64,000 nt of DNA from Paraniabella hibiscisoli. Its GTDB lineage: Bacteria > Bacteroidota > Bacteroidia > Chitinophagales > Chitinophagaceae. The number at the start of each line of letters is the position of its first letter. The stretch's first letter is position 1. Location of the stretch: assembly GCF_022512515.1 (NCBI RefSeq), contig NZ_JAKWBK010000001.1:744001-808000 (forward strand). The letters are read 5' to 3'. Below the pieces are notes generated by a model. The model worked only from the letters and a program-made list of their open reading frames with translations, searched no databases and had not been told where the DNA came from. The translations under genes were made by a program, and so were the position numbers. Of the stretch, positions 1 to 64,000 are shown one piece after another.

Positions 1-377
1 TAGCAAGCTGATGCGCCTACCCATACGGAATAATCTAAAGTAGGTTTAAGCCCTAAAGCCAACACCATACTTAAGCCAAAAATGGAGAGCAGGCTGCCGG
101 TTAAAATCGCTACCAGCCTTGTTTTGTATCCTATTAGTAGTAAAATGCCAAACGCTATTTCTAAAATAGTAGCTATTACGGCAGCTACAGCCACCAGTGA
201 GTGGGGCAAAAAGAATAGTAATTGCCCGGTATACGCTTCAAAATTAGCCCAGTTGCCCCAGGTAGACTGGCTGCCCCAGTAACCCAACCGGTCTGCTACG
301 GCAGAAAACAGGGTGGCGGAAATAGCTACTCTAAAGATGAACTGTGCCCGGTTGGTATAAGAAGTTTTTTGTTGCAT
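1..377 (-). CDS. DoxX-like membrane protein (C-terminus outside window)
   Basis: The gene runs off the left edge, so only about 125 N-terminal residues are visible. I take the ATG at 377 as start; a purine-rich GAAGGATC stretch lies just upstream. The visible protein has a basic N-terminus, then hydrophobic segments at roughly residues 8-20, 55-80 and 85-105, with a short polar turn (GYKTRL) between the last two. This arrangement fits DoxX/SURF4-like four-helix integral membrane proteins, whose biochemical role is usually undefined. The frame is clean over the visible part. It lies upstream-edge of truB on the same strand with about 70 bp between, so co-transcription is possible but not shown. 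Assignment to the DoxX family is by overall pattern, not by a diagnostic motif. Confidence 0.6.
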   Translation of the reverse strand, partial: MQQKTSYTNRAQFIFRVAISATLFSAVADRLGYWGSQSTWGNWANFEAYTGQLLFFLPHSLVAVAAVIATILEIAFGILLLIGYKTRLVAILTGSLLSIFGLSMVLALGLKPTLDYSVWVGASAC

Positions 378-448
378 ATTGATCCTTCAAAATTCAATAT
401 TACAAAGCTTCTAAAACTTAAACTGGTTTAAGAAATAAAAAAGTAATG

Positions 449-1160
449 CTAAGGTTGATCAGCCACTTTTGCTTTTCTTTCGCGCATTGCTTTTTCGAAT
501 GCTTCGATGGTTACTGCTTCTTCCGTAGTAAAAGATCCTATACGGGTACGGCGCAGGCTGCTTAAATAAGCGCCACAACCAAGGGCTGCGCCAAAATCAT
601 TGGCCAGGCTACGGATATAGGTGCCGGTGGTACATACTACCCTGAAGGATACGATGGGTAGTGCAGAAGCATCTACTTCAAATTCCTTAATGGTTATTTT
701 TCGCGGTTCCAGCTTTACATCCACTCCTTTTCTTGCCAGCTCGTATACCCGCTTGCCGTCTATTTTTATGGCTGAATGAATGGGTGGCACCTGGTCAATT
801 TCGCCCAGGAAACCGGAAGTAGCATTCTTTATGTCATCTATAGATAAATGATCGATGGGTTGAATGTTTACAGGTTCGCTTTCCAGGTCATAGGTAGGTG
901 TGGTAGCCCCCAGCGTAAAAGTACCGGTATACTCCTTCTCCTGCGCCATATATTCATTAATCCTTTTAGTAAACTTACCCGTGCACACAATCAGCAGACC
1001 GCTTGCTAATGGATCTAATGTTCCGGCATGGCCTACCTTTTTTATTTTGATCAGGTTACGTATTTTTCTTACTGCATCGAAAGAGGTCCAGTCGAGCGGT
1101 TTATCAATCAATAAAACTGCGCCCTCGGCAATCGATAGTTTGTAAATCTTCAGTAGTCAT
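449..1160 (-). CDS. truB: tRNA pseudouridine(55) synthase TruB (frameshift near N-terminus)
   Basis: TruB isomerises U55 to pseudouridine in the T-loop of tRNAs in the cytoplasm. The motif GHAGTLDPLASG carries the catalytic aspartate (about residue 49), and IDKPLDWTSFDAVRK is the usual N-terminal signature. Later blocks include QVPPIHSAIKIDGKRVYE and GTYIRSLANDFG, as in the family. The signature extends upstream as EGAVLL, but the ATG at 1160 is one frame off. One extra base near 1127 (an additional T in GATTGCC) restores a 236-residue protein of normal length. A shorter protein could start at the internal Met at 1111, but that would cut the conserved N-terminal block. I regard the gene as intact apart from the sequencing indel. 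Confidence 0.95.
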
Positions 1161-1182
1161 TATAATAAAAGCAGTGAGGGAA

Positions 1183-1850
1183 TTAATTGGTTGTGTCCTG
1201 GTTGGTTGCAGATAGTTCCCGCAAAATATTCTCCAGTCTGGCGTTGAGTGTATCGTAGGGTGTAAAACCTTCGGCTACCAAATAAAATTTAGTATCGTTT
1301 ACCTGTAGTAACAATTTAGGAAAGCCGGTAACCTGCAGTTGTGCGCATAGTGCAAACTCGTACCGGGCTTTTTCAGCATAGGCCGGGTCTTTCAGCTTTT
1401 CATAAAAAGCATCAGCAGGTATCGTGTACTTTTCCAATAAATGCCGGTAGGCTTCGCCATCGCTCAGGTCGCGCGCCCTTCTTCAAACATTGCTTTTTGA
1501 AAATCAGCCGCTATAGCCACCTGGTGTTCGGGTAAATATTCTTTAAAAATGCAGAGCGCTATCGCCGGAGTTAAAGATTCGGGAAACCAATCGCTGTCAT
1601 CCGGGTTTTGAATATGCCAGAGATAATCGGCACCAAACTCCACGCCCGCCAGTTCTTCTACCCTTTTATAGGCTTCGCCAATATATCCTGCCATTGCTTT
1701 TATTGGCCTGGCCGTTTCTTTGGGAATCATGCCGCCGCTCAACACTTCAAAGTGAAATTGGTTCTGATACTGAGCTGCTAACCGGGTGATCACTTTACTA
1801 AAACCATAACACCAGCCGCAATGCGCATCATAACAATAATAAATAGTCAT
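1183..1850 (-). CDS. DsbA-family thioredoxin-fold oxidoreductase (frameshift)
   Basis: A thioredoxin-fold protein of the DsbA/FrnE type. The active-site CxxC is CGWC at residues 11-14, directly after the first beta strand, and the helical insertion typical of DsbA follows. No signal peptide is visible, so this is probably a cytoplasmic thiol oxidoreductase or isomerase-like protein. The frame breaks near 1477 in an alternating GC run (GCGCGC); removing two bases gives a continuous 221-residue protein in which FEEGRDLSDGEAY bridges the two halves. A TAnnTTTG promoter box lies just upstream of the start at 1850. The gene sits 20 bp downstream of truB's start on the same strand. The substrate cannot be inferred. 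Confidence 0.8.
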
Positions 1851-1854
1851 TCGG

Positions 1855-1862
1855 CAAAAATA
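1855..1862 (-). promoter_or_regulatory. Bacteroidota -7 promoter box for the DsbA-like gene
   Basis: TATTTTTG on the minus strand fits the phylum's TAnnTTTG -7 consensus. It begins 5 bp upstream of the start codon at 1850, so any transcript from it would have almost no leader. A TTG lies 23 bp further upstream, slightly wider than the usual -33 spacing. The assignment rests on the consensus alone. Confidence 0.4.
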
Positions 1863-1913
1863 AACCTTGTTGATTAATGAGGTGGCAATGTTATTGAGCA
1901 GATGAAAAGTTTT

Positions 1914-1982
1914 GCCACGAATACACGAATATTTTTCTCCTCATTTGTGCCTGCCCGTCCGGATCAGGCGGGCATTCGTGGC
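1914..1982. repeat. Intergenic inverted repeat
   Basis: GCCACGAAT at 1914-1922 is matched by its exact reverse complement ATTCGTGGC at 1974-1982. An inner TGCCCG/CGGGCA pair (1952-1957, 1969-1974) can stack inside. Palindromic elements of this look recur between genes in Bacteroidota chromosomes. It lies between the DsbA-like gene's start and the TlpA-like gene's stop and may also help end transcription, although no clear T tract follows. Confidence 0.6.
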
Positions 1983-2011
1983 ATTCTATAAATCGATTTG
2001 TAAAACGGAGG

Positions 2012-2527
2012 CTACTTAGTCAGCTTCGCATCAATCAGCTCCACCAGCTTTTTAAATTCGGCAGGTTCATAACCAATAGATTGGTAAATAATGGTCCCTT
2101 TTTCATCGATCAATATATTACGCGGAATAGACTGCGTAGCGAATTTGCTGAAAACGCCCCTGTCCACATCGGGCAGAATAGGGAAAGTATATTTAAATTT
2201 TTCTTTAAAAGGCACCAGTACATCCCAGTTTTCTTCGCGCCCGAAAACAAACAATGCAAATTTTTCGTTTTTGCTGTGCTTCTCCCATACCTGCTTTTGC
2301 ATTTCCGGCAGTTCCTTGCGACAGGGTGGGCACCAGGTAGCAAACAAATTGATCAGCACCAGCTTGCCTTTATAATCGGCAATGCTTTTTTTCCCCTTTT
2401 CTACTTCAAAATTAAATGCCGGTACTTTATCCCCGGTTTTTGTTACCGAGCCGTCGGCATCAGCCTGAGCAAAAGCGGCTAAACCGCCCAACAACATCAT
2501 TGCTACTATAGTTACCCATCTTTGCAT
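2012..2527 (-). CDS. TlpA-like secreted thioredoxin-fold protein
   Basis: A complete 171-residue protein. Residues 1-20 form a signal peptide (positive charge, hydrophobic core, cleavage around AFAQA), so it should act outside the cytoplasm. The thioredoxin fold follows, with the active site WCPPC (Cys 66 and Cys 69) after the strand KLVLINLFAT, and the cis-proline loop at QSIPRN. This is the layout of TlpA/ResA thiol-disulfide oxidoreductases, which reduce cysteines in periplasmic substrates such as apocytochromes. No cytochrome maturation gene is adjacent, so the partner is unknown. A second TlpA-like gene occurs at 32354-32971. The reading frame is clean. Confidence 0.85.
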   Translation of the reverse strand: MQRWVTIVAMMLLGGLAAFAQADADGSVTKTGDKVPAFNFEVEKGKKSIADYKGKLVLINLFATWCPPCRKELPEMQKQVWEKHSKNEKFALFVFGREENWDVLVPFKEKFKYTFPILPDVDRGVFSKFATQSIPRNILIDEKGTIIYQSIGYEPAEFKKLVELIDAKLTK

Positions 2528-2600
2528 ATATACTATTTTTTACCAGGGGAAGATATTATCATTTAAGTGCTTTTATTAACAGCCGTGATCGTCATTTTGT

Positions 2601-3378
2601 TTACAGATCAGAATAGGGGCGGGCTTTCAAAAAGTTGATCTCGATACGCGACACATTATCCTGGTACGCAGGGTCTACTTTAAGCTGGTTCCATGCCGGG
2701 TCATTACTAAAGCTTTTCCAGTTACGGTCTCTCGCAGCCATATCTGCATGCGTGGTCATATACATCAGGTTCGGCATGCTGGCCCCGGCAATCACTTCTC
2801 CATAAAATACTGCGTTAAATCCCAGTCTTTTAAATATACCTACTTCCCCACCTTTATTAAACATTTCTACTTTATTATGAAAGAGCTTTTCGGTACCACT
2901 TTCATAGCTCCGCAGCTCGTACACCCTGTCGGTTTTTGTATTCGTAAGGCCCGGTTTCACCAATACCGGCGCATCAGCAAAAGCCTTCATCAAAACTGTT
3001 TCCATGCGGTCGTACACCTGCTTTATTGGGCGCATTCATATATGCCGCAGCAGCACGCTGGTAGGCGGCATCCTTAGTCAACCGGTCGTTAATGCTGAGC
3101 CATTGGTCCGCCCCGCGAAACGGTATCAATACATACATTTTCTTTTGCTTCGCAGTATCGTTAGCCAGGTTACTGAACGCCCCTACCCGGTTAAATCCCA
3201 GCCGGTGCAGGGTGGGTAATAGTGCATTTTGAAGATAGTCGTTCAATGCTGCTTCCTGTGTAGCCGAATGGTATTGGTAAATAGTGAGCTGGTAATACTC
3301 ACGCAGATTTTTCTGCGCATCAGCTTTTGTAACCAGAAAAATAAGACAAAGCAGTAGGGTATGTTTTAAGCGGGTCAT
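2601..3378 (-). CDS. NIPSNAP-family secreted protein (frameshift)
   Basis: Two frames join into about 258 residues once one extra base near 3032 is removed (NKA runs on into VYDRMETVL). The N-terminus, with a hydrophobic core ending at VTKADAQ, is a signal peptide. Two ferredoxin-like NIPSNAP modules follow. The first begins with YYQLTIYQYHSATQE; the second has the typical opening VYELRSYES and the segment EVGIFKRLGFN, ending with SRIEINFLKARPYSDL. NIPSNAP proteins are widespread in Bacteroidota and plant-associated bacteria, but their substrate is unknown. The gene is in the same direction as the TlpA-like gene, 73 bp upstream of its start. Confidence 0.8.
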
Positions 3379-3497
3379 ATCAAAAAAATAATTTTTAGTT
3401 GGGCGCTGTTAAATGGCATGCCGCTGTAAATATAATCGATCGCTGGTATAAAATACCCGCGCATACAGGTGTGCCGGTGAATACATAATTTTGCCGC

Positions 3498-4873
3498 ATG
3501 AATATGCTTTCGGGTTTGGGTGATACTATTGTGGCGCTGGCAACGGCTCCCGGTGTAAGTGCAATAGGCGTTATCAGGCTGAGTGGTGCAGACGCCATTC
3601 ATATTGCTGATAAAATTTTCAGGGGTAAAAACCTGTTAAAGCAGGCTTCCCATACCATTCATTTCGGTCATATTGTTTCTGGGGATGAAGTCATTGATGA
3701 AGTGGTGGCTTCTTTATACCTGGGTAAGAAAAGTTATACGGGTGAGAATACGGTAGAGATCAGCGGGCATGGATCGCCTTATATACTGGGCAGGATCATC
3801 GAAGCCGCAGTAGCTGCCGGCGCGCGGCTGGCCAGACCGGGTGAGTATACCCAACGTGCTTTTTAAATGGCAAGCTAGACCTGGCACAGGCCGAAGCGGT
3901 GGCTGACCTGATTGCAGCTAACAGTAAGGCAGCCCAGCAAACGGCCCTCAACCAGTTAAGGGGCGGCTTTTCGAGCGACTTGAAAATACTGCGCGATGAG
4001 CTGATCAATTTTGCGGCGTTGATAGAATTGGAGCTGGACTTTAGTGATGAGGATGTAGAGTTTGCAGACAGGGAAAAATTCAGGACCCTGATCCATAACC
4101 TGAAATCGAGGGTTACTCACCTGCTCGATTCCTTTAAATTGGGCAATGCCATTAAAAACGGTATCAGCGTAGCTATTATAGGTAAGCCCAATGCTGGAAA
4201 GTCAACTTTATTAAATGCCCTGCTGAATGAAGAGCGGGCCATTGTAAGTGATATTGCAGGCACTACCCGGGATACCATCGAGGAAACATTGAACATACAG
4301 GGTGTATTGTTTCGTTTGATAGATACCGCCGGTATTCGCGAGCATAGCACGGATCATATAGAAAATCTGGGTATTGAGCGTAGCAAACAAAATGCGCAAA
4401 AGGCGGATATCATTTTGCATCTGCTGGATTTGACGGACCCGGCCGAAGAACATTCTTTTGATTGGCTGCAGGCATTTGAATCGAAAACGATTAAGGTTTA
4501 TAACAAGTTCAGGCCCTGGTATGCTGCGATGGAAGCGCAGGGTCTATTAGTGGACCCTGTATTTCCAACGATAGATGCCAAGGATGGTTTTGGTATTGAT
4601 GCTTTAAAAAAGTTGGTATATGAAAAAGCGATTGGCGAAGAAATCAATACCGAAAGCACTATTGTTACCAATGCCCGCCACCACGAAGCCCTACAAAAAA
4701 TTATTGAAAGCATTGATGCGATTGAAGCCGGTATGCAAAATAATCTCAGTGGCGATCTGCTCACCATCGATATCCGCAGGGCTCTGCATTACCTGGGAGA
4801 AATTACCGGGCAGGTAGAGGTTGACCGGGATATACTGGGAACGATCTTTGGCAAGTTTTGCATAGGCAAATAG
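3498..4873 (+). CDS. mnmE: tRNA modification GTPase MnmE (frameshift)
   Basis: MnmE with MnmG makes the 5-carboxymethylaminomethyl (or related) group on U34 of tRNAs. The N-terminal folate-binding domain contains TIVALATAPGVSAIGVIRLSG and YTGENTVEISGHG. The G domain has G1 GKPNAGKS (about residues 229-236), IAGTTRDTIEE as G2, and DTAG as G3. The C-terminus ends in the diagnostic CIGK, so the gene is complete (458 residues). The frame breaks near 3862, where TTTTT should be TTTTTT; with six T, RAF continues into LNGKLDLAQAEAVADLI. The G4 motif reads NKFR rather than the usual NKxD, which is odd. The gene diverges from the NIPSNAP gene across a 119 bp gap. Confidence 0.95.
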
Positions 4874-4927
4874 CCTCCTTCGGCGTGAGCGTTTGGCAAC
4901 ATCTATGATAAACAAATTTTAATGCTA

Positions 4928-5440
4928 ATGAAACAAATACTTCCGATTTTGATAATTTTCATGAGTTGCACAAGCAATCATCGACAGACAGAGAAAATAG
5001 ATCAAAGCCCAGAGGTTGTAAATAGACCTCTTGAAAATGTGGTCATATTCTATGATCATACAACTTCAGTTGACCTGCAAAAAGACTTATATACGGTGCA
5101 TTTTATGGATAGCAGCAAGGTTGATTATAAGCTGAACTTTAATGCTGCTGAAAAGAATATAATAATGCAAAGTTTTGAAGACTTAAAGCTTAATCGCCTG
5201 AGAGATTCTATCTTTTTCGAAGATCAATGCGTTATCGTTCCTAAAATGTACACAACGATCAGGTTTGTTTATAAAAATGATTATACGTCCATCACGCTTG
5301 ATGAAAATTGCAAACTTCCTGCCGGCAAGCATGAAGGCGAAGCAAGAAAGATTCAAAAATTCTTAGGGCTTTTTGACAGTATTATTACTACGAAATCGCA
5401 ACTGAAAAATGCGGTACGCTCAGATTTTAGATATATGTAA
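4928..5440 (+). CDS. Hypothetical lipoprotein
   Basis: I do not recognise the family. The protein starts MKQILPILIIFMSCTSN, a short lipoprotein signal with Cys about 13 residues in, so it should be lipid-anchored. The mature part of about 155 residues has alternating charged and hydrophobic segments with no membrane helix. A C-terminal alpha-rich stretch (GEARKIQKFLGLFDSII) ends the domain. A second ATG lies two codons upstream at 4922; I prefer 4928 because it puts the basic residue next to the hydrophobic core. It follows mnmE by about 50 bp on the same strand and could be read from the same transcript. Confidence 0.6.
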   Translation: MKQILPILIIFMSCTSNHRQTEKIDQSPEVVNRPLENVVIFYDHTTSVDLQKDLYTVHFMDSSKVDYKLNFNAAEKNIIMQSFEDLKLNRLRDSIFFEDQCVIVPKMYTTIRFVYKNDYTSITLDENCKLPAGKHEGEARKIQKFLGLFDSIITTKSQLKNAVRSDFRYM

Positions 5441-5507
5441 CCTGATTTCGGCATAAGCCCGGTTACTTTACTCTTTGCATCAGTATTAGGCAGTCATCAC
5501 TGTACTA

Positions 5508-6029
5508 CTATCCATTATTCTTTACAATCATTGTTACCATCTGTAGTAGCTGCGTTATGTAGGTCGTAAATGTATAGATCGCTACAGGGCTTATTTCATC
5601 CGCTGCTGATTGTTGAGATATTGCAGCCATCGTAAATACATGCAGCCACTTTTTCCATTTCCTAAGTGAGGCCTTACTGAAGAATGTTTTTAAATATTGT
5701 AAGGCATCCGCATACTCCACTGACTCTGTTGCTGCCTGTTGTTGCGTCAATAGGCTGCGGTATAGTTGCCGGTTTTTATGAAGCAGGCAAGCGGCTTCTA
5801 TTAACAGTTCTAATTGCCCGGCATAATGCAGGGCATTGCCGGGGCTGCCCCTGTGCCAGCCATACTTTTGTTTGAGTGCTGCCCTGCAGAATGCGTCAAA
5901 GGCTTTGGTATGTTCTGCAGGTGTGGCGTAGTTGAAGAATTCTTGTAATATTCCTATTGGCGATGCTTTTAGTGGATTGCCTTTGCAGGTTGCGGCAATG
6001 CGGTTTAGGTTAATAAAGTGTTTTTTCAT
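5508..6029 (-). CDS. Hypothetical helical protein
   Basis: The family is not recognised. The 173-residue protein from the ATG at 6029 (MKKHFINLNRIAATCK) has no signal peptide or membrane helix and looks mostly helical, with a basic middle (KQKYGWHRGSPGNALHYAG) and a hydrophobic C-terminus. The frame is open for 26 codons upstream of 6029, but that part overlaps a dispersed repeat (6067-6104) and is probably untranslated. It lies in a run of orphan minus-strand genes (5.5-7.4 kb) that includes an RNase-like protein. That neighbourhood is suggestive of a mobile or conflict-related function, but nothing in this protein shows it. Confidence 0.45.
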   Translation of the reverse strand: MKKHFINLNRIAATCKGNPLKASPIGILQEFFNYATPAEHTKAFDAFCRAALKQKYGWHRGSPGNALHYAGQLELLIEAACLLHKNRQLYRSLLTQQQAATESVEYADALQYLKTFFSKASLRKWKKWLHVFTMAAISQQSAADEISPVAIYTFTTYITQLLQMVTMIVKNNG

Positions 6030-6066
6030 GGTGGTTGATTTTATTGTTTGATGCTTCATTAGTATC

Positions 6067-6104
6067 GTCATCCCGAGCGCAGCGTAGTGTAGTCGAGGGA
6101 TCTC
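6067..6104. repeat. Dispersed imperfect palindrome (copy 1 of 3)
   Basis: The stretch reads CGTCATCCCGAGCGCAGCG and ends AGTCGAGGGATCTC; the two ends are partly complementary (CCCGA against TCGAGGG). Related elements lie at 15143-15183 and 28415-28473. All three are intergenic or pre-start. Sequences of this kind are scattered through many Bacteroidota genomes and likely form REP-like hairpins. Confidence 0.5.
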
Positions 6105-6753
6105 CACCTTTTCCTAGTAAATAATCACTACGATGAAAGTGTCTCTATAATTAGCGTCAATGTTGCCCTATCCGAATGGAATTCATCCAGACCGACTTTT
6201 CCATATTAATAGGTTGTAGCATTGCAATACCCCATCAGCCTTTCATGATCAAATTTTCTTTGTCCTTTTTTGCTTGTCCAAAAAGAACGAAAAAAGACCC
6301 CGGCGGCACTTACGGGCCTGCCGCCGGGATGGGTGCTACTATCAACAGTGAACATAGTGGTGTGTCCGCCCCGTTGTACCTACCGTGCTATGGGCGGACG
6401 CTGATCTTATGAATAGTTACTTACGCACGTCTTGGCATTGTTGGTGGAAAGGATGAATAGCGCATAGGCCGGTATCTATCTCCATCAACTACCAATGCCC
6501 TTTACATAACAGATGCAGGACCGGTCTTGAAAAAATGGCGTTAAGAAAACAATTGCGTAAGCCGTTAAAAAGCCGCCACTGTCCGAGCCCGTGGGGACTT
6601 TTTAACTGCTTTACACTAAGTAAGCGTCCCGAACGTTCGGGACAGGCATTTTAGCGAAACGAAGGTCATTTTTAGCGAAGGCATCACAGCCTTGTCCCGA
6701 AAGCATTCGGGATGGCTCAACCTTTTTATCCCCGCCTGACCTCCAATGATATT
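6105..6753. other. Gene-free stretch with several inverted repeats
   Basis: I see no convincing gene here. It holds several palindromic pieces. GTTAAAAAG and CTTTTTAAC flank a GC-rich centre at about 6564-6610. TCCCGAACGTTCGGGA near 6627-6642 is a perfect 16-base palindrome, and CCCGAA and TTCGGG pair around 6696-6711. A block near 6290-6330 (CCCCGGCGG against CCGCCGGG) can also fold. Short open frames across it have no protein-like composition. Confidence 0.5.
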
Positions 6754-6939
6754 TTATTTTGTAGTCGGGCAGGAAGAAAAAGGTTGAAAAAGCAAATAAT
6801 AGTAGCTGTCAGCTTCACTTAAAACCTTCATTCCATCCAAAGTACTGAAGGCCTTCTTCGAACCTTCGGATACCGCAACGGGATGCGCATTCCTACAAGC
6901 ATCTGCGATCCTAAACATACTGCTTGCAAGCAGCAGCAT
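6754..6939 (-). CDS. Small orphan reading frame coupled to the RNase-like gene
   Basis: A 61-codon frame starting at the ATG at 6939. Its start overlaps the stop of the preceding gene as TGATG, the arrangement used for translational coupling. The product has a hydrophobic N-terminus (MLLLASSMFRIADACR) and a polar tail rich in Ser and Tyr, and I do not recognise it. The overlap is the main support; composition alone would not persuade me. If the upstream gene is a toxin-like nuclease, a small partner would be plausible, but an immunity role is only a guess. Confidence 0.3.
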   Translation of the reverse strand: MLLLASSMFRIADACRNAHPVAVSEGSKKAFSTLDGMKVLSEADSYYYLLFQPFSSCPTTK

Positions 6940-7427
6940 CAAGGCGAGCCTGAACTGTCATGCATAGTATTCCCAATAATCCCCGGAAACGCTGTAACAA
7001 TCCGCCCAGCGGCGTCAGCGATTATGGTAACAACCTGCGTAGCACTCCCACAAACATCATAACCCACAATACTACCCGCCTCCCAAACCCTTTGGTAATT
7101 GCAGCTTTGCGGCACCGGCTGTGCGGTGGCGGCAAAAGCCTCTTTGATGATGGCAACAATGCGCTCCACGCCAATGGTAAACTTACCCGCGCCGGGGTGG
7201 CGGGCCATGGGCGCATAATGCCGCTCCAGTATATGCGCCAGAGTGGAGGCGCTTAAGTACCAGTTATTACGCAATAGCTTTTTATGCTGTTTGAGTGGCA
7301 GCTGGTAAAAAATATCTTTATGCAATTGCTGTAGCCATTGCTCGGTATCGGCAATGAGAAATAAAATACGCAGCCATTGGGCCTCGTTAAACGGGTGGTG
7401 TGGCGTAGGTGTAGTAACGGCGTTCAT
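6939..7427 (-). CDS. Possible BECR-fold RNase-like domain protein
   Basis: Starts at the ATG at 7427 and gives about 162 residues. The second half matches the general pattern of small Barnase/EndoU/Colicin/RelE-fold nucleases found at the ends of polymorphic toxins. It has a helix with the histidines LAHILERHY, a glycine-lysine-phenylalanine turn GKFTIGVERI, then beta strands VGYDVCGSATQVVTII and the closing motif GRIVTAFPG. Here the domain stands alone with no secretion leader, behind an N-terminal helical region rich in Trp, Gln and Leu. I infer a nucleolytic or conflict role from motif layout only. A strongly structured leader (7492-7581) precedes it, and a small frame overlaps its stop. 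Confidence 0.5.
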   Translation of the reverse strand: MNAVTTPTPHHPFNEAQWLRILFLIADTEQWLQQLHKDIFYQLPLKQHKKLLRNNWYLSASTLAHILERHYAPMARHPGAGKFTIGVERIVAIIKEAFAATAQPVPQSCNYQRVWEAGSIVGYDVCGSATQVVTIIADAAGRIVTAFPGIIGNTMHDSSGSP

Positions 7428-7491
7428 AACAGGTGGTTTTAAAAGCACCCGCACAAAAAAGGCGTGGCGCTCAACTTACCGTAACTGAGGC

Positions 7492-7581
7492 CCTCGGAAG
7501 GCCCTGGAACAGATAAGAGAGCTCACGCCTAGGCCGTGAGCTATTCTACTTATCATCTTGTTCCATTTGAAATTTCCGAGG
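7492..7581 (-). promoter_or_regulatory. Nested multi-stem hairpin in the leader of the RNase-like gene
   Basis: Four consecutive exact inverted pairs nest around one centre. They are CCTCGGAA/TTCCGAGG (7492-7499, 7574-7581), GGAACA/TGTTCC (7506-7511, 7559-7564), GATAAG/CTTATC (7512-7517, 7549-7554) and GCTCACG/CGTGAGC (7521-7527, 7535-7541). Together they make a rod about 90 nt long with small internal loops. The 3' edge on the minus strand is about 65 bp upstream of the ATG at 7427. It could be a regulatory leader RNA or an operator-like DNA element. The symmetry prevents assigning the strand from sequence alone. Confidence 0.6.
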
Positions 7582-7674
7582 TTTCAGCTACAAGACTCAA
7601 AGCGAATGCTTCAAATATTTTTATGAAGTGATCGCAAATATAAATTCTACAACTAAAGTACAACTATTTTTTAA

Positions 7675-7968
7675 ATGTGTGCTATAACTCACTTTATTTT
7701 TTCTATTTTCTTTGACCTTGCTGGTGTGACCAAATTTGAAAAAAGATATAATTCAGAAATTAAAGCGTTGGGCGAAAGGATCAAGGCTATACGCATTCAA
7801 AAGAAGTTAACGCAACTGGACCTTGAAGTATCTTCTGGCATTAATCGCACCGAAATAAGCCGAATAGAAACCGGCCAAAAAAATGTTGAGTTTATAACAT
7901 TGGTAAAGCTTGCTTTAGCGTTGGATGTAGAGTTAGTAGATTTCTTTGGCGAAATGGAAGGCTTATAA
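7675..7968 (+). CDS. XRE-family helix-turn-helix regulator
   Basis: A short DNA-binding protein of the Cro/CI type. The helix-turn-helix spans LGERIKAIRIQKKLTQLDLEVSSGINRTEISRIETGQ in outline: LTQLDLE is the first helix and NRTEISRIE the recognition helix, followed by the stabilising helices around TLVKLALALDVELVDFF. The first ATG is at 7675 (97 residues), but the first 17 residues are hydrophobic and unlike the family. The GTG at 7726 giving MTKFEKRYNSEIK is a plausible alternative start. It faces away from the RNase-like gene, sits at the left edge of the defence-like island and may control it. A decayed XRE relative follows directly (7976-8085). Confidence 0.8.
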   Translation: MCAITHFIFSIFFDLAGVTKFEKRYNSEIKALGERIKAIRIQKKLTQLDLEVSSGINRTEISRIETGQKNVEFITLVKLALALDVELVDFFGEMEGL

Positions 7969-7975
7969 ATTATAG

Positions 7976-8085
7976 CTACATCGGCAAGATCGAAAAACGA
8001 AAAGCTAACATTGTTAGAGTTGGCAAAGGGCCTGAAAATACACCCTAAAAAATTGTTGGATTTTGATTTTGAGGAGGGGGAGTGA
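7976..8085 (+). pseudogene. Remnant of a second XRE-family regulator
   Basis: Just after the intact regulator, one frame reads YIGKIEKRKAN and a shifted frame reads LLELAKGLKIHPKKLLDFDF before a TGA at 8085. These are the recognition-helix end and the C-terminal segment common in Bacteroidota XRE proteins. The part between them is missing or shifted, and there is no N-terminal half. It is too incomplete to be explained by one base error and looks like a true remnant. Confidence 0.6.
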
Positions 8086-8195
8086 GGATTTGATCAAGTT
8101 ATCTAAATAATACAAGCTGAATAAAAGTATCAGAGGCGACTAGCGAGAAGCCAACTTTAATGTAGATTAAAAATAATTGCAGCCACTAGACAAGA

Positions 8196-8917
8196 ATGAA
8201 AGAAAAAACATGGAATGGATGGGAAAGCTTCATCCTAACGTTTATCAAATTGGGCAAACCCAATGACGGAACAGTAAACCTATTTAGAGGCCAACCTTGT
8301 GCCAAGCCGCTAATACCAAAAATTGCCAGATCCTTTTCCAATCAAAACACAGAAGCTATTGAGAAAAAGATGCTTAATGAACTTAGGCTTAGGGGCTCTC
8401 GTTTTTTGCCGAAGGAAAGTATTAATGATCTTGACTTATTAACTATAGCGCAACATCATGGGATGGCCACTCGTTTATTGGATTGGTCTACTAACCCTTT
8501 AGCTGCATTATGGTTCGCATGTAAAGATCGAGATGAATGTAGCGGTCATTTTTACTTCTATAGGGCCTACAGCAATAATTTTTTTGATCCATCAAAAGAC
8601 GTGGACATATTCAATCTACCGTATACCAAAATATTGCGACCCAAATATAATAACGCGAGAATATTAGCACAAAATGGATGGTTTTCTTTGCACGGCGTTA
8701 ATCAATCTTTCAAAGATGGAAAATTTGAAGGGAAATTTATAGGATTAGATGAAGATCCAATGCATTTTTAAGTATTTACCATTTTGAAATTCCAGCCACG
8801 GAAAAAAATATAATAATGGAGCAACTTGATTGTCTTGGGGTAAATTACGAGTCATTATTTCCAGATATTGATGGGTTATGTAAAAACATCAATATGATTA
8901 ATGGCATACATAAGTAA
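8196..8917 (+). CDS. FRG-domain protein (frameshift)
   Basis: The protein has the features of the FRG domain, named for the N-terminal F/YRG motif. These are LFRGQP at about residue 30, then the helical region ending with LLTIAQHHGMATRLLDWST and NPLAALWFAC. FRG proteins occur often in phage-defence neighbourhoods and near toxin genes, but their activity is not established. The frame breaks near 8769 (TTTTT where TTTTTT is needed). Restoring one T adds a C-terminal part LSIYHFEIPATEKN and ends at 8917, for about 240 residues. No signal peptide is seen, so it is cytoplasmic. It converges on the AbiC-like gene, 39 bp away. Confidence 0.8.
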
Positions 8918-8956
8918 TGTGATGGAAGACCATATTCAAACTTACTGATAGTTACT

Positions 8957-10066
8957 TTATGAGAGAGCATGCTTTAGTTTATTCCAGTCAAAGAAATCTC
9001 TATCTGCTTTAATTTCATCTTTGAATTTTTCTTCAGGTTCAATCCCAAAATCCGCGAATGACAAAGGGAGATTAATGAGTAACTTATACTTCTTGATGTA
9101 CTCCTTTTTTATCCAATCGTTTCCTAATAAGGACATTGAGTTATAATATAGAATTATTTGTTCAAAGTTTGACAATTGAGCCCTCAAAGTTTTTAAATAC
9201 GAATATTTTATTGTTTCGGTAAACAATGGATTATCTTGACGATCTACATATTCAACAGTTTGAAACAAATGCCTAAAATAATGTCCGATTTTAGTTCCAT
9301 GACCGGTAAAAGGCTGATAGACTTGGATGAAGACTGCTTTCTTACCATTATGCTCAACTACAAGGTTTTTATGTGAAGGCATAAGTAACCCAAGTCGAAG
9401 TTTAGCAACTTCAATTTTGGATGCTATCTTGCTATAGCTACTCTTCTCACTCTCCAGTCTTTCTACTGTCTTTATAAAAAGATTTCGGTTACATATTTCG
9501 GTGCAATATGAGAGAAAACACTCTGGGTAGTATGACCTATTCCAAAAAAAATATTAAATATCCAAGATTTGTCAGCTCTTCTTTGGTTAGTGGCCGGGCC
9601 GGTTTATTTGTATCGTGCATTCTCTCAAGAACAAAATAGATATATCTCAACTCAAAATAATAAGTTGTAAAAACCTTTCTTCCAGTTATAATATCTTGTA
9701 TATTTTGTTCTTCGACATTCTCCTGTGCAGTTTAATTAGCTCAAAAAATCGATTTTCAAATCTTTCTATTACTGTATCATTAGCTTGCTTAGCGAACTGA
9801 TTTCTTTGTTCTTTATTAGCTTCATATTGGATATAGAATGCAGCAAACGTCAATATTGCAGCAATCCATGCAATAACTGGTCCCATGGTTCCTCCAAATG
9901 CGTCTCCCATCTGGCCTTTTTTTTCTTGGCTACATAGATAATAATATTTTGCTTGAATAAAATCTGGACCAAGGAAAAATAGAAGAGCACTGGTAATCAA
10001 TAAAAAGGCGGCCAAATAAATTAAAATATTTCTAGATGAAAGCTTCATGTCAGTGTATATTATCAT
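8957..10066 (-). CDS. Putative phage abortive infection protein (AbiC-like), three frameshifts
   Basis: Four frame segments join into one protein of 370 residues when three single-base losses are restored. These lie near 9722 (giving LHRENVEEQNI), 9548 (a T8 run) and 9475 (a T5 run). Two membrane helices at about residues 12-32 and 55-78 lead into a cytoplasmic helical domain with the segment ERFENRFFELIKLHRENV. That sequence and layout are typical of the putative phage abortive infection family in Bacteroidota and Firmicutes. Such proteins are thought to act at the membrane after phage infection, but the mechanism is unknown. An alternative start is the Met at 10048. Three errors in one gene could also mean decay. 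Confidence 0.7.
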
Positions 10067-10143
10067 ATTTGCTCAAAGCGTTGAACAATTATTTAAGCCA
10101 TAATTTAATAAGCTTTGAATAATGCCTTGTCATATGCTGTTCT

Positions 10144-11168
10144 TTATTTCCAAATTTTCACTTTTGAGGCGTCATAGAAAAATAATTCGAGTGGATTCTT
10201 TTTATTCTTCCTGTTCTCCTTAAATGAGTTTGCTTTCTTTATTATTTTCTTATTATCATTACTGTCAGGATCTCCATAAATACTAATAAATAGTTTTGAC
10301 ACCTTACCTTTTGGAATTAGGTTTAATATGTGGTCGTCGTTGTCTGCCAAGGAGTGGCCATATATAAAAAGTGTATTTCCTATTGCTGAAAAACTTCTAT
10401 ATCCTCTAGAAAGATAGTTACTATGTACAATTTTCTCTTTTTTCTCTTTGCTTGTTCCCTCTGAAACAAAAACGGGAAAAAAGCTTTTGTCAAGAGCATT
10501 CCTTATTTGTTCAATAAGTTTGATGCCAGTATTTACCCAAGTGTATTTTTGAAGCTCAGCACCCTCGTCAAATATGTGAAGAGCTCCATGTAAATAAAAA
10601 TATTTTGTGTGTTCGTCTTTTCAATATCCCAAGTGACATATTGTGATTTGCCATTGTCGGGTGTTCTAAATCCATCATCATATTTTATTTTATCATTCTC
10701 TTGGTTGTAATGCATGATTACCCAATAAAGTAGTAAATCATAATTCAACGTATAAATGTTTTGAAAATGATTCAGGAATGAATTGGCTAAAAAATATTCG
10801 TTTTCAGAAATTTCACTTGGATTTTCGGGATGATTTGATGCAATTGTAGTAACCAATAAATTTTTCAATTCAACTGCATCCTGTTCAAGCTCGGCAATTA
10901 ACCTTTTCCTGGCAGGCAAATAAACCTTTAAAACTCCTGCTGCATTAACCAAGGATTTCATTACTAACTCAAAATCTTTAGTTTTAAGTTTTTCAAATAC
11001 TTTCTTAATATCAGGATTTAAATTCTTGAAGTTTGCCCTATCGTAGAGCGAGTCGTATCTGAATGTATCCGGCTTCCAAGAAATACTGAAACCATTTCCA
11101 AGTAACAAATGTTTTTTGTCGCCAGAAATTCTCAAAGCCTCATCAAATGAAATTAGTTTAGTTGGCAT
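10144..11168 (-). CDS. DUF4917 (SIR2-like) protein, frameshift
   Basis: The N-terminal block HLLLGNGFSISW followed by FRYDSLY matches DUF4917, a family related to the SIR2-like NAD-binding fold (GNGFS resembles the nucleotide loop). Further blocks are IYTLNYDLLLYWV and, after frame repair, YLHGALHIFDEG and YGHSLADNDDHIL. These resemble the later nucleotide-site motifs of SIR2-like proteins. The frame breaks near 10597 where TTTTT should be TTTTTT; the full protein is 341 residues. SIR2-like proteins in defence islands often deplete NAD+ after phage sensing, but for this subfamily that is inference. A copy of the cassette repeat lies just upstream (11229-11356), so this is the leftmost cassette of the array. 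Confidence 0.75.
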
Positions 11169-11228
11169 TGTTATATTAAAATGGCATATAGCTCATAAGT
11201 GCGCGAAACAAGTACCATAATTAACCTT

Positions 11229-11356
11229 TTATAAATACTTGCACCGCCTACTCATAGTTTGCTCTAATTATTTAGTGTTGTTAATAGCTATCGGGCAATC
11301 TTTGGTGTTTCCATTGGCTTCCCACAGCAGTTTTGCTAATGTACTTATTTTTCGTG
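11229..11356 (-). repeat. Cassette-array repeat, copy 1 (long form)
   Basis: Long copy of the array repeat, 60 bp upstream of the DUF4917 start. It holds the left arm TATAAATACTTGCACCGCC, the middle GTTGTTAATAGCTATCGGGC, and the core CAGCAGTTTTGCTAATGTAC. It is on the same strand sense as all other copies. To its right the array is interrupted by tandem repeats. Confidence 0.85.
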
Positions 11357-11358
11357 TC

Positions 11359-11491
11359 TTCGTCAAGCTCAGACTGACATTCGTGCCCGATTTTAGTTCG
11401 GTCGGGCAGGCTTCGTCAAGCTCTCCAAAGGAATCCGTTCGACAGACTGACATTCGTGCCCAAACCAGGTTCGGCCGGGCAGGCTTTGTCA
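11359..11491. repeat. Two imperfect direct repeats, period 73 bp
   Basis: GACTGACATTCGTGCCC occurs at 11372-11388 and again at 11445-11461, each followed by a GG[T/C]CGGGCAGGCTT block (11400, 11473). CTTCGTCAAGCTC also occurs twice (11359, 11411). Related pieces recur at 18140 and 19967. No protein-like frame crosses it. It is probably part of a dispersed intergenic element. Confidence 0.6.
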
Positions 11492-11889
11492 TGATCTCCG
11501 GGGAGTCTCCAACAACGTTTTTCGAACCTTTGAAAACGACAACATCGTATCGACATTGGAGCCAAATAAAATCACAGTAATAAAGGATCCATGCAAGTAC
11601 CCATCCCTAATAACAAAAAATCAAAAAAGATGAACAGGAATAAGCATCCCGCTGTAGGATAAAGCAGTAATAAGAAAAACTTCCGTATACATTTTTATGG
11701 GTAAGAACTATACCTGTACAATTGCACCAGGAATTAGTCAAAAACCTGATCAACCAATCAGTTTTAACCACCAAATTGGTCAGCTTTTTTAGGAGGGTCA
11801 ATCCGTTTTAATCATCCAATGTAGTTTTATATACATTTTGCCAGGTCTATTACTCCTCTCAGCCTGTAAAATACAGGTCCGGAGCGGTC

Positions 11890-12281
11890 TTTTACTGGTT
11901 TGCCGGGGTTGTACAACCCCATTTTTGCGGTTCCGAACCCCAACGCCGGGGTTATGCAACGCGTTGGTTGGCGTAATGCACCGCACTGGCCGGGCGCTGC
12001 ACTTATCCGGATAGGTTCAATACTCATCCACACCTATACAACATATATCTGTACATATAGCGAACCCCGCCGATGCGGTTCAATACCCTGCGGTTGGGGT
12101 TATACAACCTATCCTTCGGGGCAAACAACCGGGGTAGCGGGGTGTAACACCGGGCAGGACAGGTTCCTTATCCATCCAGACCTATAAAACATATATCCGG
12201 ACATATAGCGAACCGCGCCGGTGCGGTTCAATACCCTGCGGTTGGGGTTATACAACCTATTTCTCGGGGTAAACAACCGGA
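11890..12281. repeat. Tandem repeat tract with many short palindromes, 148 bp period
   Basis: Two 108-bp units, 12025-12132 and 12173-12280, are nearly identical and start 148 bp apart. Shared pieces include ACATATAGCGAACC, GCGGTTCAATACCCTGCGG and TTGGGGTTATACAACCTAT. A more diverged third unit precedes them (about 11890-12024). Short palindromes recur, the clearest being GGGGTTGTACAACCCC near 11907-11922. Frames are open on both strands across the tract but only encode the repeat, so I do not call a gene. The 11492-11889 stretch to the left holds nothing I can identify. Confidence 0.7.
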
Positions 12282-12289
12282 AAGAAGCA

Positions 12290-12332
12290 ATAAAAAGCCC
12301 CGCCGGAAGTGGATGATACTTCGCTGACGGGG
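12290..12332 (-). terminator. Rho-independent terminator
   Basis: On the minus strand an arm beginning CCCCGTCAGCGAAGT pairs, with small mismatches, with ACTTCCGGCGGGG after a 7-nt loop. CTTTTTATT follows. It sits 26 bp past the stop of the 12358-12839 gene and should end its transcript. Confidence 0.7.
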
Positions 12333-12357
12333 TATTCCCAGTTTTCCAACACTCCGG

Positions 12358-12839
12358 TTAACCAGCCGGATTTTCTGTGGCAGGCTTACCTGCTTTCACA
12401 AAAACTGTTTCAGTCCGGCCCACTTTTCTTCGTAGCCCGGCTCATTGCTGCCTGCCTTATAAGCGGTAAAAGCATAATCGGTAAGGGCAGATTGATAATT
12501 GTCGTAATCGTGCAGGGTTTTGGCATTGTTCAACCGGTCTACCAGGTTGTTCAACCTCGAAATAATGCCTTCGTAATTGGTGCGACTCTGGTAGTCAGCA
12601 TTAAACTCGCTCCAGTCTACTTCGGTGGCCGATAAGCTCGTCTGGCTAAGGTTATAATCTCTAACCTTGTTAATAAACAGCTTGTTTTGCTCGTTTACAC
12701 TGCCATACTTACGCCGCTCATCGGGCGTGAGGTTAATGTTTACGGCCGTTAATACTTGTTCTAGCTGGTTGAGCGCGCTCTGCGCCTGTGCTACCTGATC
12801 TGCGCTCAGGTGCACATTGTTAAGGTTGCTGATTGGCAT
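12358..12839 (-). CDS. Hypothetical helical protein (probable frameshift at C-terminus)
   Basis: A soluble, strongly helical protein of about 160 residues. It begins MPISNLNNVHLSADQVAQAQ and continues with heptad-like runs (ALNQLEQVLTAVN, IISRLNNLVDRLNN) and a conserved-looking end HDYDNYQSALTDYAFTAYK. I have the impression of a family common in Bacteroidota, sometimes in several copies per genome, but its function is unknown. As read, it stops at 12396 after LKQFL. Adding one T in the run near 12403 extends it to KQFFVKAGKPATENPAG with a stop at 12358, directly before the terminator, which I think is correct. No signal peptide is present. Confidence 0.6.
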
Positions 12840-13012
12840 AATTTTTCATTTTTGGCCCATTTAGGTGTGAGCCGGGTTAAAAATTTGTTTTTCGGTTAAC
12901 AGGGTGCAATGTTAGCATTGCTACTGTTAGCAACTCTAATATAGAACAAAATATGAATAAGTAAAATTTAAAATTTGTATAAAATTACCTGGAGGTTAGG
13001 CGAGGACGGTTA

Positions 13013-13100
13013 GCCTGGTTGGTTGCGTACCTATGGCACGCGTAACCTGGCTATTTTGGCTTTCTACCAATGGTTGTCCCTGACGGGACCTAAACAACAG
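13013..13100. repeat. REP-like palindromic element
   Basis: Within the 390-bp gene-free stretch 12840-13229. GTCCC tgac GGGAC at 13076-13089 is a tight hairpin flanked by TTG and CAA. Just before it, GGTTGCGT and ACGCGTAACC (13020-13048) form a weaker pair. Sequences of this style (CTACCAATGGTTGTCCC) are frequent in Bacteroidota intergenic DNA. The rest of the stretch is AT-rich with no gene. Confidence 0.5.
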
Positions 13101-13170
13101 GAATATCCGTGCTGTGTTGCCGGAATATACTTTTAGACATTAAAACATATTTTGCTTTTTTGCAGTTGCA

Positions 13171-13203
13171 GGTGTTTGTCACCAGCAAGCCTTGATCGGT
13201 TGG
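13171..13203. repeat. Dispersed short repeat TCACCAGCAAGCC (copy A)
   Basis: GTTTGTCACCAGCAAGCC followed by a CGGTTGG block. Three relatives lie at 23721-23756, 25274-25336 and 27488-27534, all between genes and in the same orientation. Confidence 0.55.
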
Positions 13204-13229
13204 TAGTCCCAACCATGGCGAAAAAATCA

Positions 13230-13958
13230 TTAGAACTTAAATAGCTCATCAATATTCATATTATCGTGCAAGCCATTATCCTTCTCAAATACAATTTTTC
13301 GATCTTTCAATGAATACCAGACTTTCCAATCCAAAGGCTTATGGTAAATTCCAAACCTGTCATTATCGAACCATTTGTTGGTCCTTACAAGTTTATAAAT
13401 AGAATCATACCACCACCAGTTACGTTTATCAAAAAGCTTAATAGTTTGAGATTTGTCCTCTATTAAAAACGTAACATACAAACTGGTGACCAGATCAGTC
13501 TTTTCAATATATAGTTTCGCGGATTTCTTTTTATCTCTTGACGTTTTGAATGGATAATCTATTCTGAATTTAAATTTGCTTTCTATAACTTCCGTATACG
13601 CTCTTTCGAACACAGAGTTGTCCCAGCTGTATTCATTACTTAATTGAAGCATACAATTATGAATAGTATCAAGAAAATATTGATACTTTTCCTGTTGATT
13701 GAGGCTTAAGTATTTTTGATAAATAAATTCAGTTGCTATCAATTTCAACGAACCGTCAGTCCAGGTTCTATCCCAAATTTTGTAATATGATGGATCAATA
13801 CTTACACGGGTTGTGTTAGGCGGCTTGTAACCATACATTTTACTTATATACAAGTCACTGATGTAATTCTGAAGAGCCCTTTCCTGCCAATACTCTGGCG
13901 AGCCGGGTAGATATTGAGTTTCTGCGTATAGAGTTATGTCCGAAAAAGGAGTGCTCAT
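13230..13958 (-). CDS. Hypothetical cytoplasmic protein in cassette array
   Basis: An uninterrupted 242-residue protein of unknown family. It has no signal peptide or membrane helix. It is rich in Tyr, Trp, Asp and Lys (for example SPEYWQERALQNYISDLYIS and KRNWWWYDSIYKL), with alternating strand-like segments in the second half (KLYIEKTDLVTSLYVTFLIE). The size and aromatic/acidic character resemble orphan immunity-type proteins, but I cannot match a named family. Copy 2 of the array repeat lies 182 bp upstream of its start, farther than in the other cassettes. Base composition is visibly more AT-rich than the flanking chromosome genes. Confidence 0.6.
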   Translation of the reverse strand: MSTPFSDITLYAETQYLPGSPEYWQERALQNYISDLYISKMYGYKPPNTTRVSIDPSYYKIWDRTWTDGSLKLIATEFIYQKYLSLNQQEKYQYFLDTIHNCMLQLSNEYSWDNSVFERAYTEVIESKFKFRIDYPFKTSRDKKKSAKLYIEKTDLVTSLYVTFLIEDKSQTIKLFDKRNWWWYDSIYKLVRTNKWFDNDRFGIYHKPLDWKVWYSLKDRKIVFEKDNGLHDNMNIDELFKF

Positions 13959-14139
13959 GATTTTAGTGTTGTTCGGGGTTTTATATCTGAAACGAAAATC
14001 GTCGGATAAGAATCTTATTAATTATTAGCTGTTACCTGAGTTATCTTTTCCCTTCGCTGAATAAAAAGGCCTTTCAGAAGGCTTATCAAATATTCTTTTT
14101 ATATACTCAAAGTTGTCGGTCATCTGTTAAGGTGCGTGC

Positions 14140-14205
14140 ATTAATGCCATCTCTGGTGTTTCCGTTGACTCTCACAGCAGTTTTGCTAATGTAGTTGTTT
14201 ATTCT
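14140..14205 (-). repeat. Cassette-array repeat, copy 2 (short form)
   Basis: Contains CTCTGGTGTTTCCGTTG and CAGCAGTTTTGCTAATGTAG. Its right end overlaps the TAA stop (14199-14201) of the next gene. The left arm seen in long copies is missing or very diverged. Confidence 0.8.
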
Positions 14206-14932
14206 ACAATAATTCTATCGATTTTATTTCCAACCGGGATTTGCCCAATTTTTTGAAAAGCATCAAGGATTTGCCGCTTTGATGTTTCAAAATCGTTATC
14301 CTGGAAATCCAGTATTGCTATTATTTCATTATTACTATCTGATTCCTTTTTGTCTTCTTCATTAGTTAATTCAGAAATGTAAGTGTCTTTAATTGACGCT
14401 GATAATATCTTTTCAATTTCTTCAATTTCGTCTTCGAGTATTTTTTCGCTACAGCATATAGTAAAGGTTAAATCAGGATAAAGTGTATAATCATATTCGA
14501 TTAAAAAATTAGCGCCGACCTGCTCTTTTGAATAAATATTTCTGGGCTTTAAATACGGTGTATAGTTTTCTGCATTAAAGTCTGTACACCATCCAAACTC
14601 AATATTTTCATTATTCCAAATATCAAGTTCGGAGCACTTTCTAAGTTCACATTTTCCAAAGGCTTCCAATAAGCTGTCGCAGGAGTGGCAAATGCAACAG
14701 GATCGGTTATATAAACAAGAGCAAATGCATAACCATCTTTATAAATGGTTTTCATGGGAAGCAAGCCTGCCGTTAATAGAAATTTAGGACGTTTGATCTC
14801 GTGCGTGACATCTAACATTAAATAAAATTTCTCTTGTAATTGTGACGCCATTACTTCCCGAAAGGAATTGGAAAAACGACCAGCCTCCTTTGTAAAAGTT
14901 GCCCACTTATGATATTTAAAATCTTCTTCCAT
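14199..14932 (-). CDS. Hypothetical acidic protein in cassette array (frameshift)
   Basis: Two overlapping frames join near 14650 by restoring one base (NLE then KCSELDIWNNENIEFGW), giving about 244 residues. The N-terminal part (MEEDFKYHKWATFTKEAG) and a beta-rich middle (KFLLTAGLLPMKTIYKDGYAF) lead to an acidic C-terminus with ILEDEIEEIEKIL and IIAILDFQDNDFE. It has no signal peptide. The family is not recognised. The acidity, size and place between two array repeats fit an immunity-like cassette gene, which is inference from context. Repeat copy 3 starts 38 bp upstream of its ATG at 14932. Confidence 0.6.
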
Positions 14933-14969
14933 AATAGAGTTGTGGTAACCTGGAAAGTACGAAATGAGT

Positions 14970-15118
14970 TTACAAATATTTACAACGCCTACCCTGATAC
15001 CGCTTTAATTGTCAATAATATTTTTATTAGCTCATAGGCAATCTCCGGTGTTTCAATTGGCTCCCAAGCAGTTTTGCTAATGTACTTATTTTTTGTAAAA
15101 CGAGATACCGTTTTCCGT
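14970..15118 (-). repeat. Cassette-array repeat, copy 3 (long form)
   Basis: Full-length copy. The left arm reads TACAACGCCTACCCTGATAC, the middle TTTAATTGTCAATAATATT, the core AAGCAGTTTTGCTAATGTAC, and the right arm GTAAAACGAGATACCGTTTT. It starts 38 bp from the gene at its left. Confidence 0.9.
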
Positions 15119-15142
15119 ACTTAAGAAGGTGTACATTCTTGA

Positions 15143-15183
15143 GGAGATTCCTCGGCTCCACTCCGTTGCGCTCGGAATGACGG
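15143..15183. repeat. Dispersed imperfect palindrome (copy 2 of 3)
   Basis: GGAGATTCCTCGGCTCC followed by GTTGCGCTCGGAATGACGG. It is related to 6067-6104 and 28415-28473. The arms CCTCGG and CTCGG/CGGAAT give partial self-complementarity. It lies between array repeat 3 and the next gene's stop. Confidence 0.5.
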
Positions 15184-15272
15184 TAGCAGGCGTTCTTCCA
15201 TCCGGGCATCGGTGGCATTAACAACTCCTCTCCGCCCCGCTTTGCCCTTACCATTTCAGGCAGCGCGTTGTT

Positions 15273-16102
15273 TCATTCCAAAATCAGTTTGCCGTCTTCT
15301 TTCAAAATTTCCTTTCCGTCTTTCATTATATAAAGTCTGATTTCGGACATACTTGGGTTTTCAACCATAGTTCGGTAAACTTTGTAAGTATAATGTTCGT
15401 TTACAAAAGTAAAAACGTGGTTTCCTCCGCTTCCTTCAAATACTTTCTCGCCATCGGTTAAAATGATATCTGGCTTTGAAGATTCTTTTTCGCCCACCTT
15501 CCAGGAAGCATAGCGGTATTTATAATTCGCTAACTCGTCAATCCGGATATGGTATTTCTTTGTTTGTATTTTGTAGGTAGGACTTACCAATGTTTTTAAT
15601 GAAGTGTGCAGGTTTTCCTTGTCTTTAATAATTAGCGTTTCCCTTAATTTTTTTCAATCTCACTCTGATAGTTTACCGCAGTTATGACGGCGTCACTATA
15701 GCCCAGCCACACAAGGCCATTGTCTAGCATAACTCCTTGCCAACCCACAGCCGACCATTGCTCCAATTTGGAATTGGCAATTTTATCAATAAGAGTGGTG
15801 TCAAACACCTCGTTGAACCGCTGTTTAAAGGTTTCTTTGTCTCTAATGGGCGGTATTGGATATTCCCTGTGTAAAGGATAATTTATTCTGTTGGCAATTT
15901 TGTCAATGTTGTTCTCTTTAAATAAAGCGATAATAGTTTTAACACGCTCAGTTTGCTCTTCGGTAAGATCTACCTGTCTTACTTGTTTGCCCGCCGTGTC
16001 AACCGGTTGTTTGTGGGTTGTTACGGTGTTTTTACTGCTGTTTTGATTACAGCTCAACAGCAAAACTGCCAGTGCTATTATTGTTAGTGTACAATGTTTC
16101 AT
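15273..16102 (-). CDS. Hypothetical lipoprotein in cassette array (frameshift)
   Basis: One gene of about 276 residues after restoring an A in the run near 15650 (SEIEK runs on into KLRETLIIKD). The N-terminus MKHCTLTIIALAVLLLSCNQ is a lipoprotein signal with Cys at 18, so the protein is exported and lipid-anchored. A Thr/Gln/Lys-rich linker and a helical segment (TEEQTERVKTIIALFKENN) follow, then a C-terminal beta-rich domain (NHVFTFVNEHYTYKVYRT). The family is not recognised. It shares its cassette with the lipoprotein gene at 16284; no array repeat separates the two. A periplasmic or outer-membrane role is expected from the signal only. Confidence 0.6.
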
Positions 16103-16283
16103 TTTGTGTTTAGTATGGGTTTCGTATGATTGCCGATGCTTTTTGGTTTTGCGTTCCGGCAGGCTAGGAACCCAAAATTGTTAATGGCCGGTTGCTTTCT
16201 CACTTTTATTTGTCCGTCCGATAATAATTAATATTTCCTGTGAACTCCTATGGTCGCCGTCCTGGTCTGTTGTTCCCCTCTCG

Positions 16284-17108
16284 TCAGTTGTCCAGTCCAT
16301 ATTTCTGTTTTGCTTTAAAATGTCCCGTTTGTTTGTCGTAAAGGAAAATATATTTTATTGAAATTCTGTCCGCCGGATTTTCAATTGTAAATGGTTTCCC
16401 ATTCTCAACGTCATACCACAAACTGTCTTTTGTATATTTTCCTAACATCAACTTTTGTCCAGTAAATACGATATCGTTGAAGCCATCTTTGTTTTCGTCT
16501 TTAAACCCAATTTTAAGTTCGTTGGGTTCAAACACAGAAAGGTCTTCGTGAGCATCATAAGTCTGAACGTCATAGTCGAAATAGCCCTCATAAACATTCT
16601 GTAAAGTGTCTGAAGATATTCTATAAATTTCGTGTCCGCCATTTCCTTTTGCTGTTGCAGTAACTGTCAATAGAAATGGGTTTTGATTTGGAAAAATTGT
16701 AACGAAGTCAAACCGTTGTCTCGATAACGATTTTACCAACCCGCCTTCTGTTGTCAAGAGTAGTCGATATTTCCAAGGATAAGTAGCCATACAACCATCT
16801 CCGTAGTCATACTCAATAAAAATGTAGTCGTTGTCCGAGCCGTAAATTTTTACTTTTTTATAATTCATGATTTTTTCGTTTGCCTTTTGAGAAGGGCTTT
16901 CGTCAACTTCAAGTCCAAAAACTTGTCGCAGGTCAGCAATGAATTTGGTAGTATCTTTTATTGTCGGAAAGTCGGCAACTTGTCTAAATACTGTATCTGC
17001 TTTTTCTTGAGTTTCTGTCACAGGTAATTTTTCGTCTTTCGGTGTCTGTTTGTTAACACAACCAAAAGTCGTCAAAGTCAAAATTATCAATATGAGCAGC
17101 GTCTTCAT
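16284..17108 (-). CDS. Hypothetical lipoprotein with FG-GAP-like motif
   Basis: Clean 274-residue frame. MKTLLILIILTLTTFGCVNK is a lipoprotein signal peptide with Cys at 17. After a charged linker, strand-rich sequence dominates (KVKIYGSDNDYIFIEYDYG, PFLLTVTATAKG). A single aspartate-rich loop DENKDGFNDIVF matches the DxNxDGxxDI calcium-binding pattern of FG-GAP/integrin-type repeats. The function is unknown. It is the first gene of its cassette: repeat copy 4 begins 51 bp upstream of its ATG, and the 15273-16102 lipoprotein follows. Confidence 0.6.
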   Translation of the reverse strand: MKTLLILIILTLTTFGCVNKQTPKDEKLPVTETQEKADTVFRQVADFPTIKDTTKFIADLRQVFGLEVDESPSQKANEKIMNYKKVKIYGSDNDYIFIEYDYGDGCMATYPWKYRLLLTTEGGLVKSLSRQRFDFVTIFPNQNPFLLTVTATAKGNGGHEIYRISSDTLQNVYEGYFDYDVQTYDAHEDLSVFEPNELKIGFKDENKDGFNDIVFTGQKLMLGKYTKDSLWYDVENGKPFTIENPADRISIKYIFLYDKQTGHFKAKQKYGLDN

Positions 17109-17158
17109 ACAATTACTGGTAACTCGAAAATATCCGAAAAGTATCGCTCATTAATTGT

Positions 17159-17297
17159 TTATAAACGCTTACAACACCTACCGATCTTTCTCTTTAATTG
17201 TTATCAATATTGTTAATAGCTACCGGGCAATGTTTGGTGTTTCCACTGGCCTCCCAAAGCAGTTTCGCTAATGTACTTATTTTCTAAAACAATATGT
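17159..17297 (-). repeat. Cassette-array repeat, copy 4 (long form)
   Basis: Carries TATAAACGCTTACAACACC, the middle TTGTTAATAGCTACCGGGC, and the core AAGCAGTTTCGCTAATGTAC. Its right end is 14 bp from the stop codon of the next gene. Confidence 0.9.
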
Positions 17298-17310
17298 GGC
17301 TACAGCTTCG

Positions 17311-18027
17311 TTATGCTCGCAATATTTTTTCCGCAATGGCTAAGCAGTTTTCCAGAGTCCCGATTGTTCCCATATTGTCAGTTTGAAGTTTGTAAAGCCT
17401 GTTTGCAATATTATGTTTATCAGGGTTTGTCTTCAATAAATCAAATACTTCAGGAACATAACTTTTGTATTCATCCCTGGGAGCAATATCGTTAATACCC
17501 AGAGGATCCCAGTCAGACCAAAGGATGTCATCAATTTTTTTATAAAGTAAAAAATCCGAGTTGGTTGTTAAATTGTTCCTGAATTTCTTATTGCCGTTAA
17601 ACACCAGAATAGTGGAGCGAACCTCTTCTTCAAGCCCTGTATCATCAAAATATGCTGCTGTATGTAGTGCCAGACTTGCAATATGATGCCCACTGTCACT
17701 ATCGAATGGTGCAGGGAGCCCCGATGCATTGTAAGTTACTTTGGCAACAAGTTCTGCAAGTCTTAAATAATTGTCCGGCTTATAATCTTTATTGCTGAGG
17801 GCAAACGTTCTGATTTGGGTAAATTGTTGATGCGCTTCTTTCCACCGATCTTTATTATCAATTATTGAAAACAGGTTGGTAACCGAAGATGGATTATTTT
17901 CTACAAAATCGTTAAAACGGGATAAAACAAGCCCTGCCCAACCTGGCCTTATGTCGTTCGGTAACCTTTGAAAAATTTCTTGTCCGATTTTGATGTTAGT
18001 CTTTAGGTCGTAAAGTTCGGTATTCAT
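17311..18027 (-). CDS. Immunity-like protein, C-terminus resembling DUF1871
   Basis: Clean 238-residue cytoplasmic protein. The first two thirds are helical (KIGQEIFQRLPNDIRPGW, NYLRLAELVAKVTYNASG). The last part reads ILWSDWDPLGIND, then DEYKSYVPEVFDLL and LENCLAIAEKIL. A WDPLGI stretch followed by a DEY...Y..EV..LL helix is the pattern of DUF1871-type proteins, which are often linked to polymorphic-toxin immunity. That resemblance covers only the C-terminal 70 residues and is judged by eye. It lies between array repeats 4 and 5; copy 5 is 24 bp upstream of its ATG. Confidence 0.55.
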   Translation of the reverse strand: MNTELYDLKTNIKIGQEIFQRLPNDIRPGWAGLVLSRFNDFVENNPSSVTNLFSIIDNKDRWKEAHQQFTQIRTFALSNKDYKPDNYLRLAELVAKVTYNASGLPAPFDSDSGHHIASLALHTAAYFDDTGLEEEVRSTILVFNGNKKFRNNLTTNSDFLLYKKIDDILWSDWDPLGINDIAPRDEYKSYVPEVFDLLKTNPDKHNIANRLYKLQTDNMGTIGTLENCLAIAEKILRA

Positions 18028-18050
18028 ACAAGTAAGATGGATGATTACAG

Positions 18051-18120
18051 CTGTTCAATTGCCTGATTAGCAGTTTTGCTAATGTAATACTTTTTATAAA
18101 ACGAGATATGGTTTTCTGTG
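18051..18120 (-). repeat. Cassette-array repeat, copy 5 (short form)
   Basis: Core AGCAGTTTTGCTAATGTAAT, then a right arm ATAAAACGAGATATGGTTTT. The left arm and the GGTGTTTCC section have been lost. A GTCGGGCAGGCTTTGT piece of the 11.4-kb element follows at about 18140. Confidence 0.8.
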
Positions 18121-18205
18121 CACGGCGAAAACAGTTTTCAGTCGGGCAGGCTTTGTAACCCTGATATATGTAACTGCAATCAACAAATCCCATGTTGGTG
18201 TCTGG

Positions 18206-18814
18206 TTACTTCGTCAGCGTCACTCCATCTCCTCGCATCCAAATGTTACCTTTTTTAAAATTCTTAATATTCTCTTCAGATCTTGTTGTCAACTTAACGA
18301 AGTGTAACTTGATTTTATCCCCTTCATTTTGGCCGTCCCAGGTTACTGACAACAAATTATTTTCGTCGATTTCGTATGTGTTGTAGTCGCCATGTATAAT
18401 ATTACCATCAATCATAAATATTAAAGAGTCGGTTTTATAGTTGAGTGGATAGTACTTGGCTATTAAGTTCGGCAGGGAAATAGCCTTAGGGAAATAGTTA
18501 TTCTTTGCTACTAAATGAATTTGTCTATCATATTTGACGCTGTCAATCTCAACGGGCTTGTAAATAACTTTTAGACTCTCCATAAGTTCTGGATTTGTAG
18601 ACACCAATAAGGAATGTTTTATAAATCGGTCATTCAAAAAATAGGCAGTTTTCCGGGCTTGCTTTCCCGGGCCAATCGTTATAAGTGTATAAACAGAGGT
18701 ATCATTTGGTATCCGCTCATGCAATTTTGAAACGTCATTTGTCTTGTTTGTTGGTGTTTGGCCAAAAATATTTGTAGGCCCAATCGCAAGCGCCAATAGT
18801 ATAAGCTTTTTCAT
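18206..18814 (-). CDS. Hypothetical secreted protein in cassette array
   Basis: Clean 202-residue frame. MKKLILLALAIGPTNIFGQT is a signal peptide, probably cleaved after FGQ, with no lipobox. The mature part mixes strands and charged loops (VYTLITIGPGKQARKTAYFL, LSVTWDGQNEGDKIKLHFV) and is not recognised. It shares a cassette with the membrane protein gene at 18979; between the two lies a different repeat type (18850-18986). Export of the product is the only solid inference. Confidence 0.6.
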   Translation of the reverse strand: MKKLILLALAIGPTNIFGQTPTNKTNDVSKLHERIPNDTSVYTLITIGPGKQARKTAYFLNDRFIKHSLLVSTNPELMESLKVIYKPVEIDSVKYDRQIHLVAKNNYFPKAISLPNLIAKYYPLNYKTDSLIFMIDGNIIHGDYNTYEIDENNLLSVTWDGQNEGDKIKLHFVKLTTRSEENIKNFKKGNIWMRGDGVTLTK

Positions 18815-18849
18815 CTTTTACAAAGTGTTTATAGGGTTTCTGCTAAACT

Positions 18850-18986
18850 TACCACCAACGTTTCGAGTATTGCCGAAGGCGGGGATTTTTAGCACTAAAG
18901 TTCAATCGAAGAACGAATGTTTGAACCTGCACAAATGTCCAATCGAAGCAAGTCAGCCCGCCTATTGCCAACCTGATGTTATAGCC
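18850..18986. repeat. Second type of cassette-boundary element
   Basis: An imperfect inverted element. One end reads CCAACGTTTCGAGTATTGCC and AAGGCGGGG; the other reads GCCCGCCTATTGCCAACC then GTTATAGCC. CCCGCC/GGCGGG pair exactly and the flanking bases only partly. The inner part carries two AATCGAAG-like direct repeats (TTCAATCGAAG, TCCAATCGAAG). The right end overlaps the stop codon of the next gene, as the main array repeats nearly do. Elements of this look are common beside accessory genes in Bacteroidota. Confidence 0.55.
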
Positions 18987-19712
18987 AGTTTTTATTTCTT
19001 TTCGTTATTAATGATGTCAAAATTAATGAAATTAGTGTCGCTGAAATGCTTGTTACAATTACATTTCCGTATTGTCTGATGTCAAGTCCGCATAAAATTC
19101 GTGTCGCAATAATTGTCAAAGCCAAACCTGCGAAAATTGTCCAGTATTTCAAATTTACGTTTTCGCTTTCTGTCTTGTCTGTCGGCAGTTTGTAAACTGC
19201 AAAAGCAATTACAAGTCCTCCAACTATTGTGCTTGAATGTTGCAAGATTTTTAAAATTGGAATTTGTCTGCCAAACAATTCAACTGTGTTTGTCAGCGTT
19301 GGAATTGTCTGCACGAAGTAACCGTGTTCGTGTGTAAAACTGTCCCAAAGTATATGTGAAGCTGCACCGATGAGAATTGAAATTGCAATTACAAACCAGT
19401 TTCTTTTAAAATGTCCGTTCCAGTCAAATTGTCTAAATGCTGAAAATCTTGATTTAAAAATGTCGGCAAGTTGTCAAACAAACTATTGCGAACGATGTCG
19501 TGAAAAATGAAAGCAAACAAAAGTCCTAACGGCAAGTCAAACCAAAAAAGTCCGTCAAGTGTATGGCTGTAATTGCTTTTAATTCTCATTCGTAAAAAAT
19601 ATTCAAAGTCCGGTGTCAAACTACCAATTACAAGTGCCGTCAGCGAAAACCATTTTTTCGGCAAGTATGTTAGAGGTAAAACTATTGCTGGATGTGAGAA
19701 TGTAAATGGCAT
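18979..19712 (-). CDS. DUF4184-type membrane protein (frameshift)
   Basis: About 244 residues after restoring one A near 19437 (FLNQ then RFSAFRQFDWNGHFKRNW). The N-terminus MPFTFSHPAIVLPLTYLP with early histidine, the SLTPDFEYFLR segment and the later SHILWDSFTHEHG are the signature of DUF4184, relatives of the YdjM/LexA-regulated membrane proteins with conserved His/Asp residues that suggest metal binding. Several membrane helices follow (GGLVIAFAVY, YWTIFAGLALTIIATRIL, VIVTSISATLISLILTSLI). The exact role is unknown. It sits in the same cassette as the secreted 18206 protein, and repeat 6 is 86 bp upstream. Confidence 0.8.
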
Positions 19713-19797
19713 TTTTTCGTATTTTCTGTCTGTTTACGGGTCGTCCTAAAATTGGCTATAACTCAGAAATATGCAAAACAAAGATCATGATTAGTCG

Positions 19798-19957
19798 TTT
19801 ATAAACATTTATAAATACTTACAATGCTTTCCAAGTCTGCTTTAATTGTCAATAATATTGTTAGTAGCTATCGCGCAATCTTTGGTGTTTCCATTGGCTC
19901 CCAAAGCAGTGTTGCTAATGTACTTATTTTTTGTAAAACAGGATACGGTTTTCGGTA
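19798..19957 (-). repeat. Cassette-array repeat, copy 6 (long form)
   Basis: The most complete copy. The left arm is TATAAATACTTACAATGC, then TTTAATTGTCAATAATATTG, GGTGTTTCCATTGGCTCCC, the core AGCAGTGTTGCTAATGTAC and the right arm GTAAAACAGGATACGGTTTT. It ends 39 bp before the next stop codon. Confidence 0.9.
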
Positions 19958-19995
19958 TTTAATTGCCTTCGTCAGGCTCAGGCTGACATCCGTTT

Positions 19996-20873
19996 TTATT
20001 CTTCCCATTTATCAATCAGTTCAAATTTATTGTCAATTAACATTTGTTTAAATTGTGTTCTTGTCAAGCTGTTTCCAAGTCTATAATGAAAATGGTGATA
20101 ACCCAACTCCAAATTGTAAAAATCTCTTGTTTGCTCATAACCTAGCTCAATTATATTTCCGATAAAATCACGGAATACACCCTCGTCTTTAGTATGTAGT
20201 TGTATTTTTTGTGGGCGTCAAGTGTTAAGTTAGTCTCCCGTAGCAGAGAGTGGACTACGATATCTAAGTAGCCATTTTCAAGAGTATTTATCTTTTGAGT
20301 TTTAAGAAAGTCGATTACGCTATGCTTGTCAGTGAAATGTTTTGCAACCCAAAGTTCTGTCAAATCACTTTCCCAGTAATTTCTGACATACACCCAAAAT
20401 CCATCAATCGTCGGTATGAATTCAATTGTTTTGAAAAATGTATCTATTAGATTTTGTTTAGTAAGAACCAGTTCCAGTTCAAAAACTCCATTGTCGTTTG
20501 CCCCGTAAGCAACAAAGTTTTCCATAATTAAATCATATTCGTATTCTCCTTCATCAACACTTTTAACTACCCCAATTGGTGGAATGAATTCTTTGTCTGG
20601 GTCATCGAACGGATAGGTGTAAGTTGTTGGTCGCATGTAAACATTGTCTGAGATTTTAACCAATTCATTGCTGTTATCAATTACATCAAAGTTTTCAAGC
20701 AATGAAGCTTCTGCCAGGTTATGATTTGCAAATTTATATTCAACAGATGCTTTTATTGTCTTGTCTAATGCGTCTCCCAAATGATCGCCATAAGCATAAA
20801 AGTTTCCGACAATTCCTGTTTCCGTGTCTTTTTGTCCGTCAATTAGTAAATACCAAAGTTCATTTTTTATCAT
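19996..20873 (-). CDS. Hypothetical protein in cassette array (frameshift)
   Basis: About 292 residues once one A near 20189 is restored (YNYILK then DEGVFRDFIGNIIEL). The protein starts MIKNELWYLLIDGQKDTETG and has no signal peptide. It alternates strands and helices, with two acidic loops (PFDDPDKEFIPP, VDEGEYEYDLIM), and ends LTRTQFKQMLIDNKFELID, which resembles a small helical cap. I cannot name the family. The acidity and location between two array repeats again suggest an immunity- or adaptor-like cassette gene. Repeat 7 begins 67 bp upstream of its ATG. Confidence 0.6.
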
Positions 20874-20939
20874 TCTGAAGTCCTCTTTAAAAAATGTATT
20901 GCAACTCCTGGGGACGCGAAATATTCATTTTAAAACTTA

Positions 20940-21087
20940 TGAATACTTAGGACGCTGATCCCTGTTTTTCTTAGTTGTCAATAATATATTAATAGCTATC
21001 AGGTAGTCTACTGTGTTTCCATTGGCTCCCAAAGCAGTGTTGCTAATGTACTTATTTTTTGTAAAATGAGATGTGGTTTTCCGCATT
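20940..21087 (-). repeat. Cassette-array repeat, copy 7 (long form)
   Basis: Left arm ATGAATACTTAGGACGC is diverged. The middle TAGTTGTCAATAATATATT, the core AAAGCAGTGTTGCTAATGTA and the right arm GTAAAATGAGATGTGGTTTT are well kept. It ends 13 bp from the next gene's stop codon. Confidence 0.9.
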
Positions 21088-21099
21088 TTGTAGAGATGC

Positions 21100-21413
21100 T
21101 TAAGAATGGATGATGTTTGGATTCAAAGCAACTGCCCGGTTGTAGATCTTTACCCATTTATCCAGGTCGATAGCTATTTCTTCTTCAACATCATCAAAGG
21201 AAATCCAACAACCGCAGGTTTTCGAAAGTTCAATGAGTTGGTCTATGTCAGGTTTTGAGATGATGCCTTGCCCATACTTTTTGGACCGCTCATAAAACTA
21301 TTCAATAATACATACTCTAAATTTTCCATCCATCGGGCCGAGTAACATTTTTCACTCAATTCGCTCATAAAATCAGCAAGATTTCTTTGGTCTATATTTA
21401 AGTCATTAAGCAT
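21100..21413 (-). CDS. Small acidic protein in cassette array (frameshift)
   Basis: Restoring one A near 21285 (GPKKYGQGIISKPD) joins two frames into a 104-residue protein starting at the ATG at 21413 (MLNDLNIDQRNLADFMSEL). It is acidic and helical with a conserved-looking core ARWMENLEYVLLNSF, followed by CGCWISFDDVEEEIAIDL and DKWVKIYNRA. There is no signal peptide. Size and charge are those of typical bacterial immunity proteins, but the family is not recognised. It is the smallest cassette of the row; repeats 7 and 8 flank it within 13 and 35 bp. Confidence 0.65.
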
Positions 21414-21447
21414 TGTGTAAAAAATCAATGTAATTATTTGATGATTT

Positions 21448-21521
21448 TGTCAATCCCTGGTGTCTCCATTGGCTTCCCAAAGCAGTGTTGCTAATGTACT
21501 TATTTTTTGTAAAACAACGTA
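21448..21521 (-). repeat. Cassette-array repeat, copy 8 (short form)
   Basis: GGTGTCTCCATTGGCTTCCC, then the core AGCAGTGTTGCTAATGTAC and TTATTTTTTGTAAAACAACG. The left arm is absent. Confidence 0.85.
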
Positions 21522-21569
21522 CAGAGTTCCATAATTTCACTACTATCAACTAGCCTTATTGGCTGCAAA

Positions 21570-21977
21570 TTATTGAGACCAAAAAAGCTTTTCAAATGTT
21601 CTTTTCTTCTTGACCTCTTCTTCCTTTAGGTTCTCGTATTTTATCCAGTCGTAAGTACCATGCTCGGTATGATAAACGACTACCTTATGTTGTAGTACTT
21701 CATCAATTAATCGCGTGAGTGTAACAAAACAATCATCAAGGTCGGCAATTTCATAGCTGCTTATATGTGTATGTACATCCGTCTTGCCATCTGGGGTTTC
21801 CAGACCAAATGTTATTTCGCTGTTATAGGTAGCTATCCACATTAAAAATTTACCTGAGTCGCTTTTCAAATCACACTCAAAAGAATCATCGTCATTATAT
21901 TTTACTGAAGGTAAAAATTCAGGAAAGTTTTTCGCTAAAAAATCAAAAACATATTTTGAAAATATCTTTTGCTCCAT
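21570..21977 (-). CDS. Small acidic immunity-like protein
   Basis: A clean 135-residue frame starting MEQKIFSKYVFDFLAKNFPEF. Strand-rich acidic sequence follows (SFECDLKSDSGKFLMWIATY, EITFGLETPDGKTDVHTH), then a helix DLDDCFVTLTRLIDEVL, strands KVVVYHTEHGTYDWI and a lysine-rich tail. No signal peptide or membrane helix is seen. I cannot place it in a named family, but the alpha/beta pattern and acidity are typical of contact-dependent or type VI immunity proteins. It is the right-most array gene, between repeats 8 and 9; copy 9 is 8 bp from its start codon. Confidence 0.6.
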   Translation of the reverse strand: MEQKIFSKYVFDFLAKNFPEFLPSVKYNDDDSFECDLKSDSGKFLMWIATYNSEITFGLETPDGKTDVHTHISSYEIADLDDCFVTLTRLIDEVLQHKVVVYHTEHGTYDWIKYENLKEEEVKKKRTFEKLFWSQ

Positions 21978-21984
21978 TTTTTAA

Positions 21985-22040
21985 GTATGGCTGGCCTTCC
22001 CACAGCAGCTTTGCTAATGTACTTATTATTTTAAAACAAT
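21985..22040 (-). repeat. Cassette-array repeat, copy 9 (short, terminal)
   Basis: Shortened terminal copy: CCCACAGCAGCTTTGCTAAT then GTACTTATTATTTTAAAAC. No further copy occurs to the right within the window. Confidence 0.75.
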
Positions 22041-22495
22041 TCGCCGCTCCGGTAATTTACTACTGTGAAAAACATTGCTGGCTAGGGATGTTTCAGACTT
22101 TGCGCTCGAGTGATTTCAAGGCAAAAAGTGTCAAGCCTGCATGTCAGTCCGCCTGACACAAAAATCCGCACCTGTGGCAGTTTTTATTTTTCTGTCCAAT
22201 ATTTTTCTTTTAACTATTCAGTCTTTTTAATGTCGCAACCTAATACAAATACCCGGTAAACAGGTCTGTCTATTCCGTTGGTGAACAAATACCACCCGCG
22301 GCGAAAATTGAAATGTATCTGTCAATATGGTAGCCGCAAAATATATAAAACGACAGGGTAAAGCAATACCTTTGAAGAACTGATGTGCCTGAGAAAGCGG
22401 ACATCCTGAACAGTGATAATTTTTTTATCCCGCCAAATGACGACTTGGGTATTGTTAATGTGCAGTGCTTTACAATAATCAAAGTTTAAAAATAT
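22041..22495. other. Gene-free junction with a possible decayed coding stretch
   Basis: No intact gene. On the plus strand one frame between about 22210 and 22495 reads protein-like pieces broken by several stops, for example YKYPVNRSVYSVGEQIPPAA and, last, VPEKADILNSDNFFIPPNDD up to a TAA. This could be a decayed gene at the array edge or chance. Near 22090-22160 an accessory-type intergenic element (GTCAGTCCGCCTGACAC) resembles the one at 18850-18986 in style. Confidence 0.3.
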
Positions 22496-23679
22496 ATGCG
22501 TTTTCCAAATTACTTCCTGTTTCCATTGTTATTTCTCGTACCGATGAGCGATACCATCGCACAATCAATCCGTCGCATCAACGGCTCTTCGATTAATGCA
22601 GACAGCCTGGATCAGCGGGTGAAGCAACTGATAGAGAAAGCAAGAGTAACAGGACTTTGTTTAACCGTCTTCAACAACAACCAACCGGTATTTGCCAAAA
22701 CCTATGGCTATGCCATTGCAGCCACACAACAACCCATGACTCCTTCTACGGCATTATACGGTTTGTCACTTAGCAAGGCTGTTTTTGCTCATTTGGTAAT
22801 GCAATTGGTTGATGAAAAGAAAATCGACCTGGATAAACCCTTAGTAAACTACCTGCCCCGATCGCTAATGACCTATACGTTTCCGGGGAAGCTCAGTTCT
22901 TACAAAGATCTGGAAACGGATGAACGATATAAAAAGATAACAGCCCGCATGTGTCTGACTCATACTACGGGATTTCCCAACTTTAGATGGTTTGAACCGG
23001 ATAAAAAATTACGTATCAAGTTTGAACCAGGTACTCGGGTCAGCTATTCAGGTGAAGGGCTATATTTCTTGCAGGTGATCATTCAGGAAATAACAGGAAG
23101 AGACCTTGAATCACTGGCCAGGGAATATATTTTGCTCCCTGTGATATGCCAACATCCAGCTATGTTTGGCAGTCGGGATATGAGAAAGCATATGCGGTGG
23201 GCCATGATGACAAAAACGATAGCACCTTTTTTCCCCGCAGGCCTTTACCCAATGCAGCAGGTTCTCTGACAACCACAATGGAAGAATTTAACCGCTTCTA
23301 TACCATGTTGATTAATGGCAGGAGGTTGTCGAAGCAATCTTTTAATGAAATGACGCAAAGCCAGATACGCATCCGATCGGTTAAACAATTTGGCCCTCTT
23401 TCCTGGAAGGATTCAACTTTAAATGACAATATACAGCTTGGGTATGGTCTCGGGTATGTTGTACTTCATTCACCTTACGGGCCTGCATATTTTAAAGAAG
23501 GAAACGATGTGGGTTGGGGCCACTATTGTATTGCTTATCCCGATAAAAAAATTGCGGTTGTGATACTCACCAATTCTCAAAACGGTGAAAGCATTTTTAA
23601 AGACTTACTTCAAGAAGCTATTGGCGACATATATACACCGTGGTTTTGGGAAAATTACATCCCCTGGTACCAGCTGTAA
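22496..23679 (+). CDS. Serine hydrolase, beta-lactamase/class C type (frameshift)
   Basis: Signal peptide at residues 1-22 (ending DTIAQ), then a penicillin-binding-type serine hydrolase domain. The SxxK motif is SLSK (about residues 91-94) in LYGLSLSKAVFAHLV. The second motif region is SYSGEGLYFLQ with Tyr in the YxN position, and ARMCLTHTTGF is the usual lid segment. A third-motif region HxG-like GWGHYCIAYP lies near the end. The frame breaks near 23137; adding one G gives PVDMPTSSYVW and a 394-residue protein. Such enzymes are often esterases or peptidases rather than true beta-lactamases. The enzyme should be periplasmic. No resistance regulator is adjacent. Confidence 0.8.
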
Positions 23680-23720
23680 AGATATCTGGTTTCGCAGGCA
23701 ACATCAGAATCAGCCCTTGC

Positions 23721-23756
23721 GGGTATTTCTCACTAGCAAGCCTCCTCAGGCAAATG
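23721..23756. repeat. Dispersed short repeat TCACCAGCAAGCC (copy B)
   Basis: TATTTCTCACTAGCAAGCC followed by TCCTCAGGCAAATG. It lies between the serine hydrolase and the outer-membrane-type gene. One base differs in the core from the other copies. Confidence 0.5.
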
Positions 23757-23800
23757 AATAGGGCAATAGATCAGTGGTGAAAGCTACCAACTGCGGCGAA

Positions 23801-24423
23801 CTAAAAATTGTAACCAAAATGCAGCCCTGGCTCCGGTGTATACTTGCCCCACTTGTCATCCTTTTGTTTGAAACCATCAGGCATTTTCGTGTGATAAAGG
23901 CGACCGGCAACACCGACTGATGGCTGTATAAAAACCGGTCTTTAAATAGCTTCACGTGATAGCCAGCCCGGTAAGTAGTGAAAATATGAAAACCATTGTC
24001 CACCTTTTTACCCTTTTCGTTTACAAAAGTTTGGAACATAGGCATTACATGTGCTGCCGCATAAAACCCTTTCCAGAAAAATCTTTGATACACCAGGGCG
24101 ATACCATAATCTCTTATATAACCCGGGAACTTCTCTTCCGCCTTCCCGTATGATTGATTGAAGAAGGGATTAATACCAAGAGGCCAGGCATATTTCCAGG
24201 TGATGAGTTCCAGTGAAACCACATCCCTCCCGGTAATGCGATAGCCAACATTAAGCTGAGCGAGGTTGGGTGGGTTTACGGTAGAGAAATTGCCTAATAA
24301 AAACAGGGTGCTGCCCACAAACCACTTTTTGTGGGTGCTGTCTTCACGGGCATATTGCGCATTCAGGGCTAAACTGTTAAGCACTGTTACTATTAAAGCC
24401 AACCATAAAATCTTCTTTTGCAT
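23801..24423 (-). CDS. Hypothetical outer-membrane beta-barrel-like protein (frameshift)
   Basis: Signal peptide (MQKKILWLALIVTVLNSLAL) followed by alternating amphipathic strands with aromatic ends (VGYRITGRDVVSLELITWKY, FWKGFYAAAHVMPMFQTF, FHIFTTYRAGYHVKLF). The restored C-terminus GLHFGYNF ends in Phe, as expected for an outer-membrane barrel recognised by BamA. The frame breaks near 23939 in a T run; adding one T gives FFIQPSVGVAGRLYHTKMPD and about 207 residues. The function is unknown. A TAnnTTTG box lies 23 bp upstream of the start. Its terminal Phe and strand pattern are the best evidence. Confidence 0.65.
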
Positions 24424-24445
24424 GTCTTTTATTATTAAATGACGG

Positions 24446-24453
24446 CAAAAGTA
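24446..24453 (-). promoter_or_regulatory. Bacteroidota -7 promoter box
   Basis: TACTTTTG on the minus strand, 23 bp upstream of the start codon at 24423; matches TAnnTTTG. No convincing -33 TTG at normal spacing. Confidence 0.4.
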
Positions 24454-24499
24454 GAGAGGAACCTCAGCTTAAAATCGTTCACTTAAGTGAAGAAATCGG

Positions 24500-25105
24500 C
24501 TACGCTTTGCTATTTTCCAGGATCCTGGCTCTCAGCCTGCTTAGTGATTGCGGTTTAATGCCGAGGTAGCTGGCTAGCTGGTGCTGTGGCACCCGTTGCA
24601 ATAGGTCTGGCCTTTTTTGTATTAAGTTGAGGTAGCGCTGTTCGGGCGAAGACGTTCTAAACTGGTCAAAGTCTATTTGCTGCAGCGTTAAACGCTCTTC
24701 CGATAGCATTCTGCACAAGGTTTCAAACCTGGGAAATCTGCGGTTAGCATCTGCTTCCATATCCGAATTGGAAACGGTGAGTATCGAGTCTTCCAAACAA
24801 CTGATATAATACTCGGAGGGCGCCTTAGTTATGATGCAATGAGGTGTTAACACGTCCATTTCGGTGTAGAAGGCTGTTGTCTTTTCTTCACCATCTATCA
24901 CATAATAGGTGCGGATACATCCCTGCAGGACAAAGTAGCTGTCTTTCGATTGCTGACCTTCTTTAAGTAAGATGGTGCCCTTCTTTACCGAGCGAAAAAT
25001 GTCGAGTGAAATGATCTCGTTTTTCTCTTCTTCTGAAAGGGACATATACTTTGACAGAAAATTAAATAGTACTTCGTACATGTTGATTTGTTCGGGGGCT
25101 TCCAT
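24500..25105 (-). CDS. Crp/Fnr-family transcription regulator
   Basis: Start chosen at the ATG at 25105 (MEAPEQINMYEVLFNFLSKY). The cyclic-nucleotide-binding-type barrel is seen in KGTILLKEGQQSKDSYFVLQGCIRTYYVIDGEEKT in outline (KEGQ, then FVLQGCIRTYY), but the cAMP-contact motif RSPR/E is absent, as is usual in Bacteroidota members. The C-terminal helix-turn-helix lies in QHQLASYLGIKPQSLSRLRARI. The protein is about 201 residues, the normal length. It is divergent from nothing close: its neighbour on the left is the outer-membrane-type gene on the same strand. The ligand and targets are unknown. Confidence 0.85.
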   Translation of the reverse strand: MEAPEQINMYEVLFNFLSKYMSLSEEEKNEIISLDIFRSVKKGTILLKEGQQSKDSYFVLQGCIRTYYVIDGEEKTTAFYTEMDVLTPHCIITKAPSEYYISCLEDSILTVSNSDMEADANRRFPRFETLCRMLSEERLTLQQIDFDQFRTSSPEQRYLNLIQKRPDLLQRVPQHQLASYLGIKPQSLSRLRARILENSKA

Positions 25106-25273
25106 TACAATTACTATATCTGATAACGTTCGTGCGGACGTCGTGGTGAAATTGAAGCACAAATGTTCAATCGCTAATGGGAGCTAAAATAATAAAAAAG
25201 CTGAGGCTTGCACTTCAGCCACTTAACTCAAACACCTTTTTACCTGCCCGCATATGATCAGTCTTTTCTCCCT

Positions 25274-25336
25274 GGTCATTATTTATCACCAGCAAGCCTT
25301 CTCATAGGCAACTCAGTGCATATTGTGACCGGTTGG
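25274..25336. repeat. Dispersed short repeat TCACCAGCAAGCC (copy C)
   Basis: TTTATCACCAGCAAGCC, then CATAGGCAACTC and CGGTTGG. GGTCA at the left and TGACC at the right can pair around it. The rest of the 25106-25457 gap has no gene. Confidence 0.55.
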
Positions 25337-25457
25337 CGAAAAATATCAATCGTGGCGAAGGCAAAAGCCTGACCGAAAAGAAGATGTTTGACTCGACACA
25401 AATAGCCAACCGAACATTTCTTTACAGCTTTGGCGAAGCCTGTTGGCCTGCGAGGCA

Positions 25458-25870
25458 TTATAAATATCTTTCCGATTCATTTATCTCCAGGTCGTTAATG
25501 CTTGCATATCTTTTTTCATCAGTCCATTTTCGTCAAATTCCCAATTTTCATTTCCATAGGCTCTAAACCATTGCCCATCCTTATTATGATACTCGTACTC
25601 AAACCTTACTGCAATCCTATTTTTCAGAGAATGTGCCCAATATTCCTTCCTGAGCTTATAATTAAATTCCTTTTTCCATTTATCTGATAAGAATTGTACG
25701 ATTTCCGCTCTGCCATTAACAAATGTACTCCGGTTTCGCCATTCGCTGTCTACGGTATATGCCAGCGAAACCTTTTCCGGATCCTGCGAGTTCCAGGCAT
25801 CTTCAGCCATTTTAATTTTTTGTTTTGCGCTTTCCAATGTAAAAGGTGGAAGCGGATGTTTCTGTTCCAT
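25458..25870 (-). CDS. DUF1348-type NTF2-like protein (frameshift)
   Basis: A small NTF2-fold protein. It opens [20 protein letters not shown], then [23 protein letters not shown] (split here for length: [24 protein letters not shown]) and [30 protein letters not shown], which are the typical blocks of DUF1348. Restoring one A near 25511 turns the tail into [20 protein letters not shown] with a stop at 25458 (137 residues), as expected for the family. NTF2-like members of this group have no agreed function. The start at 25870 is 11 bp from the TetR gene's stop, so the two are likely co-transcribed. Confidence 0.8.
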
Positions 25871-25880
25871 ATTGTACTAT

Positions 25881-26404
25881 TTATATTAAATTGTTGATGA
25901 TAGACTTTGACTTACTGACGATTTCATTTGATTTAAATAATTGACTTTCTATTATAGCGCTTTCAAACAGCAGGTATACATGCGTTGCCAATAGCTCATC
26001 GCCGACTAATTGTTTAAAAAAATTTCTCAAATCGTTTTTGTGATCCTGGATAACAGTAAGAATGCTACCCTGTTCCTTTGATATTTCAGATAAGATATTC
26101 AGGAAACTACAGCCTCTGAAATCTTCTTTTTCATTCATATAGATAATGAAGTCGAACGCTGCAATAACCTTTGTTTTAATTTTTTTGATCTTGATATGTA
26201 ATTTAAAAGCTCATCAAACCAATATACATGCCTCCTATTCAGAAATTCAACACATAAGTCGTCCTTTGATTTGAAGTGTTGATAGAAGCTGGCTTTTGCA
26301 ACATTTGCTTCCTGTATGATCTGGTTAATTCCTGTACTATTATAACCCTGCTGATGAAACAAAATGGAGGCTTGGTCTACTATTCTCTCTCTTGGTGAAC
26401 TCAT
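25881..26404 (-). CDS. TetR/AcrR-family regulator (frameshift)
   Basis: The N-terminal helix-turn-helix is clear: RERIVDQASILFHQQGYNST, then GINQIIQEANVAKASFYQHF with the FYxHF motif, and KSKDDLCVEFL. The C-terminal ligand domain includes GCSFLNILSEI, the common opening of the sensor region in this subfamily. The frame breaks near 26167; restoring one base joins both parts to about 174 residues. I start at the ATG at 26404. A 14-bp inverted repeat (26448-26461) and a -7 box (26422-26429) lie upstream, so the gene probably represses itself. The co-directional DUF1348 gene is a likely target. Confidence 0.85.
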
Positions 26405-26421
26405 AATTCCTGATTGTCTAG

Positions 26422-26429
26422 CAAAAGTA
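26422..26429 (-). promoter_or_regulatory. Bacteroidota -7 promoter box of the tetR-like gene
   Basis: TACTTTTG on the minus strand, 18 bp upstream of the ATG at 26404. A TTG 23 bp upstream falls inside the operator at 26448-26461. Confidence 0.5.
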
Positions 26430-26447
26430 TGAAGAAAATAAATATAA

Positions 26448-26461
26448 ACAGACAAGTCTGT
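26448..26461. promoter_or_regulatory. Probable TetR operator
   Basis: ACAGAC-AA-GTCTGT is a perfect inverted repeat of two 6-bp halves with a 2-bp spacer, extended by partial symmetry (TA...TA) to either side. It covers the -33 region of the regulator's own promoter, a usual place for TetR autorepression. Confidence 0.6.
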
Positions 26462-26762
26462 CTATATATTTCTTAAAAAACTCTGACCATACCGAGAGAT
26501 CGTTTTGCAGGAAACTCCAAAATACAAAACGGATATCTGGCATCAATGGGATACACACGTCTTTAAATACTTAAGTCTTGCTCGTATGGTTTGTATTTAT
26601 TGCAAGTAATCTTACTATTAATTGCAGGGAACCCCTTCGGTATTTAAATCAGCTTTTTCAGCCATTTGTGTTAGCGAACTTTCTCGCTAAAGCAGTATAA
26701 AGTTGCCAGTACATGGCCAGGTTTCGTTCAGTAGGGTGCCGTTCTCTCCGATCATCGTATCC
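26462..26762. other. Gene-free intergenic stretch
   Basis: No gene seen. One perfect hairpin, TTAGCGA-actttc-TCGCTAA at about 26671-26690, has no T tract. The remainder is AT-rich. Confidence 0.4.
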
Positions 26763-27365
26763 TCAGCCGTTAAACATTTTATGTCTCCTTATTACCTTAC
26801 CCTGCCTTATTTGCAGGGCATGATACAAGGTAGGAACATCGTTAGCCCATCGTTTCAATGTAAAAATAATGGCTATTATTTCCAGCCTTGTTACCAGGCC
26901 AAGCCAAAAGCACATATTAAACAAGACGGTAGAATGACACTCCATAATAATCTCTATTAATGTTGCGAAAAGAACCAGGGTCCACATTTTAGCCCCGATC
27001 GAATGCGTTGCAATTTCTTTTTTAAACTTAATGAAACTTATAAGATATGCCAATAGCTCCAGCCCGATGAGCAAGGTAAGCTTTAAAGCTTGCGCGTTAA
27101 AAAAACCGGCGCATCTGATATATGCGGCAATTGTAACCGACACAAAAAATACCTGGTCAACTGTTGAGTCTAACCGTCTTAGTTTCTCAGTAGAAACATT
27201 CAGTTGGCGTGCAATAATGCCATCAAAAATGTCGCTCAACAATCCAATTGTCAGCAGCGAAATCGCAATCACCGGGAAATACCTGATTTCGACGATGCTC
27301 AGAAAAACTATTGTCAACCCCATTATAAGCCTCGAATAAATCAAGATGATAGGCAGTTTATTCAT
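26763..27365 (-). CDS. CDP-alcohol phosphatidyltransferase family protein
   Basis: A polytopic membrane enzyme of about 200 residues with five or six helices. The signature DIFDGIIAR (Asp45, Asp48, Gly49, Ala52, Arg53) and RLDSTVD (Asp66, Asp70) supply the metal- and CDP-binding residues of enzymes that transfer a phosphoalcohol from CDP-alcohols to a hydroxyl acceptor. The canonical glycine four residues before the third aspartate is replaced here by Leu62, which may mark a subfamily. The acceptor and product (a phospholipid head group) cannot be told. The frame is clean and there are no phospholipid genes next to it. Confidence 0.8.
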   Translation of the reverse strand: MNKLPIILIYSRLIMGLTIVFLSIVEIRYFPVIAISLLTIGLLSDIFDGIIARQLNVSTEKLRRLDSTVDQVFFVSVTIAAYIRCAGFFNAQALKLTLLIGLELLAYLISFIKFKKEIATHSIGAKMWTLVLFATLIEIIMECHSTVLFNMCFWLGLVTRLEIIAIIFTLKRWANDVPTLYHALQIRQGKVIRRHKMFNG

Positions 27366-27487
27366 CAGTTATATTATTAACAATTCAGTCCTTTTAATCT
27401 GACACAAAGAAACAAAACTGCAAGGCCGGCTTTTTTGATAAATGTCAAAATCTTAGTTTCACAGATCTGGCTCTTTTCCGCCCTTGC

Positions 27488-27534
27488 TGATGTTTATCAC
27501 CAGCAAGCGCCTCACCTGAAGTCAATCGACCGAT
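27488..27534. repeat. Dispersed short repeat TCACCAGCAAGCC (copy D)
   Basis: GATGTTTATCACCAGCAAGC, then CGACCGATCGTTG. It lies between the phosphotransferase start and the DUF6624 stop. Confidence 0.5.
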
Positions 27535-27574
27535 CGTTGAAACACTAATTATGTTAATAAACTGAAAGATGCTT

Positions 27575-28229
27575 TTATTTAGATAGTTGCGCGGATTTTA
27601 TTCCTTTTTTCTGATAGTTTTCTTTATTCATTTCATAGTGCATCATGGTCATCATATTTAAGTAGTTTTTCAAAGAATCGAGATTATACGCTTTCCTTAA
27701 CTTGTCAATATTAGCGGAGTCTGCGAGTCCGATTTTAGGGATGGCTCTGCCCGTGGTTTCCACTTCATAAGTTACTTGTGTTCCAAATAATTGCTTTTCT
27801 CCTGCATTTACTTTTACACGGTCGTACAGGTAAGCGTAGTTATTGGGATTGGCATTGTGCTTTTTACTTGCTTGTTCATCGACTTCAATACCTTTTTTGA
27901 AATTCAGGGTATTTATCACAATGCTGAACCAGTAGCCAGAAATGCTGCGAGCCTTCTTTTCCTACTTTATCAAAACCAGGAAACCCATATTGATCAAATA
28001 TAATCTCCACCTGCACTTTGTTGCTGGTAAAAACACTGTCTTTAAATTTTTCCCATTCTTCCCTGGGAAGTTCTTTGTATTTCCCTTGCGGAATATTTGC
28101 AGCAATCTGGTCAACATCTACCATGTCTTTCAATTGCTTTTGCAATAAGGCCTGATGGTCCGCTGTAAATTTTGCGGCGCAACCAGCTAAAATTCCGGAA
28201 ACTAATAGAAACAAAATGGTCTTTTGCAT
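27575..28229 (-). CDS. DUF6624-type lipoprotein (frameshift)
   Basis: Lipoprotein signal (LFLLVSGILAGC, Cys at 16) and then the DUF6624 pattern: GFPGFDKVGKEGSQHFWLLV, QHCDKYPEFQ, and after frame repair NPNNYAYLYDRVKVNAGEKQ and LFGTQVTYEV. One extra A near 27897 causes the break; removing it gives about 217 residues. The QHxWLLVQHxD and AYLxDRV motifs are characteristic. The biochemical role of DUF6624 is unknown, though it is abundant in Bacteroidota. The protein should be anchored in the outer or inner membrane. A -7 box lies 26 bp upstream of the start. Confidence 0.8.
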
Positions 28230-28255
28230 CGAAGTATTATTTAATTATGGATGCT

Positions 28256-28263
28256 CAAAAGTA
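28256..28263 (-). promoter_or_regulatory. Bacteroidota -7 promoter box of the DUF6624 gene
   Basis: TACTTTTG on the minus strand, 26 bp upstream of the ATG at 28229. Confidence 0.4.
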
Positions 28264-28414
28264 TGCGATACAAATATCCGTTATAAAGGTTTATAATGTG
28301 TATTCCCGTAGCCCGCACCTTTCTTTCATTCATAACTATCCCCTTCCGACTGCTCATCCGGGCTGACAGCTACGTCATCCATTAGTGTAATTGCGGCATA
28401 AAACAACGTAGAAA

Positions 28415-28473
28415 GAGATTCCTCGCCAGCTTCGCAGGTCTCGGAATGTCCGAAGGACTCCTTTGGAGACGGT
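28415..28473. repeat. Dispersed imperfect palindrome (copy 3 of 3)
   Basis: GAGATTCCTCGCCAGC, then GGTCTCGGAATGTCCGAAGG and GAGACGGTAG. Related to 6067-6104 and 15143-15183. It lies in a 398-bp gap (28230-28627) where I see no gene. Confidence 0.45.
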
Positions 28474-28627
28474 AGTAAGTGGCTGACATCCGTTTTAGCA
28501 TTATCGGTGCCTGCTCCCGTCCCGGCGAGCACGGGTGGGCGTCCAGATCATACGTGTATCAGTGGCATAAAATAACCTGTAAACATGGGCAGCTTTAACC
28601 TCTATCAGAAATTGGCCTTTAAGCTGC

Positions 28628-29373
28628 CTACTGCTCTTTAATAAAATCATACGCCGCCTGTATATGATGATAACCTGGCCTGATGAGGCCGAGGCGTGGA
28701 TTATTAAGATCGCTTATGACCAGCATGGTGAACGAAATGGTTACAAAGTAAATAACCGGCACCAGGAAATGAACACGGCTTTTAATACCATTCATAAAAC
28801 CCACCAGGAAGCCTATAAGCAGGGATACGGTAATTAGTAAAAGCATAATAAACACTGGTGTCCGCTCATAATTGGCATAGGCATACAGCGTAGCCGCCGC
28901 CATAATCTGTTCGAAATACCCGGAGATCTTATCCACCACCTCAGCTTGCTGCGGAGTTGCCTGTTTTTTAAAGCTTCTCAGGTTTTTCCAGTAGGCATCG
29001 CTCATTTTTTGGGCCGTGGCAAAAGTGGTCACATCGCCCGTTTTCTCATAAATCAGTTGGTTTTGTAAAAACCGGTCAGCATATTTTGGGTATACCGATG
29101 CATGGAATCGGGTAGCTCGCGACTATAGCGATACAACATGTCAATATTATTTACTTCCCTGTGCAGGTTGGCCGAGCGTTCCCGATGCGCATTGCCGGCC
29201 TGTAAAAATGTAAAGGAAATGATAAGACCAAAAATGCCAATAATGGCATTTTCGATGCCTGAACTTTCCCAGCTGCGTTTCTTTTTATATACAGCCCCAT
29301 AACGAATGCCAAGTATCAAAGACGTAAACAGCAGTAACACATAAAATATCATCCCCCATAGCGTGTTGAGCAT
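28628..29373 (-). CDS. DUF4239-type membrane protein (frameshift)
   Basis: Two frames join near 29050 (one base lost; the bridge reads LQNQLIYEKTGDV) to about 248 residues. Two hydrophobic helices at the N-terminus (MIFYVLLLFTSLILGIRYG, IENAIIGIFGLIISFTFL) and two near the C-terminus (VFIMLLLITVSLLIGFLVG, VHFLVPVIYFVTISFTML) bracket a soluble helical region with a run of charged residues. That layout is that of DUF4239, distant relatives of bestrophin-like channels. Transport function is only inferred from that relation. The neighbours do not inform on substrate. Confidence 0.65.
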
Positions 29374-29571
29374 AACGGTAATTGATTGGTTAGAGGTGAT
29401 TTACCAATTGAATATACTAAAAATGGCGGACTGTTGCTGACTGCTACTTTAAAAAGATTTATACGGGTTAAAAGCCGTGCCCGCTACCCATACAGGTATT
29501 GGGGTATTTTTGTTCACGCCGTAATATTCATATAATTTTGCGAAGGTATCAATCAGCTGAAAGACTGTATT

Positions 29572-31220
29572 ATGAGAAGAACCGCGAAAATTGCTCTTTA
29601 TTTACAGATACTGCTCATCGCGGTGTTGATGCTGTATGGATGTGGAAAAGATACCAATCCGAAAAAGACAGTTCTAGTGAAACCAATCCTTCAGTTGTTA
29701 AACCAGAGCCGGAAAAAATCACACTTTTACCCAACGCGGCCTACAGGGATACGTTACCACAAGGTGAAGGGACCTTACCTTTTGTTGCTACCAATAACAC
29801 ATTTGATTTTACGGGTAGAATTTTTAACGCCACTTCGGCCTACTCCCCCAACCTGTTAATGCCTCCAGGCATAGCCTCTGTTATTGCATTTACACTGGAG
29901 GGCGGCAGTAAACGCCCTACGGCATCTCTGGCTGCCACCAACAACAATGCCCTATCTCAGCTCTACGAAATGGGAGTTGAAGGCGGTAATATTTTTGTTA
30001 ACACCGGTGGAGGTAATTATACCTACCATGGGCCGCTGGGAACATCGCTATTGGCATTTGAACGAACCACCGGTAATAGCATTTTATATACAAAATATAC
30101 GGATGGAGTAAGAACGGTGCTTTACGATATGGGTAGAATGAGCGATACGTCTGCAAAGTTATATCCAAGGTTCAGTTCTTTAGAAGGTGGCACCAAACTA
30201 AAATATCTTCAATCGATCAATACCGTGGTGGTCAACGATGCGGGCAATCCTCTGTCGCAGATTTTTACATTCGAAAGCTATATCGATAATGCCTATTATG
30301 CCGCCAACGCCTTGAATGCAGGCGGCCAGAAATGCAAGAATGGGGATGCTGTAATAACCATCCCGGATAGCAAAGGCAATGTAAGTATTAAATATAACGG
30401 AGCCAGTGCTCCTACTCTTGGAATACCCAAATATTTAAATGGAAGTATTGCTGTAACCAATCAATCGGATGCAGTGTATCTTTCAAGTGAAGTGGCTTAC
30501 AATTCATCCGTTTCAACAACTGGCCTCTACAACCTTCCGGAAGAAGTAACGATGGTTTTTAGAAAAATGCCCGGAACTGATTGGGAGGCTATTTCAACAA
30601 CTGCTGATTACTACATTGGATTTGGTGGCGGCGCGCTTCGGGTAATGAGTCCTGCTGTTTTTTTACCGGGAACACTGCCCGATATTAATTTTAAAGTAGC
30701 TATCCTCCATGTTAGATTTTATAAAAGCGGTAGCGCCGATGCCGCTGATGTATGGCTGAATGGCATAAGCCTGGGAACAGTAACGACTTCCTCGGGAATG
30801 TACAGGAGCAAAAACAGGAGTATCAGCGTTCATACCAACGCAAGCGATCATGATTTGATTGCCAAATTTTATAAATCCGGGACCATTTCAGACCGGGCAG
30901 ATTATTTAAAGCAACTCAACACTTATTTTAATGCCAATGAAGGGCCTTTAGCTAATCAGCCTTATGCTTCCAATGTGACCAAATCCAAAAGCGGCAATCA
31001 ATACACTGCTAACTATGTGTACAATGGCCTTAAGCCTGAAAACGCCTCAGCGGTGCAATATCAATGGTATGAATTGATCAATAATGGAGCTTTCACACAT
31101 GTTCCCCTGGGCACTACGAAAACGATTACCTACACAGGTCCTAATGCTATAAGACCTACCATAAAAGTGGTTGACAGTTTAGGAAACAGCTGGCGGTATG
31201 TAAACGGGCTGTACGAGTAA
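29572..31220 (+). CDS. Hypothetical surface lipoprotein with lectin-like region (frameshift)
   Basis: The signal MRRTAKIALYLQILLIAVLM, with LYGC giving a lipobox Cys at about 24, runs in one frame, and the mature protein in the next. Restoring one A in the run near 29668 (NPKK then DSSSETNPSVV) joins them to about 549 residues. The mature region has low-complexity Ser/Thr/Pro after the Cys, a long beta-rich central part with a Gly-rich loop (EGGNIFVNTGGGNYTYHG) and a LamG-like stretch (KVAILHVRFYKSGSADAADV, WLNGISLGTV). The last 80 residues look Ig-like (YQWYELINNG). It may bind glycans at the surface, which is inference. Confidence 0.55.
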
Positions 31221-31385
31221 ATAGCTAAACATATATCTTATACATAAGAAAAGAACGAATAATCCATCTTCTAAAGCTGGAAGAGCTAAGGGAGAGTTTA
31301 CAGTTGCCTGCTAACCGGCGCTTGCTCAAAAGTTATTGATATATATTCGCCCTACATGTCTAATGATTAGCGGTTCCGCCTTTTG

Positions 31386-31393
31386 TACCTTTG
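31386..31393 (+). promoter_or_regulatory. Bacteroidota -7 promoter box of the GNAT gene
   Basis: TACCTTTG matches TAnnTTTG and lies 16 bp upstream of the ATG at 31410. No TTG is seen at the usual distance. Confidence 0.45.
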
Positions 31394-31409
31394 TATTATA
31401 TTTCTGTAT

Positions 31410-31910
31410 ATGAATTTTAGAAACGCAACGATCGAAGATCTGCAGGCTATAAGTGCGATTGAACATATATGCTTTCCGCCCAATGAGGCGGCCTCACAGC
31501 AATCTTTCACCCAAAGGCTTACCATTTTCCCCCAGTATTTCTGGCTATTGGAGGTAGAAGGCCGATTGGCAGGATATATCAACGGCATGGTCACCGATCA
31601 TTCAACTATTCATGATGCTATGTTTGAACATGCTGAGCTGCATGACGAAAATGGAGCCTGGCAATCTGTTTTTGGACTGGCCGTATCCCCGGAATTTAGA
31701 AAAAGCGGCTATGCAGGGAAACTAATGCAACATCTTATTAAGCAGGCTACCAGCCAAAACAGAACCGGTATTACCCTTACCTGTAAAGAGCACCTGGTGG
31801 GTTACTATACCAAGTTTGGCTTTGAAGACCTTGGCATATCCCAGTCAACACACGGTGGGGAAAAATGGCATGATATGACACTTCGTTTAAAATCAACAGG
31901 AGAAAAATAG
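31410..31910 (+). CDS. GNAT-family N-acetyltransferase
   Basis: A complete 166-residue acetyltransferase starting MNFRNATIEDLQAISAIEHI. The GNAT fold is marked by the beta4-alpha3 acetyl-CoA loop FGLAVSPEFRKSGYAGKLM (pyrophosphate-binding R-x-x-G-x-A/G) and the C-terminal strand-helix TLTCKEHLVGYYTKFGFED. The opening ICFPPNEAA and central WLLEVEGRLAGYING fit the arylalkylamine N-acetyltransferase-like branch. The acceptor amine is unknown. It directly precedes the DsrE-like gene by 15 bp on the same strand and is probably in one operon with it. Confidence 0.85.
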   Translation: MNFRNATIEDLQAISAIEHICFPPNEAASQQSFTQRLTIFPQYFWLLEVEGRLAGYINGMVTDHSTIHDAMFEHAELHDENGAWQSVFGLAVSPEFRKSGYAGKLMQHLIKQATSQNRTGITLTCKEHLVGYYTKFGFEDLGISQSTHGGEKWHDMTLRLKSTGEK

Positions 31911-31925
31911 CGATGAATTATTTAG

Positions 31926-32312
31926 ATGAAAACAGCAGTAACCATTTTAGTCCTGCTACAGCCCCCTGCAACAGTACTATGCATTATATGTTATTAATGA
32001 GTCGGGGCCTAAAATAAAAGGGTCATTGGCAATATCGCCAATGTATTGAAAGATCCCCGATTAGAAGGCAAGTTGTTTATTGAACTGGTGGTTTTTGGCG
32101 ATGGCATAGAAATGCTGCTAAAGGCTAATAATTACGAGGAACTGCTAAAGCCTTTGATAGCGCAGGGAGTGGTGTTTGTACAATGTATGAATACGTTAAC
32201 AGGGCGTGGTATATCGAGCGAAAAACTATATCCTTTTGTGCACTATGTGCCCAGCGCCAATGGAGAAATTATTTTACGTCAATATGAAGGCTGGGCCATC
32301 GTAAAGCCATAA
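31926..32312 (+). CDS. DsrE-family protein (two frameshifts)
   Basis: The DsrE fold is recognisable in YYALYVINESGPKIKGSL, NIANVLKDPRLEGKLFIELV and VFGDGIEMLLKANN, the typical order in small DsrE/YchN proteins. Two indels of opposite sign, an extra C in CCCCC near 31970 and a lost base near 32031, restore a 128-residue frame from the ATG at 31926 (MKTAVTILVLLQ) to the stop at 32312. The first residues are hydrophobic and could be a weak export signal, but related proteins are cytoplasmic. DsrE relatives handle sulfur or act in small complexes; the catalytic cysteine of true DsrE is not evident (a Cys occurs in FVQCMNTL). Confidence 0.7.
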
Positions 32313-32353
32313 GCCTGGCTTATGTGCGCAACGCCGGTTTTCTTACCGTTTGG

Positions 32354-32971
32354 CTATTCCTTTATAAATGTATTGACCTGGTTAATGAAATCCTCTGATG
32401 CATAGTTGGCAAAGCCCTCATGACGGAATACAACTTTTCCGGTCTTGTCTAAAACCAAAGTAGTAGGCAGGGTGCCGTTGTAAATGGCAGCAGGCACCGT
32501 AGATTTTGTTTTGAACATCGGGGTAATATAATTTTTCTTTGCCAGGAATCCTTTGCCTGCTGCCCAATCGTCATCTTCATTAATCATTAGAAAGAATATC
32601 TCAGGGTTGTTTTTAAACCTTGCATACAGTGTTTCAATGGAAGGGAATTCTGCGCGACAGGGAGGGCACCAGGAAGCCCAGAAATTGATAAAAACCACTT
32701 TTCCTCTCAATGATGCCGTATTTTGAACACCCCCTTTCTCGTCTTCAAAATCGAAACCTGATTCTAACTGAGGTATAGCAGCAGCTTTCTTTTCAATCTT
32801 TACATTGTACAATCCGGTACGCATCAGTTGCTGTATTACCCAGGACTTGGCTTCGGGACTTACGAACAGCGTAATGATGATAAGACCCATCAGGAGGGTA
32901 AATCCATGTTTACTTATAAAATTGCGTCCGCTCTTTTCAGCTATTTTCTGTTCTTTGTCGCTGCCTGTCAT
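32354..32971 (-). CDS. TlpA-family disulfide reductase, membrane-anchored
   Basis: A complete 205-residue protein. A basic N-terminus and one membrane helix (GFTLLMGLIIITLFV, about residues 23-40) anchor it. The thioredoxin domain follows in the periplasm, with NFWASWCPPCRAEFPS carrying the CPPC active site near residue 106 and the cis-proline loop LPTTLVLD. This is ResA/TlpA-type architecture, used to keep periplasmic cysteines reduced. No cytochrome c maturation gene is near. It is transcribed away from the polysaccharide-locus sigma factor. Confidence 0.85.
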   Translation of the reverse strand: MTGSDKEQKIAEKSGRNFISKHGFTLLMGLIIITLFVSPEAKSWVIQQLMRTGLYNVKIEKKAAAIPQLESGFDFEDEKGGVQNTASLRGKVVFINFWASWCPPCRAEFPSIETLYARFKNNPEIFFLMINEDDDWAAGKGFLAKKNYITPMFKTKSTVPAAIYNGTLPTTLVLDKTGKVVFRHEGFANYASEDFINQVNTFIKE

Positions 32972-33264
32972 ATAATCTACCGCTAAATCTGCTTGTCAAT
33001 AATTGATCTGCAAAAATACATACAATTAGGTCTTTATATAGTGAGACGCTCCTAATACCAGGGCGTTAAGGCCATCTGCCAGAAAATGGTTTGGCCAAAA
33101 ACATTTTTGAAAACCTTTTTTCTTACATTGCCAAAGGAAAATCTCTTTTGATACTTTGCCAGGCTCTTTAACTGCTGCCATTACAGGGTTGTTGAATGGA
33201 AGTGTACCATAGTGTATGATCCCTATAGATTGAATATAAACTTAAAAACAGACACAGGTTCTTT

Positions 33265-33831
33265 TTGAGCACGATAGCTGATATACAGGCGGGCAACTCC
33301 TTTGTTTTTGAACAGGTGTATGAAGAGTACTACCTGAAGTTATATCATTTTGTGTTAGGTAAAACAAGATCAGAATGGCTGGCAGAAGAAGTAACGCAAA
33401 CCACATTTGTGAAGCTTTGGGAAAACCGTCAACGATTGAATCCTGAAATTTCGCTTTCGCTACAGGTATTCAGAATTGCAAGAACGACCATGATCGACTA
33501 TATCAGAAAGCAAAATCACCTGAGCTTTGCCCTTACACAATTAAAAAATAAATCAGGCGAGGAGGCAGATCAGCTGGATAACGAAATAGATTATAACGAA
33601 ACCAACCGCAAACTGGCAAAAGCTTTAACAGAGCTGCCAGAAATGAGACGGAAGGTTTTTGAGCTCAGCCGCCTGGAGGGAATGAGCTATAAAGATATTG
33701 CGGAGCATTTATCTATTTCGGTAAAAACGGTAGAAAAACATATTTCAAAAGCGCTTCAGCAATTGAGGCCGCTTTTACACGGGCTGGTGATGATTGGATG
33801 GATTTTGAGAAACTTTATAAAAAATATATGA
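33265..33831 (+). CDS. ECF RNA polymerase sigma factor (polysaccharide locus)
   Basis: A 188-residue extracytoplasmic-function sigma factor. Region 2 is FVFEQVYEEYYLKLYHFVLG with EWLAEEVTQTTFVKLW; region 4 is LPEMRRKVFELSRLEGMSYK followed by the helix-turn-helix DIAEHLSISVKTVEKHISKA. The start is a TTG at 33265; no ATG lies in frame upstream before a stop, so either TTG is used or a base is wrong. A hydrophobic C-terminal tail (LHGLVMIGWILRNFI) is unusual. It precedes the FecR gene by 77 bp; together they form the standard transenvelope control unit for the following susC-like gene. Confidence 0.9.
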   Translation: MSTIADIQAGNSFVFEQVYEEYYLKLYHFVLGKTRSEWLAEEVTQTTFVKLWENRQRLNPEISLSLQVFRIARTTMIDYIRKQNHLSFALTQLKNKSGEEADQLDNEIDYNETNRKLAKALTELPEMRRKVFELSRLEGMSYKDIAEHLSISVKTVEKHISKALQQLRPLLHGLVMIGWILRNFIKNI

Positions 33832-33908
33832 CCGGAGTAAGGGAACGGCCGGTTACAAACGTATGTATTATTAAGGCGCCAGACTGAACGGTGCACATTG
33901 TAAGAAAA

Positions 33909-34963
33909 ATGGTTACCAAAGAGCAGATAGAAAGGTTTTTCAGGTATCAGTGTACTCCTTCTGAGGCAGATGCAGTGGTTCGGTATTTCGAGCAGCACCC
34001 CAATGAATTGGCACAGTATATGCCTGAGGAAGAATGGGTTGGCTACGAATTCAGCAATGAGCTCGATAGCCAGTCTGCAGGTAAGCTCCTCCATAATATT
34101 AAAAGCAGAACAGTTGGTGCCACTGTCGAAAAGAAAAGACCGGTTATTTATTACCTGGCGGCCGCCGCAGCAGTTATTGCGGTTGCTTTTTCGGATGGCA
34201 GTACCTGGTGAAGCAAAACCTCCCCGAAAAGGGCGATCCTGCTTTCCGGGTACGGTTAGTGGCGAATAATACAGAGGCGCTGATGAATATCATGCTTCCT
34301 GACAGTTCGCAGGTGGCATTATCACCCCATAGCAGCATTAGTTATAAAGAGCCTTTCCAGGATGGCAAACGCAGCATCGAATTAAAAGGAGAAGCCTACT
34401 TTGAAGTAGTTAAAAATGCACGCATGCCTTTTGTGGTAGCATCTTATCCATTAAGCACTACTGTTTTGGGAACCGTGTTTTCGGTGAAAAGCTTTGAAAA
34501 AGACCGGCAGATCAAAGTGTCATTATTTAAAGGTGTAGTAGCGGTTGGCAATGCCGATTCATCGCGCCCGGCAGTAAGAGCCCCGTTTTACTTATCACCA
34601 GGCGATGTTTTGACCTATGATAAACAAAACGGCCAGGTTCGTTTTATATCGGCCAAATCAACTCAGCCCTCATCTAATGATTCTGAAAAGGGAGGCAACA
34701 CATCCTTACCAGATAATACAATGGCAGACAATAACTGGTACATGTTCAATAATCAGCCCTTAACGGGTGTGCTCGATCAGCTGTCGCTTTTATACAACCA
34801 GAAAATATCCTATTCGGCTGAAGACCTGAGTGGTCTGTCTTTCATTGGCCGGATTGATAAAACGGATACGCTTGAAACCATTCTTCAACTAATAGGGCGA
34901 CTGAACAACCTCCAGGTAGTAAAGGAACCCAATGGCTTCCTGATGAAAAAGCCCGGTAATTAA
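33909..34963 (+). CDS. FecR-family anti-sigma factor (frameshift)
   Basis: Restoring one T in TTTT near 34191 (AVAF then FGWQYLVKQNL) joins two frames to about 351 residues. The cytoplasmic N-terminal part (EQIERFFRYQCTPSEADAVV) binds the sigma factor. One membrane helix (YYLAAAAAVIAVAFFGWQY) crosses the membrane. The periplasmic FecR domain carries LPDSSQVALSPHSSISY and SIELKGEAYFEV, followed by TTVLGTVFSVKSF. A C-terminal secretin/TonB short domain (FNNQPLTGVLDQLSLLYN) would contact the SusC-like transporter. It senses transport state and releases the sigma factor. The gene order sigma, FecR, SusC is classical. Confidence 0.9.
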
Positions 34964-35159
34964 TAGCCCCGCCCTATTGTTCAGCCACCGCCATTAAATC
35001 CTTACAAAAAATATTAAAAAAAGAAAAAAGAGGGTAGGGTGTTTTCAATCCTGAACGTATATGTATAAGAAGGGCATTGTAACGATTGCATCGGGCGCAC
35101 TTCTACCCGGTTCAGAATGCCTGTAATGATTGTTTGAAATTTAAACCATTTAATTAAGT

Positions 35160-38100
35160 ATGATCACTTGTTTAAGAGGAAAACACAGTGTGCTGCTATG
35201 CATGCTGGCAATGGCCCTTTTAGGGCAGATGGTGGCGCAGGCCCAAACGCCATCCAACAGTGTGAAGGGTTATGTAAGAGACGAAGCGGGGAACCCGGTC
35301 AGTCATGCTACTGTTTCCGTGAAAGACAATAAAACAGGCTTTACCGGCGGTACGGAAACAGATTCTACCGGCTTGTTCAGGTTCAGGGGACTGGCGGATG
35401 GAAATGATTATGAATTTACCATCTCTTCCGTTGGTTACGAAACACAAACCCTTTCGGGTTACAAGATCAGCAACGGTGCTGATATTTCATTACTGGTAAA
35501 GCTAAAATCCCAGTCTACTGCTATGGACCAGGTAGTAGTGATTGGTTACGGTACCCAAAGGCAAAAAGACCTTACGGGTGCGGTGTCGGCCATCACCTCG
35601 AAAGACTTTAACCAGGGTATGGTATTAAGCCCGCAGCAATCTATACAAGGTAAGCTAACGGGAGTTAATATCTCTCAGAATAGCGGTAAGCCCGGCGGTA
35701 GCAATACCATCCGTATTCGCGGCGGTACTTCATTAACACAATCTAACGATCCGCTTTATGTGATTGATGGGGTGCCTATTTCAACCAACGCAGGTGTTAG
35801 CCAGGCTAATATCAACAGCAATGGTCAGCAGAATGTTTTTGATATGGAGCCTACCAACCCGCTGATGACATTGAACCCGGATGATATCGAATCTATAACG
35901 GTTTTGAAAGATGCATCGGCTACTGCCATCTATGGTTCGCGTGGTGCAAACGGTGTAATTGTAGTGACTACCAAAAAGGGTACCGGTGGCGCTCCTATGG
36001 TTGCTTTAAATGCATCCTTCGGTGCCTCCAAAGTAGCTAAAACACTGGATGTTTTATCAGCAGATGAGTACCGGAAAACCATTGCAGACCTGGGTCTCAC
36101 TATTGATGACAAGGGCGCCAATACCGACTGGCAGAAGGAAATATTCAGAACGGCTCACCTGCAGGATTATAACCTTTCGCTATCGGGAGGGACCGGCAAA
36201 ACCACTTACCGCGCTTCATTAGGATACGGCAACCAGCAAAGCATCATGATCGGGTCGGATCTTACCCGTACCAATGCACGTATCAACGTGAATCACGCTG
36301 CTATAAAAGACCGCCTGACTTTTGACCTGAGGGTAAACTATGGTCAAACCTTCTCCAGGCAATCACCTGTTTCTAATACAGTAGGTAGCGAGTTTGCCAG
36401 CAGCATGAACTATGAAGCGATGGTGTTTAATCCAACCTACCCCATAAGAGACGAAGCCGGTAATTACTATAACGTACCGCCGTACCGTGTTAATCCCGTG
36501 TCTTTCTCCGACCAGGTATTGGATGAGCTCACCAATAACCGTTTTATAGGAAATCTTTCTACGACTTTAAAAATTGTAAAACCACTGAGCTTAAATGTAA
36601 ACGTTGGCTATACCAACCAGAACATTAACCGTAATTCCTATATCGCAAAGGCGAATTTGCTAGGGCAGGGTCTCGGAGGATTAGCCAGCGTACAGAAGCT
36701 GGAAGACTATAGCAAATTACTGGAAACGGTATTACGCTACAATAACACTTTTGGCGATCATACGCTTGACGCCATAGCAGGTTACTCCTGGCAGTATTTT
36801 TTAAACAACGGCAATCGTACCGCCGCCAACGGCTTCCTGTCTGATGAGTTTAAATGGTATAGCCTGCAGGCTGCCAGCACCATCAACAGTGTGTCTACCT
36901 TCCAGGCCAGTAACAAGTTAATATCATTTTACGCAAGAGCCAATTATAGCTATGCAGACAGGGTTCTTTTTACAGGAACCGTAAGGCGCGATGGTAGTAG
37001 CCGTTTTGGCTCAGGTAATAAATGGGGCGTGTTCCCCTCAGGTTCATTAGCCTGGAGAATATCGAAAGAAAAATTCTTTAATGTCGACAAGATCAACGAT
37101 CTGAAAGTGAGAGTAAGCTATGGTTTAACAGGTAACCAGGAAATAGGGAACCTGAATTCCATCACCACCCTTGGCGCTACTACTACTGGTTATATCGTAG
37201 GTGGCAAGAGGATCACTACCGTATTGCCTCAACAATACGCCAATCCTTCTTTAAAATGGGAACAGACCGCACAATTAGATATTGGTTTGGACTATGCGTT
37301 GTTCGGTGGCAGGCTGCGTGGATCCTTGGATTATTATGACAAGAAAACTACGGATCTGCTGTTAAGAATTCCGGTACCTACCCCAAGTGCTATCAGTACA
37401 CAGCTGGCGAATGTAGGTAGTGTACAGAACAGGGGGCTTGAAGTAAGCATCACCGGTGTTATCGTAGATAAAACCGATTTTGGCTGGGAGTCTAATTTCA
37501 ATATCAGCTTTAACCGCAATAAAGTGTTGAGCTTATCTAATGATCAGTTCAGCGGAAAGAATATCCAGATAGCGCCCTTGCAGGGAACCGTGTCGCTGGG
37601 CAGATTCGCACAGCTGGTAATACCGGGTCAGCCTTTAGGCACTTTTTACGGTCCTCAGTTTAGTGGCATTACAGATGGAAAAGAAACCTACGCTTACAAT
37701 GGTGCTGATACCATTATTGGTGTAGCACAGCCCAAGTATATTTTTGGCTTTTCCAATACGTTCAATTATAAAAGATGGACGTTGAACTTCCTCTTCCGCG
37801 GATCGGTAGGCAATGATGTATTCAACCTTACTGCAGCTAATATGAGTTATCTCAGCAACCTGCCGGGTAAAAACGTACTGGCTTCGGCAGTTACCAGCGG
37901 CTTGAACCGCGATGCGCCAAAGCAGTATTCCTCCAGGTGGATTGAGGATGGAAGCTTTGTAAGACTGGATAATCTCTCTTTAGGTTATAATGTTAATGTA
38001 AAGAACAGCTTTATCTCTTCTGCAAGACTATTCCTTACCGGTCAGAACCTGCTGTTGTTTACCAACTACTCAGGAGTCGATCCGGAAGTAAACTCAGAAG

Positions 38101-38192
38101 TATCAGGTACCGGCACTGCCCCATTAGGTATTGACTACCTGGCTTATCCGCGCGCACGTTCGCTGAGTGTTGGTGTAAATCTTACTTTTTAA
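35160..38192 (+). CDS. SusC/RagA-family TonB-linked outer-membrane transporter
   Basis: Uninterrupted 1010-residue protein. After a signal peptide (ending VAQAQ, residue 29) comes a carboxypeptidase-regulatory-like domain (VKGYVRDEAGNPVSHATVSV, about 35-115), the TonB-box-like VVVIGYGTQ (about 125), a plug domain (IRIRGGTSLTQSNDPLYVID, VLKDASATAIYGSRGANGVI) and a 22-strand barrel ending in VGVNLTF with a terminal Phe. With SusD it takes up oligosaccharides across the outer membrane using TonB energy. It has no N-terminal STN signalling domain that I can see, so signalling to FecR would need another contact. The susD-like gene follows after 27 bp. Confidence 0.95.
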   Translation: MITCLRGKHSVLLCMLAMALLGQMVAQAQTPSNSVKGYVRDEAGNPVSHATVSVKDNKTGFTGGTETDSTGLFRFRGLADGNDYEFTISSVGYETQTLSGYKISNGADISLLVKLKSQSTAMDQVVVIGYGTQRQKDLTGAVSAITSKDFNQGMVLSPQQSIQGKLTGVNISQNSGKPGGSNTIRIRGGTSLTQSNDPLYVIDGVPISTNAGVSQANINSNGQQNVFDMEPTNPLMTLNPDDIESITVLKDASATAIYGSRGANGVIVVTTKKGTGGAPMVALNASFGASKVAKTLDVLSADEYRKTIADLGLTIDDKGANTDWQKEIFRTAHLQDYNLSLSGGTGKTTYRASLGYGNQQSIMIGSDLTRTNARINVNHAAIKDRLTFDLRVNYGQTFSRQSPVSNTVGSEFASSMNYEAMVFNPTYPIRDEAGNYYNVPPYRVNPVSFSDQVLDELTNNRFIGNLSTTLKIVKPLSLNVNVGYTNQNINRNSYIAKANLLGQGLGGLASVQKLEDYSKLLETVLRYNNTFGDHTLDAIAGYSWQYFLNNGNRTAANGFLSDEFKWYSLQAASTINSVSTFQASNKLISFYARANYSYADRVLFTGTVRRDGSSRFGSGNKWGVFPSGSLAWRISKEKFFNVDKINDLKVRVSYGLTGNQEIGNLNSITTLGATTTGYIVGGKRITTVLPQQYANPSLKWEQTAQLDIGLDYALFGGRLRGSLDYYDKKTTDLLLRIPVPTPSAISTQLANVGSVQNRGLEVSITGVIVDKTDFGWESNFNISFNRNKVLSLSNDQFSGKNIQIAPLQGTVSLGRFAQLVIPGQPLGTFYGPQFSGITDGKETYAYNGADTIIGVAQPKYIFGFSNTFNYKRWTLNFLFRGSVGNDVFNLTAANMSYLSNLPGKNVLASAVTSGLNRDAPKQYSSRWIEDGSFVRLDNLSLGYNVNVKNSFISSARLFLTGQNLLLFTNYSGVDPEVNSEVSGTGTAPLGIDYLAYPRARSLSVGVNLTF

Positions 38193-38219
38193 TTCTTACT
38201 AATTCTAACATCGTTTGTT

Positions 38220-39734
38220 ATGTATAAATATTTGAAATTACCGATGATTGCTGCAACCTGCCTTTTGTTAAGTGCAGGATGCACCAAACTGGATGAAGAA
38301 ACTTTCGGAAGTCTCTCACCGGATACTTATTACAGGAATGAAGAAGAAGCCCTGTCCTCCGTTGTAGGCGTGTACCAGTTGCTGTCTTATAATGTAGATA
38401 TTGGTGACCCCTGGCGGATGAAGGAGTTTAGCACCGATGAATTTATTGTACCCGGAAGGGCTAGCGGCGGATGGTACGACCAAAGCAATGTTGACCTGAC
38501 CAACCACGTACAGGATATTAACAACAATACCGTAGCCCGGGCCTGGGTGAATATTTTCCAGGAGATTGGTACGGCTAACGCCGTACTCGAAAGCCTGGAG
38601 TCTTCGCCTAATAAGGATAACCTCAAAACCCTGATTGCCGAAACAAGAGCACTGAGGGCTTATGGCTATTTCTTTGCAATGGACAACTGGGGTAATGTGC
38701 CGCTGGTAACCATTGCTAAGCTCGATCCTAAGAACCTTCCACCCAGTACTTCACGTGCAGACGTATATAAGTTCATTGAAACCGAGATGCTGGCGGCTGT
38801 AGCTGATATGCCTTCAGTTAAAGATGTGGATCGTACGGCTTACTATCCAAGATTTACAAAAGAAGCCGTGTACACTGCATTAGCTTATATGTACCTCAAT
38901 GCGGAAGTATACACCGGTACCGCTCAATGGCAGAAAGTAATAGACATGTGCGACCTGGTGATCAATACAGGAGCTTATAGTTTAATGCCTAATGTGATTG
39001 ACAATTTCACTTCCACACAACAGGCCGCTTCAAAAGAAATTATTGCTGCGTTCACCAAAGACCCAACCAAGAATGCCGGTAACAATCAATTTATACTATA
39101 CACGCAAAATGCACTGGATCAGAAAAAATACAACCTGCCTTTTGCACCGGCTAATGGTTATAGTACTACACAAGCAGCATTAGACCGGTATGAAGATCGC
39201 GACATCAGAAAATCGATGATCCAGTATGGTCCGCAGTTTTACCTGGATGGTAAGCCGCTTACTTACACCAATGGCACACAGCTGGTACTAGTGCCTGTAA
39301 AAGATATTGTGGCTGCACAGGATAATGAGGGTTACAAAGTATTAAAATATACACCTGTGGGTGCAGCATTCTCTGGTTTCAATGCCGATAACGACCTGGT
39401 ACTGGAGCGTTATTCCAATATCCTGTTGATGAAGGCTGAAGCGTTATTCAGAACGTCTAAAGCTTCTGACGCCCTTTTATTGGTAAACCAGGTAAGAAAC
39501 AGGAGCAATGCCACACCTTTGAATGCGTTGACCATAGGGGATATTGAGAACGAACGTGCCCGTGAATTTCTTTGGGAGGGATGCAGAAGAACGGATATGA
39601 TCCGCTTTGGAAGCTTCTTCACCGGTACCTGGGCTTTTAAAACCAGGCAGACGGAATCTTTCAGGAAGATCTACCCTATACCCGCAGCTCAATTGGTAGC
39701 CAATCCCAATCTTTCTCAAAACCAGGGATATTAA
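38220..39734 (+). CDS. SusD/RagB-family glycan-binding lipoprotein
   Basis: A 504-residue partner of the SusC-like transporter. The lipoprotein signal ends LLLSAGC (Cys21), so it is anchored at the outer membrane surface. The SusD fold is seen in LDEETFGSLSPDTYYRNEEE in outline (SPDTYYRNEEEAL), AETRALRAYGYFFAMDNWGN and VPLVT, and in the C-terminal block RARDFLWEG-like ENERAREFLWEGCRRTDMIR followed by the typical end YPIPAAQLVANPNLSQNQGY. It acts as the lid that captures glycan for SusC. A perfect hairpin lies between it and the next gene. Confidence 0.95.
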   Translation: MYKYLKLPMIAATCLLLSAGCTKLDEETFGSLSPDTYYRNEEEALSSVVGVYQLLSYNVDIGDPWRMKEFSTDEFIVPGRASGGWYDQSNVDLTNHVQDINNNTVARAWVNIFQEIGTANAVLESLESSPNKDNLKTLIAETRALRAYGYFFAMDNWGNVPLVTIAKLDPKNLPPSTSRADVYKFIETEMLAAVADMPSVKDVDRTAYYPRFTKEAVYTALAYMYLNAEVYTGTAQWQKVIDMCDLVINTGAYSLMPNVIDNFTSTQQAASKEIIAAFTKDPTKNAGNNQFILYTQNALDQKKYNLPFAPANGYSTTQAALDRYEDRDIRKSMIQYGPQFYLDGKPLTYTNGTQLVLVPVKDIVAAQDNEGYKVLKYTPVGAAFSGFNADNDLVLERYSNILLMKAEALFRTSKASDALLLVNQVRNRSNATPLNALTIGDIENERAREFLWEGCRRTDMIRFGSFFTGTWAFKTRQTESFRKIYPIPAAQLVANPNLSQNQGY

Positions 39735-39768
39735 ATTTTTTGTGGGGTTTACAAGAGGTCAAATAATC

Positions 39769-39797
39769 AGATCCCGGCCATTATACAACCGGGATCT
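39769..39797 (+). terminator. Hairpin (attenuator or terminator) after the susD-like gene
   Basis: AGATCCCGG and CCGGGATCT form a perfect 9-bp stem with an 11-nt loop, followed by ATTATTAGTTTT. The T tract is weak, so partial termination lowering expression of the enzyme genes relative to susCD is plausible. It could also protect the upstream message 3' end. Confidence 0.6.
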
Positions 39798-39823
39798 ATT
39801 ATTAGTTTTAAAGAAACTGGGAA

Positions 39824-40593
39824 ATGAAACAAAAAATTATAAGAATCTGTTTATTGGTGCTGCTTTTCTTTGGTACCATGGCTCTGGTAACACCTGAAGA
39901 AAAAATAACCGTATGGCTGGCAGGTGATTCCACCGTTTGTGATCAACCTTTGGACCGGTCACCGGTAACAGGCTGGGGCACGCCTTTCGCCAGCTTCTTT
40001 GATAATACGGTGGTGGTAAAAAATCATGCTAAAGGTGGACGTAGTACCCGGACTTTTATCAGCGAAGGCCGATGGGAGACTATAAAAAAGAGATGAAGGC
40101 TGGCGACTATGTTTTTATACAATTTGGCCATAATGATGAAGCCAAAGAACCGCAGTATAAAGATCGATATACGCCCGTTCCTGATTATAAAAAGAACCTG
40201 GCTTTGATGATTGGTGATACAAGAGCCAATAACGCAACACCCATACTGGTGACGCCTGTTAGCCGCATGCGTTTCAGTAACGATGGTACTGCGCTCGAAA
40301 CGCATATCGAATATACCGCAGCCGTATGGGAAGTGGGGAAGCAATATCATGTGCCGGTAATCGACCTGGATGCGCGTAGCCGGAAACTATTACAGCAACT
40401 GGGCCCTGAGCCTTCCAAAATGCTTTTCATGTACCTCGATTCGATGCAACATCCGCACTATCCCAACGGAAGAAAAGATGGTACGCACTTTAATGAATAC
40501 GGCGCCCGCCGTATGGCAGAGCTGGTATTAGCCGAAATGAGGAAACAACAATTGCCGCTGGTAGCACGTATTACTACCCAGGCGGCGCCTTAA
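39824..40593 (+). CDS. Rhamnogalacturonan acetylesterase-like SGNH hydrolase (frameshift)
   Basis: A secreted SGNH/GDSL esterase of carbohydrate esterase family 12 type. A signal peptide covers residues 1-22. Block I is TVWLAGDSTVCD (Ser36), block II is HAKGGRSTRTF (Gly), block III is FGHND (Asn), and block V is DGTHFNEYGA (Asp and His). The frame breaks near 40090 in an A run; adding one A (WETIKKEMKAGDYVF) gives 256 residues. It should remove acetyl groups from rhamnogalacturonan or a similar pectin, matching the neighbouring esterase and GH2 enzyme in this locus. Confidence 0.9.
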
Positions 40594-40618
40594 TATTTAT
40601 CTAATTTAAACATTGATA

Positions 40619-41601
40619 ATGTATAAACTTTTTGTTACCGGAACTGCACTTTTAATGTCACTGGCCTTAACAGCTCAGCGAAAAATACCTGTCGATTCCA
40701 GCTATAATGTAAATCGCGTGTATAGCCAGATCTCTGGCGATTACCCGATAGCAGTGCCAGCGAAAGACAGCCTGCCTGCCCATGTAAAAGCCACGCGCAA
40801 TCTTGTTTATAATACACTGGAGCATACCCCTTTTGGGAAAAGAGCATTGCATCTTGATGTATTTCAGCCAAAAACCGAAGGGCTGCATCCGGCTGTTATC
40901 ATGATACATGGCGGCGGTTGGCGCTCGGGCACCCGCTCCATGCAGGTGCCGCTGGCTCAGCAATTGGCTTCAAAAGGATTTGTAACCGTATCGGTAGAGT
41001 ACCAGCTTTCAATGGAGGCTAAATATCCTGCGGCAGTACATAATATCAAAGCAGCTATTCGCTGGGTTAAAGCCAATGCCGCAACGTACCAGATCGATAC
41101 CAACCGAATCGCCATATCGGGTTCTTCGGCAGGTGGCCACCTGGCTGCGCTTACAGGGCTTACCAACGGGCTGGCTCATTTTGAAGGAAAACAGGGTGTT
41201 TTTACCGCAAGCAGTAAAGTACATGCAATAGTAGATATTGATGGGATTGTTGACTTCCTGGCACCCAGTTCACTTAACCTGGTAAGAAAACCAGATTCCC
41301 CGGATATCGAGTGGCTGGGCGGGTCCTATAGCCAAAAGCCCGATACCTGGAAAGAAGCCTCCCTATTTTCTGGGCTACCAAAGAAACGGTTGTACCTATG
41401 CTTTTTCTGAACAGTGGCTACTCGCGTTTCCATTCAGGGCAGGATGAACTGATAGGCATGATGAAGGAATGGGATAAATATACCGAGGTGTATAAGTTTG
41501 ATATAATGGTGCATCCTTTCTGGTTGTTCCATCCCTGGATCGATACTACAGCTGATGTGATGGCAAAGTTTCTGCAGGCCCGGCTGCCGAAGACACTGTG
41601 A
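40619..41601 (+). CDS. Secreted alpha/beta-hydrolase esterase of the polysaccharide locus (frameshift)
   Basis: An alpha/beta hydrolase of the BD-FAE/HSL kind. Signal peptide at 1-20 (LLMSLALTAQ). The oxyanion motif is HGGGWRSG, the nucleophile motif is GSSAGGHLAAL (Ser), and the C-terminal histidine region is MVHPFWLFHPW. One C is missing near 41367 (EASPIFWATKETVVPMLFL bridges the frames), giving about 327 residues. Related enzymes in such loci deacetylate or remove other ester groups from plant polysaccharides. It follows the SGNH esterase by 26 bp and is ended by a terminator at 41674-41709. Confidence 0.85.
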
Positions 41602-41673
41602 AATATTTGTGTAGATGCCTGTTTAAAATCATTCCTGCATCATCGAAACGCTTTTTAGTTACAATTCAATCGT

Positions 41674-41709
41674 AAGTCGTTCTGTTTCTACAGAATCGAC
41701 TTTCTTTTA
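41674..41709 (+). terminator. Rho-independent terminator of the susCD-esterase transcript
   Basis: AAGTCGTTCTG pairs with CAGAATCGACTT (one bulged T) around TTTCTA, then TTTCTTTT. It closes the sigma/FecR-to-esterase run, separating it from the GH2 gene, which has its own promoter-like box. The surrounding 41602-41921 gap has no gene. Confidence 0.7.
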
Positions 41710-41827
41710 GCAGTCGCATAGATAACCACCTTCCCATCTTTTATTGCCCGTCCCCTGCTTCTTTGACCGAAAGAAACAGGCCCGCATTTTGCAGCAAATA
41801 GTTGTTAGCATTTCGGATGATAGCCGG

Positions 41828-41835
41828 TATTTTTG
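41828..41835 (+). promoter_or_regulatory. Bacteroidota -7 promoter box upstream of the GH2 gene
   Basis: TATTTTTG matches TAnnTTTG, 86 bp upstream of the ATG at 41922, with a TTG 23 bp further upstream. This would give the GH2 gene its own transcript after the terminator. Confidence 0.4.
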
Positions 41836-41921
41836 TACCGGACTTGTTGGCTTCTAAACCCGTTGGTGATCTGAGTTAACAACAACCGATTATTCTAACA
41901 AGCCCTGTTAAAACCATTCCA

Positions 41922-44153
41922 ATGCACAAAATTGTAACCAGTATACTCGTTCTGATAGCTTTTGCCGTACATGCCCAGGATTATAAACCAGCACCGGTAT
42001 CTCTTTCCACCAAATGGGGACGTGAAGTAACCGCGGATAATGTTTGGCAACAGCATCCCCGCCCACAGATGCAACGGTCAACCTGGCAAAACCTCAATGG
42101 GCTCTGGAATTATAGCGTTCAGAAAAAGGGAGCAGCAAAACCCGGTCAATATGATGGTAAGATACTAGTGCCCTTCGCTATCGAATCTTCTTTATCTGGT
42201 GTAGGCAAGCCTTTATTACCCGATCAGGAGCTTTGGTATAAGCGCAGTTTTACAATCCCGGCTGATTGGGCCGATAAAAACATTATCCTGCACTTTGAAG
42301 CGGTAGATTGGGAAACCAAAGTATGGGTGAATGGGAAGCAGGTGATCACGCACAAAGGAGGTTCTGATCCATTCCAGGCAAACATCACTCCTTTCTTAAA
42401 CAGCAAAGGCGAGCAGGAAATTATAGTGGTCGTTGGAGACCCTACCGATAGCGGAATGCAGGCCCGCGGCAAGCAGTCCCTCGACCCGAAAGGTATTTGG
42501 TACAAAGCCGTTTCCGGCATCTGGCAAACCGTTTGGCTGGAGGCCGTTTCAAAAGAACATATCGCTAACGTATACCCCATGCCGGATGCAGACCGCAACA
42601 GGGTTTACTTTACCTTCCAGGCAGAAAACCTTACCAGGTCGCACGAGTTAAACATCTCTATTAAAAATGGCAATACTATTGTAAAAGACACGACGTTGTT
42701 CTTCCAAAACAGCCTGATCCTTCCCATACCCGACCCAAAGCTATGGACACCCTCCAATCCACAATTATACTATACCACTATCACCATTAAGAAGAGAGGA
42801 AAAATTGTTGATCAGTTTAATACTTATTTTGCCCTGCGCAAGATCAACATGATCAAAGATAAGAATGGATACATGCGGCTGGCGCTGAATAATAAACCGC
42901 TTTTCCATTTAGGTACGCTCGACCAGGGTTGGTGGCCTGACGGGTTGCTGACACCACCTTCAGAAACTGCGATGATATACGACATTGTTAAGCTGAAAGA
43001 AATGGGTTTCAATACCATTCGCAAGCATATCAAGGTGGAACCTTCCCGCTACTACTACATGACGGATTCTATCGGGATGCTGGTTTGGCAGGATATGCCA
43101 TCGGGCTTTATGGGAACCGATCACCCCTCATTTGTAAAACACAACAACCCGCAAGATTGGGTGCGCCCGCAGGAATCGGCGGTTCAGTTTGAAAAAGAAT
43201 GGAAGGCCATTATTGACCACCTGCGTTTTTTTCCTTCTATTGCTATGTGGGTTCCCTTTAACGAAGGATGGGGACAATATGATACTAAAAGAATTGCAGC
43301 ATGGACGCAGCAATATGATCGTACCCGGTTGGTGGATGCACCCAGTGGCTGGGCAGACCGCGGGGTGGGTGACGTACTGGATGTTCACCAGTATCCGGGT
43401 CCGGCAATGGGCGTGGTGGATCAAAACCCCTGGCGGTCGATGGTGTTAGGTGAGTTTGGAGGATTGGGCCTGGTGGTAAAAGATCATATATGGGACGCCA
43501 ATAAAAGAAACTGGGGATACAAGACCTACACCGAAACTGATACATTGGTGAAAGAATATACAGAGCTGATGCATAACGTGGCACTGATGGTGAAGCGGGG
43601 ATTATCTGCAGCTATCTATACACAAACAACCGATGTAGAGGGCGAGGTAAACGGCTTGATTACGTACGACCGGGAGGTGGTGAAAATTCCCGAAACCCTT
43701 TTAAAACAATTGCACCAACCGATTTATAATGACGCAGATGGACGTATTCTTTTTGTAAACCAACGAACAGAAACGGACCGGCCATTCATTTTTTCATCGC
43801 ACCAGCAACCGGCAGCAGACTGGCTAACCGGACCCGTTAAATTTGAAAAAAGCAAACAGCCGGTTGAAGTAAAAAAAGGCAGTAATGTTTATTTATACCA
43901 GGACATTGACTTTGGCAAAATCCCTGAAGGGCTGGGCTTAAAGCTATATGCTTCAGGCGATGTAAAAATATTCATTAATGGAGAGTTGGTTTGGCAGGAA
44001 AGAGATGTAAGGACCAGGAGGCATTCAGATGATATTAATCTATCCTCCTTTATGCACCTGATTAAACAGTGGAACAATCGCATTGCAATAGAAGTAACAG
44101 GCGCTACACAGGATGGCATAATAGACTTCTCTTTATACCAGTGGCTGAAATAA
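41922..44153 (+). CDS. Glycoside hydrolase family 2 enzyme
   Basis: Uninterrupted 743-residue secreted enzyme (signal peptide ending FAVHAQ). The three usual GH2 parts are present: a jelly-roll sugar-binding domain (about 45-215; WQNLNGLWNYSVQ, LWYKRSFTIPADW), an Ig-like domain (about 220-310) and a TIM barrel. The acid/base Glu is in WVPFNEGWGQ (about residue 447) and the nucleophile Glu probably in VLGEFGGLGL (about 511). An extra C-terminal domain of about 130 residues ends DGIIDFSLYQWLK. Family 2 includes beta-galactosidases, glucuronidases and others; specificity is not settled. In this locus, a beta-galactosidase or related activity on pectin side chains is likely. Confidence 0.9.
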   Translation: MHKIVTSILVLIAFAVHAQDYKPAPVSLSTKWGREVTADNVWQQHPRPQMQRSTWQNLNGLWNYSVQKKGAAKPGQYDGKILVPFAIESSLSGVGKPLLPDQELWYKRSFTIPADWADKNIILHFEAVDWETKVWVNGKQVITHKGGSDPFQANITPFLNSKGEQEIIVVVGDPTDSGMQARGKQSLDPKGIWYKAVSGIWQTVWLEAVSKEHIANVYPMPDADRNRVYFTFQAENLTRSHELNISIKNGNTIVKDTTLFFQNSLILPIPDPKLWTPSNPQLYYTTITIKKRGKIVDQFNTYFALRKINMIKDKNGYMRLALNNKPLFHLGTLDQGWWPDGLLTPPSETAMIYDIVKLKEMGFNTIRKHIKVEPSRYYYMTDSIGMLVWQDMPSGFMGTDHPSFVKHNNPQDWVRPQESAVQFEKEWKAIIDHLRFFPSIAMWVPFNEGWGQYDTKRIAAWTQQYDRTRLVDAPSGWADRGVGDVLDVHQYPGPAMGVVDQNPWRSMVLGEFGGLGLVVKDHIWDANKRNWGYKTYTETDTLVKEYTELMHNVALMVKRGLSAAIYTQTTDVEGEVNGLITYDREVVKIPETLLKQLHQPIYNDADGRILFVNQRTETDRPFIFSSHQQPAADWLTGPVKFEKSKQPVEVKKGSNVYLYQDIDFGKIPEGLGLKLYASGDVKIFINGELVWQERDVRTRRHSDDINLSSFMHLIKQWNNRIAIEVTGATQDGIIDFSLYQWLK

Positions 44154-44183
44154 TATTAACCTGTAGCAGTTGTATCTCTACCT

Positions 44184-45076
44184 CTACCCGATCTTAGGTT
44201 TCGGTAATGGTACAAAGTCCTGGTCATCACCTGGTACTTTAGGAAAAGCGGCCAGGTTTTGCTCCTGCCAGTTTTGTTTCGCGGTTTCTATTTTTTCCCT
44301 GCTGGTACTTACAAAATTCCAGTAAATAAAACGGGGTTCCTCAAAAGGCTCTCCGCCGAAAATATATACACTGGTATTGGCATGTAGCGTAAACTCACAA
44401 AGCGTAGCATTTTTTGCGATCAGCAACTGTTTGGTACCATAGTCATTACCCTCAATGTTTACCGTTCCTTCGAGCACATACATAGCCGCTTCTCCAAAAA
44501 GATCTTTGCCAATGCTAATGGTTTGCGTTGTGGCACTTTTAATTTCAAGGAAAAATAATTTGCTGTGCACAGGCACGGGAGACTTTCGGCCAAAGGCTTC
44601 ACCGGCAATTAGCTTATAAGCGATGTCTCCATCCTGCCACGCGGGTATATCGGTTGCCTCCGTATGATGAAAAGAAGGCTCACAATCTTCCAGCGCTGCA
44701 GGCAATCCTACCCAAATCTGGAATCCGTGCAGGCTTTTACCGGTATGACGCAAATATTCGGGCGTTCTTTCAGAATGCACTACACCTTTACCTGCAGTCA
44801 TCCAGTTTACGGCCCCGGGTTTAATTTCAATAGCGCTACCTATGCTATCCCGGTGAAAAATGGACCCCTCGAAAAGATAAGTTAATGTAGAAAGACCAAT
44901 ATGAGGGTGTGCCGCCACATCAAAATTCTGGTAGTCTTTCATATAAACAGGTCCCATGTGATCGATAAACACAAAAGGCCCCACTGATCTTTTTCCCGAA
45001 ACGGCAACTGGCGGCCTACCAGGAAGTTCCCGATATTAGCCGCCTGCTCTTCATGTATCATTCCAATATTTGACAT
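44184..45076 (-). CDS. Pirin-family protein (frameshift)
   Basis: A bicupin protein of about 297 residues. The N-terminal cupin includes GPFVFIDHMGPVYM, then FDVAAHPHIGLSTLTYLFEG with the metal-binding histidines, and HSERTPEYLRHTGKSLHGFQ with a further His. The Pirin C-terminal domain is AMYVLEGTVNIEG and SVYIFGGEPFEEPRFIYWNF. One A is missing near 44989 in the run GAAAAAG (FREKRSVGPFVF restored), so the true start is the ATG at 45076 (MSNIGMIHEEQAANIGNF). Bacterial pirins can oxidise quercetin or act as regulators; this one's activity is not evident. It converges on the GH2 gene 30 bp away. Confidence 0.85.
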
Positions 45077-45111
45077 AATATCAACGATTAAGCTGCTCTA
45101 AAAATAATCAA

Positions 45112-45431
45112 TTAAAGTTGATGATAAGCCGGGAAGCTGGGGTGTACCAATCGCTTCCACTCTGGATGCTTTTTGATATAAGCAAATACATAAGGACAAT
45201 AAGGTAAGATCTGCTTACCCTCCTGTTCTAACTGCAACAATGTTTGTTCAACCACTGCAGCAGCGGCACCTTACCGGCCAAACCCGGATCAGCTTCCGTA
45301 TGTACCAATGCAACAAGTCCGTCTTCATCTACCTCGTATTCAACAAAAGCATACAAATCATCGACAACTATTTCAAAACGTGACTTTTCTTCTTTTTGCA
45401 CAAGGGGTATATTTTCAAATTCAGGTTTCAT
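45112..45431 (-). CDS. Small GNAT-like (YjdJ-type) N-acetyltransferase (frameshift)
   Basis: Adding one G near 45264 joins two frames (GLAGKGAAAAVVEQTLLQL) into a 106-residue protein, the size of the compact YjdJ/NATD1 group. The N-terminal strands (SRFEIVVDDLYAFVEYEVDE, LVALVHTEADPGLAGKG) lead to the acetyl-CoA loop GLAGKGAAAAVV. The signature C-terminus is LPYCPYVFAYIKKHPEWKRL (the family ends CPYVxxYIxKHPE). Such proteins bind acetyl-CoA but their acceptors are unknown. It lies between the pirin gene and a receiver-like gene on the same strand with small gaps. Confidence 0.85.
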
Positions 45432-45437
45432 ATCTCT

Positions 45438-45794
45438 TTACAATTTAGGGTTATCTATAAAATTGGTTTTGCTTTCAGAATGTGCATCAGCCCATTTGGC
45501 CAATAATCCAGCCAGTTTGTAATGAATGAACTCTTCATCCGTCATCAAAAAGGCTACCAGGGCTGCATCGGGATGTAACAGATCTGCCACTTTGTGCAGT
45601 TTGTTATAATCTTCGTGAGACAAGCCTTTATCAATAATTAACAGATCAAAGCTTTGCTGACTGAATGTATTGATCGCCTGCTCCACATCTGTTTCATATT
45701 GCACTTCCAGCCCGTCTAACTTCCCGGTTACTTGTTTAAAGCTATCCAGGTTGGTTTTACTATCTGCTACTACGTAAGCTTTTAAGGTTTTCAT
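45438..45794 (-). CDS. Receiver-like domain protein
   Basis: A clean stand-alone protein of 118 residues starting MKTLKAYVVADSKTNLDSF. It has the alpha/beta alternation of a response-regulator receiver, with QSFDLLIIDKGL holding an Asp in the phospho-acceptor position. It lacks the paired acidic residues after the first strand and the usual late Lys, so it may be a pseudo-receiver. The C-terminus (LLAKWADAHSESKTNFIDN) is not a DNA-binding domain. It precedes the small GNAT gene by 6 bp on the same strand, so the two are likely one transcript with pirin. Function unknown. Confidence 0.55.
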   Translation of the reverse strand: MKTLKAYVVADSKTNLDSFKQVTGKLDGLEVQYETDVEQAINTFSQQSFDLLIIDKGLSHEDYNKLHKVADLLHPDAALVAFLMTDEEFIHYKLAGLLAKWADAHSESKTNFIDNPKL

Positions 45795-45873
45795 CATTAC
45801 TCCTTTTTTATACAGCGAATCTACCGGCTTCTTCCCACCCGGGCAATAATGTAGGTTAAGTCGAAATAGCAGG

Positions 45874-45900
45874 ACAAAAAAAGCAACCCGAAAGTTGCTG
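45874..45900 (-). terminator. Rho-independent terminator
   Basis: AGCAAC and GTTGCT form a stem with a 6-nt loop, followed on the minus strand by a run of T (TTTTTTTG). It lies 57 bp past the stop of the 45957-47001 gene and ends the three-gene secreted-protein operon. Confidence 0.7.
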
Positions 45901-45956
45901 TCTTTTATTGAGTCCTTAATGCACTGGCCTGGAAAGCCGTTGCAATAAATAACGCG

Positions 45957-47001
45957 TCAAAATCCTGTATTTATTCCCGGCGGGTTGTCTATCATAGTTT
46001 CGTTTAAAGGCTTGGATCTGAATTTTGACTGATAGTTTTCATTATTGCCTTCTCTTTCTGTGGGGTTAGGTGAGTGCAATACAAGAAACGGATGATCCGC
46101 TCCGTTATAGGTTTCCCAATTTACATCATAGGTTACTGTTTGCAACTTTCTATCTGAAGCTTTTACTTTACTACCCCAGCCTCTTGTACTACCTCCGGGT
46201 GCTTTGCTCCACCATCCGCCTTTTCCGGTTGCTGGAGTAATGGTTAGCTTTTTGCCCTGCACTTTATAAGTCCCTGTTTCGTAATTAAACAAAATGTCTT
46301 TGGCGTACACCGACCAATTTTTTTGCCTGAACAGGTAACGGCCATCTGCATAAAACACATATTCTTTGCGAAAATACCCAGCCGAGTATTGCGGCACACC
46401 ATTTACATAACCAGAAGTTTCATTAAAGTAGTCCGTCCATAAGCCAACGATAGAGCCGTTACTTCCAGCACTTGTTGTGGCATTTGATATCGCAATAGTG
46501 TGTTTGCTGCTGGCAGCGGTTATTTCCAATGATTGAATCAGTGACAACAAATCACCTTGATAAGTATCTGAATTAGCTATTAAAACCACGCTTACCATTT
46601 GTCCTCCACCTGTAGCTGTAAGCAATGTTACCATTCCTTTTTGTTCGCCATCAGTATAATTAGCTTTACCTGAAATAATATCCCAGCCATTTTCTTTTAC
46701 AGGCTCCTGCATAGCGGGCGCATCATTTACCTGTACAGAAGCTTTGATTAACTTATCCCAATCGCTATTGAAATTTCCATTGGCATCTGCATTGGTTGAA
46801 GCTGCTTTGGTTATAATAGCAATGGCATAAGCTCCTTTTTCTCATCAGTAGCCAGTAGCTGTATGCCGGCTTCATTTTGCTGCTGTTGCCAGCCTTTCGG
46901 AACTGTGAAGTTAACTACACCAAAGTTTTGCTTTTGAGTATAGCGGTGATGCTCATTAAAAGAATGGCATGAACAATCAATAGTATTTTGAATGGGCTCA
47001 T
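45957..47001 (-). CDS. Secreted hypothetical protein, paralogue of 47035 (two frameshifts)
   Basis: Restoring one base near 46941 (TAYTQKQNFGVVNF) and one A near 46840 (ATDEKKGAYAIAIIT) gives about 348 residues from the ATG at 47001. A signal-like N-terminus (KILLIVHAILLMSITA) is followed by a small domain opening NFGVVNFTVPKGWQ. The same opening (IFGKASFTVPAGWQ) occurs in the next upstream gene, so the two are tandem paralogues. The C-terminal half (SIVGLWTDYFNETSGYVNG, EYVFYADGRYLFRQKNWS) resembles secreted lipocalin-like beta proteins. It has no recognisable catalytic motif. A terminator follows. Confidence 0.6.
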
Positions 47002-47034
47002 TGCAATAAATTTATAGTTAGTACAGAAAATGAT

Positions 47035-47594
47035 TTACATCATCGGTGCAGGCGCGGCTGGTGCACCGGGAGCTGGCTTTTTCGTTCTCGCCCTTAAATC
47101 AGCCTGGCCGGAGGTATCTTCTAATTCCATTGTCAGCGTTGTCATAAACTGGTTAAACTCACTGATGCAAGTATTGTTATTAGTCAACAGTTGGTAATAC
47201 AGGGTTTGTTTACCATTACTCAGCGAGTAAAAATAACTTTGTACAGGAGCCAGTTGTTGCGCGGTAGTGCCTTTTGAAAAAAACTAATCAATCCATTGGC
47301 TTCATATTTGGTAACTGCACCTTTTTGATTTTGATAAGTAATACCCGTGCCGCCATACAGTGCACGGTATGACAGATACTCCGCATCAGTAGTTACAGCT
47401 CCTTTCTCGGCAGCCGAAATAATGATCCTGCATACAATGCCCTTTTTCAACGACTTCTCCAACGTTACAGTCTTGGTTGTCTTCGTCATTTGCCAACCTG
47501 CTGGTACTGTAAAACTTGCTTTGCCAAAAATTTCCTGTGCCTTTATCTGGAACAGGGAACAAAGCAATACACATGTGATGAAAATCTTTTTCAT
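47035..47594 (-). CDS. Secreted hypothetical protein, paralogue of 45957 (frameshift)
   Basis: About 186 residues after adding one T in the T7 run near 47277 (ISFFSKGTTAQQLAPVQ). The signal peptide ends FQIKAQ. The mature domain begins IFGKASFTVPAGWQMTK, with YLSYRALYGGTG and a strand-rich second half (SYFYSLSNGKQTLYYQLLTN). The end is a Pro/Ala-rich tail (KKPAPGAPAAPAPMM). The family is not recognised. It lies 33 bp upstream of its paralogue, and the lipoprotein gene lies 19 bp upstream, so all three are one operon. Confidence 0.6.
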
Positions 47595-47613
47595 TTTTTA
47601 GAGTTTAAGAGGA

Positions 47614-48427
47614 TTATTTATTATAGGTGTAATTGGTAGTATCTGTAAGCATTAGCGTATTGCCCGGCTGTGTGTAAATGTTCATTATTTTTTGGGAAAC
47701 AAGGCCGATATTATTGGTTTGATAAACATACTCCATTGTTTGACGTATGGCATTTTTATCAAGCTGGTTATAATAAGTGGCTTTTTTAGCAGGTATTTAT
47801 CCGGCTTGCCAAAAAGCGATACAGGCATTCCTGTATTAAAGAAATCAGCCCGAAGTGGTAATGCCGTATACTCATATATCACCGAGTCTTTTGCCGGGGC
47901 AATGGATGGAATATTGGAAACGCGTTCAATTGAAGCATATACTGCTACCCCATTTTGATATTTATACTTTTTTATGTTTTTATAGTTGATGTAATCAGAC
48001 ACTTCGATATCTTTTGTACCATCTGCATGATAACGATAGGAGCTTGTTTGAAGGATGCCGGAATTATTGGTGACCCAGTTGCTGTCAATGAGACCCGCTG
48101 TGTTGAAGCGGTAATAGATTTTTGCGGCGATATGGCGTTGTTGGTTATCAAAACCTGTGTAAACAACCCATTTTCAAGGGTGAGCCTGTAGTCATACACT
48201 AACCCGTTGTAGTAACGCAGGTAATTAATACTTGTGCCGCTGTATATATAGATGCTGGTATCAGCCGAAAAAGAAGAAGATGCTCCTGAGTAAGTTCTTT
48301 GACTGTGATAAATCGTCTTCGGCTTATATATGCTATAGTCAATGTCAGGAATTTGCGGAGGCTCATTTTCTTTAGAGCAGGCAAGCAACACAATGCCTGT
48401 ACAAAAAGCAAAAACTGTTGTTTTCAT
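47614..48427 (-). CDS. Hypothetical lipoprotein (two frameshifts)
   Basis: Lipoprotein signal MKTTVFAFCTGIVLLACSK (Cys17). Two single-base losses, near 48140 (restored bridge GFDNQQRHIAAKIYYRF) and near 47780 (KKATYYNQLDKNA), give about 271 residues ending at the TAA at 47614. The sequence is Tyr- and Asn-rich with alternating strands (KTIYHSQRTYSGASSSF, KYKYQNGVAVYASIERV), a type common among Bacteroidota surface or periplasmic lipoproteins of unknown function. It is the first gene of the secreted-protein operon that ends at the terminator near 45.9 kb. Confidence 0.6.
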
Positions 48428-48593
48428 TATTTAAAGTATTTGTTGCAGTAAAACTAAATGGCTGTAATGCGGTATACAATCGTTAAAAAAGATGATTTCT
48501 TCGCTATTTTCCACTTTTATATTTTCAAAAATCAGTATAGGATTATCTCAAAAACCACCACTCCCTAGGCTGTATACCCTTGGACAAACCTGC

Positions 48594-48878
48594 TCAACTT
48601 GAAATCCGTAAATAGCATTTCAATTTTTTGTTGGCAGTATCATACACCAGATTGCAAGTCAGAATTTTGCTCGCTTCTTTTTTGATCGTTACGGTAACGT
48701 TATTTCCATTTACCGCATATGTTCCACTCAACTCCCCGGCTTCTGAAATTATGGTGCCGTTACAACTGATAGTACCATCGGCATTAAACCTGAAATTCGA
48801 GGCAGACACAAAGCCTAGACCGCTACGGGTTGCACCCGTTGATTGCGAAAATTGAAGAAGCTTTACGAATATTGTCAT
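48594..48878 (-). CDS. Hypothetical small protein, possibly the 3' part of a longer gene
   Basis: A 94-residue frame. The part from SGLGFVSASNFRFNADGTIS to TYAVNGNNVTVTIKKEASKI looks like a genuine small beta domain (lipocalin-like, with a GTISCNGTI turn and TCNLVYDTANKKLKCYL). The first 15 residues (MTIFVKLLQFSQSTG) do not match this. In another frame the region upstream reads QIQVVKADTINDNIRKAS, so a frameshift near 48840 may have cut a longer gene. I give it as found. It is separated by about 165 bp from the lipoprotein operon and by about 275 bp from the sensor kinase. Confidence 0.4.
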   Translation of the reverse strand: MTIFVKLLQFSQSTGATRSGLGFVSASNFRFNADGTISCNGTIISEAGELSGTYAVNGNNVTVTIKKEASKILTCNLVYDTANKKLKCYLRISS

Positions 48879-49154
48879 TAATGGTATCTGCTTTTACCAC
48901 TTGTATTTGCTTGATAACAGGGAGGATATAGGTTTTAACTGTGCATTTAAAATCCCACCAAAGCAACAGCTAAGCGCTTAGAAAAATACTGGTTTCATAA
49001 TGCAAAATTTCAATGCGATAAAAGTAGATTTGATCTAAGGCGAAATCCATCTTTAAAAAGAATGATTTATTTCTCTTCAAAAAATCATTAAAAAAGATGA
49101 TAAACCCCAAGCATCCTGAATACTTATTTTGTAATAGAATTATTAAGATGTAAA

Positions 49155-51097
49155 ATGCTTAAAAAACATTCTTATCAGTTGTTTTGTTGTGTGGCTATTG
49201 CTGGCTTTTGGCACAGCCCGGTGGCGCTAAAGATAGCCTGCTGTTACAGTTGAATACGGCCAAAGAAGATACTGCGAAAATCAGGCTGCTGCTGAAAGTG
49301 CAAAACGTATATGCTAATAAAAACTATGATAGTTTTTACTACTACCTCAGCCAGGCCGAGGCGCTTTCGCAAAAATTGAGAACAGACTGGTTTGACTTTT
49401 ACATTAATGCGGGCTACTCCGAATATTATTATTACAACAATGATTATAAAAAAGCAATAGCTTATGCACAAGCCGGCAGGGATGTAGCCGAAAAACAAAA
49501 CGATTTAAAATTGCTGGCTAAAAGTTATAACAATCTTGCTGCCGTTTATAATCGCTTTGGCAATCATAAGTATGCTATCAACTGTATCCTAAAATGCCTG
49601 GACATTTCTGAGAAAACAAAAGACAGCATAAGCTTCCCGGTACGTAATCTTACAGCTTCGGTTACTTATTACAACCTGCTACAGTTTGACAAGGCAATTG
49701 TTTATGCTAAAAAAGCTTACGAATTTGGTAAGCTTTTTAAAAATGACTTTGCCATAGCCATGGGCTTAAATAATTTATCAGCCAGTTACTCCCAATTAAA
49801 CAGGTTGGACAGCGCTATAATAATAAGCGAGCAGCAGCTTGCATTTGCAAAGGAACAGGAAGATGCGGTCAATACCGGTTATGCGCTTATCAATCTTTGC
49901 TATGACCATTTCAGGATGGGAAATAATGCGGCTTTAGCAAGCTATGCAGATGAACTTACATACTATAACAGATCGCTGCCCGATAGCCAGATCATCGGCT
50001 CGATACGTAATGCCTTTGCATTAAACCTCATTAGCCAGCGTAGGTACGATGCTGCAAAAATTCAATTGGATAGTGGCATCAATATATCCCTGTATATGAA
50101 CAATGCCGATGCATTAGAGAATCTATACCAAACGGGGGCTATCTTATTCTATTTGCAGGGGAAAATAAAGGAGGGTAGCTATTATGCCTTTAAATATGAT
50201 TCCATTATTCGTGCCGCTAACATTAAGGAGTTAAATTTTTATACGGAGGAGCTGGAAACAAAATATCAAACCACGAAAAAAGAAAACCAGATAAAACTGC
50301 ACCAGGCCCAGCTTAAGCAACAATCGGCATTGAATTATTTTTTGCTGGCTTGTGCCGCAGGCTTGCTTATGATCTCAGTACTTACATATAGAAACTATAA
50401 GCATAGGAAAAAATTGCAGCAGGCAAAAATAGATGAGCTGGAAACAGAAAAATTGCTCACTGCCACAGAAGCAGTACTAAAAGGAGAAGAGCAGGAACGC
50501 AGCAGGTTGGCCAAAGATCTGCACGACGGATTAGGCGGTATGCTTAGTGGCATCAAACACTCGTTAAGCAGTATGAAAGAAAATTTAATTATGACGCCTG
50601 ATAATGCACAGGCATTTGAACGAAGTATTGATCTACTCAATTCTTCTATCACCGAAATGAGGAGAGTGGCACACAATATGATGCCCGAAACCCTGGTGAA
50701 GTATGGATTAGATACCGCATTAAAGGATTTTTGCGCGGAGATAACCGGCAGCGGTGCAGCAAAAGTAAACTACCAGTCTATTGATATGAATGCAACAGCT
50801 ATCAGTCAAACAGCATCGGTATCTGTTTACCGGGTTGCACAGGAGCTGGTAAACAATGCTATTAAGCATGGCAATGCCAGCGAAGTGCTGGTGCAGCTTC
50901 ATTTACATCAACAGGAAAAACTACTGGCACTAACAGTGGAGGACAATGGTCGTGGTTTTGACGTAAATTCGTTGGAGGTGTCGAAAGGAATAGGATGGAA
51001 AAATATTCAAAGCCGCGTAGATTTCCTGAAAGGAAAATTAGATATACAATCTGCGCAGGGAAAGGGAACATCTGTAATGATTGAAATAAATACCTGA
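49155..51097 (+). CDS. TPR-domain sensor histidine kinase (HisKA_3/LuxR-system type, frameshift)
   Basis: One A is missing in the A6 run at 49161-49166; with it the signal peptide MLKKTFLSVVLLCGYCWLL joins the rest to about 647 residues. The periplasmic part is made of tetratricopeptide repeats (NLAAVYNRFGNHKYAINCIL, MGLNNLSASYSQLNRLDSAI). One membrane helix (NYFLLACAAGLLMISVLTY, about 390-410) is followed by a coiled coil. The dimerisation domain carries the phospho-His in LAKDLHDGLGGM (about 455); the ATPase has ELVNNAIKHG, VEDNGRGFD and GIGWKNI. It autophosphorylates and passes phosphate to the regulator whose start overlaps its stop. Confidence 0.9.
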
Positions 51098-51709
51098 TGG
51101 CAGTAAATTTATTTATAGTTGACGACCATTATATGGTAATAGAGGGCATACGTTCCTTATTACAAAATGAAAGCAATATTGTATGGCTGGGGCATGCTGC
51201 CAATGCCGCATCCTGCCTTAGTTTTTAAAGCAGCAGCAGCCGGATGTAATATTGATGGATGTGAACCTGCCTGACAAAAATGGCACCGAGCTTTGTAAAG
51301 ATGTAAGGCAGCTATACCCATCAGTGTTCGTGCTTGGGTTAAGTACGTTTCATCAACAGGCCGTTATCCGTAATATGATGGATAACGGAGCTTCAGGGTA
51401 TTTGCTAAAAAATGCAACAAAGCAGGAGTTATTAACCGCTATATCTACTGTAATAACAGGTAGAACCTACCTGAGTATTGAAGCATCTGTTTCGTTGAGG
51501 GAGTCTGCGGATAAGGTCTCTTTAATAACAAGAAGAGAAAGAGAGGTTTTACAACTGATTGCCGATGGACTTACTAATTCGGCGATAGCAGAAAAACTTT
51601 TATCAGCATACCAACCGTTAATACCCATAGAAAAAGCCTACTTTCTAAATTCAACGTAAGCAACACTGCCGGCTTAATAAAACTCGCAGTTCAACACAAT
51701 CTGGTCTAG
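51097..51709 (+). CDS. NarL/LuxR-family response regulator (two frameshifts)
   Basis: The start ATG overlaps the kinase stop as TGATG, so the pair is translationally coupled. The receiver opens MAVNLFIVDDHYMVIEGIRS (paired Asp), and the phospho-acceptor is Asp55 in VILMDVNLPDKNG. The C-terminal GerE helix-turn-helix is LITRREREVLQLIADGLTNS plus AIAEKLFISIPTVNTHRKSL (the last part after frame repair). Two T runs near 51228 and 51600 each lack one T; restoring them gives 204 residues. It should activate or repress genes in response to the TPR sensor. Target genes are not evident. Confidence 0.9.
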
Positions 51710-51793
51710 CGCAGCTACACATTAACCTGGTTGCTTTCAAATTTCATTTTGTCAGTATGACATTCAGGTGTTCGTTCACTATGTATTGGGGCA

Positions 51794-51822
51794 TAAAAAA
51801 GCAACCCGAAGGGTTGCCTTGT
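51794..51822 (-). terminator. Bidirectional terminator between response regulator and yceI-like gene
   Basis: GCAACCC-gaa-GGGTTGC, flanked by AAAAAA on the left and TT-rich sequence on the right. On the minus strand it is a 7-bp stem followed by TTTTTT after the yceI-like gene. It also lies 85 bp past the response regulator stop. Confidence 0.8.
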
Positions 51823-51842
51823 TTCGTTGGGTTTATAATATA

Positions 51843-52412
51843 TTATTGAGCAAACTCTCCGTCAGCTTTAATACGCACTACATCGCTCACCATTCCGTCG
51901 GGAAATTTCTCACCTACTTTAAAGTCTGAACGTTTGATGCTACCTGTAACCTGGAAGGCAGTTGTTTCTTTTTTGCTCATTGGGTTCTGTGTTTTGCCCT
52001 TGTACAAAAGGTCCACTACTACTGACTTGGTAACGCCATGAAGCGTTAAATCTCCAGTCAATTTGTAAGCATCTTTTCCAGCTTTTTTAATACCTGTACT
52101 TTTGAAAGAAATTTCAGGGAATTTTTCTGCATCAAAGAAATCAGCGCTTTTCAGGTGATTGTCTCTTGCTTCAATTCTTGTGTCTACTGATGCTGTTTTT
52201 GCAGACAGGGTAACTACTGCATCACTTAAATCAGGTTTGGCTGATTCCACAGATACGGTAAAATCTTTAAAGAATCCGGAAACATCATTGATACCCAGGT
52301 GTGTAACGGTAAATCCTAATTGGGAGTGAGCCGGATCGTTTTTCCACAAATTATTAAACGTAAAAGCCGAGAGGCCTAAAAATGCTGCTGCAATAAATAA
52401 GTAGCGCTTCAT
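51843..52412 (-). CDS. YceI-family periplasmic protein
   Basis: A complete 189-residue protein starting at the ATG at 52412 (MKRYLFIAAAFLGLSAFTF), with a signal peptide. The lipocalin-like YceI domain reads WKNDPAHSQLGFTVTHLGIN, then DVSGFFKDFTVSVESAKPDL, FFDAEKFPEISFKSTGIKK and KLTGDLTLHGVTKSVV, ending EKFPDGMVSDVVRIKADGEF. YceI proteins bind isoprenoid or other lipids in a long pocket and are often linked to stress or respiration. A terminator directly follows the stop. The frame is clean. Confidence 0.95.
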   Translation of the reverse strand: MKRYLFIAAAFLGLSAFTFNNLWKNDPAHSQLGFTVTHLGINDVSGFFKDFTVSVESAKPDLSDAVVTLSAKTASVDTRIEARDNHLKSADFFDAEKFPEISFKSTGIKKAGKDAYKLTGDLTLHGVTKSVVVDLLYKGKTQNPMSKKETTAFQVTGSIKRSDFKVGEKFPDGMVSDVVRIKADGEFAQ

Positions 52413-52672
52413 GTATAAATTAATTTTTGATATGAAACGCGAAGCTAAATCGCTTTGATTTTCCGGCACTTAATGTAGATTAAGAATGTCATTTTTTTAC
52501 AGAAAAAGTTTGCAACAGGCTTTTTAAAAGGTATGAAATTTTGTTTTGTATTTGACAGGCTGTGCAGCAAATAAAAGCCAAAACCGCTATCTTTACTGCT
52601 TAAATTGTCCTGTTTAGGATTAAAAACCCGCTAAACAAATGACGCTGCTTCAGCCCTCATAAATGACTCAAT

Positions 52673-53978
52673 ATGGATCGCTATTGGAAATGGTTAATAG
52701 GAGATAAGGATCAGTTTTCCTTAGAAGCAAGGGTATTTAATGCAACCTGCATTGCGTTGATCATCTGCGTCTTATTGTATACACCTATTTCTTACTTTAT
52801 GCTTACGATGGAGCTCTACCTTATTTTGGTTGTAGTAGCTTTTTTAGTAAGTATATTGTACTATTTATCCCGCTTTAAAGGCCTTTCAAAGGTAAGCGCC
52901 ACACTTTTTCAGATAGCCCTGAATATAGCACTGGTGGTGAACTATTATTACAATTCGGGTATTGATGGTCCCAACCATATTATATTCCTGGTTGCTTTTT
53001 TCATTTCTGCGGCTACAGCTCCCATGAAGCAATACTATATATGGTTGCCTCTTAATATTTTGCTGCTCTCGGGATCATGATCATAGAGTATCAAAATCCA
53101 GGCTTTATTGAATTAACCTATAGTGATATCACCAGCCGGTTTATTGATATTTTTTCTTCTTATTTCGGGATTGTAATATTCATATTTATTGTTACGATGT
53201 TCGTGAGAAAATCTTACAACCGGCAGCGGGAAGAGCTCATTGCAAAATCTATTGCATTGGAAGAGGCCAATAGTACCAAGAACAAATTACTCTCTATTTT
53301 AGGTCACGACCTGAAAGAGCCCCTGGCTTCTTTACAAGGTTATCTTGAGCTCCTGATCGATTTCGATCTGGATGAAAAAGAGCGAAAAGAAATGAAGGCG
53401 CAATTGCTTACGATGACGCGTAACACTTCATTTATGCTTTCCAATATATTGGCCTGGACGCGTACCCAGGAACAGCGTCTTCGCGCAGACCTTCAAATAC
53501 TTTTTGTTAAAGATGCTTTGGCTAATGTGGTAGAGCTAACCAGGAATATTAGCCTGAAAAAGAAATATCCTTTCGTATAGACCTGCCTCAGCAGCTCAGC
53601 GTAAAAGCAGACGCACAGATGCTGGCATTGATTATTCGTAACCTGTTAATGAATGCAATAAAATTTACGCGCAAGGGTGGTAATATTTGGATAACGGCGG
53701 CTATTGCAGGGGATCGTTGTAACATAATGGTGAAAGACGATGGTATAGGCATTCCCGAAACAATACAGCCTGGTATTTTCAGAATGGAGTCTGGTTCAAG
53801 AAGAGGCACAGAATCTGAAAAAGGAACGGGATTGGGCTTAATGCTTTGCCAGGAGTTTGCTGAAAAGATGGGAGGAACACTCAATTTTACCAGCCAGGCA
53901 GATAAGGGAACGGTGTTTTCACTAACACTTCCGGCGGCACAAATGCCTGTTGCTTCTATTAAAAAAATTGCGGAGTAA
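52673..53978 (+). CDS. Membrane sensor histidine kinase (two frameshifts)
   Basis: About 435 residues after adding one G near 53075 (SGIMIIEYQNPG) and one A near 53566 (KKISFRIDLPQQL). The N-terminal half has five or six membrane helices (for example CIALIICVLLYTPISYF, LYLILVVVAFLVSILYYL, IVIFIFIVTMFVRKSY). The phospho-His is in LLSILGHDLKEPLASLQGYL. The ATPase carries RNLLMNAIKFTRKGGN, VKDDGIGIP and GTGLGLMLCQEFAEKMGG. No response regulator is adjacent, so it is an orphan kinase. The ligand for the membrane domain is unknown. Confidence 0.85.
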
Positions 53979-54134
53979 ATGATAAGACGCTGGAACTATC
54001 AAACTAATTGCAACATTCGCTCTTTTATATTTTTGCCCGGGACCACAGCTATTTTTCTTATTACTACATTTATCTTTTAAAAAGGATAAACTAATAAGCA
54101 AAGGTTGAGAACTATACCGGTTAATAAAAAGTAC

Positions 54135-54912
54135 ATGGCATTTTATGATCTTTCAAAAGACGAAAGAGCTGCTTTATCAGCTACTATAAAGAAGAATCTC
54201 AGTAACGCGCTTTCTTCATCGCTTGTAGCAGGCATTATTGGTTATTTTTCTGACGAAGATACCTATATACGCAAAGCGGCGTACCTGGCCATAGGGCGTA
54301 TTTATTTTGAGCAGGCATATTTACAGGCTTCTATTATTAATTCGTTGAACACTTTATTAGAAAAAGAAGATTTCAAGATCAGGCAAACGGTGATCAATGC
54401 CGCCGGCGAAATAGGCAAGCAGGATTTCGATAGTGTACAACACTTTTTCGACAAAGGTTTGTTTGATGCGCATCACTCACCCAGAAATGCCGTTATAGGA
54501 TCGATCAAAAAGATGGGAGAGGTAAATCCGGAGTCTGTTTTAGCCTGGACAAAAAATACCTGCATCACGATGATAAAGAAATAAGGCGTGAAATATGTCA
54601 TGGTATTGAATTGAGAGGCAGAAAACATCCGCAGGATATTTTACCCTTATTGAAAGAGCTGCAATATGATGCTACAGCCAGGGTAAGAAATACGCTGGTT
54701 CACGTAATAGGCCAGATCGCTTATAAAAAGATTGTTTAGCCACCGTAGTAGACCATCTTAAAAACTGGGATAACCAGCAATTGGTAGCCGAGGTGCTCGA
54801 AGAGATCATTGATGTTCATCACCGCTATCGCAATTTTGCAGTACTAACACAGGAAGAAGCACGACAGTATATTATCGAACATTTTAATGATCAGCTAAAT
54901 GCAAAAGAATAA
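54135..54912 (+). CDS. HEAT-repeat protein (two frameshifts)
   Basis: A superhelical protein of about 259 residues after restoring one A near 54555 (WTKKYLHHDDKEIRREI) and one A near 54729 (AYKKDCLATVVDHL). HEAT-like repeats run through the whole length: DEDTYIRKAAYLAIGRIY, EDFKIRQTVINAAGEIGK, HHSPRNAVIGSIKKMGEV, YDATARVRNTLVHVIGQI. DNA-alkylation-repair proteins have such repeats, but the active-site residues cannot be judged by eye, so I only call the fold. I start at the ATG at 54135; a TTG lies upstream at 54105. Its stop at 54912 overlaps the start of the ATPase by 14 bp. Confidence 0.7.
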
Positions 54913-55456
54913 CTACTTTGTAATAACCGGAGGGCCCGGCGTTGGGAAAACCACTTTATTAACAGAACTTGGGAATAGAGGATTTACCATTATTGCAGAA
55001 GACGCCAGGCGCATTATACAGGAACAGGTGGCTGCAAATGGCGAAGGGTTACCCTGGAGCAATAAAGAACGTTATGCGCAATTGATGCTGGAAGCCAGCA
55101 CGAAGTCGTACAAGGCCGCTCAAAAAATAAAGCAGCAGGCAAAAGCAGTGTTCTTTGATCGTGGATTGATAGATGCTGTTTGCTATATGATAATGGAAAG
55201 CATGCCTGTCTCAGAAGAGATCAATAACCGGGTAGCTGCTTGCCCCTACTCATCTCCCGTATTTATATTGCCTCCGTGGAGAGAAATTTACCAAACAGAT
55301 AAGGAGCGTAAACAAAAATGGGCGGAAGCAGTAAGAACTTATGAGGATATGAAACAAACTTATATCAGTTACGGGTACGAGGTTACCGATGTGCCTAAAG
55401 ATACGGTGGCTAGCCGGGCAGATTTTGTTTTAAAGCTGATTGACCGAATGTCGTGA
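54899..55456 (+). CDS. AAA-type ATPase/kinase-like protein
   Basis: Clean 185-residue P-loop protein. The Walker A motif is GGPGVGKTT (residues 11-19), and AKAVFFDRGLIDAVCYM resembles the Walker B/DRG segment. It has IIAEDARRIIQEQ before it and WAEAVRTYEDMKQTYISYG near the end. This pattern is that of the NadR/Ttd14-like AAA_28 group of small ATP/GTP-binding proteins, which include nicotinamide riboside kinase-like enzymes. The substrate is unknown. It overlaps the HEAT-repeat gene and is probably co-translated with it. Confidence 0.8.
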   Translation: MQKNNYFVITGGPGVGKTTLLTELGNRGFTIIAEDARRIIQEQVAANGEGLPWSNKERYAQLMLEASTKSYKAAQKIKQQAKAVFFDRGLIDAVCYMIMESMPVSEEINNRVAACPYSSPVFILPPWREIYQTDKERKQKWAEAVRTYEDMKQTYISYGYEVTDVPKDTVASRADFVLKLIDRMS

Positions 55457-55576
55457 TCACTTTTTAAAAGTTAGTGCACATTACTTCTAAAGATGTACAC
55501 TAAAATTCAATTTTTAATACCAGTAAGTGCGAAATCACGCCATTGTAATTGTCTGAAAGCGACCTGGCCTGATACT

Positions 55577-56647
55577 CTATTGGCTCATACCATACAACAC
55601 CGCAATAATAATGATGGCAATAATGATGGCCACCACAATTTTGGAGGTCGATAAAGGTTTATTACCACTAATCGCACCCGTTTGCCCATTGATAATAAAA
55701 TGATAGCTTTTTCCTTTAAACAAATACTGGCAAAGCCAAATCGGCAATATCACCTGCTTAAAGGTTTCGCTGGCGTAGCGGGTTTGCACGCTAAGGTCTT
55801 TATAAGTATCATCCGCCAGGTGTTGTGCAGCTTCTCTGTGAACACGGTCGTTGATCTCGCTACGGGCCGCGTCAAATGTGTCCTGCAGCGCTTTGTCAAA
55901 CGCCTGGGCGTGCCACCCCAGTAAATATTCAGGATTAAACAACTCCACCTGTTGCAGGTTGAAAGGATAGATCTTATTGATCTGCTCCTGGGTAATTCTT
56001 TTATTTCCACAAATCAGTATATCATCAAAAAAGCGTTCAAAAGAACCCTCACGCCAATACCAGCGGGTGCGCTGCACGCTTTGTGTTACTTCTTTACCAT
56101 TTTCATCCCGGGTACGGATCGTTTCGTAATAATAAGTTCCCGCATAACCCTCCCATTGATTATAGGTATGGCAATCGAAGGTAAAGAACGGAACATAATG
56201 TCCTTCCAGCTTATCGGTCAGCGATAGCTCTTTTAAACTGCTGTCGTTCCAGAAACCTTTGCCGATCCATTGTTTAAAAACATCTAATGCTTCCTGCCTG
56301 GATAGCTGGAAAGGTAATATACCCGTAGGTGTGATGGTGCGGGTTTTATAAGCTTCAGGATTTAAAACATTATTGCCGCAGTTGCGGCACTCAAAAAAAG
56401 CAATATCAGCCCCAGCCTGTGTTTCCTGGCCACATTTACTGCATTTATAGGTAACCGTGGTCACCGGCTCCAGCGGGATAGCTGCAGCATCCTTAAATAT
56501 CTGGATATTATTTTCTTCTACAACCTGGCTGCTTTTTTCAATAGGGAACTGTGCGCCACAATGCAGGCACTTTAACGCATTTTTATCTGCATCAAAATTC
56601 AGTTCCGAATTGCAATTAGGGCAAGGGTGCTCTTTTAAAACCTGCAT
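55577..56647 (-). CDS. Double zinc-ribbon membrane protein (YdjG/TFIIB-ribbon type)
   Basis: A clean 356-residue protein. Two zinc ribbons lie at the N-terminus: CPNCNSELNF paired with LKCLHCGAQF, and YKCSKCGQETQ paired with FECRNCGNNV. A middle domain with aromatic loops (YVPFFTFDCHTYNQWEGYAG, TRWYWREGSFERFFDD) follows, and one C-terminal membrane helix (KIVVAIIIAIIIIAVLYGM). These proteins are often mislabelled as primosomal helicases. In Bacillus a zinc-ribbon protein of this kind recruits an SPFH protein to the membrane, and here the SPFH gene lies immediately upstream. The two stop/start codons are 1 bp apart. Confidence 0.75.
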   Translation of the reverse strand: MQVLKEHPCPNCNSELNFDADKNALKCLHCGAQFPIEKSSQVVEENNIQIFKDAAAIPLEPVTTVTYKCSKCGQETQAGADIAFFECRNCGNNVLNPEAYKTRTITPTGILPFQLSRQEALDVFKQWIGKGFWNDSSLKELSLTDKLEGHYVPFFTFDCHTYNQWEGYAGTYYYETIRTRDENGKEVTQSVQRTRWYWREGSFERFFDDILICGNKRITQEQINKIYPFNLQQVELFNPEYLLGWHAQAFDKALQDTFDAARSEINDRVHREAAQHLADDTYKDLSVQTRYASETFKQVILPIWLCQYLFKGKSYHFIINGQTGAISGNKPLSTSKIVVAIIIAIIIIAVLYGMSQ

Positions 56648-56648
56648 A

Positions 56649-57643
56649 CTATAACCTGCTCAGCAATTCTGTTTTTTTAGTATTAAATTCTTCTTCGGTA
56701 AGAATGCCCTGCGCTTTTAACTCACCTAATTGCTTCAAGGTTTCCAATATGGCAGTCTTACTTTCTGCTGCATTGGCTGGTTGAGCAGGCTGTGGTTGAG
56801 TAGCCTGTCCCATCAGGTTGTTTAAGAGTACGCCGGCTCCCAGTCCGCCCATACTACCTGCTGCGTCATTATCCGCTAATTTCTCCAATGCAATACCTCC
56901 CTGCATCTGGTTAAAGTCATTTAGGTTACCCTTCAATATATTCAGCTGCGTTTTTTATCCAGCATCTTTTCTACTTCTTCCGGCAGCGATACATTTTCAA
57001 TAAAGAATTTTTCAAGTGCTATACCGTAGCTGTCTAATTCTTTTTGAAAAGCCGGTTTTACTTTTTCGCCAATGGCATGAAAATTAGCCGCCAGATCTAA
57101 AGCTGTAACATTGGCCTGGGCCAACGCTTCTGCAAATTTGCTGGATACAATGCCCTGTAAGGTTTCTTCCACGGCATCCACCCGCACAAAAGGATTGGTA
57201 CCGGCAAATTCGGTGATGAATAATTTAGCATCTACAATACTAATAGCAAAATTGCCGAAAGACCTTATACGTACCTGGCCGAACTCCGGATCCCGCATTA
57301 GCACAGGGCCTGAAGTACCCCATTTCAGGTCAGTAAACTGGCGGGTATTGATAAAATATATGTCAACCTTAAAAGGGCTGTTAAATCCATATTTCCATGA
57401 TTTAAGCGTAGTAATCACTGGCATATTGCTGGTAGTTAGCGTATGCAAGCCTGGATTATACACATCACCAAACTCTCCTTCGTTCATCAGCACGGCTACC
57501 TGGCTTTCCCGTACGGTTAATTTAGCACCGCTCTTAATATTGTTGCCTTTATCCTGGAATTTCCAGATGATGGTATTGTCTGAAGTATCCACCCATTCAA
57601 TTACTTCAATCAGTTCGTTCTTAATAAAGTCGAATAAGCCCAT
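56649..57643 (-). CDS. SPFH-domain protein with C-terminal SHOCT-like segment (frameshift)
   Basis: About 331 residues once one A in the A6 run near 56956 is restored (LDKKTQLNILKGNLNDF). It starts MGLFDFIKNELIEVIEWVDT. The SPFH domain reads LTVRESQVAVLMNEGEFGDV, YNPGLHTLTTSNMPVITTL, KWGTSGPVLMRDPEFGQVRI, with the coiled coil around EKFFIENVSLPEEVEKML. This is the virion-core/YdjI-like branch of SPFH proteins. A Gln/Pro/Ala-rich linker precedes a final SHOCT-like helix pair (LKQLGELKAQGILTEEEFNT). It is probably a membrane-stress scaffold working with the adjacent zinc-ribbon protein. Confidence 0.8.
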
Positions 57644-57705
57644 TACTATTTTTTTAGAATACCAAATTAAGATTTAGCCCGTGAATTATTGATTATTTTT
57701 TTGTT

Positions 57706-58871
57706 TTAGAGATAGCTTAACCATCTGTTATTACGGTGTGCCGCTTTGTAAACACCATACCACTTACACAGGGGGTACAATACAAGGATCGCCAATATCC
57801 ATACTCCATAAACAACAGGGAGGAAAAAAGCCTTGAATTCCTGAGGCCGCCCAAAGTTGAAGCCAAAAGCTAAATCGCCGACAGAAAAGCCACTAGCCAG
57901 TATTACTAATATTAGTGCAGCGTGTATCAGGTACCAGTGTACCAGGTAAAAAAATAAAGGCACTTTACCATAAACAGCTAGTATTCCTGAAAATCTATTC
58001 CGGCTATTGGTAAACAAAGCCAGCAGCAGAAACATAAAGCCCAGGAATAATAATGTATATTGAAGAGAAGGAGGGTACTTATTAACGTTAAGAAACGAAA
58101 TAAAGGTAAAAGCGCTGCTCTTTTGATAGGACCAGGGTGTACCATCTCCATATATATTGATCGCTCTTAGAAAAAGAAAGGCTGCTATTAGTATAAGCCC
58201 TGTCCTGACGCAAATTCGTCGCACAGAGACGGCCTCTTTTAAAAATATCCTGGCCGAGCCAAAGCCTATCAGCATAATAGCCAGCCACGGTAAAGGTGGA
58301 TAACCATAGATCAGGCTATGCTTGTCGCTAAGCGGTACAAATGCAGGCTGAAAAAGAGCGTTCAGTATTGCGGCAACTACATTTTGTTGGGATAACGCTA
58401 ATAAAGGCAATATGCCTGAAAACACCATCACCACAATGCCTGTGGCTAATAGGGTAGTGCTGCGCAGCTTTAATAAAAGAGATAATACAATAAAGCCAAA
58501 TCCAATAGCAAAGATCACCTGTATGAGAATAACGCTGAAGTGTATGTCGAACCAGATACCAAAATTGACCAGTGTTAATTCCAGTACAATGAGCCATATA
58601 CCCCTGCTTAAAAGAAATAGACGGTGCTCTTTGGTACTGTTTTTTTATTTTGAAGGGACAGCCATGTAGAGGTTCCTGACAGGAAAACAAAAACGGGCGC
58701 ACAAAGGTGGGTGACCCACCTTGTAAAAAATAGAGGTATAGTGGTAGTTGCCAGATCGGTAGGTTGTTGGGTAAGCGCCGTTTCGTGAAACAGGTCCCGG
58801 GTATGATCGAGCACCATAATTACCATTACCAGGCCTCTCAGGATGTCAATGGAGGGGATGCGTTTAGCCAT
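57706..58871 (-). CDS. DUF1624/HGSNAT-like membrane protein (frameshift)
   Basis: A polytopic membrane protein of about 388 residues after adding one A near 58640 (QNKKNSTKEHRLFLLSRGIW). The N-terminus RIPSIDILRGLVMVIMVLDH is the signature of the heparan-alpha-glucosaminide N-acetyltransferase-like group (DILRG and a conserved DH). Further blocks are RWVTHLCAPVFVFLSGTS and, in the second part, YPPLPWLAIMLIGFG and FFYLVHWYLIHAALILVI with the conserved HWY/H. Ten or so helices span it. Its substrate in bacteria is unknown; transfer of acyl groups across the membrane is the family expectation. Confidence 0.8.
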
Positions 58872-58953
58872 ACACCAAAATACAACTATTTATAAACAGA
58901 TCGTTTTATGTACCTTCAATAAGCGATTACAACCATCCAAAAAATCATGTATT

Positions 58954-59369
58954 ATGGCCGATAATAAAACAAAAGCTACTGCAGAAGATGTAGCCGCATT
59001 TATCGAAAAAAGCGACCCAAAAAAGGTGGAGGATAGTTTTAAACTAATAGAGATCATGGAACGATTGTCTGGCGAGAAGGCAACCATGTGGGGGCCATCC
59101 ATTGTTGGCTTTGGCAAATACCATTATAAATATGCAAGCGGTCATGAAGGGGATATGTGCCGTATAGGATTTTCACCACGTAAGGCCCAGTTCTCCTTAT
59201 ATATTTTAAGCTGCGATAGCCCGGTTCAAAGTAAACTGGTCGATCAGCTAGGCAAAATAAAAAAGCAGTGGCTTGTATTTATTTTAAGAAGCTGGATGAT
59301 CTGAACCTGGAAGTGTTGGAGAAAATGATCCTGCAATCTTTAAAAGAAACAAAGGAGTTGTGGGGCTGA
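58954..59369 (+). CDS. DUF1801 (YdhG-like) protein (frameshift)
   Basis: A small YdhG-fold protein starting at the ATG at 58954 (MADNKTKATAEDVAAFIEKS). The blocks MERLSGEKATMWGPSIVGFG, KYHYKYASGHEGDMCRIGFS and PRKAQFSLYILSCDS are the usual DUF1801 ones. The frame breaks near 59262 (A6 lacks one A); restored it ends AVACIYFKKLDDLNLEVLEK and stops at 59369, for 138 residues. Related proteins bind iron or act as frataxin-like chaperones, but the role here is unknown. The GNAT gene follows after 18 bp on the same strand. Confidence 0.8.
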
Positions 59370-59387
59370 TAACCTTAATTTGCAGTC

Positions 59388-59921
59388 ATGGGTGAGATTA
59401 AAAAAGAACAGGCGGAACCATTTATTTTCAGGATGGCTACAGCAGCCGACGCCGATAGTATCTGGGAAATATTGCAACAAGCCATTGAACGTCGCCGGCG
59501 GGATGGTAGCAAGCAATGGCAGGATGGTTACCCGAACCCAGACACGGCGCAGGAGGATATTGAAAAGGGCTGGGGTTTTGTGCTTACGGAGGAGGGTGCT
59601 ATAATTGCCTTCTGCGCGCTAATAGTAAATGACGAACCTGCTTACGATAATATTGACGGCGCCTGGTTAACCAACGGTGATTTCCTGGTAGTACATCGTG
59701 TGGCCGTATCGGATAAAGTAGCAGGAAAAGGAATAGCTACCCATTTATTTAAAGCGATAGAACAATATGCTATCACTCAAAATATCCCCAGCATTAAGGT
59801 AGATACCAATTTTGATAACCCGGCAATGCTGAAGATATTGGAAAAGCTGCAATATACTTATTGCGGTGAAGTGATGTTACGCGGTGCACCCAGGAAGGCA
59901 TTTGAAAAGGTATTGGGATAA
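59388..59921 (+). CDS. GNAT-family N-acetyltransferase
   Basis: A complete 177-residue acetyltransferase. The acetyl-CoA loop is VVHRVAVSDKVAGKGIATHL, with the GKGIA signature, and the C-terminal strands include IKVDTNFDNPAMLKILEKLQ (conserved D/N...NPAM) and YTYCGEVMLRG. The N-terminus FRMATAADADSIWEILQQAI is the normal first strand and helix. The acceptor is unknown. The last 64 bp overlap the 3' end of the retron reverse transcriptase gene on the opposite strand. Because this gene is intact to its stop, the overlap more likely reflects a clipped reverse transcriptase. Confidence 0.85.
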   Translation: MGEIKKEQAEPFIFRMATAADADSIWEILQQAIERRRRDGSKQWQDGYPNPDTAQEDIEKGWGFVLTEEGAIIAFCALIVNDEPAYDNIDGAWLTNGDFLVVHRVAVSDKVAGKGIATHLFKAIEQYAITQNIPSIKVDTNFDNPAMLKILEKLQYTYCGEVMLRGAPRKAFEKVLG

Positions 59922-60975
59922 CTAAGATTAAATAGACTGTCGCGTTGTTTTAAGAACGACATGTAATAATGATAAATGTGCAAATTCGTAAGTGCTTCTC
60001 TTTTCATTTCATGAATAAGATCGAGTGTATTGTTTTTCACAATAATTCCGGTGATCTCACAAGATATTTTGCGGTAAGAAATTTTCTTAGGTGAAGGAAA
60101 GAATCCTTCTTCTTTAATTATATTAAGTATTTTCTCATTCAAGGCTCTGAAATCTTCTTTGGAGGAAAAGGTCAAATCATCAAGGTAGCAAGTAAATGTG
60201 AGATTGTTTGTTCGGGCAAAATCATGAAGTCTGCGCGCGACATTCTGCAGTACGAGGTTTGCAATGATGCAGGATGTGGGCGCGCCTTGAGGAAGCTTCC
60301 CCTCGACAGTAGTTAATGGGGTTACAATCCTAGCTATATCGTGCGGTAATCCAAATTTCACCAGCGAACCATATACCTGTCTGTGACTGATATTGGGAAA
60401 GAAATTTTTGAGATCCACTTTTAAAAAGTAAACATTATTGCAATGCCGAAATGCATTTTGTATATGATTTCTGCCTCTTATCGATCCGTACATATAATCA
60501 GGGAAAGCTGATTGAGCCGTAATAAATTCATGGATCGTCTTCTGAATCCGATCAAGAGGGTAGGTTGGTATTCTTAGATTTCTTTTCCTGATGCTGCCAT
60601 TTTTATCTAATTGCGGCTTTCCATATTTGGTTTTATCTACTTCTTTTTCCTTGTAGTGTTTTGCAATGTTCTTTATAATGTACCAGATATGCTTTTCTGT
60701 AAATTTTAGGGTGTTGTATAATGCAGCTTTAGTACTGATCATAAAATTGATAGGGCTCAGACCATTCTCTTGATAATTGTCAAGGTTGTTGCAAACCATT
60801 GTTGTACCTTGATGAAACGCCACGGACTTTTATTCTTTTTTAGCCGACGAGTCTTCTTCAATGTTCTGGAAATCTTTTCCAGTTGGAGATGTTCTAATGG
60901 AGATAGCTCTTTTTCAAACTTTCTTTGAAGAGACTTTAAGCACATACATAAAGCCCTAGTTTTTAATTGCTTCAT
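59858..60975 (-). CDS. Retron-type reverse transcriptase (frameshift)
   Basis: About 372 residues from the ATG at 60975 (MKQLKTRALCMCLKSLQRKF), with one base lost near 60780. The retron-specific X motif NAxxH is present as NAFRH (about residues 174-178), beside GSIRGRNHIQ and FLKVDLKNFFPNIS (metal-binding Asp). QGAPTS (about 230) and YLDD (about 264-267) are the core RT motifs; the Y region VTG occurs as ITG (about 308) in EITGIIV. It would use a structured RNA as template and primer. The last 20 residues read into the opposite-strand GNAT gene, so the thumb looks shortened. The leader region (60985-61195) probably encodes msr-msd. Confidence 0.85.
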
Positions 60976-60984
60976 GAGATTGAT

Positions 60985-61195
60985 TTTGGTGATGACAATA
61001 TTGTCCCATGATCAATATGGCCAGTCGCCCATTGCAATAAGCTAACTCTCCTTTTCAAACCCTATCATTCTAATTTGGCGCGCCGCCCCATGCGGGCGCA
61101 CCCAACCAGCGTAATTACGCTTCAAATACTGGGTCGATCTTCAAAGAACAGAGCTAATTTACTAATGTCTGTAGGTAGAATAACCTGCAGTTGTC
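60985..61195 (-). ncRNA. Putative retron msr-msd RNA
   Basis: The 250-bp leader on the minus strand is rich in hairpins. A perfect GCGTAATTACGC palindrome lies inside a CCAG/CTGG pair; next to it is a strong GC stem, GGTGCGCC with GGCGCGCC, around CGCATGGGG. ATGG/CCAT and ACAATATTGT palindromes lie nearer the RT start. TTAGC, the context of the branching G in known retrons, occurs twice (AAATTAGCTC, GAGTTAGCTT). The a1/a2 ends cannot be assigned by eye. Position and structure fit; function is inferred. Confidence 0.4.
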
Positions 61196-61228
61196 AACAA
61201 TTATTAAACATTATTAGTGATGTTGAAC

Positions 61229-61882
61229 TCATGATAATAATTTCACCTTGCTTAATATCTGCTTCGATTCTATAACCTGTACGCCTCTATGTTTTTGCCT
61301 GCCATAATGCAGCATCAACATAGCCAGCTTATGTACCGGCAGGGGCTCCAGTTTTTTAAGCAATCCTAGCTTATTAAAAAAGTGCAATACCGATTCGCTT
61401 ATTTTTTCACCGGCCCGGTCGGTACCCGGTCTCGATAACAAGCCCGGCCTCAACAGTGTTAAACTTTCAAAGCTCAAAGCTAGAATGGCTTGCTCAAGTT
61501 CACCCTTCATGCGGGAATAAAAGACCAATGATTTGGGATTCGCCATACCCGCTGATACTAAAACAAAGGCAGGAACAGCATTCAGACTTGCAGCCCGCGC
61601 GAAAGCCAGCTGGTATTCATAATCTACTTTGTATTGCGCCTCTTTACTTCCCGCCGCCTTCAAAGTAGTGCCCAGGCAGGAAAATGCCATATCTCCTCTA
61701 ACCAGATCCTGCCATTGCCGGGGGTTGTCAAAGTTGATTACCTGCACCTGTAGCTTCGCATGATGCAGCGATAGCGGTTTTCTTACCAACGCAATTACTT
61801 CTGTAATGCTTTCATCCCGCAATAATACTTGCAATAGTTCTTTACCGGTAGCGCCCGTAGCGCCAATTAATACTGCTTTCAT
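61229..61882 (-). CDS. NAD(P)-binding oxidoreductase-like protein (atypical SDR)
   Basis: A clean 217-residue Rossmann-fold protein. The dinucleotide loop is MKAVLIGATGATGKELLQVL (GxTGxTG), with further SDR-like features FSCLGTTLKAAGSKEAQYKV, FVLVSAGMANPKSLVFYSRM (Ser and YxxxK-like Tyr-Ser-Arg-Met-Lys) and LTLLRPGLLSRPG. This is the HTATIP2/NmrA-like branch, whose members often act as redox sensors rather than enzymes. Substrate unknown. It lies directly downstream, on the same strand, of the alpha/beta hydrolase gene (20 bp), and upstream of the retron leader. Confidence 0.8.
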   Translation of the reverse strand: MKAVLIGATGATGKELLQVLLRDESITEVIALVRKPLSLHHAKLQVQVINFDNPRQWQDLVRGDMAFSCLGTTLKAAGSKEAQYKVDYEYQLAFARAASLNAVPAFVLVSAGMANPKSLVFYSRMKGELEQAILALSFESLTLLRPGLLSRPGTDRAGEKISESVLHFFNKLGLLKKLEPLPVHKLAMLMLHYGRQKHRGVQVIESKQILSKVKLLS

Positions 61883-61902
61883 TAAATAGCTGGTAGAAAT
61901 TT

Positions 61903-62950
61903 TCAGGCCAAAATTAATACAGGGATCAACGTCAGAGCATAATAACTACAACTCGCTAAAAAAGCATTGATCCGGCTTTCCAGTTCGGTATTACCAGTGG
62001 CTATATTATTATGATCGCGACCGGGGTAAATAAACAATGTCACACGGTCGCCAACGCCCTGCTTCTTCATTTCATTAAATGGCAATTCGGCCTGCGATGC
62101 CGGTGTAATACGATCGTTTTGTGCAGCGTGAAGCTGGGCCTTCGTAAGCCGCTTACAGAAATAAAAAGGAGAAGAGGCAATCAGGCGCTGTCTTGTTGCA
62201 GCGATGGTGATATGGCCATTAATAAGACCATCCAGGAATTGTGCCTTATAAGTAGGGTCATTATACAGTTGGGCCGTCAGGCCTATAAAATCCGAATTAA
62301 AAGCAACAGGCGCTACCCGTTTAAAACGCTGGTCGCGTATGCCGGTTAATAATGCCACAGTACCGCCGCGACTGCCACCCCTGATCATCGCCCGGCTGGT
62401 ATCCGCCTGTTGAAACAGGTAACCCACTGCGTTCAGGCAGGCGATCACATCGTCCGTAGCACCATCAAAAGCATCGAATCTCGATCCTCCGGACAAAGCC
62501 GACTTGAGTATTTTACCGTCCACCTCCAGGCTTACATATTGTCCTCTCATCGATGGTATTACATATATAAACGGCAGGTCTTCCCGGGTAACTTAACTTT
62601 TACCGAATTGACGGGATCTTCATCAATGCCAAATCCACCGGCATAAAACAACAGCGGCACGCGTTGATCAGTTGCCGGCGCTAACACGGCCGCGTACTCT
62701 TTAATATCTCTAACCTGAACGAAATAATATAGGCTGATAATTTCGGATTGACGGCTTGGGTTTCTTCTATCCTGATATCCTGCGGCGCCAGGTTTCGTTG
62801 CGACCAGGTTTGTTCCACTGCATTGATCTCAGCGGCAGTGGGCGGCGCAAACAAAGATGCTTTATCTATTCCTTTAAGCACATCTTTCTTCTTACAGGCA
62901 AACCAGCTCAACATCAAAAGCAGCAAGGCTGTACAACGATAAGCATTCAT
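61903..62950 (-). CDS. Alpha/beta-hydrolase lipoprotein, prolyl-oligopeptidase-like (two frameshifts)
   Basis: About 349 residues after restoring single bases near 62735 (SAYYYFVQVRDIKEYAAVL) and 62585 (EDLPFIYVIPSMRGQYV). The N-terminus ends LLMLSWFACKKK, a lipoprotein signal with Cys at about 19. The alpha/beta-hydrolase domain has LLFYAGGFGIDEDPVN, AMIRGGSRGGTVALLTGIRD with the nucleophile Ser in GGSRGG, HAAQNDRITPASQAEL (Asp loop) and YPGRDHNNIATG (His). This fits S9-type peptidases or related esterases. It precedes the NAD(P)-binding gene by 20 bp. The substrate is unknown. Confidence 0.75.
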
Positions 62951-63104
62951 TCTGGGAATGTTTCGCGAAATTATTTCCCGCCTTTTAAAGTAATCGTTTA
63001 AATTTCACTAATTAACAAAAGATCAACAGGGCCATTTTGAAGGGAAAATCCCGGAGTGCTGCGCATTTAGCCAATCTCTTTATTTCATTATTGAATGCTA
63101 TGTT

Positions 63105-63886
63105 TTACTCCACACCCAATACCCGCTCTATCTCCGAATGGTATTCTTTAAATGCGTCCAGATCGTTATGCGCTCCACCTGGAATGGTAATAAATGTCTT
63201 GTCAGCACAATCTGCCTGCTCAAACAATTGCTGTCCTAAACCGTAAGGCACTACTTTATCAGCCGTGCCGTGAAACACTGTTAGAGGGCAATTAAGCTTT
63301 TCAATACTTTGGCTACTGTTGAATTGAAACCTTAGAAAATACTTTACAGGTATAATGGGGAACCGGGCTTGTGCAACATCCATCATAGTAGTAAAAGGAG
63401 ATTCCAGTATAAGCCGTTGCGGTTTATTTTCAGCTGCTACCAGGGTAGCAAAATGAGTTCTAAAGACCGCCCATATACGATGATATGGTCTTCGGGAAAC
63501 TGCTTTTGCAACTCTTTGTAAAAAAAGCGGGCATCGTTTTGCAGGTTTACTTCAGACAGTTCTCCAGTGCTTTTACCATAGCTCCTGTAATCCATCACCA
63601 GCACATTATAGTTATATTGTGTGAATGCTGAAGCAATCGTTCCCCACCGCTTTAAACTACCCTTGTTACCATGAAAATAAAGGATAACGCCTTTAGGTTG
63701 GGCTACTGTAAAATAAAGCGCATTCAGCATCGCACCATCGGCTCTTTGAAAATGCAGCTCTTTGAAAGCGCGGTCAAAAGAGAACTGATAAGAAGCTTCC
63801 AGCTTCTCTGGCCTGAAAATCAACTTTTGCTGAAACATAACTAGTCCCATCATAACTACAATATAGATGCCCGACAAACCATACAA
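63105..63886 (-). CDS. Alpha/beta hydrolase, membrane-anchored (frameshift)
   Basis: About 260 residues once one base near 63457 is restored (YGRSLGTHFATLVAAENKP). An N-terminal membrane helix (LYGLSGIYIVVMMGLVMF) anchors it. The fold follows with VILYFHGNKGSLKRWG (oxyanion loop), VLVMDYRSYGKSTG, IIVYGRSLGTH with the nucleophile Ser in GRSLG, VFHGTADKVVPYGLGQQL (Asp) and TIPGGAHNDLDAF (His). This is the BEM46/YqiA-like hydrolase group. The frame begins at a TTG at 63886 and stays open to the window edge, so the true start may lie outside or within 63887-64000. Confidence 0.8.
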
Positions 63887-64000
63887 TATTTTTTTATGCG
63901 ATGCCTCATCGTCTGTGATCTTCTCTATAGCTACTGCCTTCGAGGTTAACAGGTGTTTCTTTATAATGAATAATTTCTTCGAGCATTTTATGATAAGGTG
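63887..64000 (-). other. Right edge: unresolved 5' region of the hydrolase or of another gene
   Basis: The hydrolase frame is open to the edge (HLLTSKAVAIEKITDDEASH), without a Met. In another frame an ATG at 63986 gives MLEEIIHYKETPVNLEGSSY before a stop at about 63909. One indel could join them, making 63986 the hydrolase start. I cannot decide from this window. Confidence 0.3.

Follow-up and report, generated by a model that had tools for sequence, protein, structure and literature searches.

The ways in which bacteria gather and exchange defence genes are still an open question, and the stretch of 64,000 nucleotides from Paraniabella hibiscisoli analysed here (the window) bears on it. An earlier note described a row of unrelated minus-strand genes in the window, separated by nine same-orientation copies of one repeat, and read the layout as a gene-cassette array like those of recombinase-associated immunity (rAID) loci or integrons. 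The question is whether genes have been exchanged at this repeat. We give about even chances to a cassette reading, in which the array is found across the genus and its units, many of them genes for defence and immunity, are exchangeable; the repeat would then mark the joints of a defence store across the genus.

A pattern search of the window with AGCAGTGTTGCTAATGTAC, at no more than three mismatches, gives nine matches, all on the plus strand, starting at 11326, 14176, 15067, 17258, 18069, 19905, 21033, 21481 and 22004. Three are exact, two have one mismatch and four have two; 100 shuffles give none. The matches fall within the nine longer copies of the earlier note, and its account of their number and orientation is borne out. 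Read in the direction of the genes, which are on the minus strand, the repeat is TACATTAGCAAAACTGCT and stands upstream of each of them. In the window's clade, the core of about 27 bp is AAAAAATAAG-TACATTAGC-AAAACTGCT, and beside it stand optional modules, about 50 bp on the left and up to about 165 bp on the right. By pattern search and nhmmer, the copies (minus strand) lie at 11284..11354 (copy 1; E 1.5e-16, core TACATTAGC at 11335-11343), 14143..14209 (copy 2), 15029..15116 (copy 3), 17217..17296 (copy 4), 18047..18116 (copy 5), 19864..19953 (copy 6), 20993..21083 (copy 7), 21449..21529 (copy 8) and 21977..22054 (copy 9). By module comparison, copies 6 and 7 have both modules, copy 9 has neither and copy 5, with the palindrome TTAGCAAAACTGCTAA, is without the right one; copy 2, where junctions were also compared, is without the left one. 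In the whole genome, the pattern gives 11 matches (the nine of the window, C1:845 kb and, with three mismatches, C1:1014 kb) and the profile search gives 12 (the nine copies, 845 kb, 713 kb and a weak match at 1671 kb).

The longest ORFs between the repeats are also on the minus strand, as the earlier note had it; three plus-strand ORFs that overlap the array (108-113 aa, GTG or TTG starts) look like shadows. From upstream to downstream, the cassette genes begin with one of 135 aa at 21570..21977, without a Pfam family over the cut-off, whose 76% identical homologue lies elsewhere in the Niabella defluvii array. Between copies 8 and 7, the gene at 21100..21413 is, as read by eye, broken by a frameshift. 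A gene of 240 aa for which no family was found (20151..20873) is followed by a DUF4184 cassette gene at 18979..19712 in two ORFs, 19389-19712 and 18979-19314, the second assigned by position (PF13803 matches in two of 105 ORFs), and by the second gene of that cassette, 202 aa and without Pfam (18206..18814). Next come a gene of 238 aa with no Pfam family over the cut-off (17311..18027) and one of 274 aa (16284..17108), after which 15644-16102 and 15273-15590 follow with no intervening repeat. A gene in two overlapping ORFs (14199..14932) has its homologue at another position in the N. defluvii array, and a gene of 242 aa (13230..13958) has no Pfam family over the cut-off. Anchor gene A (147 aa, 12396..12839) lies within the array. 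A candidate defence gene (DUF4917; PADLOC PDC-S21) is 3' of copy 1 at 10533..11168, and anchor genes B (6939..7454), the downstream end of the array, and C (5508..6107) lie beyond it. All are on the minus strand. Eight of the ten window proteins scanned have no Pfam family over the cut-off. The genes between the repeats are co-oriented, accessory and unrelated to one another, as described before, and a unit holds one or a few of them beside a core.

Distances from the core to the upstream stop and downstream start, for ORFs of at least 70 aa in minus-strand order, are 248/45 at copy 9, 71/626 at copy 8, 519/178 at copy 7, 228/211 at copy 6, 119/60 at copy 5, 35/168 at copy 4, 188/153 at copy 3 and 5/236 at copy 2; the frameshift in the gene that lies between copies 8 and 7 accounts for the values 626 and 519. 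The core of copy 1 has no upstream stop within 900 and a downstream start at 176.

The window falls within the genus of N. defluvii, of which 17 genomes were searched. The 17-letter core has 38 matches in 11 of these genomes. Most arrays are oriented towards marker gene B, and 33 of the 38 matches lie at most 17.2 kb upstream of B on its strand, where 0.25 are expected. The repeat is thus concentrated in B-linked islands. The earlier note would have given up the cassette idea for a repeat just as frequent between ordinary genes, and this outcome is not observed. Among 394 family genomes, a draw that left out N. defluvii and most array-bearing members of the genus, the pattern matches only in the window's own genome and in G016. 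A profile search of 294 family genomes, with filters that lose weak matches, gives no cluster outside the genus; 26 genomes there carry a weak match or two (none better than E 2e-4). At nine B loci in six other genera (two with little upstream sequence), no repeat is found by nhmmer at E 1. A limited collection of literature, searched for Niabella with gene cassettes or defence systems and also more widely, contains no description of the array. The repeat is a signature for finding further defence and immunity genes across the genus.

At the syntenic site of N. defluvii (locus L023) there is an eight-copy array, bounded like that of the window by B and by the same upstream gene (28628-29032 in the window). 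Two array genes are common to both (tblastn, E 1e-4; 76%, and 73-96% by piece). Their relative order is reversed and their neighbours differ. The gene content of this chromosomal place thus differs between the two species. All comparisons are between species, so the exchange shown is old and not ongoing. Gene A is upstream of the repeats in L022, L024 and L026, and was not found in L023. Gene C adjoins B in the seven B loci of G000 and in L022, L023 and L024.

In 105 ORFs of 14 loci, to which PADLOC was also applied, the families matched are prokaryotic STING, CAP12/Pycsar TIR, putAbiC, Abi_2, AAA_13, RVT_1, Imm51, DUF4304, DMP19 and Cys_rich_CPCC. Judged by these assignments, the recognisable cargo is putative defence and immunity genes. 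For Imm51, DUF4304 and Cys_rich_CPCC, a role as orphan immunity against T6SS effectors is only suggestive.

Junctions were compared by local flank scores, left/right (background medians 12/16.5). Six pairs have the same upstream and a different downstream ORF. Three of these are clean (123/31, 116/43.5 and 70/33.5), and the others score 118/93, 20.5/45.5 and, with a probably spurious ORF, 13/14.5. Nine pairs have the same downstream and a different upstream ORF, five of them clean or nearly so (12.5/97, 14.5/58, 18/64, 38/119 and 41.5/74.5); the remaining scores are 26/42, 86.5/84.5, 122.5/69 and 93.5/102. In several cases, the flanks are re-paired round the repeat. One gene of G012 and G003 has the core's TAA as its stop codon, and the genes that follow are not the same in the two. 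In G006, about 1.28 kb with two genes stand in place of some 45 bp. Alignment with each of three relatives breaks off 21 bp after the start of the core, and no second core is present at the right junction of this insertion. Comparison of G002 with G009 and G006 puts some breakpoints 147-163 bp to the right of the core. Since the breakpoints are not confined to the core, site-specific recombination is something that we infer. The cassette array of the earlier note is partly supported, by the other genes at the syntenic site, the reordered common genes and the re-paired flanks, and is weakened by breakpoints outside the core.

The first junction count is cleaner than a stricter test over all pairs. 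In the latter, 45 same-upstream and 21 same-downstream pairs show no significant difference in left-minus-right flank similarity (p = 0.17). Among the same-upstream pairs, the rise on the right flank is no smaller than that on the left (medians 14.0 and 10.0 versus 5.5 and 6.0).

Each of the four possible pairings of left and right flank is found around the core. The 24 copies with a C-type core comprise eight with both modules, three with the left only, nine with the right only and four with neither, and the two modules show no association (p = 1.0). For 30 of the 32 copies from the other clade, the corresponding counts are 14, 3, 6 and 7, and the modules tend to co-occur (p = 0.056). TACATTAGC is present in 21 of 21 clade 1 copies. 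TA..TTAGC is kept in 53 of 56 copies, a conservation that is partly selection because the copies were found by their core. The right module is common to different genes of one genome (local score 117) and probably brings an expression signal.

A regulatory role of the whole repeat is the chief competitor of the cassette reading, and one that we rate as somewhat improbable. The repeat would be the promoter or leader common to a regulon of defence and immunity genes. Its core would be a regulatory element made of an A-tract and a box like TAnnTTTG and no dedicated recombination site, and RecA recombination from one similar leader to another would shuffle the genes by chance. The scatter of the breakpoints over the repeat agrees with this, as does the position of the core, 29-246 bp upstream of the start in 51 of the 53 copies for which a downstream ORF is annotated. 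A second motif (TATAAACG/AAACGTTT and variants) is found at +90 to +210 in 14 of 55 copies, in 13 of the 14 at +107..+132, against 10 of 550 background stretches. The -7 box of Bacteroidota is TAnnTTTG. It is present 41-60 bp upstream of the core in 13 of 32 clade 2 copies but at that place in none of 24 clade 1 copies. For a promoter box TTTG would be expected, and the copies have TTAG. The absence of the left or right module from 16 of 24 copies and a core whose letters supply the stop codon for the gene before it also argue against a promoter, and crossing over between full repeats explains neither. Finally, the leader of B has its own TATATTTG and no full core. As a promoter, the joint would define a defence regulon; as a recombination site, it would have an enzyme still to be found.

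Under the cassette reading, incoming genes would be joined at the core by recombination, with an enzyme acting in trans that may be a XerC/XerD-like protein or may since have been lost. The copies resemble one another over 100-200 bp, and homologous recombination between them would re-pair the genes further. For the cell, the array would be a store, with exchangeable contents, of protection from phages and from the toxins of neighbours. The full form of this proposal is doubtful and is offered tentatively: a cassette-exchange platform whose core, about 27 bp long and different from both attC and the genus dif, would be used in trans by a housekeeping or other recombinase for loading polarised arrays with anti-phage and anti-toxin genes, the arrays ending at a B-C module under the control of a riboswitch-like RNA.

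The earlier note suggested a tyrosine recombinase just outside the window. None is there; the nearest match over the cut-off on the array contig is about 1.6 Mb away. In the genomes searched, with BF9343_RS08045 not among the queries, no tyrosine recombinase lies within 50 kb of any repeat, and the PF00589 match nearest to a repeat is about 58 kb from it (G012). A serine recombinase is rejected as the common enzyme, as PF00239 is absent from five of nine array-bearing genomes. XerC/XerD-like proteins are the only tyrosine recombinases that may be common to the genomes examined.

The XerCD-dependent pdif modules and IMEX elements provide a model in which the core would be a diverged dif, an explanation that we consider unlikely. 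The core has the size of a Xer site, apart from one weak 57-aa fragment the tyrosine recombinases of G016 are all XerD- or XerC-like, and there are three PF00589 matches in each of G009, G010 and G012. The presumed dif of the genus, TATAATTTATATTATGTTAA, was searched for with the dif consensus as a start, and is exact in 16 of 17 genomes. It has TTATGTTAA where the core has TTAGCAAAA, and the spacing from ATAA to TTA is 6 in one and 5 in the other; with these differences in letters and spacing, the core is rejected as a 28-bp dif site made up of XerC and XerD arms.

Decayed ends of transposable elements, or remnants of toxin genes between immunity genes, would account for a repeat that is longer than a simple signal and for copies truncated to different extents. 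Both are very unlikely given the conserved core amid variable flanks, the polarity towards B and the lack of a match for one copy in plasmids and for the exact core in viral contigs; a coding remnant of a toxin is rejected by eye, as no reading frame is consistently kept. An integron array without its former integrase (CALIN), which the cassette layout, single orientation and defence cargo would suit, is the least probable alternative and fails on structure and enzyme: the 56 copies have no attC fold, folding no better than shuffles on either strand (mean z -0.13 and -0.32), and TIGR02249 (IntI) is below the cut-off or absent in nine recombinase ORFs from G000, G016 and G010.

Gene B itself was considered as a recombinase and rejected; a PDB search gives no relative of it (the best match, at E 0.91, is a ribosomal protein), and its single-sequence fold is useless (mean pLDDT 42.8). 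Its structured RNA leader, with an alternative terminator, is at 7441..7604 (minus strand). No Rfam family was found for the repeat or the leader over five sources, and a sub-threshold AfaR match that adjoins the leader is the sole Rfam trace. In 11 of 23 leaders, ATAAGYAGAATAGC has 11 or 12 of the 14 letters of the core ATAAGTAYATTAGC (12 in five leaders, 11 in six, and 9 or 10 in the other 12), and per leader 0-5 of 300 shuffles reach the match of those 11, counts that prove nothing because related leaders are not independent. The core-like letters are paired in RNA helices 4 and 5. With them, the leader might even be the array's own entry site.

The array lacks features that define rAID and integrons, as there is no recombinase near it, no attC fold and no IntI over the cut-off. 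For rAID genes, a rule of about 100-300 codons and under 41% G+C is given (PMC12247911). The minus-strand array genes of the window have 105-274 codons, and ten of its cassette genes have 33-40% G+C versus 44-51% in A, B and C. Like the rAID of Bacteroidales, the array has co-oriented, short, low-G+C genes, immunity-type content and a conserved intergenic motif, the last judged on presence and not on its letters. Unlike rAID, which has a tyrosine recombinase directly upstream, the window array is without one, and the Niabella arrays have anti-phage systems in their cargo, a conserved B-C pair at the downstream end and a host outside the Bacteroidales. Chromosomal integrons and CALIN are alike in the one-orientation array of mostly small units that vary between relatives and in defence cargo, which Vibrio integrons carry; they differ in that here no integrase is found, there is no attC fold and the repeat is upstream of the gene. 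Elements that exploit Xer, such as pdif, share the short site and the lack of a recombinase of their own, whereas the site here is unlike the presumed dif and the window copies are all in one orientation. Ordinary defence and immunity islands are alike in content, variability and low G+C, but the arrays described here have a common repeat beside most units and a polarity towards one marker gene.

The array is a real, genus-wide and unusual set of exchangeable genes, many of them for defence. The nine same-orientation repeat copies reported in the earlier note are recovered by pattern matching, with no match in shuffled sequence, far above chance. A typical copy reads AAAAAATAAG-TACATTAGC-AAAACTGCT on the minus (coding) strand and lies upstream of a gene. 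The Paraniabella hibiscisoli genome (6.1 Mb) contains 11 repeat matches by pattern and 12 by profile, nine of which are within the window cluster. Complete copies extend from about −50 to +165 relative to the core.

Copies were collected with nhmmer (56 in fetched loci, 57 in the joined set), and the 56 with the better core were analysed; this sample from fetched loci carries a bias, since many of the loci were chosen around gene B (6939-7454, minus strand), the downstream end of the array. The core varies far less than its flanks and must therefore have a function under either exchange mechanism, homologous recombination or site-directed joining. A TAnnTTTG motif occurs 41-60 bp upstream of the core in 13 of 32 clade 2 copies and in none of the 24 clade 1 copies. 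A second motif, TATAAACG/AAACGTTT, is found between +90 and +210 in 14 of 55 copies, 13 of these at +107 to +132, against a background of 10/550. Its carriers are in both clades, and it could be an operator, part of a promoter or an arm-type site.

Among 394 drawn family genomes, the 23-letter core (≤2 mismatches) is present only in P. hibiscisoli and G016 (genus genomes, 17 in all, carry G-numbers). A pattern scan found repeat matches in a relative of the same genus, Niabella defluvii I65 (CP079215.1). The looser core AAATAAGTAYATTAGCA (≤1 mismatch) has 38 matches in 11 of the 17 genus genomes, a few of which may be chance since the reversed control pattern gives 7. In an unbiased count, 33 of the 38 share the strand of a B gene and precede it by at most 17.2 kb, compared with 0.25 expected under uniform placement (20-kb rule). 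The other five are in G003 (433 kb), G008 (5341 kb), P. hibiscisoli (713 kb), G010 (3848 kb) and G013 (contig end). When 294 family genomes were searched with a profile, strong repeat matches were confined to the genus; outside it, 26 genomes have one or two weak matches each and no cluster.

Array content at 14 loci was read from ORFs of 100 aa or longer lying after the first repeat and before B; 105 of 110 were used (5 omitted), and these match 62 Pfam families. The 25 families listed include prokaryotic STING, CAP12/Pycsar TIR, putAbiC, Abi_2, AAA_13 and reverse transcriptase, together with MTES_1575, Imm51, DUF4304, DUF4262, DMP19 and Cys_rich_CPCC. The PADLOC families among the matches listed include PDC-M11A, AriA, RmrA, PtuA, AbiLi and a TIR effector. 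In the window, the DUF4917 gene matches PDC-S21 and the gene at 8196-8771 (plus strand), between the first repeat copy and B, matches PDC-S15. For eight of the ten window proteins examined, no Pfam family scores above the cut-off. The label "immunity array" is therefore too narrow, and "defence and immunity array" is the better one. Several array genes are split, as is the gene at 3498-4873 (plus strand; presumably mnmE-like), which is broken into two ORFs. Frameshift errors are probably common in the assemblies of P. hibiscisoli (83% complete) and N. defluvii (72%).

Cassette content compared between relatives agrees with the array reading. The N. defluvii locus contains eight copies between B and the same upstream gene as in the window (28628-29032, which we take to be DUF4239-like). 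The two arrays have two genes in common (tblastn, E 1e-4), and their order is reversed: in the window the gene at 21570-21977 comes first in transcript order and the gene at 14199-14932 later, and in N. defluvii the opposite holds. The order of gene families F7 and F8 is the same in G002, G006, G009 and G012, with differing genes between the two. At one site G006 has a ~1.28 kb stretch with two genes in place of ~45 bp in G002, and its alignments to G002, G009 and G012 stop 21 bp past the core start. Flanks are also re-paired in several cases. Where copies share the upstream but not the downstream ORF, the left flank is kept and the right lost in three of six pairs and not in the rest; where they share the downstream but not the upstream ORF, the right flank is kept and the left lost in five of nine pairs and not in the rest. 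All four combinations of left and right module are seen, without association, among the 24 copies whose core is of C type. In the other clade, where 30 of 32 copies were counted, the modules tend to co-occur (p = 0.056).

The cassette idea stands for gene content and order; its mechanism is not yet supported. In a stricter test of all copy pairs with homologous neighbours, the two classes are not separated (p = 0.17). The insertion in G006 has no second core. Between G002 and both G009 and G006, similarity continues 147-163 bp beyond the core before the genes differ, and within one genome different genes trade right modules. These observations fit homologous recombination between repeats no less than site-directed joining, or the former on top of the latter.

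The tyrosine recombinase expected close to the array was not found in the genomes searched (G011, G013 and G015 lay outside this search): the PF00589 match closest to any repeat is ~58 kb away (G012). P. hibiscisoli has four PF00589 matches, none near the array. L120 is closest to XerD but below its cut-off, L121 is a broken gene closest to XerC, and L122 and L123 have no NCBIfam match. G016 (one contig) contains XerD, a protein closest to XerC (below cut-off) and a 57-aa fragment; G010 contains XerD, one match closest to XerC and a 457-aa integrase; G009 and G012 have three matches apiece. PF00239 has no match in five of the nine array-bearing genomes. The core differs from the presumed genus dif, which is exact in 16 of 17 genus genomes. 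Arrays of the rAID type are described (PMC12247911) as combining a tyrosine recombinase with short genes in one orientation and motifs conserved between the genes; the present array differs in the first of these. It also differs from integrons: no IntI-type integrase over the cut-off was found among nine recombinase ORFs from three genomes, and the copies show no attC fold. Integrons of Vibrio store phage defence.

B encodes a protein of ~165 aa for which no protein family or PDB relative was found. Its invariant residues (LAHI.ERHY, RHP..GKFTI) resemble, we presume from sequence, a BECR/EndoU-type RNase. B was found in 14 of 17 genus genomes (eight matches at seven loci in P. hibiscisoli); among 117 family genomes, 7 have it, each from a different genus. 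No repeat was found at nine B loci of six other genera (nhmmer, E 1), some of which have neighbours that resemble defence genes by eye. B and the adjacent gene C (5508-6107, minus strand) are a paralogous pair that recurs where accessory-gene islands end.

Upstream of B, at 7441-7604 (minus strand), is a structured RNA leader with strong covariation across 22 relatives (alignment A4). It has 33 pairs in five helices, with 93.8% of cells paired and 18 pairs changed on both sides. Four of five measures are reached in 0 of 500 shuffles and the fifth in 43 of 500. RNAalifold favours a mutually exclusive fold in which GCGTGAGCTCTCTTATCCG pairs with CGGTAAGTTGAGCGCCACGC, followed by a T-run, as in a terminator. 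The leader has no Rfam match. It would control B, apparently as a new attenuator or a leader of the riboswitch type, or through a type III toxin-antitoxin arrangement. Eleven of 23 leaders, including that at 7441-7604, hold ATAAGYAGAATAGC, which shares 11-12 of 14 letters with the array core; this may be coincidence, as it falls in paired RNA stretches.

Elsewhere in the window, 59858-60823 (minus strand) encodes a defence/retron-type reverse transcriptase (best PADLOC match RT_VI, E 1.9e-62). Palindromic repeats of the GGTTGTATAACCCC type, seen by eye, follow anchor gene A (12396-12839, minus strand) at 11870-12330 (minus strand) and occur in locus L026 at 11036-11479, there as three tandem copies of 148 nt each. 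After the DUF4184 gene, the sequence at 18815-18978 (minus strand) has inverted GGCGGG/CCCGCC and a AACGTTGGTGG end, and presumably resembles another repeat type of Bacteroidota genomes.
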